A stretch of 64,000 nt of DNA, taken from assembly GCF_019649055.1 (NCBI RefSeq), contig NW_026570377.1:186001-250000 (forward strand), in the 5' to 3' direction. A program made the position numbers and the translations under genes. Of the stretch, positions 1 through 64,000 are shown piece by piece; within the stretch, counting starts at the first letter, position 1, and each line of letters opens with the position of its first letter. Origin of the DNA: Paramacrobiotus metropolitanus (Eukaryota; Tardigrada; Eutardigrada; Parachela; Macrobiotidae). A model generated the notes under the pieces. It saw only the letters and a list, made by a program, of their open reading frames with translations. It did not search any database and had not been told where the DNA came from.

Positions 1-2642
1 TAAAAAATCGTAATTTTTAAAACTGGATGATTTATTATCAGTTTCATGGACTGGGTTTGCCGTAAAAGGGCTTGTTTTGCTTAGTTAAGTGTTTATGCAA
101 TAAATAAATTTATTGTTTATCGGATTTTGAAATACAGAATCGGCGTTGCTTTTTGCTTGTTGCATTTTTTTTCGCGACCGTATTGCACTGTGGTACAGTT
201 TTCGGTGTTGTTCTCATATTGGAAGTCCGCTGCGGTAGAATGCGTGGACTGTTGAAGTTGTGAATGTTTCGTTAACTGTTTGCGTAATATTGAAAATGCT
301 TAGTACGGTCTAAGCGGCGTTTTTTGCATTGATATTGCTCAGTCAATTAATACAGAGAATAGCTGCTTTTTTTAAAAATGGTAGCTGTTTTATGAAACTT
401 TTGTTGATTAAAGGAATTAAAGCAGCAATGTCGTTAAACGGAAATTTCCATTTCAATATTTGCTTTCCACGGAAACCATCAACACTGGATCATTTTTGAA
501 GTGAGATTAATAAAGAGTCATAAAGGCAAATCCTTGTCGTTGACTTTTTTCTCTGTCACAAATTCCCAGGATAAACATCCGCGCTTACCACTTCACCACA
601 CTACCCCAAACCGGTCAATCCGGCTCCATCCCCTCCGCTGCAAATTCATTTATACGTTCGTTTATGGTCTGAATGGAAGAGGGCAGCCGCACATACTGGC
701 CCTCGTATTGACATCCATAATGGGATTCGTTAGAGACATAATTTCCCGACTGCAATCCAGTGTGGGCGTCCGGGAAAAGTGGGGGCACTTCCTGCACACT
801 GGTATAGTTGCTTATGCCATACTCTTATATACTGTACTTGTAGATCTGCGGAGTACATAGTACATACATACTGTGCGCCGGGATTGTGGGAATGTATGTA
901 GCGATAATAGTGTTATCGGGGGGATCGGTTCTGCTTAGTGGATCATTTAGGCACAGGCGAAGTGCAATGAGTCGTGAGTGGGGGAACCCACTAAGCAAAT
1001 GAGGGCGGATATTGGGATACATTGTGTCGACATACAGGCAGGCATTGTTGCACTGTGCGGGCATATTATTATTTTCTGTTTGCCAGTACTGCGTCAGCAT
1101 GCGCTGTCACTCTGTGGTTCGGTTACTGCTGTAATGCAACGCATGATAGAGCTCGGGACATATAATCGATAGTCAAATAGCGATTGCGCAAGGGATTGGG
1201 ATTTCCAGTTTCCAGTGTTCTCCACTGTGTCATTATTGAACACCGGCAGCATTTACAAGCATTAATATAAACATTACGCTAAATTAATAATTACGATAAC
1301 GATGTGTATAAATAAATACATTTGTGCTAGCGTTTAGCGGAAATGGACTGAAGCATAACACTGCTACGATTATCGCTTGAACTTTTATACGTCTGTGAGA
1401 TAAATTTTGTATTTGCGCGAAGATTGCGATTAAATCTTGACGGTTTCCAGATAAAAACCACAACTTTGAAATCCTTATTTTGAATGTTTTTCCTTGTAAC
1501 ATGTCGATGTTTCGCAATTTATTATCACTCGGTCAATCCAACCGGCATGGGCCGCGCAGCGATTGACAAGCTTTGTGTCGAATCCCACAACTGCATCAAA
1601 TGTTACAATCCCATTTCCACAGTGGGAGTCAGCGATGTCAGCAGTGACGTTGTCGTTCCCAGCTGTTGACGGAGTACATTTGTGTAGCGTCAACATTTGC
1701 CGTCCGTCTCAACTGTACGCTCAGCATATCCCGCTCTCTATCGCTTTCCCATCGGAAGTTACTCCGCTTTTTGCCGGTATAAGACCACCAGATTCTCCAT
1801 CTCAACGTATATATGTAAGCCCGGGCGTCTCGATTAGCACTGCCATATTCCGCTCTCCCAGCACACTGCACCAACCACCACGTGTATATATTCGGCGGGT
1901 TTTACATACACAAATATTTCCTAACATATTAAGCACTGCACACACAGTGCCTGTATCCAGCCGCGTATATAATATGATTTATTGTCCGTGTGCCGGTCAC
2001 ATCCGATTATGTGTGTATTTGTTGGCTGCTACGGCCGTTGCAGTGCCACCGTCTGCGTTTGTTTACCGTGTCTAAGCAGGCATCCTGCTGCGGTGGAAGG
2101 CAGTCCCCACTTCCTGCCAAGACGATCCCCTTGTATCCTGTATATAAAGTGTACACATACACTCACACACATACACAGACCATCCTATGTAAAGCGCATC
2201 ATTGCGTAATAAACTAATAATGTCCAATTCTCCACGGATCGGACCGGCGTTGTGGGAATGCCGGCGTTGTTCGTAGCGGCGGGCGCATTGCTACCGGGTG
2301 TATATGCGGAGAATTTTTCTTCCTCCTGCATTATTATCATTTGGTGTGCAGTGGTTGGTGGGGGTTAATAGGAGCGTTCTGGTGTGCAGCGCGTCGGGAT
2401 ATGCAGCACGGTGTATACATTGCCAATTATCATATTGTCGCTACATTTAGAGCCATGTAAGACAGCGGGTCGGTATATATTATTCGGTGCAGCGGGCCCT
2501 TGGCGAACGTGGACGAGATGCGAGATTTGATTTTATTGATTTTTCTCTACCGGGTATAAATTGGCTACGGCTGGACCGGGTATTAACGGTTAACGGAGGC
2601 CATTCGCATATATTGACGAAGATATTATTCTCCTGGCTGATT
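1..2642. other. 5' flank of STK32
   Basis: No supported coding region. Short open frames here have no recognisable domains and overlap on both strands. The stretch probably contains the promoter and 5' UTR of the STK32 gene that starts at 2643. A short CA-rich microsatellite-like run lies near 2150-2180. No TATA box or other core promoter element can be assigned with confidence. Confidence 0.5.
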
Positions 2643-12750
<10,108 letters not shown>

Positions 12751-13057
12751 CCCATGCTTCAAACACGCGCTTATGTATAATACTACACCCGCTTTGTAAT
12801 GGATGCTTTGATGTTTTATAAAAGTATCAAAAGAATGATTTACTTTCAGTATGCTATGTTGTGCAATAGCCTCGCTTGTCGGGCATGCTGAAGAACGATC
12901 CGGTAACAGTTCGTTTTTTATTAATACTGTACATAGTGAATGTGAATTAAAGTGATGCTTTACCCTTATTAACCCTTCCCAAAAGTTTGGTAATACTGCA
13001 GCTCACTTAAAAGTAGAAATGCACTCACCAGAGATCGCGTTTAAAAATATAAGAAAA

Positions 13058-14238
13058 TCAAACTTGAAGAAGTTTCTCCCATAAAAAGTTCAAACCTGCG
13101 GATTCAACTTGCATATGACAAAAGATTAAATAACCAACTAGAGTAATAACCGAAGCATATAAGAAACGAATACAATTATACGAAACGAAAACATACCATC
13201 CACCTCTATTCTACCAGCAGCGCCGCGTCCCTCCCGAATCGCCTCAAACTGTATGTCGTTATTCTCACATCGCTCCGGGTCTTCATCGCTGCCATCCTGA
13301 CAATCCTCTGTCCCGTCGCATACCAGTTGACCAGACAGACAGCGTCCATCCCGGCAGCGAAACAAATCGCCCCGACACGGCGGTATCGCATCCAACTGCA
13401 TTTCGATATTCTGACACTGCTCCGGGTCTTCATCGCTGCCATCCTGACAATCCTCTGTCCCGTCGCATACCAGTTCACCAGACAGACAGCGTCCATCACG
13501 GCAGCGAAACGCATCAATCGGACACGACGGTATCTGTGTCAGCGCAGTGGTCCTGTCTGTCGTACTGACCGCTGTCGCATTGTACCCGCACTCTTCGTTC
13601 ATCTCATCTGATTGGTCGTAGCAGTCGTACTCGCCGTCGCACCACGCATCCTCACGTACACACTCTCTCTTACTGGCGCACATCCGCCCCCCATCGTAGC
13701 AGCCCTTCTTTCTCCGCTTGGCGCACAGAACTTTATCTTCGTCTTCGCCAATGCCTGGCACGCAGTCGGGACTACCATCACACAGATAATAAAACGGAAC
13801 GCACATGCCACGGCCACTGCGAAAACACCGCCACTCGTCTTCCGGACAGGGTTTAGCGCAGCGCTCAGGATCCTCGTCACTCTCGTCTTTGCAGTCCGCC
13901 CTGCCATCGCACTGCCATTCGGTGGGATAACATTTCGTGTCGTTATCGCAGGGGTTACCGTTGCAGGGTTGCCAGGGTACTGTTGTCCCACAGCCGGCCT
14001 CGTCACTGCGGTCTTCGCAGTCACGCAGGCGGTCGCAGCGGTACTTTCGCAGAATACACCCATCCCGGCAGTACATATCGTTTACATAGCACTTCCCGTT
14101 ACTACAGCGAAAGTGGCCAGATGGACACGGCTCCTCCACTGCCACGCCGAACATCCCCCCGAAAATGGCCCCATTAATCGCTGCTTGGAAGAGTACCACA
14201 GCGGCGACAGGCACACTAACAAAACTCAAACACCTCAT
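13058..14238 (-). CDS. Secreted LDL-receptor class A repeat protein
   Basis: One large exon encodes an N-terminal signal-like segment (VPVAAVVLFQAAINGAIFGG), then about six cysteine-rich LDLa modules with the calcium-binding C-D-x-x-x-D-C-x-D-x-S-D-E pattern, for example CDGRADCKDESDE. LDLa modules bind ligands extracellularly. Modules 5 and 6 come from a recent 147-bp tandem duplication. Unspliced, the frame runs to 13138 (366 aa) with a hydrophobic tail FSFRIIVFVSYMLRLLL that could be a membrane anchor. However, a consensus donor GTATGT follows codon EVDG at 13197, and an acceptor at 13096-13097 opens a 38-nt in-frame exon (13058-13095) ending LLQV-stop. I cannot tell which end is used. No protease, CUB or EGF domain is present, so the exact function is unknown. 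It lies 3'-to-3' with STK32. Confidence 0.82.
13273..13566 (-). repeat. 147-bp tandem duplication of an LDLa module
   Basis: Two consecutive nearly identical 147-bp units (about 13273-13419 and 13420-13566) encode LDLa modules 5 and 6, both containing CRDGRCLSG and LVCDGTEDCQDGSDEDPE. Only a few bases differ over the conserved part. The unit is 49 codons, so the reading frame is kept. Confidence 0.85.
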
Positions 14239-14830
14239 CTGGCTGGCTTCGAATAAAAACTTAACTTAAAAAGTAAATATAAAACGTGATACGAAACGCT
14301 AAAAAATGTAAAAAAGATTAAAACAGTCAAAAAAACGGTTAGAAAAAGAAACAAGCGACGAAGAACTCAGTAAAACGTTGACGATTTGAAGAAAATCATA
14401 AAACAGGCTTAACTCCGCACTTCTGAGTGGAAAGTGCGAAGATATGAATATCAGGTTGTGAAGGGCATGCTATACAGAAATTCGGTATGCAGTCGGAGAA
14501 AGGGAGGCAGTCACATTTGTCTGGGTTAGAATGACATTTTTACAGTAACATTTTTCGCGTGAATGTTTTGCGTTTTTTTGAAGTATTGTACCGAAGAACG
14601 GTTAATCATTTCAACTAACAGTTTAAAAAATAATGGAAATCAAGTCTTTCCGCCGCACTGTACATAAGTCAGCAAAACAGCAAACTCAGGTCTTCCCTGT
14701 CTGAAAGTAGTGACAACAAACGCTATTACAAAGAGGGCAAAAAAAATCCGATAAAAATCATTGATTGTTCACGAAACTGCTTCCAGTGTTGTTGCGGTCA
14801 TCTTATTCATACGTTGCGGTAATTACGGTT
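14239..14830. other. Intergenic, LDLa gene to P450 A
   Basis: AT-rich sequence between the LDLa gene start and the stop codon of P450 copy A. It should hold the LDLa promoter and the 3' UTR of P450 A. I see no coding potential or repeat. Confidence 0.5.
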
Positions 14831-17724
14831 TTATCGTGGTACAAAAACTATTTTATAAGGAAACGGAGCTAGTACAATACTGGCGACATGATCAGCATGG
14901 GAAACACTTTGTCCCGGAGCATTGAGTAAATCAAAGTTTTTAACGATATTCGTGATGAAGAGGTACAATTCCATTTTCGCCAGAGCTTCTCCCGGACAAG
15001 ACCTTTTGCCTGGATAATGCACACCATTAAGTCACACCAGCAATCAAAGTTAATGAAAATCACATAATTATAACGTACCGACTTGAAAAGGTGCAAAACC
15101 TGGAGGAATGACTACTTTTCCGTGAGTATCCAAAAAGTGGCAGGGGTCAAATTTATATGGATTCTTCCAATAGCGTGGATCATGATGCATACTGTACAGA
15201 TTGGGTACCAGAACGGTGCCCTTTGGCACGTTGTAGCCACCGATGACCGTGTCGGTCATGGCTTGATGCGGTATTCCCAAAGGAATCAAGCTGGCAAAGC
15301 GTTGCGCTTCCAAAATTGTTGCCTCGTTATATGGCACGAGACCTATAATGGTTTCACGTAGAAGTCAACAATAGCGTTTTGGACTCCCAGACGAAGCAGT
15401 CAAGAGCTTCAGAAGGCGAGTGTTGTTTAGCCTAAAACTTTGACCTTTATCGTCCATCCGAACCGGTTGGTCGCGTGGTATATTGTCGTCAATCTCTTTT
15501 TTGCATTGTGTAAGATCTTAGGATTCTCCAAGAGAAGAGAAAGGCCCAGACAATCGTCATCGAAGTGCTTTCGGTTCCGGCGGCAAAAAGATTAAGCACT
15601 GAGGTCACGAGTTGCTTATCTATAGCACAGCAATTTCGGAGCGTTATTTCGGAAACTGTCTCACGTTGTCGTTTTAACTGCATACTTCTACGCATACTTT
15701 GCTAATTGATTAAATACTACGCATACTTCGCTACTTTGTTATACAAAGTTAATATATATTAAACTTGGGCAGCAGTATTAATAATTACTGTTCCGCCTAC
15801 TCGTAGTGTTTTGCAAGTTAAAGGGACTTGTGTGTGCACATAGCAGACAGTCTAAAGACTGTATACTTGTACAGTTGTATTTATTACGGTACGATTACCC
15901 TTGGGACGCCAAGAAGTGTTGTACAGTAATGCCAAGTGTTAACCAAAACAGTTGAAAACACGAGACGAAGGACACAGTCAATTGACTCAATTCTGCATGT
16001 ATGTTTACCGGTGAATGTGGTAACCGTTCCTTTTCGCTGCTGCTCTTCAGCTTCCTTCATAAAAGCGTCAATATAGTCGATAACATTCTCGGATGAAAAT
16101 CTTCCTTTATGCTCCTCGATAAGTTGCTTAGCAAATCCAAATAGTTCATGGATATTCTGGACGAAACGAATTGTTTCAGCCGCCTTCGTTATATATGCTC
16201 GTATACTGCGTATAAGATATTAAACGAACTTTAGTGCGTAGCTTATCGTGTTATTATCGTCGCTGTTAGTAACCTAATGGGAGGGACGAAGCGCCACGAA
16301 TAGGCTACCGCCTACCTGGGATGTCACAGCTAAAAGGGTGCAGCATTTCCAAGCGTTCTCAATTGAACGACGAAACCGTTCGGGGACAAATTTCCTTGAT
16401 TGCGACATCAATCCGGTATTACGAACATTCCGTCCGGCAAACAGCGCTGCTAGTTTCGTAAACTGAGCGTCAGAATGAGCAAATCGTTGGCCAAACACTG
16501 CAATTCGCCCAAGAAAGTCATTATTTGTTTCAAACCAGTCATAAATGTCGATGTGAAAGTAACACTGTAACTTGGCAATGGTTGGGTGGTTTGCATACCA
16601 AACGCACACGATATTTGAAACGGCATGCGATAGCAATGTTTTCGGGTCAAACGGCTGCTTATTCTGCTTTCGCAGCACTCCGCACATGTCTTCGATTTCT
16701 GCAAGGATGTTAGTCTCCATCCAGCTCTTCCCCATACCGAAATCACGCAATGTAGAGATAGCAAATCGGCGATGTTCTTTCCACAGTTCTCCCTGGCTCG
16801 CAATTAAGCCTGTTCAGAAAAAAAATTTTATAGACATACATACTACAAAATTTAATCAATTAGCGAATCTTTGAGACAATTATACACATTCTACTGCAAA
16901 AAACTGGTATCTAGCGGTGTTTGACTCGGTGTGTTTGACTCGGTGTGCACGGTGGAGTGCTTACGCTGCAGACACATATTTAGGCATCATCAACTGCCGA
17001 CTTGCCTTGTTCTTGGAAAAACGGGTTGCAGATCAATCTTTGGTCTCTTCCAGTCGTAGCTTCGTCACTGAAGGCCGCCTTTGCAATATCATAATCGTGC
17101 ATTACAACCATTGGATACCGATTTCCCATGTGCACTAGGATTGTGTCGCCGTATGTCTTCCGCCATTCCATGAACTTTTTGAAAGGTGGATCTTTATCGA
17201 ATTCCAAAATGTTCCCCACAATTGGTAGTCCTTTAACAAAGTTTAGTGAATTGCTAAAACACCAGCGTTTACGTACTTTCAGAAAACTTACAGCTAGCAA
17301 AACCAAAAAATCACGCTGAGCTATCAAAGGTCATGGAGCGAGCCAAAGAAACTGTGGAAAGAAGCCGAAGCGAATCAGAGAAGCACTCGTATGTGACAGT
17401 TTCGGTCAATCGATCGATCAGGCATACGATTACTGTTGACAGAAGCATGCAAGCCCAAGCAAGCATTTTTCGATCGCTCTCTTTTGGATATGCTGCAGAT
17501 ACATACACTATCGATAATTTTTCTTAGAAATGCCAATTACGTCTCGTTAAGTGAAGAGCTATCACAATAATTCCACAAAGTTTTGCCGGCATATAAATGC
17601 TTTTCAGCTTTCCACACCTGGCTGACTTACCCGATGGACCTGGTGGAAGATTTCGTGGTCGCCGTGATCGTACATAGATTATTCCCAAAATAAACGCTGT
17701 GACACCAATCAGAATTTCGATCAT
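14831..17724 (-). pseudogene. CYP2-clan cytochrome P450 copy A, frame-broken
   Basis: Exon-like blocks in order of translation: 17631-17724, 17006-17230, 16599-16809, 16316-16497 with 16009-16156, 15445-15619, 15079-15342, 14831-15009. The start MIEILIGVTAFILG is an N-terminal ER membrane anchor, followed by the proline hinge LPPGPSG. Also visible are the I-helix AGTESTS, the K-helix region (EAQRF instead of ExxR spacing EIQR in copy C) and the haem-cysteine loop FQVGKRSCPGEALA. Compared with intact copy C, block 3 is 2 nt short (211 versus 213) and block 5 is 2 nt short with several indels (175 versus 177). Block 4 has lost a segment and is interrupted by about 159 bp. The second block ends in a GC donor (GCAAGT). 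Most likely a recently degraded monooxygenase gene; read errors in a duplicated region are the alternative. Confidence 0.75.
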
Positions 17725-18713
17725 TTTTTAGACTGCTAGTATTATTTATATCTGATTCCCTTATTTATATCTTATTTAGTGCACAGGAATCTTATTCCCT
17801 TTTTATTACAAAATAACTTCCAAAAAAACGTTGGTAAATACAGCGCGATTTCAAACTACCTGCAATCGCAGTACAAGTATGGGAGATCGTGTTCCTAGAC
17901 TCGAGGCTTTAAAATCAGTATATGGATAAGGTCCATTGTCGTTAGTGAAAGAGCTCATATCACTGACAATCCGAATAATGATTAAATGCGCAATGTTGCG
18001 AAGATATCTACGATAACAAAAGAATAATTATAATATTAGACTCATGGTGCCAGTTCGAAAGTGTGTCACTTATGGCGGTAAAAATTTCAAAGCAATAAAC
18101 CACGAGTACCACTGTTAGTACTGTAATGTGATTTTTTTGTAACAAACAAAAGTACTGTAATCAAATTAATACTCGTACCGTATTGCCGATCTTTCCTATA
18201 CTTCTACTTCTATGGTTGATACACTCACTGTACACGGCCAGTTTTGGTGTCTGTGTCTGCCATCAACTCCAGTGATGCAGTTTCTCCACAAATCGTTTTC
18301 TGAAGTGACCTTTTCAACGGTTATTAACTATTAAGGCATCCCCGCAGGTTAAATAAGTAATCAAACGGTAGAAGTATTAATAAAAGCTGTATTAATGTAG
18401 GTAGTGCGTACACGTAAGATCTGCTTTATTGTACTGGCTTGCTTCATTGTATGCAGTACCCATTCGCTTTTAATATTACTGCAATGCCAACCACGAATGT
18501 TTTTTAAATAAGAGCAAACATGCGACGGCAGAGTACAAACTCAGCACCTCATCCACTGAGAGTAAAACAAAAAAAGCATTCAGGCTTTAAAGCCATTTTA
18601 CAATAATTAGAACCAGTAAAACAGCCATTCATTTTCGATGGGCAACACACCAGTATAAAAACGCTTTTCCAAATCAAGGGAAAAGAACCGGTACATGACG
18701 TCCTATCGTCACA
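17725..18713. other. Intergenic, P450 A to LRAT gene
   Basis: Contains the upstream region of P450 A (its start codon is at 17724) and the 3' flank of the LRAT-domain gene. AT-rich, with several TACTGTA-type words. No coding region or RNA gene is supported. Confidence 0.5.
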
Positions 18714-19591
18714 TTAAAAATCACTCATCTGAGATCCATACTCCATGCACTTCGCCACCGAGCTTCCATTCCACCAGCTGTCCGTCGGAGGTCCTTCCCA
18801 ATCAACCGGTTTGTAGCGCAGGAACGTAGCATAATGCTCGCAGTTGCTGGTCATAATGCTGAACGTAAACGGACGATTGGCATGCTCCGCCACCAAACCA
18901 AAATCTCCTGCAGTGTCCGCTCCTCAAATTCATAATTCTCCTTCAACTTGGTCTGATTGTTGACGCGGAACTGCCCCTTACCCGCCACGCGAACGATATG
19001 GTCAATGCGGATGTAATGCTGGCCGTCGTCAGTTGTCCCACGTTCCGGCGATTCCTCCAGCAGCGTACGGCCCAGCATCACGTGCAGACGCGGACGGACG
19101 CTGGCCGCGTGCTTCGTCCAGCGCGTGGTGGCCGTCCCCGGGGCGGTGGCGCTGTGGTGATGGGAGTGCAGACCGCGGCCACTGCTGACGTGCACCAGCA
19201 GGCCATTGCCCAGGTACACTCCGAAATGACTGAGCGGCAGGAATGTACGGCCCATGGAAAACTCCAGCAGATCACCCGGACGGATGGCGTGGCCGTCCAC
19301 TTTCCATTCCGCTGCCTTCATCCAGGCGGTGGTGTTCACAACCGACAGAGCAGCATCCGCAAGATTAATCGTGGCTTTCGTGTTGGTGCCAGCCTGGATG
19401 ACGTTTTCGTCCTGCAGTTCATCGGACAATGAGGAAAAACTGGACGACGGTGATAAGGATGGCGATGGGGAGGAATCGTGGCCAGGCGCGCTTGGAATGG
19501 CGTACGGGTCGACGGCAGGAACCGTGGGCCATTCATCGGTGTTGGGGATGTTGTCGCTTTCTGCTGTTTTGGTGCTACTTGCGTTACCCAT
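18714..19591 (-). CDS. LRAT-domain (NlpC/P60-like) acyltransferase or phospholipase, one frame break
   Basis: The first frame starts MGNASSTK at 19591, an N-myristoylation signal. A Ser/Pro-rich linker follows, then the LRAT core: a basic-strand region with RPGDLLEFSMGR, the catalytic-histidine strand LSHFGVYLGNGLLVHV, and later strands (YIRIDHIVRVAGKGQFRVNN). The second frame carries MTSNCEHYATFLRYK, the family's catalytic-cysteine motif NCEH, and ends at 18714. The frames meet near 18895-18910 with no room for an intron. The whole span is 878 nt, one base short of a 292-aa frame, and no classic -1 slippery heptamer is visible. LRAT and PLAAT enzymes move acyl chains between phospholipids and retinol or other acceptors at membranes. 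Either a young pseudogene or a one-base sequence error; the protein looks otherwise intact. It sits on the same strand between two P450 copies. Confidence 0.85.
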
Positions 19592-20978
19592 TTTACTGGT
19601 TAGAAATGGTCAGATGTACAAAGAGGATCACAGTCAAAGCATAACAGATTAACCGCAAACTGGATGAACGCTCCTCTAAAAATAGAATAATTATAAGAAT
19701 TTGAACGTTTTATGCATAATGTGGTTCACTGTGAGATCATGAAACGCAGCTTGAAAGTTCATCGGCTTTAACGACAATACGGTACATCCACTGTCTTTTC
19801 AAGCAGGAGGCTGATGAGCGTGCCGCGTATTATACGTACTGACATACAGTACCTGCAGTATATAATACCGTACCGCGTAGTACATACTCCTCGCATCTTT
19901 TGTACAATACATCATAGCAGTACGGAAGTAAAGGAAATGCTATGTATAAAAATTAATTTTATGGGTCACCAGTCAGTATGTAAATACAAATTTAATACAA
20001 ACCAAAGCAGTAAGCTTAAGCTTTATCACAATTAAAAGGTTTAACTTGTTCAATGTGCACTGTCCACTCCCACTGGACCCATTTAAATGGATGGGAGTTT
20101 TCGGTATTAATACTGTCCTTACACTGAAGAGTGGTCGACAAATCGCCAAAAAAACGATAGCGTTCGGAGTCCATAACAGCATTGCACAGTTTAAATACTG
20201 GCTTTTCAGTTGGTTTCGTCTTCATTCTTTAGTAAATTCTGATGGCACTCCACTTAATTGAAATGTCCATACATTTATAAGTTATAGTACATGTACCGGT
20301 AGCACCTATATAAGTATTATGTATATCTATATACTACTCTTCTTCTATATATATTAATAAGTAAAAGTTAAGCCGTGTAAAGTTGCCTTTTTTACTTTTG
20401 TACTCGTACCTCCTTTACTCATGCCCGAGTAAAACAGTTTGTAAAAAACACGTTAGCTAAACGTTAGTTAAAGGCCAAAATTCGAACACTGTTCGAATTT
20501 TGGCCTTCTAACTTTGTTAACTAACGTGAACAACTTTAAGAAACCCACACCGGTAATTAATGAAATTTAAAATACAGTACACCATCGCGGTATTTAACAG
20601 TGAAAATGTAATTTAATACCAACAGTAAGAGTTTTTAGCATCACAAGAGTGCGTAATCTACAGATAAATAATGTGTTGTTGCAAAGGGTAAGTGCTACCT
20701 TTTTATACAGGCAAATTTGCCGCAAGCAAAAAACTCGCTTTGTAGCACATTGCAATATTATAGTTAAAAAGTAAAAACTAAAGAAAAAAACCATGGCGCC
20801 GACGATAAAACTGCAAAATTTGAACACGGTAGTACCGTGTTCATAATATCAGTACAAAACAAACGATCAGAAAAGAAAACTGATTTGTTATTAACACAGA
20901 GCACCAATTTCGAAACAGTACCTCGTTACGAAAAACCTTATCGAATACTTAAGTGCGCCTCCATCTGGTGCTTCTCAT
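19592..20978. other. Intergenic, LRAT gene to P450 B
   Basis: Holds the upstream region of the LRAT gene and the 3' flank of P450 B. It contains a strong hairpin at 20461-20527 and an AT-rich TATATCTATA-type stretch near 20320-20360. No gene is supported. Confidence 0.55.
20461..20527. repeat. Perfect 17-bp hairpin with outer 11-bp arms
   Basis: The inner arms 20471-20487 and 20491-20507 are perfect reverse complements (AAGGCCAAAATTCGAAC) around a 3-nt loop. Outer arms 20461-20471 and 20517-20527 (ACGTTAGTTAA) also pair, leaving a 9-nt bulge on the right side. It could be the remnant of a small inverted-repeat transposon or an RNA hairpin. Confidence 0.85.
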
Positions 20979-23900
20979 CTATCGTGGCACAAATACAATT
21001 TTGTACGGGGCCGGAGCAAGAACAATACTGGCAACATAATCCTCATGAGACACCTTCTTCCCAGGTGCATTTTCCAAATTGAAGTTTTTCACGATGTTGG
21101 ATATGAAGAGGTACAGCTCCATCTTAGCCAAGGCTTCTCCTAAGCATGACCTTTTGCCTGCAAAAATTGTTATTCAGCCAAAATTGTGCAAATTAACCTC
21201 TGTGTGCCGTGCATAAAGAACCATGTGCGTAAGTTGAAGGCTCGATGTGTCGACCACGTAGCTTTGGTTAGCATGCTCTGTTATTATTTCTTTTTGCGCG
21301 TATGCTGATAAATTGACCGGCATCATACTGAGAAACCGATTTCGTTCTGGTTTTTTTTCTTCGGCTGAAAAAGCTGCGTGCGAGCGTACCAACTTGAAAC
21401 GGCGCGAATCCGGTGGGATGGGTGACCTTTCCGCTGGCATCCAGGAAGTGGGTGGGGTCAAACTTGTCAGGATTTTTCCAGTAACGCGGATCATGGTGAA
21501 TGCTGTACAAGTTGGGCGCCAACAGAGTTCCCTTTGGCACAGTATATCCATCGATTACCGTGTCGGCCAACGTCTGATGCAGAACACCAATGGGAACCAA
21601 GCTGGCGCAGCGCTGCACTTCCAGAATTGCCGCCTCGGTGTACGGAAGAAGCCCTGTAATTACGGTTTGTTAAATATGATATGCCATAATCGTAGCTTAT
21701 GGTAGACTAGATCGGTGCTGACCTTTATCATCCATTCGTACAGGCCGATCGCGCGGAATGTTGTCATCGATTTCCTTCTGCATTTTGCGCATCACTTCCG
21801 GGTTTTCGATTAGGAAAACTAAGCTCCATAGGGTGGTTGTGGATGTTGTTTCCGTTCCGGCAGCGAAAAGATTCAGCACCGAGGTCACTAGCTGCTTATC
21901 TACGAGTGTTTGACTTCTTTATTATAAAAACATGGGTATTGTGATGTTCCCAATCAAATGCAGTCTTGTACGTATATATAAAAGCCGTAAATACAAGCGT
22001 CTTGCAAGGAGGCAATCGAGACAGTAAACCAATTAATCTTATCAAAGATATTACGAAAGTTTGTTCTACAGTACTTTGCCCGACAGATTGTGGCGATCAA
22101 AGAGGGTTTGACTTTCAACTCGTTTATCATAGTGAGAGTCAGATGCACTGAGTACCGATAACGTAAGCGGAAAATTAAAGTGCAGTATCAATAAATTTTC
22201 TTATGTCAAACAGAAATTTATAAAAACGCAAAAATCACCTGAAAAATTATTCCAACAGTCTTATAAATAACGCTTCCCGAATTTGATTTTAATATGCTAT
22301 AAAAAAGTATCATTTACTGATTAACATAGGTTTAACAGTGACAGCGCATACAAGTACTACAACTGGCTGATGGTGAGTTCAACATGTACAAGTACAGAGT
22401 ATACAGCTGTACATGGTTTTAGCTCAGGCTCAAAGCCGCACTATTGTAAAGCAAAGCAACAATTTTGCATGTCAGCTTCTACGAAAATATACTTGTATAG
22501 ATATGACCAGCAAAATATTCTACTGCATGAAGTAATAATATTAATTCACTTGCAGTAACTGTTCACACATATTGTGCACGAAAATCCAGTACTTATCGTT
22601 AGTTACTGCATTATTGCTCTATATAATTTATCGCCTACCGGTGAATGTGCTATTCACAACTCCTTTTCTTGCTGCTTTTTCCTTCCTTAATGAATGCATC
22701 GATGTAGTCATCGACTTCTTCCGAGGAGAACTTGTTCTGGTGTTCATCAATCAAGTGTTTAGCGAATCCATACAACTCGTATATGTTTTTCCAAGCGTGT
22801 TTGATGGAGTTGCGGAATCGACCGGGAATGTACTGCAGGAATGGGAACGTCTGTATTACCTGCGTCGTGGGTCCCGTTATTCGGACATTCTCAGCAAACA
22901 GCGAAGCCAGTTTGGTGAACTTGGCATCCGTATGCGCAAATCGTTTGCCAAAAACTGCAGACAAACACGTGTTCTTTACCAGCGACACAGTATGTTATCG
23001 AAAATCAAGATAAACCGATTTTGGATTGAGACAGTAGAGGTCAGAAAAGGTCGTACTTCCGTAAGTTTTTTCCAAGAAATTTGCAAAACCTACCGAGAGC
23101 GCATATAACATTGGACACGGAGTGAGACAGCAATGTTTTGGGGTCAAACGGTTGTTTATTCTGCTTTCGCAGCACCGCGCACATATCTTCTACTTCGGCG
23201 ATAATGTTATCTTCGAGCCAGGTTTTGCCCATGCCAAAATCGCGTAAAGTGGAGATGGCAAAACGCCGATGTTCCTTCCACAAATCCCCTTGGCTGATAA
23301 TTAAACCTGGAAAGCACTAACGGTTGAGTTTGTAAAAGTTGATACGGTTAGTTGATACATGAAGTCGGTAATTCTCATTACAACTACGTAATACGTTTGC
23401 GTACGCGTCCGTAATCCGAAGTAAATTAATAGTCACTTAGTTTAATAAAGGGTTGATTGGCGGAAAAATCATATTACAATTATTTCAAGTTTCCGTTCAA
23501 AGTAGATCAAATTGACATAGATTTACCATGCCCTTGGAAGAAGTCGTTGAACAGGAAGCGCTGATCTCGCCCGGCATTAACTTCCTCGTTGAAGGCCTTC
23601 TTCATTGTGTCGTAGTCGTGCATCACCACCATTGGATACTGATTGCCCATGTACACCATAATGGTATCCCCGTATTTTTTGCTCCATTCCATAAACTTCT
23701 TAAATGGCGGGTCTTTGGTGAATTCCAGAATATGACCGGCGAAAGGCAAACCTGTTGTGAGGCAGTTCATAAATACATAACTAAAAATGCATGTCGTAAA
23801 CAGCTTAATAGTGCAAAAGATGCCCGTAGTTATATAATGCACAATAATAATATTGGTATTAGTGTGTGAAAAAGCCTGTTAGTCAGAATTCTATTTCAAC

Positions 23901-24138
23901 ATGTATTACTGATTCTGTAAATTGTTAGTTTCAGAAGCTGTAGCCATTTGCATCAACTGCTGCAAAATTCACATAAGGTACAGCAATATTATAATAATAT
24001 AACAGCTGACAGACAGTAAATTTAGCTGCATAGCCTTTGCGTACCTGGTGGTCCCGGTGGTAAGTTTCTGTGCCGGCTAGAGCGAAAATACGCTACGGCC
24101 AAAAGGAGCACCACGGCACCAATAACGAATTCAATCAT
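20979..24138 (-). pseudogene. CYP2-clan cytochrome P450 copy B, one 2-nt frame break
   Basis: Exons: 24045-24138, 23527-23751, 23094-23306, 22639-22954, 21723-21899, 21390-21653, 20979-21157. It has the ER anchor MIEFVIGAVVLLLAVAYF, the hinge LPPGPPG, C-helix WKEHR, I-helix AGTETTSTTTLW, substrate-access residues around DPRYWKNPDKFDP, and a haem loop completed across the last intron (FQVG then KRSCLGEALA). Every exon has the same length as intact copy C, allowing for in-frame differences, except exon 4, which is 316 nt against 318. The 2-nt loss lies near 22660-22675 and leads to a TAG. A weak donor (A-GTTGTG) just upstream of the stop would keep frame, so the gene may still be functional with a shortened exon. 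Otherwise it is a very young pseudogene or a sequence error. P450s of this clan oxidise lipophilic substrates in the ER. Confidence 0.8.
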
Positions 24139-25313
24139 TTTTCCGCTGCAGTTTCTTTCGGCAGTTTGTATAGCGAAATAATTTAATACGCAAGATAGTA
24201 TAGTGATAGATTGTTTGTTGTGCTTTTACAAACTTTCTTGTGGAGGTGTGTTTAAATACTAACCACAGACCGGCCAGAAAAGCTAAAGTGCTCCATCATG
24301 TCAGAGGCAACATGATGAAACACCAAAACTACAACATCGTGCATGTGCCTGGATCTCGAACACCTACGTGGCAGAATGAAATCGTACTGTCAGTTTGTAT
24401 AAGACTCCATAGGGCACTGAAAGGACTTTCATCCTAGCTTTTCAAGCAGTCTGAGTAATAATTTAATGAACGACGATAAGAGATAAGGATTCAGGGAAAT
24501 CTCGGCAATTACTTAGCATAATATCCGTATTACGCTGTCGGTTGTGTACGTTCTACCTGTATCTGTACGAGTATGTTATAGTCTGTACACGACCTGCTGG
24601 TGAGCGGGGTACAATTTACAGCACGTACACAACGCAGTGACATGGCAGCTTTCTAACTGCCTAGGTTTTCAAAAGTTTTCTTATGCACAAATAAAATATA
24701 ACAAAGAAACATGACGCGTAAAACAGAACAACAACTGGCTAATATTGTGAACTAAATACGCATTTTTCTAACACATTTATTATGAAGATGTGTCTGCTGT
24801 CTTGTTGCTTTGAAAATTCACGCTTGTCAAAAAATGTATTTTTAGGTGTTACTGTACCTGGTTGAAAAACTACTTGAACCGCAAGCGTTACTAGAGTTGA
24901 CGCAGTCCATAAATGAATTCAGCTGAAAGCTTTCCAACGACGGATAGCGAAAATACAAATAGATAAAACTCTTAGCTGAGTTAGCTCATACAATTCACAA
25001 TCAGGTGCGTGAAATGCTTAGGTACATGAAGTTTTATATAAAGACATCTGTGTGCAATTTTCCACCTTTGCAAAATATTCTCATGCCTTTTTTAATCTTG
25101 AGAAGAAGTTGCAAAGTTCCGTCTGCCAGCGCAGATTCACAAACGGATGAATATGCTTGCACGAAAACCGGACATGCGGACAATTTATGAAATCGCAACA
25201 AAAAATTGTTCCAAGTCGACTATGTATTTTCTGCTGTTATTTTAGAGGCATTCGCAAAATGTAAGTAATAGACCACCAGTACAAAACGCTCCCCATATAT
25301 AATGATGGCGCGA
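24139..25313. other. Intergenic, P450 B to P450 C
   Basis: Upstream region of P450 B and 3' flank of P450 C. Open frames at 24240-24437 and 25005-25190 on the plus strand have no recognisable domain. No repeat was recognised. Confidence 0.5.
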
Positions 25314-27604
25314 TCATCGTGGAACGAAAACCAGTTTACACGGCGATGGACCGAGAACAAAGCTGGACACAAAATTTTCATGGGAAACTCTCTTTCCAGG
25401 TTCGTTTTCTAGATTGAAATTCTTGACAATGTTGGCGATAAAGAGATGCAGTTCCATCTTGGCCAAAGCCTCCCCCAGGCATGACCTTTTGCCTAAAAGG
25501 GTTTACGAAGCACATTCACATAACAAGTTGACTGCACATCTTCATACAAACTAAGGTCAGAGTGTCAGCTGCTCAACGTACCGACTTCAAAAGGAGCAAA
25601 TCCAGCAGCTGGATGCACAACTTTCCCGTCAGCGTCTAGAAAATGATTAGGATCGAAGGCGGTCGGATTCTTCCAGTAGCGTGGATCGTGATGGACACTG
25701 TACAGATTGGCGGCCAGCAGTGTGCCTTTGGGAACATTGTATCCGTCGATCACTGTATCCGCGAGAGTTTGGTGGAAAACTCCAAGGGGCACGAGACTGG
25801 CGCAGCGCTGGATTTCCAGAATTGCGGCTTCGGTGTAGGGCAGCAAGCCTACAAACGTCGAGTCTATAAGTTCTCGTACCTATATTATTGTTACAAACCC
25901 GTGCGGATTGCCTGGCTACTGCTAATTTTACTTGCTAAGCACGCCGCAGGTAACAGTAACGAGTATTTGATCGATGACCTTTATCTTCCATCCGAATAGA
26001 GCGATCGTGTGGTATATTGTCATCGATTTCTTTTTGCATCTTGTGCATGACATCGGGATTCTCCAGGAGAAAAACCAGCGCCCAAAGGGTGGTCGTTGAT
26101 GTCGTTTCCGTTCCGGCGGCGAATAAATTCAATACGGAAATAATCAGCTGCTGTTCTGTAATGCGTGTGGCTTGCGGATGATTTTCGGTTGAACCAGTGT
26201 TTCAAAATTAAACAGTATTTTTTTACTTGTATAAAGCCTGTGTATACTGTAGCAGTTCTTTTCATGTACTGTAGTAAAGTGAATTTCAAAATTCGTTTTT
26301 GCCGCTTACCGGAAAAAGTGCTGTCAACAATTCCTTTGCGTTTTTGCTCTTGGGCCTCTTTCAGGTAGGCATCAATGTAATCATCCGCACTCTCCGATGA
26401 GAATTTACTTTGGTGCTCATTAATTAACTGTTTACAGAATGCGTACAGATCGCCAAAGTTTCGCCGGGCGACTTTCACGGCACGGCGAAATGGCCCGGGA
26501 ACAAATCTCAAGATGGGAAACGCTTGCACAACTGCCAAAACTGGACCAATAACACGTATGTTCTCCGCAAAAAGTGTTGATAGTTTGCCGAACTTCGCAT
26601 CGGAATGGTCGAATCGTTTTCCAAAAACTGTAAAATCCCCGGTGGAAATGAAATCTGACAGTATTCGTACAAGATTTACGAAAACCGCACATACATTATA
26701 TGCACTCGGCACTTTATGGATGGTGATGCTTAATTATCGTCTATACTGTATTTATCTATTAAAAATTTGTCAACTTTCAGAATCAGACAAGTGCGTGATG
26801 GTAAATGTCACTGAAGTGTAATGACTGCCCACCGGAACTGGGACCACGATCAAATTAACAATATTTACATTTACTTATGTAATCTAATTAATGCGCTTAC
26901 CAAGAGCACAAATCACATTGGACACAGAATGCGATAACAATGTTTTAGGATCAAAGGGCTGTCGATTTAGCTTCCTCAGCATACCACACATGTCCTCGAC
27001 TTCGGCGATAATATTGTCTTCCAACCAGGTCTTGCCCATGCCGAAGTCGCGCAGCGTGGAAATGGCGAAGCGACGCTGTTCTTTCCACAAATCTCCTTGC
27101 GTAAATATCAGGCCTGCAATTCAGATACATGGTGTTAAAAATTATCTTTCTATTATATTTGACACGCCGTCGATTATATGACCTTTTCCTGCAAAATCTT
27201 TAACAAAGACAAATCGCTGGTCCCGCCCGGTGGTGACCTCGTCATTCAGGACTTTCTTGATGGTGTCGTAGTCGTGCATGACCACCATGGGGAAGCGGCT
27301 GCCCATGTGAATCAGAAACGTGTCACCGTACGTCTTCCGCCATTCCATGAAGCGCTTGAACGGAGGCGTTCTTCCCAGTTGTAGCAGATTGCCCACAACC
27401 GGCAGACCTATTAATTGTTTTATTTTGTCCCTGTTATAAGTGCATTAAGTATTTACGTATTGTACTAAAGCAACAAAACTGCCTGATGCTGATCGGAGAA
27501 GTACCTGGAGGTCCGGGCGGTAGATTGTCGACAGCTCGTCGTTCTGATCGGAAATAAATCAGCCCCAGAAGCAGAACTATACCTCCAATAACGAATTCGA
27601 TCAT
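25314..27604 (-). CDS. CYP2-clan cytochrome P450 copy C, intact
   Basis: Seven exons: 27505-27604, 27183-27407, 26901-27113, 26310-26627, 25979-26155, 25582-25848, 25314-25492. They total 1479 nt, giving 492 aa, the normal length for microsomal P450s. All junctions are GT-AG and all introns are phase 1. Features in order: N-terminal anchor MIEFVIGGIVLLLGLIYF, hinge NLPPGPPG, C-helix WKEQR (haem propionate contact), I-helix AGTETTSTTTLW (oxygen activation), K-helix EIQR, the region DPRYWKNPTAFDPNHF, and the haem-thiolate loop FEVGKRSCLGEALA, split by the last intron. The enzyme should be an ER-bound monooxygenase that takes electrons from P450 reductase. The substrate is unknown. It is the only copy of the four whose frame is unbroken; copy D next to it is its closest relative. 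Confidence 0.93.
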
Positions 27605-28475
27605 TTTAGTGGTAAATTCTGGGAGGATTCACAAGAAAAATGCGGGAAAAGCTTTGTAATGATATAACGGTAGTCGTGTAAAATCCGCAATCCAAGTACG
27701 TGTGGGAAAAGGCTTTAACCGCAATAAAAGAGTTTAACTTATTAAGCAGCAACTATACAGGCAGATCTAGGCACTGAGGCAACGCCAGGCTTTGGAGTTT
27801 AGAGTAATAACTGCGATAGTTTCACAACATGTTCATTCATTTGGCCTTTGCAAACCAAAACAATAATGACGATACTTATAGTTCATAAGTTGCAGCAGAT
27901 TTGTGACGCCAACAAGAATAACAGTTCAACAAGTACAGGAAACAGTCGTTCTATGCAGTTGGATAAAAATGTGCACTTTGTTCCTCGATGCATGCCGACT
28001 TTTCATGAACTTGATAACCATTAACCAAAACAGTGCTCTAGCAGTAATTAAATGAATTCTGATAACAGTATTGTGCGGTGTAGGAATAAGCAGTCCAACG
28101 GTTCATTTTGGATTTGTCCGCTTCTAGCGGAGGCACCGTTACAAGGAATAATTGTTTCTATACGAGTAGCGTCTGTACCTGCCAGTATTTAGTATTCTAG
28201 CCTAGAATAATCTCATGCCTAATCATAATAAATGTTGTGTTGTACCTTATAAATGAAAATTATTCCCATGCATTTGACTCAAGTACTTTACCGTACTACA
28301 AATGGCTCAAAATTCCTGCACAGGCAGAATGCCGGTTCGACATGTTTGTAAAATAATAAGCACACCTTACTTATTCATCTAATGCGATTCATTGTAGAAA
28401 TAACAACGTAAAATTAAGCACTCAACATAGTAAACCATCAATACAAAACATTCCTTAAGCAAAATAATTATACGC
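27605..28475. other. Upstream region of P450 C, duplicated upstream of P450 D
   Basis: No gene. Stretches near 27841-27860 (GGCCTTTGCAAACCAAAA) and 28165-28360 have counterparts in the same order at 31461-31480 and 32365-32570. This shows that C and D were copied together with their 5' flanks. The promoter of P450 C should lie here. Confidence 0.7.
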
Positions 28476-31287
28476 TCATCGTGGAATAAAAACTATTTTA
28501 TAGGGCGATGGACCGATAATGAAGCTGGAGACGTAATTTTCATGGGAAATTTTCTTTCCCGGCTCGTTTTCCACATTGAAATTCTTGACTATGTTGGCAA
28601 TAAAGAGATGCAGTTCCATCTTGGCCATAGCTTCTCCCAGGCATGACCTTTTGCCTGGAAAGGTGTATGGATACACGTTGACATAATTAACATTTTCATT
28701 GTACATTAGTAAGCAGACCAGTGTTAAACACTTAACGTACCAACTTCAAAAGGAGCGAACCCAGCTGCTGGATGTACCACCTTTCCGTCAGCGTCCAGAA
28801 AATGATTAGGATCGAAGGAGGCCGGATTTTTCCAGTAGCGTGGATCGTGATGGATACTGTACAGATTGGCAGCCAGCAGTGTACCCTTGGGGACATTGTA
28901 TCCGTCAATCACCGTATCCGCCAGTATTTGGTGGAAAACTCCCAGTGGTACTAGGCTGGCGCATCGCTGGATTTCCAAAATTGCGGCTTCGGTGTAGGGC
29001 AGCAGACCTGCAACGTCCTTATATGTGTTAGGTATGCAACTACTGTAGTGACGGTCACAAGTTAGACCACAGAGTAAGTTTACCGGAGAAATGGACCATG
29101 TATATACCAACGCTGCACGGGCAAAATTCGATGTTTTACCAGCAAATTAAACCGTTCCTTCAGCGACATTCGTGTTTTAAAACTTTATTTGACTAACTAA
29201 TAATATCTAGGTAAAGATTAACTATTAACTAACAGAATTGGAAAAGAATGCATACCGAGTAACAGAGCTCTGATATACTGTGTCATGCTGTTTGTTGTGG
29301 TTTTTAGGTCCTAAAGGCGCTTTGATTCAGCTGGGATTGACGGTGCATGTTTTCACAGGCGCAGAAAGTGCTGACGATTTTTAGAGCTCTCTGATGATAA
29401 GGGAAATGTGTAAACATGGTTAAATTTACATGGACATTTTGTGCTGAAGTACGAAAAGTAAAATGGGAATCGTCGTAGAATTTTGCCCGTGCAGCATCGT
29501 GTATCCACTGCATTTTTCCGGTAAACTTACTCTGTGGTCTAACATGATCGTCACTACAGTAATACATAGAATCTTCGATACAGCCAGTTTGTGTTTCTAT
29601 CATGGTTGCGTTGTACGTATAGGGATGGGTTTATTATTGGTAACCTTTATCTTCCATCCGAATAAAGCATATGGTCGTCGATTTCCTTCTGCATTTTGCT
29701 CATGACGTCCGGATTCTCCAGGAGAAAGATCAACGCCCAGGGTGGTTGTTGCTGTTGTTTCCGTTCCGGCAGCGAACAAGTCCAATACGGAGATGATCAA
29801 CTGCTCTTCTGTAATGCACTCGGAGTGTGGATACTGCTAAAATCTCGGTGTAGCCAGTTTTCAATGAAAATTCTAAAGTTTCTACAGGTATACTTCTGTT
29901 TTGGAAAAGTACGAGTAATTTATGAGTTTTCCTTTACGTATGGTACTTGTAGATTTTTTTCGTTTTTGATGTTTACATACTCTGTACCTGTAAAGGTGCT
30001 GTTAACAATGCCTTTCGTGTTTGTTCTTGGGCCTTTTCTTGAGTATAATAATCATCCATCACCTCTCCGGAGGGCTTTGGTGTTCACTGATCAACTGTTT
30101 GCAGAATGAGTGTAGTTCGGCAACATTTCGTTGGGCGATTTTAACAGCACGCGAAATGGCCCGGGAATAAATTGTAGGATAGGAAACGCCTGCACTATTG
30201 TCAGAATGGGACCAATGACCTGTACATTTTCGGCGAATAGCGTCGACAATTTGCCAAATTTCGCATCCGAATGGTCAAACCGTTTTCCGAAAACTGCAAC
30301 ATGCCATGCAGGCGATCAAGAAAATATAACTGCAGTCTGCAGTTACAAACGGTTGACGAGAAACCGATGTCCTTACATAGAATGCACATCATCGCATGTT
30401 AATTATGGATGAAGGTGCAAAATTGCTTATATTTTTCGTGTAATATTTTTTAACTTTCGCTACTGCCACTTGGACAGCTTGATCGCTCAAACTTTGATGA
30501 TGGTAACATAAAGATATATTATAATCGATGCAGTAATTATCCAAATGATGCTCATCCTTCTGTTATCAGTTATAATTAAGTAATAATACATACACACCAA
30601 GAGCAAATTACGTTGGAGACCGAGTGGGATAACAGTGTTTTGGGATCAAAGGGCTGTTGATTGAGCTGTCTCAGGACACCGCACATATCCTCCACTTCAC
30701 CAATAATATTATCTTCCAACCAGGTCTTGCCCATGCCGAAGTCGCGCAGCGTGGAAATAGCAAAACGACGTTGTTCTTTCCATACATCTCCCTGCGTTAA
30801 TATTAGGCCTACAGTTAAGCCGTTGTTAGAATTTGATATGAGTGTGAGTAAGTTATCAGGTTAGTACTGTTGACTAAATGACCTTTTCCTGCAAGTTCTT
30901 TAAGGAAAACAAATCCCTGATCCCGTCCGGCGGTGACCTCGTCGCTCAGGACCTTTTTTGATGGTGTTGTAGTCGTGCATGACCACCAGGATAGTCACTG
31001 CCCATCTTAACCAGGAAAGTATCACCATACGTCTTCCGCCATTCCATGAAGCGTTTGAACGGAGGCGTTCTTCCCAGTTGCAGCAGATTTCCCACGACCG
31101 GCAGACCTATCATTTTATTATGCTCTTTATCTAATTACCTATTTATATATTTTTATATCAACACCAGTGTTATTGCTCGAAGACAAACCTGGAGGTCCGG
31201 GCGGAAGATTGTTGACAGCTGTTCGTTTTGATCGGAAATAAATCAGCCCAGAAACAGAACTATACCTCCAATGACGAATTCAATCAT
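28476..31287 (-). pseudogene. CYP2-clan cytochrome P450 copy D, degraded
   Basis: Blocks in order: 31189-31287, 30883-31106, 30598-30808, 29998-30293, 29645-29808, 28741-29007, 28476-28654. Lengths are 99, 224, 211, 296, 164, 267 and 179, against 100, 225, 213, 318, 177, 267 and 179 in copy C. All of the first five blocks are therefore out of frame or shortened. The first already reads into a stop through a 1-nt loss. The last two are complete and still encode EIQR and the haem loop FEVG-KRSCLGEAMA. The clean 3' end and broken 5' part indicate a pseudogene, though splicing or promoter activity cannot be excluded. It arose by duplication of a unit shared with copy C. Confidence 0.88.
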
Positions 31288-32827
31288 TTTAATGGTAGAG
31301 TCTTGAGAAAAATCCAAGAAAAATGAGGACAAAGCTTTTGACTACAATTTGTCAGTTTGGAAATCCAAGCATTGACTGCCGATGTAAATAAGCAATACCA
31401 AGCTTCCGAGGAATAGCATGGAGATATTTTAGACAGGTTTACAGCGTAATATGATTAGTTGGGCCTTTGCAAACCAAAAAAGGATATGGTACGAACGATA
31501 TAGTACTAATTATTAATTATCACTTTGTGCTGTACGAAGCAGCAAAGTTAAGACATCAATATTAACCGTGTTGCGGCGATCCTGAAAAGTTACATATCAC
31601 AGAACGGTCGTCTTATCACAACCGCTGCCGCGTGATATGAAGAAGCATCACTACTGGCCTTCTTTTTACCAGATCCTTGCGAAAAGAAATCACATACACA
31701 TCAACACCATCACATACACAGAAGGTAGTTAAAGAAAGGAAAGTCGACTGTCCCATTCATGGAGCAGCAGACCATATGCATCTTGACCAGTTTGACCTGT
31801 GCCTCTGTGTCTTTGATAGGAGTAGATAGGTTTGCAGGTGATCAAGACCTATCGGTTCAAAAGGCAGTTGGGCAGGGATGCAGAGCTAAACAGCGAACGG
31901 TTATCACACAAGAATGGGTCTGATTCAGACACTTGCAATTTTATAGCGTTTGCGATGATAAGCATCGGTGATATGTGGCGGTTTGGGTCATCGCAACACG
32001 ATTATTAATACACTGTGTACAAACTTCAGTGTTACAAACCAGCTGTTCCATGCACTTAAGTACTGTACCATTAGATGAAAACGTGTACTGTACTTTTGCT
32101 CTTCATACTGTATACCGACGTTTCGTGATTTTATGACCAACCATTGCCGTTGCTCTAGGTGTGCGAGAGGAAGGAATGTTCATTCATTCCTCTCGCACAC
32201 CTATTTCTAACATCGTCTTTATATCTGATATACAGCAACTAACTGATTGTGAATTGTGCTCACACTAATACGCTTTATGTAGATACTCAACCGAGTTTTT
32301 CGTATTTGTCCGCTCATACAAAATGTTTAGCGCAGGGTGTCGCCAGAAACATATCTAGAGGCGTCTGTGCCTATTTAGTATTCTAGCTCAGAATAATCTT
32401 TATGCGTAAATATAGATATAATAGTTTTGTGGTGCAGCTTATTAATGAAATATCCACATGTATTTGGCTCAACTTCAGGTACGTTGTACTTTATCGTGCA
32501 TATGACTCAAAAATCAAAATCCTGCAGAGGCATAACCGGTTCGACTTGTTCTGAAAATAATCGCATTTACTGTAAGAAATGCGAAAACTGCAAAAAACTG
32601 CATTTGACAAAGTAACGCCATAATGGACAACTCTACGGTATATAAACTGCCCATTTTTATAAAAGCATAACTATCTGAACTGATAACCATTCTACAACCA
32701 ACAAATTGCCGGTGTAAATTATTGAGGCACCGTGGCGATCAGTTTTTACTGGCACGGTAAGTCAGAATTATCACAGACTTTTGGAGAATCATTGCAAGTG
32801 TATGGCGGACGGTATTGACCAAGAGGA
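31288..32827. other. Intergenic, P450 D to guanylyl cyclase
   Basis: The left part is the duplicated 5' flank shared with P450 C. A 16-bp hairpin is at 32157-32202. The right part should hold the cyclase 3' flank. No open frame here has a recognisable domain. Confidence 0.6.
32157..32202. repeat. Perfect 16-bp inverted repeat
   Basis: Arms 32157-32172 and 32187-32202 (AGGTGTGCGAGAGGAA and its reverse complement) are separated by 14 nt, with partial further pairing inside the loop (GGAATG and CATT). It lies in a non-coding stretch. Confidence 0.85.
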
Positions 32828-35800
32828 TCACAATGCGAGTAGCCAATATGTATTAATCTCTCCTTTCCTGCAAAGCGAAAACAGTTTGGTACCTTTATTG
32901 AACTTCTTTATACTTCCGTGACTTCTGCCAGATCCATTTCTTACTTTAACGAAAATCAGCCCTCTGGATTCAAAACCAACGATGGGTTTATATCAGCCAA
33001 GGCTTTGGTGAGGACTAACGTGAACCTTCCCGCTGCAACAGCAATCAAGAATTTCGCAAGTACATACGGTACGCAGAAAGCGCATTAACAGGAGAACTCA
33101 CCTTCTCCGGTGGACTCCATTCTACTGGCAGTGTTAACGGTATCTCCAAATCTAAAGTCCAATGGCAGTTATTGCATGTCATCGATTTGACCTTTATGCT
33201 AATGGGTCATGCGTCACAGTAGAACGCGTTACCAACATATACATACAGACAATAGCGTGGTGCTTTTGTCCCGATGACCCCGCAACTACTGGACCTGTAG
33301 CAATAAAGGCTTTACTTTAGTACTTACAACGGGAATAAGGGATGCCTACGTGCTCAACCGTACGACTCTAAAGTATGGCAGCGTGAAGTGTACTGCAAAC
33401 GGTGCACTACGCTCAGTCTTATGCTTTATCCAAGATTGATAGCTACTGTGAATTGCTGGAGATAACATGGAGCTTCTGATTCGATTTTAGAACTAGCCGT
33501 TGTTCACTGTTTTGTTTAAGCGATTCTAGAATAATCCATATTTTTCTCTACAAAACGAAAGTAATAAGGTCCTTGTAGCATCAACGAGAAAACCCCGTTT
33601 GTAGCGTTTTTGGGGTGCCCATCTCAGCATGCTTTGCCTCAATATTGGAATTTAACATACCTAGGCCGCAACAGTTGGTGCAGCTACACACACTGCTGCA
33701 CTGTGCATACGTAGGCGTCCCTTATTACAGCTCGTGAAGAGTAGCACTATTAATTGGGCTTTAAGTCGACTTAACTTGCTTACCCGAATTTATCCCGATT
33801 CTGATGCTTAATTCCATTTTGTCGTCCGTCGTGTCGGCTGAAATTTTACAGCGTTCCAGAATCGCCCGTCCCAGTAAGCATAACACATCCGCATGATTAT
33901 GGTTGCGCATTGGTATACCGCTAGATATCTGAGAAAAGGCCATCACTTCTCATAAATCAGCATATTATTTTAACTTTAGGAAGTGTTACCATGTAACTAT
34001 CGTTGATGGTTTCCACTTTATAAGCATCGTAGTACGGTACGACCTCGTCGAACGCCGAATGTGTGCGATTTAAAAGGTCAATTACTTCTAGTGGCGAGCA
34101 CTTCATTACTAGCTTGGCAAAAACGGGTAAGTCGCTAAATAGAATGGATACACTATCGAAGGATTCCGCGTTGAGTGGTTCCTTATTGCGTAGCTGTTTT
34201 ATGATGGATCTAAAAATTCAATAAAAATAATTAAATGCTCTGCATTCCAACCCTTTGAATTTAGAATTAACTATCTGTAATTGACAGCAGCCAATAGCAG
34301 TACTGCTGTACCTTGGAAGCATTTCGGCAAGGAGCATATCGGTTTTGGTAGTTTCCTCAACCAATGTGGCGGTTTTGGCCTGTACCAGATGTTCCAACTG
34401 TTGCGTCTGCTGGTCAAGCAGTTTGAGCATGTGCGAAACCACGTTTTGCGGCAGATTAGGAAGCTTTTGAAATGATCGCTTAATCCCAAATATTGGCGGT
34501 CGTAGATTGTAGTCGCTCCGCATACAATCCTCAATATCGATCTCCAGTGGGGTCTTCTTTACCGTTCCATCCTCGGTGAGTGACGACAAAGCTACAAATC
34601 AAGACAGAATATTACCGGGACCATTGCGGAGTAAACTGTAAATATATTGTGCAGTGACCTTTTTAGCTTTAAGGCATCAAATGCAATGATGCCAAAACCG
34701 TGCACGTCATCCGCACGACATACTATCAAATGGTTTTTTGCTTTGTTTAACGCGCATCATTTTCGGCTCGGTGTTCACCGCTTGGGATATTCGGTCGAAG
34801 CCGGCGTGCGATATTTTCAACGTGAACCGGCTATCGATGAAGCAGGTTGTAGCGGTTAGCGTTCCATGGTATCCGAGCGCCGAACTGTGTATATACATCA
34901 GTCCCTGCATCACAATTTGTAGAACTTCAATAAAATTATTATTAGCTCAAATTTGTGAATTATTAGTACAGTATACTGAACCGTTAAATTTAACATACAT
35001 AGTGGATTTTCCGTGTCTCAAGGCCGTTATGAGCAGACACCATATAAACAAACTTTCTGGTACAAAGTATTTTGTATTTAAACATTCTTTGATTTATGAA
35101 ACAAAATAAATTATTATGCTCATTTTTCACAGTTCAAAACTTTCTAAGTTTTTAAGGAAGAGGTTAGTGAATCATTATATTTAAGTTATTGAACTTCCTG
35201 GAATTGCGTATTATGCAACCAATATTGTAATAAATGTCGGCCATTTGATCCTTTATTCAGCGCAAATTTAATCAGCTGAATTTTATCAGGACAAATTACT
35301 TTACGCACTAAGAGACGAATCATGAAACGCGTTGCGATAGTGGCAAAAGTCTGTCACGCGATCCCTGTAGGCCATTTATTCCATACAAAAAAAGCGCTTA
35401 CTTTGACGAGGTCATAGAGAAACGACAGCCGGACGGCCACATCGGTGAAATTGTTCTTCTGACTGAGGACGTCATGTAAGGTGCCACGATGACTGAACTC
35501 CATTAATAATTCACACGGGCCTTTCTCTTCAACTTTTACCCCATAAAACCGCCCGACATTGGCGTGGTACAAACCATGGACCTGTCAAAAAAAAGAGTAA
35601 TCAATATTTACCTTTGTCAGCTGCATGGTGAATAACTAACGACGGTTACCGACTTACCGTTAAACTTATGTTCCGAAAGGCTTTATTCCGCGACAAGAGC
35701 TTGACGTTCAGTCTATCCGGAAGGGAAATGGACAAAACCTGCTGATTGTCTAATTGCAGCGACGGTCCATGGTACGTTAATGCACAGACACTTTCGTGTG

Positions 35801-38800
35801 ATTTGATGGAATATTTGCCGGTGGATGGCGTTATACCGGGCTTATAAAGAAACATATGCCGAAATTCTTGCTCTTTTATCCGTTGCCTAAAGTGAAATAG
35901 CATTGAAATAATCTCGTAATAAAAAAACAACAAAATGAACCATCAATAATAATAAATTTGTTAATCTCCAAATAAAACAAAGGTCACAGAAAGTTCGTAC
36001 CGATAATAGTATAGCTCCACACGCCATAATTATTAGGGCGCAAAGACCGAGTACTAACAGTGTGATGGTCAGGTCATCTAGAAGGGAATCGTAATAATTA
36101 TTACAGTCATCTAATTCATATCAAGCACAACTCTGAACGTTGCTTTTATGTGATTATATTGAAATTCGTTTCCTGTCTTTTCACTTTACTTCCTAAAGCC
36201 AGACAATGCTGTCCATCAAATCCACATTTGGGATCATTGGTCGGAAACGCTGTGGAATTATGCCATTTCAAAGCTCCGGATCCACAATGTGAAGTTTCTG
36301 TATTTCCGTATCATACTTTGCAGCCAGCTGCAGAGCACGAATAATCAAAATACCTACTCGGTGGTAATCGCCTGCGATACTCGAGAATCTTATCTTTAAT
36401 TAACCGGCAAGCACTAATATATCTATGAGTTCCGCTAACAGTTTTAGATGTACAGGTTGTGTAATTTTACTTATTTTAGGCAGTTTTTCACTTTTTTGTT
36501 TTTCTGCGTTGTGCTTGTCCAAACGCTTTTAGCTAAAACTTGAAACTTGCCTTTCAGGGCATACATTTTATGTACGTGATTTCTCATTTCTAAAGATACA
36601 AAGCTCATATATGAACATTACAATGTACAGCAAAACGATACTACTATTACGCATGTCAGTAAATAAAAGCCCGAGTGGTCTGAGCAGACGTCAAAGGTGA
36701 CAATTAATTTCCGAAAGGAGTTAAAATTGTTGTATGAGAGCGCACTCGTTGTTGCGTATTGCGGAAACATGTTCTATTGATACTAGTGCCAGAATACAGT
36801 TTGTTTCCGGGAGAAGCTGGGACTTACAAGCATCACGATTAATTCATTAATAATCATTTACCTCGAATTTGCCGTTGCGGGGGTTCAAGCGCAGCAACGG
36901 AATGAGGAAGCTGGCCATGCCGGATCTGGCAACGCGGGTGGAACTTGACCGTTTGCTATACATCTGCTGGCGGAGGTTGTGCGCGAACTGTGCCGGTGTC
37001 ATGTTGGCCATTTGATCGACAGATCGATTAAGGTACTGTACAACCAGGGAAGCACCAGGCATTAAACAAACAACCACTTCCGCTCTCTTCTGTACTGAAC
37101 AATAAGGATTAACACATACCTCGGCAAAATTCGACAGCAGATCGTACATTAGCGCCGTGGCTTCGTTTTTCTACGCAAAAGAATAAAACGCTCGTCATTG
37201 ACGGTTAAATCATCATTAAGCGAAGAAGTAAATATTGTACGTGTGAGCATTGTATGTGTACCCGGTAATTGAGCGGGACAGTGATGTTGTAAACACTCTG
37301 GGATGTTTGAGCGGTTTTATTGATAAATTCCTCCAGGTCATCCCATTCGAAGAGTGTGTCCGATGAGATAATTACCGATTCAAAGGCTTTCCTGGCTTTC
37401 TGTCAACAAGATTATGTTTCGCATCGAGGATTTTTCCGCAAAACATTTACAACCACCGGGAATGTTAACGCACCTCATCATCCGCGTCATTCGCTTTCCA
37501 ACTGAGCAAATACGGACTACCGGGTGTTGGCTGCAGCGCCAAGGTGAAAAAAATCTAGCCAAAATAAATAAAATTTTAATTTGCGTTACACGTAATAGTT
37601 GACCTAATCCGCAAATATTATTGTAGTTTCTGAGATATTTTATCAATAAAAAGACCTAGAAAAAGTGCATCGTGTTGTACAGGCAGTTACTAGGAATTTG
37701 TTGTAAGAAAATCTTGATTTCGTTTACACTTACACCAAAATGACATAATATTTTCGCAGAATTTTTAATACCATGCCTTGTTAGCCACTGCCAAAGAAAA
37801 CATCAGCAGCGGTAAACGGAAGCAGATTACTAGTGCATTCCCTTAATATTACTTACAAAGTCTCCATTTGTCATGTTTAATTCGTAAGCCGTAATCTGCA
37901 AAAACAAGCAAAGAAAAATTAATATGAACAAATTTCTGCAAAAACTGTAAAAACTGAAAAGATTTTCCATATTTCATTGGCAGTATACACAGATATGCAT
38001 GGCTTTCTAATTCCCTCATGGCCAGAAGCCAGAAAACTGAATTAATATGGTTGCAGCCGCTGCGTTTCACACCAGAAGGAATAAGCTACGAGACAACACA
38101 AGATACAGTATGTACAATACATCTGTACATATACACGTACCATGAATTCCCGCAGCAGAGGTGGGTTGATGAAGACAAGGATCACTGCAAACATCAGAAT
38201 GAAATTGTTATTTGCGAGAGATAGCAAACCGGATTGGCAATTTTAGCAGTGTTTATACAGCCTGTGACTTAAAGTATAAAATCAATTATCCATAAGCAGA
38301 TTTATGGCAGTACATCAGCAACGGAGAACCGCTTAATACTATTATTCTGCATTATGCCGGTTTTAATTTTAAAAATGCACTTCTAGTTATACAGATACTA
38401 AACAAATACAGCACTAGCACCTCACCTCGCGTGTGATTACGCAGTTCATTCAGTACACCACGGTATTGTTCTTTCCCAAATACCGCCAGATTGGTGTACG
38501 CATGGGGAATGTACACTTGCTGGACATCGATCCTGTTATACAAGCCGTCTTTGATGAATGCATCACAAAAGTACTCCGACCAGCTCATGCCGACTGGCGG
38601 ACAGTACAAGCCCAGGTTTTTGGTCCACTGATTATCCAGGAGAACTTGGGTCACGGCGGCCACCATATCGGTGCCGGGCAGTGGGCCCAGCTGGACCATC
38701 GTGGGAAATTTCTCGAAATGGGCTAGATCAAAGTTGGCTGGGTTCGTTGTCAGGAAAACCGTATCAGTGGCTAATAAATTACAAATAAGTTAATGGAGTT

Positions 38801-38859
38801 TGGTAAATCCCGAGAAACACAGCAGGAGTTAGATAAGTACTACTGAAATAATAGTTACA

Positions 38860-38923
38860 TATACTTCGCCTGCTGCCTTATATGGGCTCCTCTTACCTTA
38901 CTTTTCCTTATCTGGGCTCCCTC
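38860..38923 (+). mobile_element. Solitary terminal inverted repeat of the 41.5-kb element
   Basis: This 60-odd-bp stretch (TATACTTCG, then TGCTGCCTTATATGGGCTCC and TTATCTGGGCTCCC) matches, with several changes, the end of the inverted-repeat element at 41462-42113. No partner end is visible nearby, so it is a remnant. It lies in an intron of the guanylyl cyclase. Confidence 0.7.
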
Positions 38924-38936
38924 TAGTTAAAACAAC

Positions 38937-39054
38937 TGCAAAACTGCAAGTACTAATGTAACCGCGCACAAGGTCGGTTGCGCGCACTTCCGGCAGCACT
39001 GACAGTATGGGCAACCGACCTTGTGCGCGGTTACATTAGTACTGCAGTTTTGCA
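38937..39054. repeat. Near-perfect 43-bp hairpin
   Basis: Arms 38937-38980 and 39012-39054 are reverse complements apart from one extra A in the left arm. The loop is 31 nt. The stem includes TAATGTAACCGCGCACAAGG. It lies in the intron between the first two exons of the guanylyl cyclase, just beside a solitary transposon end. It may be a foldback element or give rise to a small-RNA hairpin. Confidence 0.9.
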
Positions 39055-39618
39055 TAACTATATAAACAGCGTATCTATATATAATCTATTGCGTACGTCA
39101 CGATCTCATAACGAAATTTATATCTATAGTAATTATTTTCATGCTGTATTTTGGTAAGTGCCTAATTAAATAATTTGCTTAACAAATTTAACCTGCTGCA
39201 AAGTTGGCTAAATGCACCGGGGCCACGTTACACCAGTCTGCACTGACAATCACCACCATATCATTTGTCCCCAATGTATCCTCAAAAACCATTTGATGGT
39301 TTTCATAGAAATCGGCCCATGCCGGCAAAATGTTATCATTTGACGCTACACATTCTGCAGAACCCGTGGATACTTTGCTATGGTCAGAAATATCTAAATC
39401 CATTGGGGTCAAATTGAGTCGTAAGTGGCCAGTAACAAGCACTTCTCGATATCTTGAAATATCACATCATACGCCGGTCGCATAACCTGATATCCGCAAG
39501 TATCGTCGTTGGTCAGTGTAATGATTACCACGGTGAGATTGATAAAATTATCGCAATATACGGCATTTGCCAATAATTCTGCATACAACAACAAATGGAC
39601 GGCAGAAAATCTGATCAT

Positions 39619-40919
39619 TATGATCGATCTGCGCCATTCAACGCCACGACTAGTTCACATTTTTCTGAACAGTCCAGGTGCGACTGTTTCCCGTTTGGGA
39701 AACCCTTCTACTTGTCCTTAACTTCTGTGTTTAACGGAGGTGTGGGAGGGCCTTGGAGCTGACGTTTTCAGCTCACCCTATAGGAAACTAGCATACCGGT
39801 TCCCTTATCCGTACTTGTACGATTTTTTGTACTAAGACGAAGGGTTAAACAGGCTTTCCTGTAAAAGTGTTGGTACACCCAATAGTTCTATTAATATCTT
39901 ACGCGTACACCGTTAGTGCTCACTGTGTAGCGCATTTAAGGTAGTTATAAAATTATGAATCAATGACTTTTTTATGAAGACATAATAAGTTTGGTTTTTA
40001 TGAAGACATAATAAGTCTAGAGTAAATCACAGTGCCAGTGACGTTTCTCCTGTAGTACGAATTAAATGGCCTTCCGATCTGATATTCCATGAATTTCCTG
40101 ACAGACAGTAGGAAAAAAAGTTATGACGAACAAATTGTGTTTGGCACATAAAGCGCCGGATCCGACATCATACGGCAGTTATTATTGATCATATGCGCTT
40201 TGTATTACACACAAAAGCCTCTTCAAAGGTGCAAATATTTTACGTATCGGATTAGGATAGCAGTATAATAAAAGTTGTCTATAGTTATTTTTTTCGGGGT
40301 TTTGTAAACCGACAAATCGCGGACTACTTGCTGATGCGCGTGGGTAACCGACCAAGAGTTACCGCAAACTTCATTTTCTAAATAACGTTTCGTATAACTG
40401 TACAGACTGTACGTTCGTACCTGCTACCATATGGCCATATGTATAGTTTTATGCAGAAGTTTTCAACTAGTAATCACTGCTCAGTAGAAAGATTGAATAC
40501 CTTTCCTTCAAGGCGCTTACAAAATTACCATTATACTTGCATAAAATATATGCACCTAAGCGTTAACCGTGCTACCAGTTATTATCTGTACCGTATGTAT
40601 CTGTAAGTTACAGTAATGGAACGACTGAAAACAAAATCAGATTAAATTCAAAATTATCTAGCATACAGCATTATCTATCTACCCTGCAGAAGCTACAGTC
40701 AATGCGCAAATCTTAGATATTCATTTGAAAACTTTTATAAAGATACTCGTAGGTATGTGACGATGTCATAAAATGCACTTTCTTCTACCGTATTAATCAT
40801 ATGTAATAGTCAAGACAAAATCATAGTGGCACCAGCAGTTACGCACAATTTTGCTCGATCTCCGCTACTTAAACTTAAACTTGGTAACGTGGCTTGTATT
40901 AGCACATTATTCGGCCGAC
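39619..40919. other. Region between cyclase start and ligand-domain copy 2
   Basis: No intact gene. A direct repeat of TTATGAAGACATAATAAGT occurs twice around 39972-40017. On the minus strand near 40140-40195, GGATCCGGCGCTTTATGTGCC resembles the cyclase stem exon around 36270-36300, suggesting a decayed downstream exon of copy 2. That match is short and uncertain. Confidence 0.4.
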
Positions 40920-41422
40920 CTGACGCAAATCTTGCCAGTTCCATTGCAACGAGCTCGCACCATTCTAAAACGTAATAGAAGATAATAACACAAGTGGTTC
41001 AACTTTCTTAACAAGTTCGCACATTTCATGACCGCACCATTATTAATCAGAACCGTCAAATCTTTCGTAGACCGGATGCCAGCAGATTCGCAAGAATACA
41101 CCTTTCCCACATTGTCGGCGATGTGAACGACTGCGCTTTCGCATTTATCGCTGAAATCGCTAGCCGAATTATCAACCATACCATGATAATCCCAGCGCTT
41201 TATGGTAATCTGGTGCAGAATAGAAAACTGGCTAGTTAGAATTTCCAGCGCGGCGTCTTGGGCGGGAGCCATTGTGTAATAGCCCGCGGAGTCGTCGTTC
41301 GTGGCCAGTACAATGATTACTGACAAGTTTCTACTAAGTTCAGCCACTATTTGGTATATCATTGAAATTGAAATCAGTGCACAGCACAGAACGCTGTGTT
41401 GATGAATTTTCCGCAAGTACAT
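40920..41422 (-). pseudogene. ANF-receptor ligand-domain fragment, copy 2
   Basis: Two exons, 41038-41422 and 40920-40964, joined by a 73-nt GT-AG intron in phase 1. The first encodes a signal-peptide-like start (SVLCCALISISMIYQIVA), then LSVIIVLATNDDSAGYYTMA, which matches the first exon of the receptor guanylyl cyclase at 39.6 kb. The 45-nt second exon encodes EWCELVAMELARFAS, matching ADWCNVAPVHLANFAAG there. It ends with a usable donor, but no following ligand-domain exon, membrane helix or cyclase domain is recognisable before 39.6 kb. Probably a truncated duplicate. A short secreted protein, or splicing onto exons of the downstream gene, cannot be excluded. Confidence 0.7.
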
Positions 41423-41461
41423 CTCGTGAAAAATTAATGCATTTAAAAATAACTAAAAAAC

Positions 41462-42113
41462 TATACTTCGAATGCTGCCTTATATGGGCTCCCCTTATAT
41501 TACTCTCCCTTATCTGGGCTCCCGGGCAATATGAGCAAACCTCTACATGGGCGGTTGCGTTATAACTCACACTTTCGCAGCTGTTATCAGTGTTATGCCT
41601 GACTGAAAATTTTGATTTATATAAAATACTTATTTTGCCAGTACTTTTGTAGCATTTAGTTTCTTTCAAAATGCTCAGGTTGCATCAACGGCAGATTCAG
41701 AATCTTTCTAAAATTCAAAATCTTTCTAAATTTAAGATCTTTCTAAACGTCGCCCGCTTAAATGCACTAAGAACCCCATGAAAAAATAAAAAAAATTTCG
41801 GCATAAGAAATTTAAAAGAAATTTCGGCATTTTCGGTGATAAGAAATTTCGGCATTTTTCAGTTTGTTCATTGGCAAATCCGGTTGAAATTAATGAAAAA
41901 TATTATTATATATATAATATATATAAATATAAATCGGATGTGAAATTTCGGAATTCTTTGGTGTGCTCACTTGTAAATCCGGTTGAAAGAAGTAGAAAAG
42001 GGTTTTGCTATAATCCGATAAATTCAATTTGACGGGTATTGCTAACTAGCCGGGAGCCCAGATAAGGGAGAGTAATACAGGGGGAGCCCATATAAGGCAG
42101 CATTCGAAGTATA
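41462..42113. mobile_element. 650-bp non-autonomous terminal-inverted-repeat element
   Basis: Left end 41462-41525 and right end 42050-42113 are reverse complements over about 64 bp with only a few differences (TATACTTCGAATGCTGCCTT at the outer end). The outermost bases fit TA flanking duplications, as in Tc1/mariner-type elements. The inside has internal short repeats (AGAAATTTCGGCAT, AAATCCGGTTGAAA) and an AT-rich ATATATAT run but no transposase. It sits just upstream of ligand-domain copy 2. Confidence 0.85.
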
Positions 42114-45100
42114 AGTACGGAGTACTGCTGGAAGTCTCGCCGAGCTCAGGGTAAATACGGTAACATCATCGTGCACATACATATTATTTCATGATATAGT
42201 GCAATAAGTGCATACTGTAGCCTGATCGGTTGGTTCAGTTGAATTAAGTTTTGGGAGCTACATCATTACCTATGTTCAACTCCTACCTAGTTAATGTTAC
42301 TACTCTAGCATCTCAAGTACCAGGTGCAACACTGGAATGATCAACAATCCGGTGTAAAAAGGACATCGCGATTCTGGATCGAGCGCAACAGCTGAACAAG
42401 CAAAAATACAAGTAACAGCTCCATGTCGATGGCCGTGGTTGTGTTACTGTGCTGTTTAACTTGATCGGCGCCACTTCCCACGTTTTGCCACCAGAAATAA
42501 GAATTTAATAACCATAAGCATTTCTGGTGACCTTTCCGAATTCTCATGGCTTCTTGCTTGAAGCTGCAAGCCGGTACGCACCGAGGGCAAGATTAAATAC
42601 CGAATTTTCACGTAGTGCTCTTACAATAACATTCATATTTGACACGTCTGGTTAAAAATATGGGAACTGCGTAAGACCACAAGTTGTCCAGAATTTGTGG
42701 AACGAACAACTGCAAGTTTCCGAGAGTTCTACCAGGACATAGCATAGCATACCAGAATAGCATACCAGAAGTGATATTCTGTTCGTATGCTCGCACGAGC
42801 AGACGACTCAGGTGAGTGATCATGAGTCCATATACAGTACGTAGAAGATATCACTGCTCATTTTCTTTGAAGGTGTAAGGCAATTAGGTATAAATATTCA
42901 GCGACTCAGAATTGCCGGTATCTGTTACTTCTTATGCTTCAATTTATAATATGATGAGAATTCCGCAATAGTCGTCCGAGCGATTAGCAAAAATATTACA
43001 TTTAAAGCAGTTTAGTACAGTAATCTACTCTGTACAACGTGAATCATAGCGTTGACACTCTTGTCTCTTATCATCAACAGTATTATGACAAGGCGCCTCA
43101 TCAAGGCATCCAGACTAACTAGGCTGTTTTGTTCTTGGGATATGCCATATCAGCACAAGTATCAATTACAGTGATCTTTACCTGTCTAGTGTTCAAATGG
43201 CTGAATTCTAGTTAAACGATCTGAACTAAAGTTAGGAGACGATTACCGTATTTTTCGGATTAGAAGCCCGGGGCTTTTAACTTTTCATCGTTACCCGGGG
43301 GGAGGCTTATATGGTGAGAGTATTTTGGAAAAAACAAAGGGGGGAGTATTGTAAAATCAGGGGAGGCGAGGCTTATATGGTAGAGGAGGCTACAGTTCTG
43401 GAGGAGGCTATCAGTTCGAAAATACGGTAATTGTTTTATTATCAGACCGCTTAATTTATAGTCTTTAACGCTTTATTTGCTGACTACGTTAGTCTACTTT
43501 TACTCGAAACTGCGAAGGGAGCAACAGCTTTGCGCCTAAGAGATCCGTAATCTGTAATGGCTGCTTAAATTATACGTTAAGCGAAGGAGACACCCAAAGT
43601 CTGGATGAAGTATCAGGTGCGCACTGTTTACCGTGTGGGTGTACACATGGACCAGTTATTTAACAAGTGCGCGTGTTTGAAGGATTTTAAAAAAAACCTT
43701 CTCGCATGACTTCACGACGGTTAATTCGTAATGCACATTTGGGAATATTCCAGCAAGACAGCAATTGCCAGTCGCAGATGTCTTTTTCCACAGATAATCG
43801 TGTTTTGAACAGAATTTTTCTGCATAACTCATTAAAGTATGCAGTGCTGAGTTCAGTTAGCCGGAATGCCGCACTTTATGCAGTAACATCTGTTCGCTTT
43901 TCTCAAAGTCATTGTTTATTTCCTCAAACTTCGGTAATAGTCATACTGCAAGCTCACAGTTTACGGCATCAAAATTATATATAATCATGAATATGAACTG
44001 TGAGCAATCGCACGAGAATTGTACCCGATATCAACGTAAACGTCAAACAACTGTGATGATAACGGTCGGCTTTATGTGTTCGCGGCACTCGTAAAATACC
44101 ACACAAAATAAAGCACTTTGCAAGTCAGCATGGTTATGACACTGGACAGAGCAAGAACATCAGTCACGTAGCGCTTGTCACCCGTGCCGGGCAAGACGAC
44201 ACACGACAGTCGTTGTATCCAGCACTGGGCGAGACAGAGATGTCCACTAGAGAGCTAAGGTCACGAAAATAATGGAAGTTAAACCTAAAAGACAAACTCG
44301 AATAACCTGGACTGCGGATCTGGATATCCTATTCCTGTCCATTTTTATGCTACACTGTGGCTTTCCGATCCATCTTTTTCTCATTCACAATCCACATTGC
44401 TCCAGAAATGCATTGATTTCCTTTACCGCAGGACCAAAACTCCTGGCCAGGCAGTATGAGCGACAGTGAACTTTGTTTACCTTTTTAATGCTTGAATTAT
44501 TACTTTTCCGTTATGAGTGCCGGAGTTTTCACATACATTGACTGATCTTTAAAACGAGCCTCACTAATGTGGGCTTAGTTCAACCTAACTGAGATATTTT
44601 TAAGACGGAGCACCAAGAAGCCCGAAGTAGTTTCCAGATCACTTCCATCGCGCTTTAATTCCGTTCCCTCCGAAAAGATCCAGCTCAGAAATGCGAGCAT
44701 ATACATGTAATATACCATATAGCATGTTTAAATGACCATCGATGTGTACATCGGCACGCAGGTGTTATCCGTGCGTCCAGTTCTTCGAGTCGCCACGGTG
44801 GCCTCGTTGTCCACTGTCGTAAAAATATGTTGATTCAATTTCTCATTATTTGTTGTTTCCTGAAGGCTGCTCTATGATCTTAGCAGGAAGTACCCTGCCT
44901 TTATGACCACAAACAAATTCGGGACATTTTCTTTGAAGAGTAGTCATCATTTCATCGCATCAAGTTTTCTTACAAAGTACTGAGCGGGCAGCTCATTTCT
45001 TACTAAACGAGAAAATTGAAAGGTCACAAAAAAGCCGTAAAGATCCGCCACGAAACTGACCAACACCTGCACAACTCTTTTTACGTACTGGTATAGCAGA

Positions 45101-46031
45101 TTGAATTTAAAATTTCAAGTTAACGTTAGCATTTCAAGATAACATTTCGACATAACGACCAAATTTCAATTTACGGAGAAATTACGCTTTATAAAAACCG
45201 ACATTCTCCTTATAATAATGCAAGAGGCAAGTCACGCAGTGCCAGAAAAATGGGCCGTTGCAGCTAATTACCACTACTCGCCAGTCGTCCTTCTTCTGTT
45301 CAAAGCCTCAATCGCACGCACTGCTCTTTTCGGAACTGCTCAACACCGAAGCATGTCGGAAAGGGCAAGGTTCTGCTAGCGAACTGCTTCTCTTTATTCA
45401 CAGTTCGTAAAAACTTTACAGTTTTCATGCACCCACTTACACGTTCTAATTGCTATCTAAAAATGCAAATTTGAGGAACTTCCCTTCCATTCACAGCTTT
45501 CAGTATTCTCTTCAACTTGCAATTTGTTCAACATTCATCTTAACGCACATAATTCTGGTATCGAAGCCGTGTTTGTCCCATATCTGCGAAGAGCCTATTC
45601 TATCCTTACTGGCGCTATAACTTCACGAAGTAAATGCGCGGGCTCTCATGTTCCGATCATCCTGAGCAGTAAAGAGATCCTGCATAAGCAGCACTCCAGA
45701 CCATAGGTCGCTGTTTGTTCAAGCCGGTTTTGAATTTCAAAATGAGTTCATGCTTCGGAGATTCGCATTTCTTGAAGTGTAACGGTGAAAACTGCATAAT
45801 GTTTGCTTACGCGATAGTCCGGTTATTTCGACCACAGCGAACAGCGGTGTTCGTAGAGAAAAGGGTAAGTACTGTATGTACTGTATATTGTACAATTATC
45901 ATTGTGTACTGTATACTTATAAACGACGGTATAAAATATCTAAATTATCAGGTGTTTAAATTTCTTGCGCAAGTTTTTTGGGGTTAATATACATTAAACT
46001 ATTTTCCGCGTTTTTCTCGACAGAGCCGAAC
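42114..46031. other. Degraded region between ligand-domain copies 2 and 3
   Basis: No intact gene. It contains an inverted-repeat element at 43242-43431. A minus-strand frame at 42608-42823 includes LFWYAMLCPGRTLGNLQ, loosely like AEVVVCLMPGASLVVQ in the cyclase ligand domain, and may be a relic of copy 3's later exons. A short tandem repeat (ATAGCATACCAGA twice) is near 42743-42772. Other open frames show no domain. Confidence 0.4.
43242..43431. mobile_element. 190-bp inverted-repeat element
   Basis: Ends 43242-43257 (ATTACCGTATTTTTCG) and 43417-43431 are reverse complements with one base length difference. Between them is G-rich sequence with repeated GAGGAGGCT and GGAGGCTTATATGGT motifs. 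No coding sequence. The size and ends fit a miniature non-autonomous DNA transposon. Confidence 0.75.
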
Positions 46032-46520
46032 CTGCAGTGAATCTTGCCATATCCATCCCAGAAATTTCACACCATTCTGCGAACAGTACAAATGGTCATA
46101 TGCATGTATTATTTGATCCTTTTTTACTGTCACACGTTTTCATATTTTGATTTTCACAAGCAATGCACCCATACCGCTGCTTATAAGAACAGTTAGCGAT
46201 TCTGTGGGGTCGATGAATTCATTTCCATACAATCTACCGAGAGTATTAATGGCACTTCCGGCTGAGTCTTCGCATCCCATGGTGAAATCCGATACAGAAG
46301 TGGTATTAACCGATGTCGCCATCAGTCGCCTTACATCCCGGAAACTCGCATATCTCTCGAGTAACATCTCGAAGACAACGTCGTACGCGGGCTTCATAGT
46401 CGCGTAGCCACACGTGTCGTCATTCGTGGTGATGGCGATAATCAGCGTAACATTGCCGCGTAAGGTCAGTGACAAACATGGTAGTGATAATAAAATAGCG
46501 GCCAGAAAATGTTGCCGCAA
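46032..46520 (-). pseudogene. ANF-receptor ligand-domain fragment, copy 3
   Basis: Exons 46175-46520 and 46032-46076 with a phase-1 GT-AG intron of 98 nt. The first encodes a clear signal peptide (HFLAAILLSLPCLSLTL) and VTLIIAITTNDDTCGYATMK, the best match to the cyclase start among the copies, with PAYDVVFEMLLERY. The 45-nt second exon encodes EWCEISGMDMARFTA and ends in a donor. No further receptor exon is recognised with confidence downstream. Its exon frame is unbroken, unlike the full-length gene's first exon. Confidence 0.72.
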
Positions 46521-47844
46521 TAAAAGACATCAGTACTTATTTGGTTTGATAACTAAATGCCCCAACGTGGGCTTAGTTATCAAGACCACCTTGCTGTATT
46601 TTTTAGCATATCCCGATCGAACCAGAAACCTATCTGGAAGTCGTTGTGCTAACGTAAATTGCTTGACCTGACCCCGTTCAATCGTTTAACATCTGCTTTA
46701 AATCCCTCCACAATATTTGAAGGGACAATCAATACACAGCTGCCGAGGTATCGTCAAGGAAAAAATTAGTCAGAGAACACAGTAACTTGCCAAAACGCAC
46801 ATAATTACATATACCAGTGCTTGAAAGAGTGACGCTAAGCATCAGTCCGTAGATACGAGTTACATACACCGGTCCATAGATACACACAGGTCGTTTTTCC
46901 CCATTTGATTTCTTAAATTACGTATGTTATATCTACATATATACGGTTTTACAATGTGAGGCGTAAGTCCGAGTAGCTTTTCAGGATGGCATTATTAAAA
47001 CATAAGTACCCGCGATTACTTCCGTTCCGAAATCGCACTCATGGCAAACGGCATTCTACATACTGCATACTTCAGCAGTAAATGTAAACTGATTTCATAT
47101 GCAGGATGCGACTGCAATAATGTGCACCGTATCCCCCGCTCCCGGCAAACCTTCGCTGACATTACGTTATTATTGAAATGCATACATTTGCATGCAGTGA
47201 CATGTGATTTATGATGCTTAGGTTAAACTAGACCAACCCAATCCGTTTGGCATTCCGCGTGGGAAAGTTCAAAAACTTCCTGTCCGAGCCTCGAGATAGT
47301 ATAATTAAGCAACTTTTCAAAGTACCTGTGTGTACTCAGATCCCTTAACAATCGGTCGGAAATATCAGAGAAAATACTCAGGAAATTAAAATTCTTTTTG
47401 GAAGCAGGATACAGTACGTTCAAACGCCCTTCCACCGGCACGTTTGCAGTACAGCAATTACATCAAGTCCAAATTTTCAGTATCAGTTTACAAATTATCC
47501 ATTGCATCGTAATCGAATAACTGTATCATTTTGTGTAATTTACATTTGATCATGTGCCTTGCGAATATTATCTAACTGTGAACAAGTAAGCTGCAGACGA
47601 TACCGCTGGCAGCTGCCAGATTAGAGTTATCAGAAACGCCTGTGCCATAAAAGTGGCCACAAGGCACAGACACAGTTGACACTTACAGTATATTCAAAAT
47701 TTTGGGCGGGTAGTAACAAAGCTAATTCGTTTTGGCAGTTCTTGTAACCAAGGCACAAGCACAGGTATTAAAATAATTGGCAATAATCAAACCATGACCG
47801 AACTTACCATTAGATATATCCTAATCGTAAGTGCATGTACATAC
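46521..47844. other. Region between ligand-domain copies 3 and 4
   Basis: A minus-strand frame at 47223-47441 (72 aa, includes NFNFLSIFSDISDRLLRDLS) could be a diverged later exon of copy 4, but I cannot match it to any known domain. Otherwise AT-rich with no recognisable feature. Confidence 0.35.
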
Positions 47845-48329
47845 CAGATGCGAAACGGGCAACTTCCGACGTAATGTAGTCATCCCATCCTGGAAAAGAA
47901 TTTACCCCTTGTTGCAAACTTATAAGACAAACTATTGCGTGGAAAAGCACTGTAATTTTGTACGCCTAAAGACGTGCCTCCAAGAGTCAATACCACAAAC
48001 TGTTCGGGATTACTGCCGAAACCGTGATGGAGAACGTTGCTGTAAAATGCTCCAAGTTTGTCGATTATGCACGCGACACTGCGGACATCCCGAAATGCTT
48101 GGGGACAGTTGTTGGCCAGATCTAGTTCATATCGTTTGACATGCATAATACAGGCAAATTCGTCGGCAAGCATCGTATTGATAACGCGGATTGCGGGGGC
48201 CATGGTGGCGTAACCGTAGGTGGGATCAGTTGTAGCGTAAAGGTTTACGATGGTCACATTGAAACTAATACTGACAGCTGATAGCATACCAATCACATGA
48301 AGAAATATTATCAACGAACTTCTAAACAT
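47845..48329 (-). pseudogene. ANF-receptor ligand-domain fragment, copy 4
   Basis: Start codon at 48329 gives MFRSSLIIFLHVIGMLSAVS, a signal peptide, then NVTIVNLYATTDPTYGYATM and the cyclase-like ligand-domain start. Exon 1 (47978-48329) would end at a GC donor (GGAG-GCACGT). Exon 2 (47845-47889) is again 45 nt and encodes GWDDYITSEVARFAS, matching the other copies, and is followed by GTATGT. Both exons are in phase. Later receptor exons are not found before copy 3, so it is a truncated duplicate or a gene whose remaining exons have diverged. Confidence 0.65.
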
Positions 48330-50066
48330 TTCTGATTTTTGGCTGCATGTAATTATAAAGTTGGCAAGAATCTTTTTGCTCCATTTTACAATCGTGCAAT
48401 GCATGCTTCCGCGATACTCGCTATGAAACCTGGCGTAATTTTGCTGTATACACACGCACACGTTACCGGTTAGCATAGCAAAATTGGTAAAGACAATAGG
48501 GGAAAGTGTATTTCTGTTTGCATTTACATTTTGTCACGAGTGCATTTTAGAAAAAGTATCGATCACTCTCCATTCACTGCTATTCCGTCGAGTATGCGTA
48601 GAAAGTTACACGTTTATTGCAGACTTGCAATAAGCAAAGGTCAGGTTACAATTTATATGAATGTTTGTCAAGACAAGAAACGTGCAACCAAAGCACAGTA
48701 AAACCATGGTAAAACTAGTCGTTTTTAACTTATGGTCTTGCTAGCTGGAAATACATATTGGTTACTGAAGATAGATTGGTACGATTTTGTTCTATATTTC
48801 AAACATAAGCGCCAATATTTACTGCTGGTTTTAATTAATAAACAGTCAGGAAACAATTTGTTGCCGAATTTTCCGTCTCGAAGGAAGATGATTCACAACC
48901 CGAGCGATCCTTGTTATTTGATAGTCCTACCATTCGGACGATCATAGGTCAAGGTTTTGCGCACTCCAGGGGTTCTCATAATGCCACAGCCGCCCACAAT
49001 TACGCAACTTGCACAGACGGAAATGGCTGTAGCACGCAAACGGAAATGTCTGCCGGTGGTTTCGGCGCATTTTTTGCCAATGATATATGGATAATCCGAT
49101 TATATTTTTGTGAGACCGTAGAAAAAATCAAGATAAATCTTAAACGTCCTGTCTAGCTCTCGTAATGCAGATACCCTGCGAAATTTCAACCTTTTTTATG
49201 TCACACACGATTATGTTTAAGCATTCATCAAGACTATCGTAATCTGCATATATTGTAGATGTATGTATCTAAATAGTAATACGGCAAATGCATTTCCTGC
49301 CTGTGAATAAATTGCATATTCAGTGGATGCATGCATTATATATGTACAGTATATATGCAGTGGCTGTCTTTTGTAGTTTCAGGTACACTGGTAGATCCTT
49401 TAAGGCCATGGCTATGAGGGCTTAATTCGTTTAGAAATCATAACATTCCTAGTTATTCAAAAACATAAATAGTTTCTCGCTCTTCCTGTGTACATAGTTA
49501 AATCCAAGAAAAATATATTTTAGCTTCACGTGCCATTTATTTAAAAGAATCATTAAACTGATTAGCGATCATCTTTAAGGCAAGATACATTTTCCACAAT
49601 ACGGCACACGTCATTAAGGGAGCATCCTTCTTATAGCGGCATCTTACAATATCATACCGCGAACTGAAAATCTCCAACATCTTATAACAAGCGCTATCGA
49701 ATGGCACCGGCGTATATTTTCCTCTCGCATCCATTGTTTCGCGTAAAGGTTTCACAGTTTTTCATCCGCCCCATTGCCTGGCGTTAATGATGCCGCCCGT
49801 TGCGATCGACGCACCACGGGTCACCTGTCGTCACGCTTGTGGAATCAGCCGGGTACAGTCGACGGCGGAAGCCCCATTTAAGGCGCGATTATCAGCCAGT
49901 CAACGCCAATAGATTCTTCGCAGTTACTTCATGGGATCATCGTTAATCTTAAGCATCCACGTATATTTCCCAGCTAGACCGTCTTGCTTCGTGGTGTCAT
50001 ATTCTACGGTATAAGTTATCTGCTCAACGCATCGCATCGCATCGCAACGCTAACGTAACCGCTCAA
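48330..50066. other. Intergenic, ligand-domain array to GPCR
   Basis: Divergent upstream regions of copy 4 (-) and the GPCR (+). A minus-strand frame at 49537-49755 containing YKMLEIFSSRYDIVRCRY resembles the copy-3 stretch FEMLLERYASFRDVRR and may be a fifth, decayed ligand-domain copy. Repeated CGCATCG near 50027-50050 precedes the GPCR start. Confidence 0.4.
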
Positions 50067-53000
50067 ATGGCACCGTTATTCATTCCCAACACCACTGCAT
50101 CGCTGCGCAACATTACCGGTGACCTTTCGCGCAACATTACCGGTGGCCGGTTCAACGGTACCGGGGGTCACAAAATGCCGTTAGCCTTCGCCGTCTTCGG
50201 CTACTGCACCATCGGTCTGGTGGTTTTTGGCTTCGTAGGCAATGTCCTGATGATAGGCTCCATGTTCCACGGGAAACTGTACCGGCATACGACCAACCAG
50301 CTGCTGATCAATTTATTCCTAGTCGGTGCCATCTACGCCGCCCTAGCCATGCCGGCAGCGGCCTACTCCACCATTCGACTGGGTTGGCACGCCGATAACG
50401 GCAGCTGCCGGTTCTTCGGCTTCATGGCGTTGAGCGGCTGCTTCGTCTCCTGCCTCAACCACGCCGCCATCGCCGTGGCCCGCTACTTGGCCGTCGTCCA
50501 TATTGGCAGCATCTCCAAGCGCATCCAGGACCGGGTGGGGCTGGTGATGCTGGTGCTGACCTGGCTGATGCCGTACGTCGTGTTCACCTTTCCCTTCTTC
50601 GGTGTGGGCGCCATGTACGGATACAAGAAGTCGGTGGAGCGGTGTCAGTACAGCAGTGTGGAAGCGCCCTTCGTCAACGCCTACCGGTTCATCTTTCAGA
50701 TTGCCCCCATTGTGGTCATGTGTATCTGCTATACGCTCATTGTCTTCAAAGTGTGTCTGGTGCGGACAGCGGTGGGGCGGAATAAGCAGAAGGACACCTC
50801 GTTGCGCTTCAAGCACCGGTTCAGTGTGGAGTTGGGTATCGCCAAGCGAACGGGAACGGTAGCGGTGTTTTTCATCGTCTGTTTTCTGCCCAGCGTAGTA
50901 TGGAGCTACATACCCGGTAGCATTGTCCAGGACCTGACGGAGAATCTGGCACCGTCACTATATCTGCTCATGTGGTTCGGTAAGTGTAGCTACCGGTACG
51001 TGAGACCTTAATAGGTCGGATTATACACGTTTGAACTTCAAATGTTAAAGCGCAGAACAAGCTATAACGAAGTACTTATTGTATTTTTCTATGAAACTTG
51101 CGCAGTATTTTGCACAGTAGCTGAGGTCACTCACGAAAATTAACTGTTAACCAACTTTCTATTAATATAATATTATCCTTTCTCATCCCGTGTACCTACG
51201 TTATCTTCTTTACAATTCATGGTCGGCTCAAAAGAATCTTTATTCGGTAAGGAAACTACGTAATTAGCAGCTACCTGAAAATCATATAATCACTCTTCAC
51301 CATTACAGTAATGAATTTTGGTCTAAATATATGTATAGCATTTATTACCCTGCGCAGAAATATCCATTTTCTGATCCTTTTCAAATTCCTTCCAATACGT
51401 TATTGCTAAACTGTTATAAATTTTGGTCACAACAACCGCACGTTATAATTAAGTGGAACGTTGCCTTCCTTCTAGTACGAGTACTGTACTTGAACATGCT
51501 GTTGCACTGCCAGAGAAAGTAGCTAGGAACCAGCTTGAAAAATAATCGAAGGGATCGCTGTTACTTCTGGTGGTAAAGTACAGAAATAATAAATAATGGG
51601 AAATACTGTAGCTGCACTTAATTCAGCAACATATTCACACTGAAGCGTGATTCGCACTGATTATGCCAAAGCGATAAAATGTATGGAAATCAATAACTTG
51701 CCTTTTTAACAACCCTTCCCTAGTCTACTCCTACAATGTCACAAAAGATCCTCCAGAAAAAGCAGCATCCGCCTCCAACCGCCTGCAGCGCAACGAAACT
51801 GCGTTGCTAACATGAATAATGTCCACGTCTGGAAGTATTGTACAGTACTACATACTCGCACTGTATTGTACTCATTGCATTTTAATCGTAAGATACCGGA
51901 TACATGCATGCGTTATGATGAATATCTATATATATTATGTGTATTGTACAGTACAGTACCGCTACTGCATATGTAGACAGTTTACCACTGATACTGCAAG
52001 AGCAAAACTTTGCTGATGACCTTACCGTCGCCATCGCCTACTCAGCAGTTGTATAAGTATTACACCAATGTAACACCATGAACTGTATTCAGTCTTTACT
52101 TGTTAACTAAAGATTTTAAGTTAAAGTGAAGTTAAAGTTGTTTCGTTAAAGACTGAATACAATTCAATCTAGCAACTGGAAAAGGGCATAACAATAACAT
52201 ACATCGACAGCTAAGCGAGCGCAGTACGTCATCAGCAGGAGTAAACTAGAGTTGGTTTGTGCGAGTTCGGTGTGCGAGTTGTGGGAGTTTGTGCGAGTTA
52301 GCAATAGTAAACAGAGTATTAAACCAAAGTGGTAAAACAATACAGTGACTAAACCTGGTAAAAAAAACTTTTTAACTGGTTATTACTTCTGGAAGCGCCA
52401 TCTAAGCGCTATTGCTGCCGGATTGCTCCAGGTCGACTCCGTATGCTCGATTGGTTTGACAGTTTCTGGAGCAATTTTCTGCGGTGTACTCGGGCTGCCG
52501 TTACTGTTGCCGGCCGGCAAGATGCAATAACCGAATACGCATTAAAAGTTTTGCGTATCAGACTATCAGTCACTAAACTTCATTACTACTATATTATTAC
52601 AGTAAGATTGTACTAATCAATATTTTTAACAGTACAGTATGTGAATGCGTAAAATACTTCAATAAATTGAAAATAATATATGCACGATATGTCAGGTGAT
52701 AGATCTAGGTAGATCACAGTTAGATAACCACGGAATGCATTAGCGCGCGTAGGCGGACATAAGAAGATAAAAGCAAAAAGGGAAGCTTACGGGATGCTGA
52801 AGAAGTTGGCGCAGGTCGAGTTTAATCCGGATTATCGAGGCGGTCAGAGAAACAATAGATATAGACATACATGCAAAACATCATGGGACTGCTATTGCGG
52901 CACGTGGCAGCCGCCGGATAGTAGCGGACAACAGAAACAAATTGTCAACAACGGGCTCAAGAACCATGCCGCTTTTCGTTAAGGGAGTTGACTTTTAAAA

Positions 53001-53783
53001 CTGTTGAATAAAACAAGAATGTCAAAACGATATTGACTGTTTTCATCGTGCATTTTATTATTTTCTCAAAAGGGTCAGCTAATCGCTCATTTTCTTGTGG
53101 ATTTGGATTACGTATTTGCGCAGATATTTAGCTGTATGGGTGAGATTAAGTTTACTCGTACAGGGCAGAATGAATGTTATTGACTGCGGAAAACAGGATT
53201 ATAACAGCTCCACCTTCATATCAAATTAGCTAGCTTTACCGAACTTAACGCTCCCATGAGTCTGACCACATAATTTAGGAAATGGTACGAAAGCGTTCAA
53301 TTTAAACTATAATTTATAATGAAAGAATTAATAACTTGTATTTTTAACGGTAAGTGCAACGAACAAGTTCTTCGTGCACGAACACGTGCTGTAGGTCTAT
53401 AAATAACGTGCACTGGAGCTATATGGTTAATAACTTAATACAATAGTTAAAAGATCGTGCCTTATAATTTCAGGCGTCTTACCTGTACATACGGGGCTTG
53501 CCGACTGCTAAGGCGTCAAGCAAATTTTTCCATTTTAGGAGTTACGTGCAGCTATTTGGCCTATCTCCCAGTTAATCCCGATTTACGCTACGCTATACGC
53601 AGTCTATTAAAGCGCCTGCGATTGTGGCCCACAAAGCGGGCGTCGGTTGGCCCGGTGATAATTGCCCCGACGGATTTTCCGCACAACTTTACCGAAACGA
53701 GATCAAAGTCAACTCGCCTAGCGGCCAGTCCACGACCACGTACCTTGACGGAGCACACCACCGGAAGTGTCAAAGACGGTTAA
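50067..53783 (+). CDS. Rhodopsin-like (class A) G-protein-coupled receptor
   Basis: Two exons, 50067-50979 and 53539-53783, joined in phase 1 by a consensus GTAAGT donor; 385 aa. The extracellular N-terminus has several N-glycosylation sites (NTT, NIT twice, NGT). Seven membrane helices are visible, with TM1 containing GFVGNVLMIG, TM3 ending VARYLAVVH, TM6 FFIVCFLPSVVWSYI, and TM7 completed by exon 2 (CSYLAYLPVNPDLRYAIRSL). The DRY motif is ARY, and NPxxY is replaced by SYLAY, followed by a helix-8-like NPDLRYAI. Two cysteines (GSCRFF, VERCQYS) can form the usual TM3-ECL2 bridge. Overall it resembles the invertebrate Tre1/Moody type of orphan receptors, but this is a loose comparison. Ligand unknown. 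The 2.6-kb intron holds a hairpin at 52080-52165. Confidence 0.9.
50980..53538 (+). other. Intron of the GPCR gene
   Basis: The intron splits TM7. It contains a hairpin (52080-52165) and several TACTGTA-type words around 51835-51970. Plus-strand frames at 52345-52530 and 52794-52982 carry no recognisable domain, and I do not call them genes. Confidence 0.6.
52080..52165. repeat. 19-bp inverted repeat
   Basis: Arms 52080-52098 (GAACTGTATTCAGTCTTTA) and 52147-52165 pair with a single mismatch. The 48-nt loop carries TTAAGTTAAAG-type short repeats. It lies inside the GPCR intron. Confidence 0.8.
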
Positions 53784-55561
53784 AGCCAAAGGATATTGGA
53801 CGCTCGCCGAGCGGATATAAGTCGTGCACTGCTGAATGTTATATATGTAGCTCATTACATGGATTTATGGCTTCGCAGTGATCGAAGTTAATTGAAATTA
53901 ATAGATCACTGCTTCGCTGGATATTCTGAAAGATGGATTACCGATAAATGTAGGGATACGCTCACGTTTAAGATAACTGAATTATTTTTGCAGCCACATT
54001 TTTACGATAGATTTCTTCTCGGTTGATTACCTGCTATGCGCGGTTGCAGTTTGCATATTTACAGTACATAAATGCAGCTCTATACCGGAACTGCTTTGCG
54101 TACAAATTGTTGATTTTGACTTATTTTGGAGTTTAACTGGATTTACAGGGCTATCCTTTATTATAAAAGAAATAAGAGGAGGTGTGGGCATCGTGTCTGC
54201 GCATCCATCCCAAACGGTATACTCATTAGACTGGAAATGACTGGATCACTTTAAGGTCTACGTACTATTCCGATTCGGTCTATCTCTATAAAATCATTTG
54301 ATTTGAGAAAACAAATGCGTTTTACGTTATTACACGACGTAAAATTAAAAAAAATAACTACTTAAGCTGTACGTGTGTAATAATTTTTCAGTGTCCGGCA
54401 TGGACGAAAAATTATTGATTAATCAAGATACAGTATCTAGCTAGTATACACTTGCGCTCAAGGATTAATAGTTAAAATTCAAAGTTCAGCACTTAATTCA
54501 GTGCTGACTGAGTAATTAATTTCGTAATAAACAGCAGCAGGCAAATTAATGCAATGAAAACCATGTACGTTTTTCGGTAGCTGTGACGAATGTAATTACG
54601 GGCTGAAAGCTGACAGGGAGTTGTAAGTTTATCGAAAACTGAATTTTAACGCTAACAATAGTAATACCAAAGGCATTCAAAGCACACGTTTTTGGCATAA
54701 CAATAAAATTCTGCGGTATGGTTGACTTTATAATTTTATGGTTGTTTTCTTCTGCACAATATACGATAATGTAGGATCGGTGATTCGGTGCTATCCCGTA
54801 GTGCAGCTTTGTGCCAGCCGGGCAGCATTTAGTCCAGATGCTTGGAGTGTACAATATCCAATAAAATTAATGATATTATTATGGTATTCAACTGTACTGT
54901 ACATATGAAGTGTGAACGTACAATACTTATTACTTACTACTGACAGTTCAATTTTAACAGTAGGAGTATAACATTTAATCAAAATTCATGTGTTATATTC
55001 ATCTTCAAAGTCGAATCTTTAAATCCTTACATCACGCACCTAAATACAGTATGGTAATTTTTTGTGGTTTATTTCCGCCCAATTTCCGCGGGGTCTACTA
55101 ACAGTAATTATTTTATAATCATTAATAATCATGACTATTTCCTTATAAATTATCAAAACTAACTGCAAAGATTCGCAGAAATTACGTTTGATTTCGGGAA
55201 TGAAAGAAACGATTCCCACGTTGAGGAAGCCGTAATGGAAGTGGTGAGCAGTATGTCAGTTGTTTCCGTTATGGGAAAAGTTTCTTGGATTTACAGTAAT
55301 CCACTGCAGTAAAAATCTTAAGCCAGCAGTTCGTCTGTTTGTTTTACTTGAAAGAAATCTCTCGTGCGCAAAACCAAAATTTCTCTCAAAGTCATGTCTT
55401 AACAAGATCAGCTATACTGGCTCATTTTCCCATCAAATCTCTCACAATCATTCTGACTGGATATTCCGCAAGAACAAACGAACCGAACTAATTAGTAAAG
55501 AAACATACAAAATCTAATCCGTCTTTGGAGCACGAGCGCGTATTATCGCCAGCGCCACAAT
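53784..55561. other. Intergenic, GPCR to NAA50 (convergent)
   Basis: 3' flanks of the GPCR (+) and NAA50 (-). Frames at 54546-54854 and 55260-55517 lack domains. No repeat was recognised. Confidence 0.5.
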
Positions 55562-57811
55562 CTAATCGTGCGCTTTACCCGCGTGGCCATTGACGGACGG
55601 AGTGCCGAGTTTCTTTTCGAGCAAATACGCATCGGCCGGCTCAATCCGTTTGTAGTAGTGCTCCGAAATGCCCACCACTTCGAAGCCGAATTTCTTGTAA
55701 AACTGCAGGGCGGCATCGTTGTTGATCTGCACGTGGAGCGTCACCGAGGAGAATCCTTCGCGGGCGCACACCGCCAACACGTGCTGCAAAAGGAGGGTGC
55801 CGATTTTTTGCCGCCGGTAAGGAGCCAAACATCCTGTTTGAAACACAAATCGATTAATAGCTAAATATAATAATAGGTACGGCACATTGTACGTATATAT
55901 AAAGCTGCACTTATTACCACAGCTGCGTAAAAAACAAACCACATCCTCTTATGTACGGTACTGTATTTGGCCTAGCTGGTGCACGTCAGATATTGACACA
56001 GTCGTATTCGTGTAATTATTCTTCTGTATTAAATTATAATTTTATAGTTACAGCCCTGCTCCGCCACACGCGGGCAGTAACAAAATTTCCTTAATTTCGA
56101 ATGTTGAAGTCTACCATTTTTACTTCATTTTTGCATGATAGTCCTAGGTCTATAGCAACTTTCTAAAGTATGCTTCTATGCAAAACGAAAGAGCAGGGGT
56201 TGAGAGCAAAAGTTTTACTTCAACGTTTTTCGAAAAAATCAGGTTGCTTATCACGAAATAACAATGCTAGATTAATAATACTCTAAAAATTGTAGGCGAA
56301 TAAAAGCGAGCAAATGACAACGTAGTTTTTTAACGGACCCTTCCCAACTTCCGTTTAATCCTTAACATCGTCTCTACAAGTGTTAGTTCTCTAGGCATGC
56401 ACATTCTTCGGAAGGTACCGCTTACCAGTTACCATACAAGTCTACGGGACACAGATCTTGTTTTGCGGTCATCTCGAGCACTGATCGCGCAAGATACTTT
56501 TGTTAACCAGTAACGGATACCTTTTGGGCATGTCAATAATTTACGAAAAGGTCCACTCAAAAAAATCGGTTACTGAAATTGCTAGGGAGGCTAGTATAAG
56601 TAAGCATCTCTAAAATGACCGCTACCCCCCATCCCTTAAACACGACTTGGCTCGCTACTGACACTTCAAAAGATCTGTTTTAGTATCTCGGAATCCGCAA
56701 CAAAAAGTTACACCAGAAAAGTGTAAAGAAAAAAATAAACGGCGCACAGAATTATTTTTAAATTTATTTTACGCAACTGCCCACGTGCGGTGCAGCAGGG
56801 CTGTATTTTGACGTACTGAAATTATCAAATCTGACATTTCGACAACAATTGTAGTGCAGTGGCTATCACTTTAAGCGCCAACATTTGCTTTTAATTTACA
56901 GCCTATAATCGTATGAACTTGCACGCAATCAAAATTGTAAATAACATAGCTGTTAATTCAAAAAATTAAGCAGCAATTTAAGCTTATAACTTCGTTTGAA
57001 ACTTTGCCCTTAAACCTCACACATAGCCCCCAAATTATGCAGTTCGTTTCTTGCGGAATTTCTAGCTAGCTAAGTGCTGAACTACTGTAGATAGCGAGGA
57101 TGTCTAGCTGAACACGCTAATTAAATAGAGACATGAGATAGCAACAACTCAATCGAAATCCTGAACCTGACAAACTGAAACGGAAAATCAACAGTAAATC
57201 AGCAAAGGCCCAAATACCGAATTTTCTATCCGAAAAAATACAACTAAACTACTAAAATCAACAAATTTAAGATATGTATTGCACATTTAGTAATTCCGCA
57301 CAAAGAAAATTCAGGAATGGAATAAACTTAGTCACGTTTTAAAGAAAAACGAAGAAACCCAACTGAGCTAAGCAGCCTAACCCCAGCATACTGCAAACTT
57401 TAGGTCTTACAGTTACTCGCTTTCCAGTTCTTCAACTACGGAAATTCTGACTGCTTAATTAAGTTCTTTCATAACAAAAAATCCGGCCTTACCCAAAGTC
57501 ATGATGTACAAACGCCGTCCAGGCGCCAATACGACGGGCTGAGGTGGATTTTGCGAGGAACTGGAGGTACCATTGGGTGCTGCTGCAGCATCGGGCGCTG
57601 CTGTGGTATTCGGTGGAGGCGAGATATCCACGCGACAACACACGGCGCCCACCGCCAGATCATTAAAGAAGGCTATTTTGGCCAAATCACCGGCTTTCAG
57701 AAGATCATTGTAGAACTGATCATTGTAGGAAACCGGAAAAATCACCTGGTTCAAGCGCTTCACCATCTTCAGGTTGTGCTTGGTAATCGTACCCAGCTCG
57801 GCTCTCACCAT
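55562..57811 (-). CDS. NAA50: N-alpha-acetyltransferase 50 (GNAT family)
   Basis: Exons 57493-57811 and 55562-55833 (phase 1, 1.66-kb intron), 196 aa against about 169 in human. Strong match to NAA50: KRLNQVIFPVSYND, FFNDLAVGAVCCRVD, RRLYIMTLGCLAPYRR, LHVQINNDAALQFYKKFGFE and YYKRIEPADAYLLEKKL. NAA50 acetylates protein N-termini and is needed for sister-chromatid cohesion. The catalytic Tyr (LYIMTLG) and His (LHVQ) are kept. Two oddities: an insertion of about 30 residues rich in Pro, Ala, Asn and Ser between CCRVD and RRLYIM, and an acetyl-CoA loop reading RRQKIGT where the usual pattern is RRxGIG. Start chosen at MVRAELGTIT, aligned with the family start. Confidence 0.95.
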
Positions 57812-58782
57812 TTTCTAGATAAAAGATCTAGATAAAAGGACAATAATGTTCAAATTTGAAGTTTCGTGCTTTGTAGAGTTACAGAAAATCTAACAAATTA
57901 GAAATACCAAAAAAGCGACTTTTTACAGCAAGCTGGCTTAGCACCAAAAGCAATATAAAAAGAGACTCAAAACGCTGCTATTGGCCGATTTCAAGCCACC
58001 TCCTGTTTAATGTTTTTAGTCACTACCTTGTAATTAACGATAACAAACTTTTTATTAAAGAAATTCGCGAATTTTGACAATTGGTTTTTTGGTTGGCATC
58101 AGACCGATTAAAAATTCGAGCGATTAAAAAGTTTATCTGGGAAACTGTTTAATCACTTTTCTTAAATCACTCAGAATTGCTTAGCGTACGCCCCTGAAAT
58201 TATTGGCCTCTTTTTGAGCCGATCACTTTTCTGATCTCATTTTAAGTGCTGAATTGCTTGGTTTTTAATTTAGCTTTTAAAGTTAATCTATTAGTATGAC
58301 TGTGCTCCAAAGCGACCAGGCGCGTCATTTCCATTTTCAATTTCTTTTTGCTGTGTGCGAGTACATAATCCGTATACAAGTTTTAGAATGAGTCTGTTTC
58401 TGAATCGTATCAAGTAGCCTGTCTCCACCAATGAATGCACTTTATCACCAGAATTAACGCGCACCAGCAAAAACAACAATAAGGAAACCACTCCACACAA
58501 ACGCCCGTTAAATCATCTTGTAAAAACGTCCGCCTAGGTACTGTATATCTACACATTAAAGAAGCACAACATGCAGCATGCGCGGCCGGAAGACAGCAAA
58601 GACACCGCATGGGAATGCGTGCCTAAAATGATTTAACCAAATATTGCCAGAAACGCAGTGGACAACATTAATACCACCAGAAGAATAAAAAAGATAAAAA
58701 AACACCGACAGCTACCATGTGTCGCGATCAAACAAGGAAATCCTGCCATGTCACGGGGAAAATCGTTTGCGTCCTCCATGGA
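57812..58782. other. Intergenic, SLK/STK10 to NAA50
   Basis: 3' flank of the SLK/STK10 gene and upstream region of NAA50, both on the minus strand. Small frames here have no domain. The NAA50 promoter should lie near 57812-58100. Confidence 0.5.
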
Positions 58783-61700
58783 TCACGTTCTACTTGAACG
58801 GGAATACGAGGACGATATCTCGGCTGAGTCGACATCCGTTGAGCTTTCAGTAGGAGAATTACCATAATCACCGTCGCCGTTGCGCAGGAAGGTCGTGCTG
58901 TAGAAGCGCTCACGCTCTTCCGCTTGCTTTACGAAGTCTTCTTCTAGTTTCTACAGAAATCAGACGCATTTTAATCAGACGCTCGCACACCAGCAAAATC
59001 GCTGCCAATAAAAAACTGCTGCTGAGCAGATTACTGCCCAAAATCAAATCGCCAGTTAAACTTATATGTCTTTGGACCTCAATCAAAGCAGTAACTTAGA
59101 CAGATAAAAAATGGTTAATAAAGTAGTCATTCAGTTTTTCTACTTAGTTATTTTCTTAGTGAGTTACTTTTTTTCCGGATTTAAAAGGACAGCTTTCAAT
59201 CTGTACACCGAGTATGGATATTCGTTCACAGTTAAATCATAAATACGATTCATTACAACCACATACGTTAAACTGAGCTTTGGCCGACAACCAATGATTA
59301 TTAAAAAACGTAAGCAAAATATTGCAAGCATATAAAATATAACGAATGTAAAATTATATTTAAAAAAATGTCCAAAACTTTTACTACGAGTATAGAATAA
59401 TGAAAACTAGTTTAAAAAAATACAGCCTGCGCTCACCTGTTTCCGGAGTATTAAATCATTTTTCCACCGTTGCAGGCTCTCGGAATGGTCCACTTCGAGC
59501 GCCCTCAGTTTAACATTTTCTGTATCCATGAGGACTTTCCGTTTTTCGTTCTGCTCAACAACCACGCAAAAGAATCAAATCATGACCGTCAACGGCGTGA
59601 TGCGCTACCGACAATGGAACACCGAACATTAACGACAGCAACGTACTTGGATCTGTTCTAATTCCCGCAGATTCGCTTCGGCAGCCGCGCGCAGCTCTTC
59701 AACGCGGTTGGAATGCTTCTGCTCTTGCCGTACTTGTTCCGCTTTGTAGCGCTTCTTTTCTTGCTCTTGAAACTACAATGCCATGAACCAGTGTTTAAGT
59801 TTTTGCAACACGGTGAAAAACAAGTACATACGTAACAACGAGTAATTATTTCCAGAAAAAATAATAGTCACAGCTAGAGAACGGTTGTTTCGTATGGTAT
59901 GGCATACACTGAACTGAATAAAGGTGTCAAAAAATACCATATTAATCGATTTTCCAAGAAGTATTATCTACTTATTACCAGCTAACTGTAACCAATAAAA
60001 AAAATAAAATAAAAAAAGCCTGATATAAAATAATAGTCATGCCATTTTTACCAGTTAGTCGTGGTAGAAATAACTCAGTAATAATTAACAGGAAATGCAG
60101 TACCTAACCAATACATTCAGACTGTTTCAGTGGTCAGCTGCTCCGTGATTATCAACCGGCGAAGTAAATTAGTAAGTCAAAAATTTAGCAAAATCATAAA
60201 CTCACTAACGCAAGGGCCGCAAATATCAAAAGTTAAAGCTATTATAAGAACGCAAAAACATATGAAAAAAGCGAAGGACCGGATTAAGATACATCGCGGA
60301 AAATTTATCGCGAAAATAAAATTATTTTAATAATTAAAAAAGATGTAAAGGCGCGCTTACCCATCGGACTTTCTCCTTCTCCTGATCAGCCGATATGTGC
60401 GTTATGCGTAAGCTTTCCCTGTACATGAGTTCCCTCGTCTTCATCTCATTTCGAATCCGCTTCGGCAGCAACTTCTTTTCAGCCGTCAATTGTTTAACCA
60501 GTTCTTGTTCGCGCATTTCATTGATCCTTTTAATTTGGTCCCGCTCTTTCTCAAACCGCAGCAGCATCTACACAGAACATAATGGTCATATTAATTCGCA
60601 GTTATAAGTTTACAAAAATAAAAAGATGCCGGGATCACTCACCTGACAACGCTGAAGGAAGAATATATCCTTCATCTGGCGTTTGGCCAACTGATGCCGT
60701 TCCATGTAATGACGCTCCTCGCGCTCCCAGATGTCAGCTTCCCGAGAACGTATTAGCTGCTGCTTTTGCTGCAAAAACTGTTTCTCCATCATGGCAATCT
60801 TCTCATGATACTGTTCCTTCATGCGTCCAATCATATGCGTCATGGCGTCATTCAGCGATGATATAAAATGCTCTTCCTGAAATGAAACCCAGGTAAATTT
60901 TGCCCAATTTGCCGTCACTAACATCGGGAAATATCGGTTAACACCCACTAAACACAAAAAAATCAGAAATTCATTAACCGCAAGACCAAATGCAGAGCTT
61001 ACCAAACTTTGACTACAGATCAACTACCAAATGATATCAGAGCAAGTCACTGCGCTCCGACAAATCATACAACTACAGTAATTTATATTCTGTTCAAGCA
61101 GAGTGTTAATAAACCAAATTTATAATTACGAAGTAGTACAGTGACATAAATTAACAGCATCTTAAAAACTCCTTGGTGAAACAAATCTGATCCAAAAGAA
61201 CAACAGTTCGATAAAAGTGCGTCGCAAATTAATATGCACGCCCATCCAGAAAATGAAATACGAGCATACTAAACGGTTAAAGTCCAGCACACAAGCTTTA
61301 GCTCAACTTGTACGTAACAAAAAAAGGAAACACCGCAATATATTCAAAGCCGGCAAACTCGTTGTGAACCAGGATAATATTATGAAAACATGGTAGTACT
61401 GACCTTGGCCGTCTGCTCCTGATCAAGCTTCTCTTTTCGCGCTTTATAAACTTCTTTCCGTTCAGCTTTCGCTATATTCACTTCGCACTCGTGTTTCAGT
61501 AGCTTTTGCTCTTGTTTTAGTGCTTCTCTGAACGCTTTGAGCTCCTTTTCCTAAATTCACAAGATGTACATTAGTTACAAAATATTTGTCATATGCATAG
61601 TATGATTAGCCAAACGATTATCAAATAATCGAGAAGTGCTACTGACATGATCAGCGCTGAGTTTTTTTGTTGCCGCTCGTAGATCAGCGTCCTGCAGTTG

Positions 61701-63569
61701 TTCTTCACGTTCCAATCGCTGCTTTTGTTGCTTCAGAAGTTGGTCGAGGTCGTTCTCGTAATTACGAATCAATACCTGCAACGGTGCAGCTACTAATTAG
61801 TGGACAATAAAGCGCCACCGATTTCACGGTTACCGGTAGTTCATATCGAGGCGACAAAACTTTCACACCATTAACGCAACCTTCAGTTACAATATCCCGC
61901 TTAATCAATTTAAAAAATATATTTCTACTGTAGTTACTAATGCAGAGGAAAACGCAATGAGTAAATTTTTAAACAAAAGCCAAGACAAGAGACATTTCAC
62001 AAAGAAATAAAGAAATACCACCGTTCATAAAAAGAAAAAAGCATTCGTAGGTAGAATAAATTTAAGCCTTTGAAAAATAACGAAAGAATTCATTATCGTA
62101 CCTGAATATCAGCCTCAAAGCGTCTCTCCTGCTGTTCTTTGGTATTTTGTGCCTTCGTGGCCAAATCTTGGAAAGCCTTCATTTCTTGCTTTTGTAATAA
62201 TTTCAATTCGCGTAATTCTTCTTTCCTGTGATATAGACAAGCATTCCAATCACAACCTGCCTCTAATAACTACTTATTTTTATGAAAATCTTAACAAGGA
62301 AAATAGGATTAATGTCAACTGATACTTGTCGCGGAACTTACCGTAGTTGCAGATCTTCTTTATGGCGGTTTTCCTCATTGGGATCAATCACTTTGGTGGA
62401 CGTTGTCGTAACCACGACGCCATCAATGACGAATTTACGGGTCTTCTTGAGTGTGCGCCGCTGACGCTGATTCTCCGCGCTGGCTTCGCCCTGCCGTTTC
62501 CGCCGCATAACAACAGCCGGCTCATTGACAACCTTGCGCGCTTTGTTCTCCTTATCACTAAAACTGTCCTCCGTGGCTACACTGCTCGTCTCACTCGGAT
62601 CCACATAGTTGATGTTATCCTGCAGCAGTGATTTTTCAAATGTTTCACTGCACAGGAGATGTACTTACAACAGTACTCTGTTTTGCCGTAATTAATTCTT
62701 AATCTTCAAGATTGTCACTCAACTTTTGCAGAAACAATTACCGCTTTCAAATAGATCACAATCCTGAACAATATTATCAATGAAACAAAATGACAGCCGT
62801 CTTAATGCGGCATTCATCGGCATTAAGTTATTAACGCGACATTTATGAGAAATTATGCTCTAGTTTCGAATCAGACCAACGCTTAAAGCGAACAAAATTA
62901 TTAACACCCACGCGGATCAAGATAAACTGCCACTGCATTAGAAAAACCAACCGAGCGTTGCAAATATTGATCAGAAACCGCAATATTGCATAAACGGTGA
63001 AACAATGCTTTCGATAAAATGACATGGTGACCACGTACCACGCTAATATTACCGTTCAGTTCGATATTATTCCAGAGCACTTTGATAACACAGATAAAGA
63101 AGTCATATCACTTGCGACGGGATCTGATGCCACACTAAACTGACTATGTCAAACGAATGTAAAAAAATTTGAAGATTTAAAAAAAACCTAATTTGGAATA
63201 AAGGCTTAACTTGGCATCATGACGTACCTGTGACGACTGTCCATCATCAAACGGCACCGGTGATGAGCTGACTACCGACACCGTTTCCCGGTCTGAAATA
63301 TTCAGACTGTGTCCACGCTCGCTGCTGGCATTACTGGAAGACGGCGAGGGCCGATTCTCCCGCCGAATCACCCCAGCGCGGAGTGTCGGCTGGACGAAGG
63401 CTCCATTAACAATGGGAGACGATGCTGAACTCTTGTCCATCACCACAACATCCACATGCTCAACACACTGATCGGCTCGCGTCAACGGCGGCGACTGTTG
63501 CTGCTGCTCTACCGCAGCATCACCACTTTCCCCGCGAATCACACCAGCCGGTTCTGCAGGACTGATCGG
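58783..63569 (-). CDS. STK10: SLK/STK10 (LOK) Ste20-like kinase, C-terminal part; kinase domain off-window
   Basis: Ten exons: 63228-63569, 62342-62619, 62102-62225, 61647-61775, 61404-61550, 60643-60876, 60361-60567, 59647-59772, 59437-59550, 58783-58950. They total 1869 nt and read in frame to TGA. The first exon starts in phase 0 after an acceptor, so the N-terminal kinase domain lies beyond the right edge. The first exon is a low-complexity linker. Next come the family signature KKTRKFVIDGVVV and the long coiled-coil PKK region (RKEELRELKLLQKQE, READIWEREERHYMERHQLA, EKRKVLMDTENVKLRALEVD). SLK and STK10 phosphorylate ERM proteins and shape the cell cortex; the coiled coil mediates dimers and membrane targeting. 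SLK and STK10 cannot be told apart from this part; invertebrates usually have one gene. It ends in a Ser-rich tail. Confidence 0.93.
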
Positions 63570-64000
63570 CTGCAAAATGTGCGGCACTATCATTACGTAC
63601 CCGTAATACATTTCACATGGCGGCTACATAATTGTCCACCTGACCGAGTTAATTCAACCATTACCAATCTCTCTCTTTCTCTCTTCATTCTCTCTCTTAC
63701 CGTCAACACTCACCCATAAACAGGTACTTGAACCGTCATAACGCAAGAAACAGTGCAGAGCGTAGAACTGTTATTCCTTTTCCAATAAAAATTAACTGTT
63801 ATTCCTTTTCCAATAAAAATTATCAGCCGACTTTCTCAAATATTAGTAAAAACGGTTATAAAGATTCTTTCATATTTGATAAGAGATATGGTAAAACTGC
63901 GAACGGATTTTGACAAGAGCAGCGCGAGTAAAGCGTACGATAGCCGCATTAGAACGGCCACAAAAGCAAACAAACCGAGTGGGACCGCCTGCTATTCACT
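63570..64000 (-). other. Intron of SLK/STK10 reaching the right edge
   Basis: Read on the minus strand this precedes the linker exon. It contains a CT-rich run on the plus strand (about 63665-63705) and a perfect 28-bp tandem duplication (63766-63821). No further exon is recognised, so the kinase-domain exons should be to the right of the window. Confidence 0.55.
63766..63821. repeat. Perfect 28-bp tandem duplication
   Basis: Copies 63766-63793 and 63794-63821 are identical (each begins AACTGTTATTCCTTTTCC). It lies in an intron of the SLK/STK10 gene. Confidence 0.9.

Follow-up and report, generated by a model that had tools for sequence, protein, structure and literature searches.

Upstream of what appears to be a complete receptor guanylyl cyclase gene in the tardigrade Paramacrobiotus metropolitanus lie three further copies of that gene's front, which raises the question of whether these copies are dead, encode small proteins of their own, or still serve the gene beside them. 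All three possibilities (dead fragments, short secreted ligand-binding decoys and alternative first exons) had been put forward in a preliminary description of the three minus-strand loci, here called units A, B and C, and we assessed them across the window, that is, the whole stretch of 64,000 nucleotides analysed (contig NW_026570377.1, positions 186,001 to 250,000), whose own numbering is used throughout. Our preferred reading, to which we assign a probability of roughly 0.55 on the sequence features described below, is that the locus may form a single receptor guanylyl cyclase gene, in which four alternative fronts stand in tandem before one common set of exons.

By its domain content, the gene at 32.8-39.6 kb is predicted to be a receptor (particulate) guanylyl cyclase. 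Its translation matched ANF_receptor (PF01094; E = 1.1e-10, 41.6 bits against a cut-off of 25.4, in a protein carrying an X at one frame break), then PF07714 (tyrosine kinase, here the kinase-homology domain; E = 1.1e-11) and then PF00211 (the class III guanylate cyclase domain; E = 3.3e-46, both in a protein with X at two frame breaks). A hydrophobic stretch falls in exon E10, the phases mismatch at both E10 borders, and no consistent exon structure was found for the membrane region (36.3-35.9 kb), in which another frame break may lie. The best solved relative of the common ligand-binding part was PDB 1dp4 (atrial natriuretic peptide receptor 1; E = 1.5e-8), which has the same overall receptor plan but differs in that its match begins past the variable front (from query residue 215, and from position 207 in the profile match), the front itself having no direct match in either of the 1dp4 searches. 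Placing the unit end on the natriuretic peptide receptor structure consequently failed, as the matches begin downstream of it.

Within the window, four tandem homologous first-exon units occupy one strand, the minus strand, 5' of a single constant set of receptor guanylyl cyclase exons (38770 to 32828), in the order C, B, A, P, where P is the first exon of the complete gene (Table 1); the units are separated by 1.3 kb (C-B), 4.6 kb (B-A) and 1.3 kb (A-P). The outer limits given in the preliminary description hold for A (41422-40920) and C (48329-47845), whereas the open frame of B starts at 46529, with its exon 2 ending at 46032. Exon 1 of A, B and C had been described as a signal-peptide exon, but it combines a hydrophobic leader (13-residue maxima 2.3-2.4) with about 95-100 residues of the ligand-binding region. 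Exon 2 proved, as described, to be of equal length in the three units and to end in a donor (exactly 45 nt, phase 1 in and out, and GT next in all three); it does lie within ANF_receptor, around profile positions 58-72 and not at the start of the domain to which it had been assigned. The phase-1 intron between the two exons (88 nt in C, 98 nt in B and 73 nt in A) is common to A, B and C and absent from P, and P ends at the same place and in the same phase as the other units, with phase 1 and a G before GT in all four. In unit B, a stop codon just before 46529 bounds the open frame, in which no ATG occurs before codon 45, already within the domain; another ATG, at 46530, is shifted from this frame by one base.

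Table 1. Front units and common exons of the receptor guanylyl cyclase locus, with donor scores in parentheses.
Feature	Position	Strand	Content and splice signals
Unit C exon 1	47978..48329	-	ATG, hydrophobic leader and first part of ligand-binding domain; GC donor (6.1)
Unit C exon 2	47845..47889	-	45 nt; phase 1 in and out; strong GT donor gtatgt (7.8)
Unit B exon 1	46175..46529	-	Hydrophobic leader and first part of ligand-binding domain; leader without in-frame ATG
Unit B exon 2	46032..46076	-	45 nt; middling GT donor gttcgg (3.6)
Unit A exon 1	41038..41422	-	ATG, hydrophobic leader and first part of ligand-binding domain
Unit A exon 2	40920..40964	-	45 nt; weak GT donor gtcggc (1.1)
Unit P, first exon of the complete gene	39193..39618	-	Intron-less; frame break near 39440; weak donor gttaaa (1.4)
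E3, first common exon	38426..38770	-	Continues ANF_receptor; its only open frame is the one required by the four unit ends
Common exons E4-E9	36862..38184	-	Remaining ligand-binding domain
Common exons E10-E20	32828..36077	-	Putative membrane span, kinase-homology and guanylyl cyclase catalytic domains; breaks inferred in E17 and E19

Several smaller features of the locus were also recorded. A MITE-like element lies directly upstream of A and a related arm is present in the P-E3 intron, from which it follows that the region has been rearranged. The start-to-start spacings of C-B (1799 bases) and A-P (1804 bases) suggested a 1.8-kb duplication unit, but the intervals had no mutual match at E values up to 1, and we treat the near-equal spacing as a coincidence. 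Searches of the whole window returned no RNA family at its gathering score and no tRNA.

The units are related to one another: each of the six pairs that can be formed from A, B, C and P scored above every one of its 1000 shuffles (z = 12.6 to 36.9), such that their homology is not a matter of chance. An unfiltered profile search, made with the four units over the window's 2749 six-frame segments, raised eight segments above threshold, every one of them from A, B, C or P. Taken alone, none of A, B and C matched ANF_receptor at E values up to 1 in a Pfam scan, and their assignment to this domain is therefore drawn from their likeness to unit P and from the joined proteins described below. The homology to the front of the cyclase that had been proposed is accordingly upheld over shuffled sequences, with the qualification that the matching exon, P, has no intron and carries the frame break near 39440. 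A tree of the four units contained a B+P split with 79% support, too weak to place P inside the array; a structure model of unit B exon 1 from a three-row alignment (mean pLDDT 48) was unusable for fold search; and none of 16 pattern matches to this exon in viral contigs was confirmed as a relative.

Searches of the window were also made for other parts of the receptor, using the rest of the ligand-binding domain and the kinase-cyclase half as queries. No trace of the 18 common exons was seen next to any of the units, and the window held no further ligand-binding, kinase or cyclase remnant (the best strays had E values of 3.1 and 0.65, the latter antisense and inside the cyclase gene); the membrane, kinase-homology and cyclase domains are missing from the units, as the preliminary description had stated.

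We then considered whether the units have been coding. Amino-acid identity over the aligned parts of A, B, C and P is 26-38%, and for all six pairs synonymous change was saturated (Nei-Gojobori) or the Yang-Nielsen method gave no value, so that the dN/dS comparison between copies proposed earlier could not be computed. Codon positions were informative in its place: the pooled p-distances for the three pairs of A, B and C were 0.52, 0.43 and 0.64 at positions 1, 2 and 3, and position 3 was the most divergent in all six pairs of the four units (P = 0.022 down to 3e-6 against positions 1 and 2 together). None of A, B and C contains an in-frame stop, while their five other frames hold 1 to 11. In a neutral simulation of substitutions only, the probability that all three would be stop-free was 0.13, 0.021 and 0.001 at 0.05, 0.1 and 0.2 substitutions per site, respectively; by comparison, the terminal branches leading to A, B and C span 0.5 to 1.2 amino-acid changes per site. 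Open frames at saturated divergence, together with the excess at position 3, indicate that the units were probably coding during most of their separate history, which speaks against dead fragments for most of that time. The excess at position 3 may be a legacy of complete genes to which the units once belonged. The lack of a detectable exon remnant beside them suggests that they were already truncated during this coding history. The marks of a pseudogene (stops, frame breaks and a lost codon-position pattern) were not found in A, B or C, the start of B being a possible defect.

If the units are used by the cyclase gene, the ligand-binding domain should read on from each unit into E3. When placed before the common exons, A, B and C scored 43.0, 40.5 and 45.9 bits against ANF_receptor, with matches starting at profile positions 58, 66 and 51, compared with 39.2 bits from position 86 for the common part alone and 37.8-38.0 bits from position 85 or 86 for six shuffled-front controls joined to the same exons. 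The gain over the shuffled controls is small (2.6 to 8 bits) and is located across the junction for each of A, B and C; P, joined likewise with one extra Gly, scored 41.6 bits from position 50. As judged from these profile matches, the predicted ANF_receptor domain is continuous across the proposed junction in A, B and C.

Splice donors were scored against the 17 that had been assigned to the cyclase gene, which themselves scored 2.8-9.8 when each was left out in turn; one of the 17, at the E10 border, is uncertain. All three first donors fall inside this range (7.2 in A, 7.4 in B and 6.1 in C), although the first intron of C starts with GC, not GT. The outer donors, which would have to join the units to E3, range from 7.8 in C and 3.6 in B to 1.4 in P and 1.1 in A, the last two being below all 17 reference donors. 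This weakness counts against A; it does not by itself rule A out, because the donor of P must work if P makes receptor.

Phase, position, splice sites and the continuity of the ANF_receptor match together favour alternative first exons, the third of the readings first proposed, although a recent death of the units, which we consider less likely, would also be compatible with them. Under the proposed arrangement, transcription would start before the chosen unit, presumably from separate promoters; exon 1 of that unit would be spliced to its 45-nt exon 2 (the two being fused in P), and exon 2 would be spliced to the common exon at 38770. The unit would supply the leader and the first ligand-binding segment, about 110 residues, and the common exons the rest, such that all transcripts would share the membrane, kinase-homology and cyclase parts and differ in the first segment, and the products might differ in their ligands or sites of expression. 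The 700 bases upstream of the four units contain no word of 10 or more bases common to all, and shared words are few. Whether the gene has at least four interchangeable ligand-binding fronts, with one cyclase output wired to several ligands or cell types, we regard as an even bet. Against the array stand features seen in the same sequence, namely the weak outer donors of A and P, the leader of B without an ATG and the frame break in P, all of which would reduce its probability.

The main rival, which we consider appreciably less probable, is that the units are partial tandem duplicates of the front of a receptor gene, dead or dying, the remainder of each copy having been deleted. Partial duplicates are common in fast-evolving receptor families, and agreement in phase is, taken alone, also expected of dead ones. 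Their open frames would have survived because function was lost only recently, and the weak outer donor of A, the leader of B without an in-frame ATG and the rearrangement of the region marked by the MITE-like element and its related arm all fit such a history. However, three stop-free frames at saturated divergence can accommodate no more than roughly 0.1 neutral substitution per site in each unit, good first donors have been kept in all three units (one of them GC), and a recent truncation of three genes should have left remnants of common exons, none of which was detected among the 18 sought.

The frame breaks bear on this rival as well, since those in P and in the cyclase exons could mark a dying gene. 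In addition to the break in P, exons E17 and E19 have one apparent break each, judged from motifs typical of cyclases that stand in adjacent frames. A tandem group of four P450-like copies (14.8-31.1 kb), compared over six exons, served as a control. The copy at 27.4-25.3 kb is intact in all six exons, but the other three shift frame within exons: three exons are affected in the first copy (31.1-28.5 kb), one in the third (23.8-21.0 kb) and one with certainty in the fourth (17.2-14.8 kb). The most broken copy retains three exons free of breaks, and over their 217 codons it differs from the intact copy by a dN of 0.043 and a dS of 0.626; this low ratio (dN/dS about 0.07) implies that it was long under strong selection, yet it is broken several times. 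Base-level error in the record would be the simplest reading of the P450-like breaks, the alternative being a recent loss of the most broken copy. Because a copy is broken here despite selection, breaks say little about gene death at this locus, and the off-frame ATG of B may be the same record noise.

We find it improbable that each unit encodes a short secreted protein of its own, in which a leader is followed by the initial portion of the ligand-binding domain and which would serve as a decoy, as the preliminary description had also suggested, or as a binding partner. Such products would be consistent with the hydrophobic leaders of A, B and C, and retention of the last intron would bring each frame to a stop shortly after exon 2. 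However, to judge by its length, a unit would cover roughly one quarter of the two-lobed domain, which falls short of a single lobe; a part-lobe is unlikely to fold alone, and a unit that ends inside a lobe makes a free secreted product less likely. The read-through tails are 36 (A), 12 (B) and 11 (C) residues long and mutually unrelated, and some other cause would have to be found for the 45-nt exon and donor position that the units share. No poly(A) hexamer occurs in the 1.3 kb after C or after A, although neither absence is significant singly (P = 0.09 and 0.07). Across the C-B, A-P and P-E3 intervals together there are no hexamers against 5.7 expected (P = 0.005, for intervals chosen after the counts were seen), compared with 7 against 7.8 expected in the B-A gap; we give this depletion, which would favour the array, little weight because the hexamer is likewise missing from the 1.5 kb downstream of the complete gene's last exon.

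Least probable of all, and quite doubtful, is an effect of assembly in which the units would be the fronts of ordinary paralogous cyclase genes whose other exons were collapsed or lost in poorly polished sequence: frame breaks in several genes do indicate that the quality of the record may be limited, but the window contains no N, the units are spaced at 1.3, 4.6 and 1.3 kb, it would take three losses at one and the same exon border, and base-level noise does not delete 6-kb blocks.

The preferred reading, a tandem array of alternative first exons, has counterparts in other gene families. In Drosophila, the gustatory receptor gene Gr39a contains a tandem series of large exons that each end in a GT donor, any of which is joined to three small 3' exons, and such large exons have been gained, lost and sometimes pseudogenised (PMC2204066); Gr23a and Gr28b are further such loci. 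The likeness lies in the tandem variable exons, which in the chemoreceptor gene are spliced to one shared 3' set (PMC2204066), whereas Gr39a encodes seven-membrane-span receptors with known products and the present locus a predicted guanylyl cyclase receptor, in which the variable unit is two exons (one in P). Vertebrate UGT1 and similar clusters likewise place tandem variable first exons, encoding the variable recognition part, before a constant set to which they are joined; these are enzyme clusters of unrelated protein families for which the variable/constant organisation is established (PMC1885805).

Among receptor guanylyl cyclases themselves, diversification is described as lineage-specific expansion of whole genes (PMC1435932). 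Caenorhabditis elegans gcy-28 is a receptor guanylyl cyclase with splice isoforms, of which c and d are expressed in different cells; the accessible portion of that source neither describes a tandem array of homologous ligand-domain exons nor states which exons differ (PMC9249223). We found no report of such a first-exon array in receptor guanylyl cyclases in the open-access literature, outside which most subscription papers lie. If the units are used, a single gene would swap its first ligand-binding segment by the choice of first exon while keeping one signalling output, and the exon-array mode of receptor diversification seen in Gr39a would extend to a single-span enzyme receptor. The scheme is already known from gustatory receptors and UGT1 enzymes; its use in receptor guanylyl cyclases would be new.

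Among the four tandem P450-like gene copies of the window, exons were interrupted by frame shifts in all but one (three of the four), and yet, despite its frame changes, the most broken copy differed from the unbroken copy far less at nonsynonymous than at synonymous sites (dN 0.043, dS 0.626). The complete receptor guanylyl cyclase gene also carries frame breaks, which are listed with the other features in the table.

Features of the window other than the array of cyclase front units
Feature	Position	Strand	Basis
P450-like gene copies (n = 4), in tandem	14834-31107	minus	named by eye
Frame break, complete cyclase gene	33243-33294	minus	inferred from cyclase motifs
Frame break, complete cyclase gene	32945-33032	minus	inferred from cyclase motifs
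Frame break, complete cyclase gene	near 39440	minus	
Open frame, 352 codons, resembling a rhodopsin-type receptor	49953-51011	plus	identity by eye
Open frame, 375 codons, with cysteine-rich repeats	13138-14265	minus	
Two open frames	55562-55948 + 57455-57814	minus	

Immediately upstream of unit A, a two-exon front unit of the array, lies a MITE-like element (41462-42113) with inverted ends of 64 nt that are 97% complementary. A single arm related to this element was found at 38856-38921, in the intron between P (the first exon of the complete cyclase gene) and the common exon that follows it, and the same intron holds, 3' of P at 38949-39043, an inverted repeat of 40 nt (arms 93% complementary, 15-nt spacer).

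The rhodopsin-type-like frame and the array lie on opposite strands. By eye, the cysteine-rich repeats look like LDL-receptor class A repeats, and the paired open frames jointly resemble an NAA50-type N-terminal acetyltransferase.
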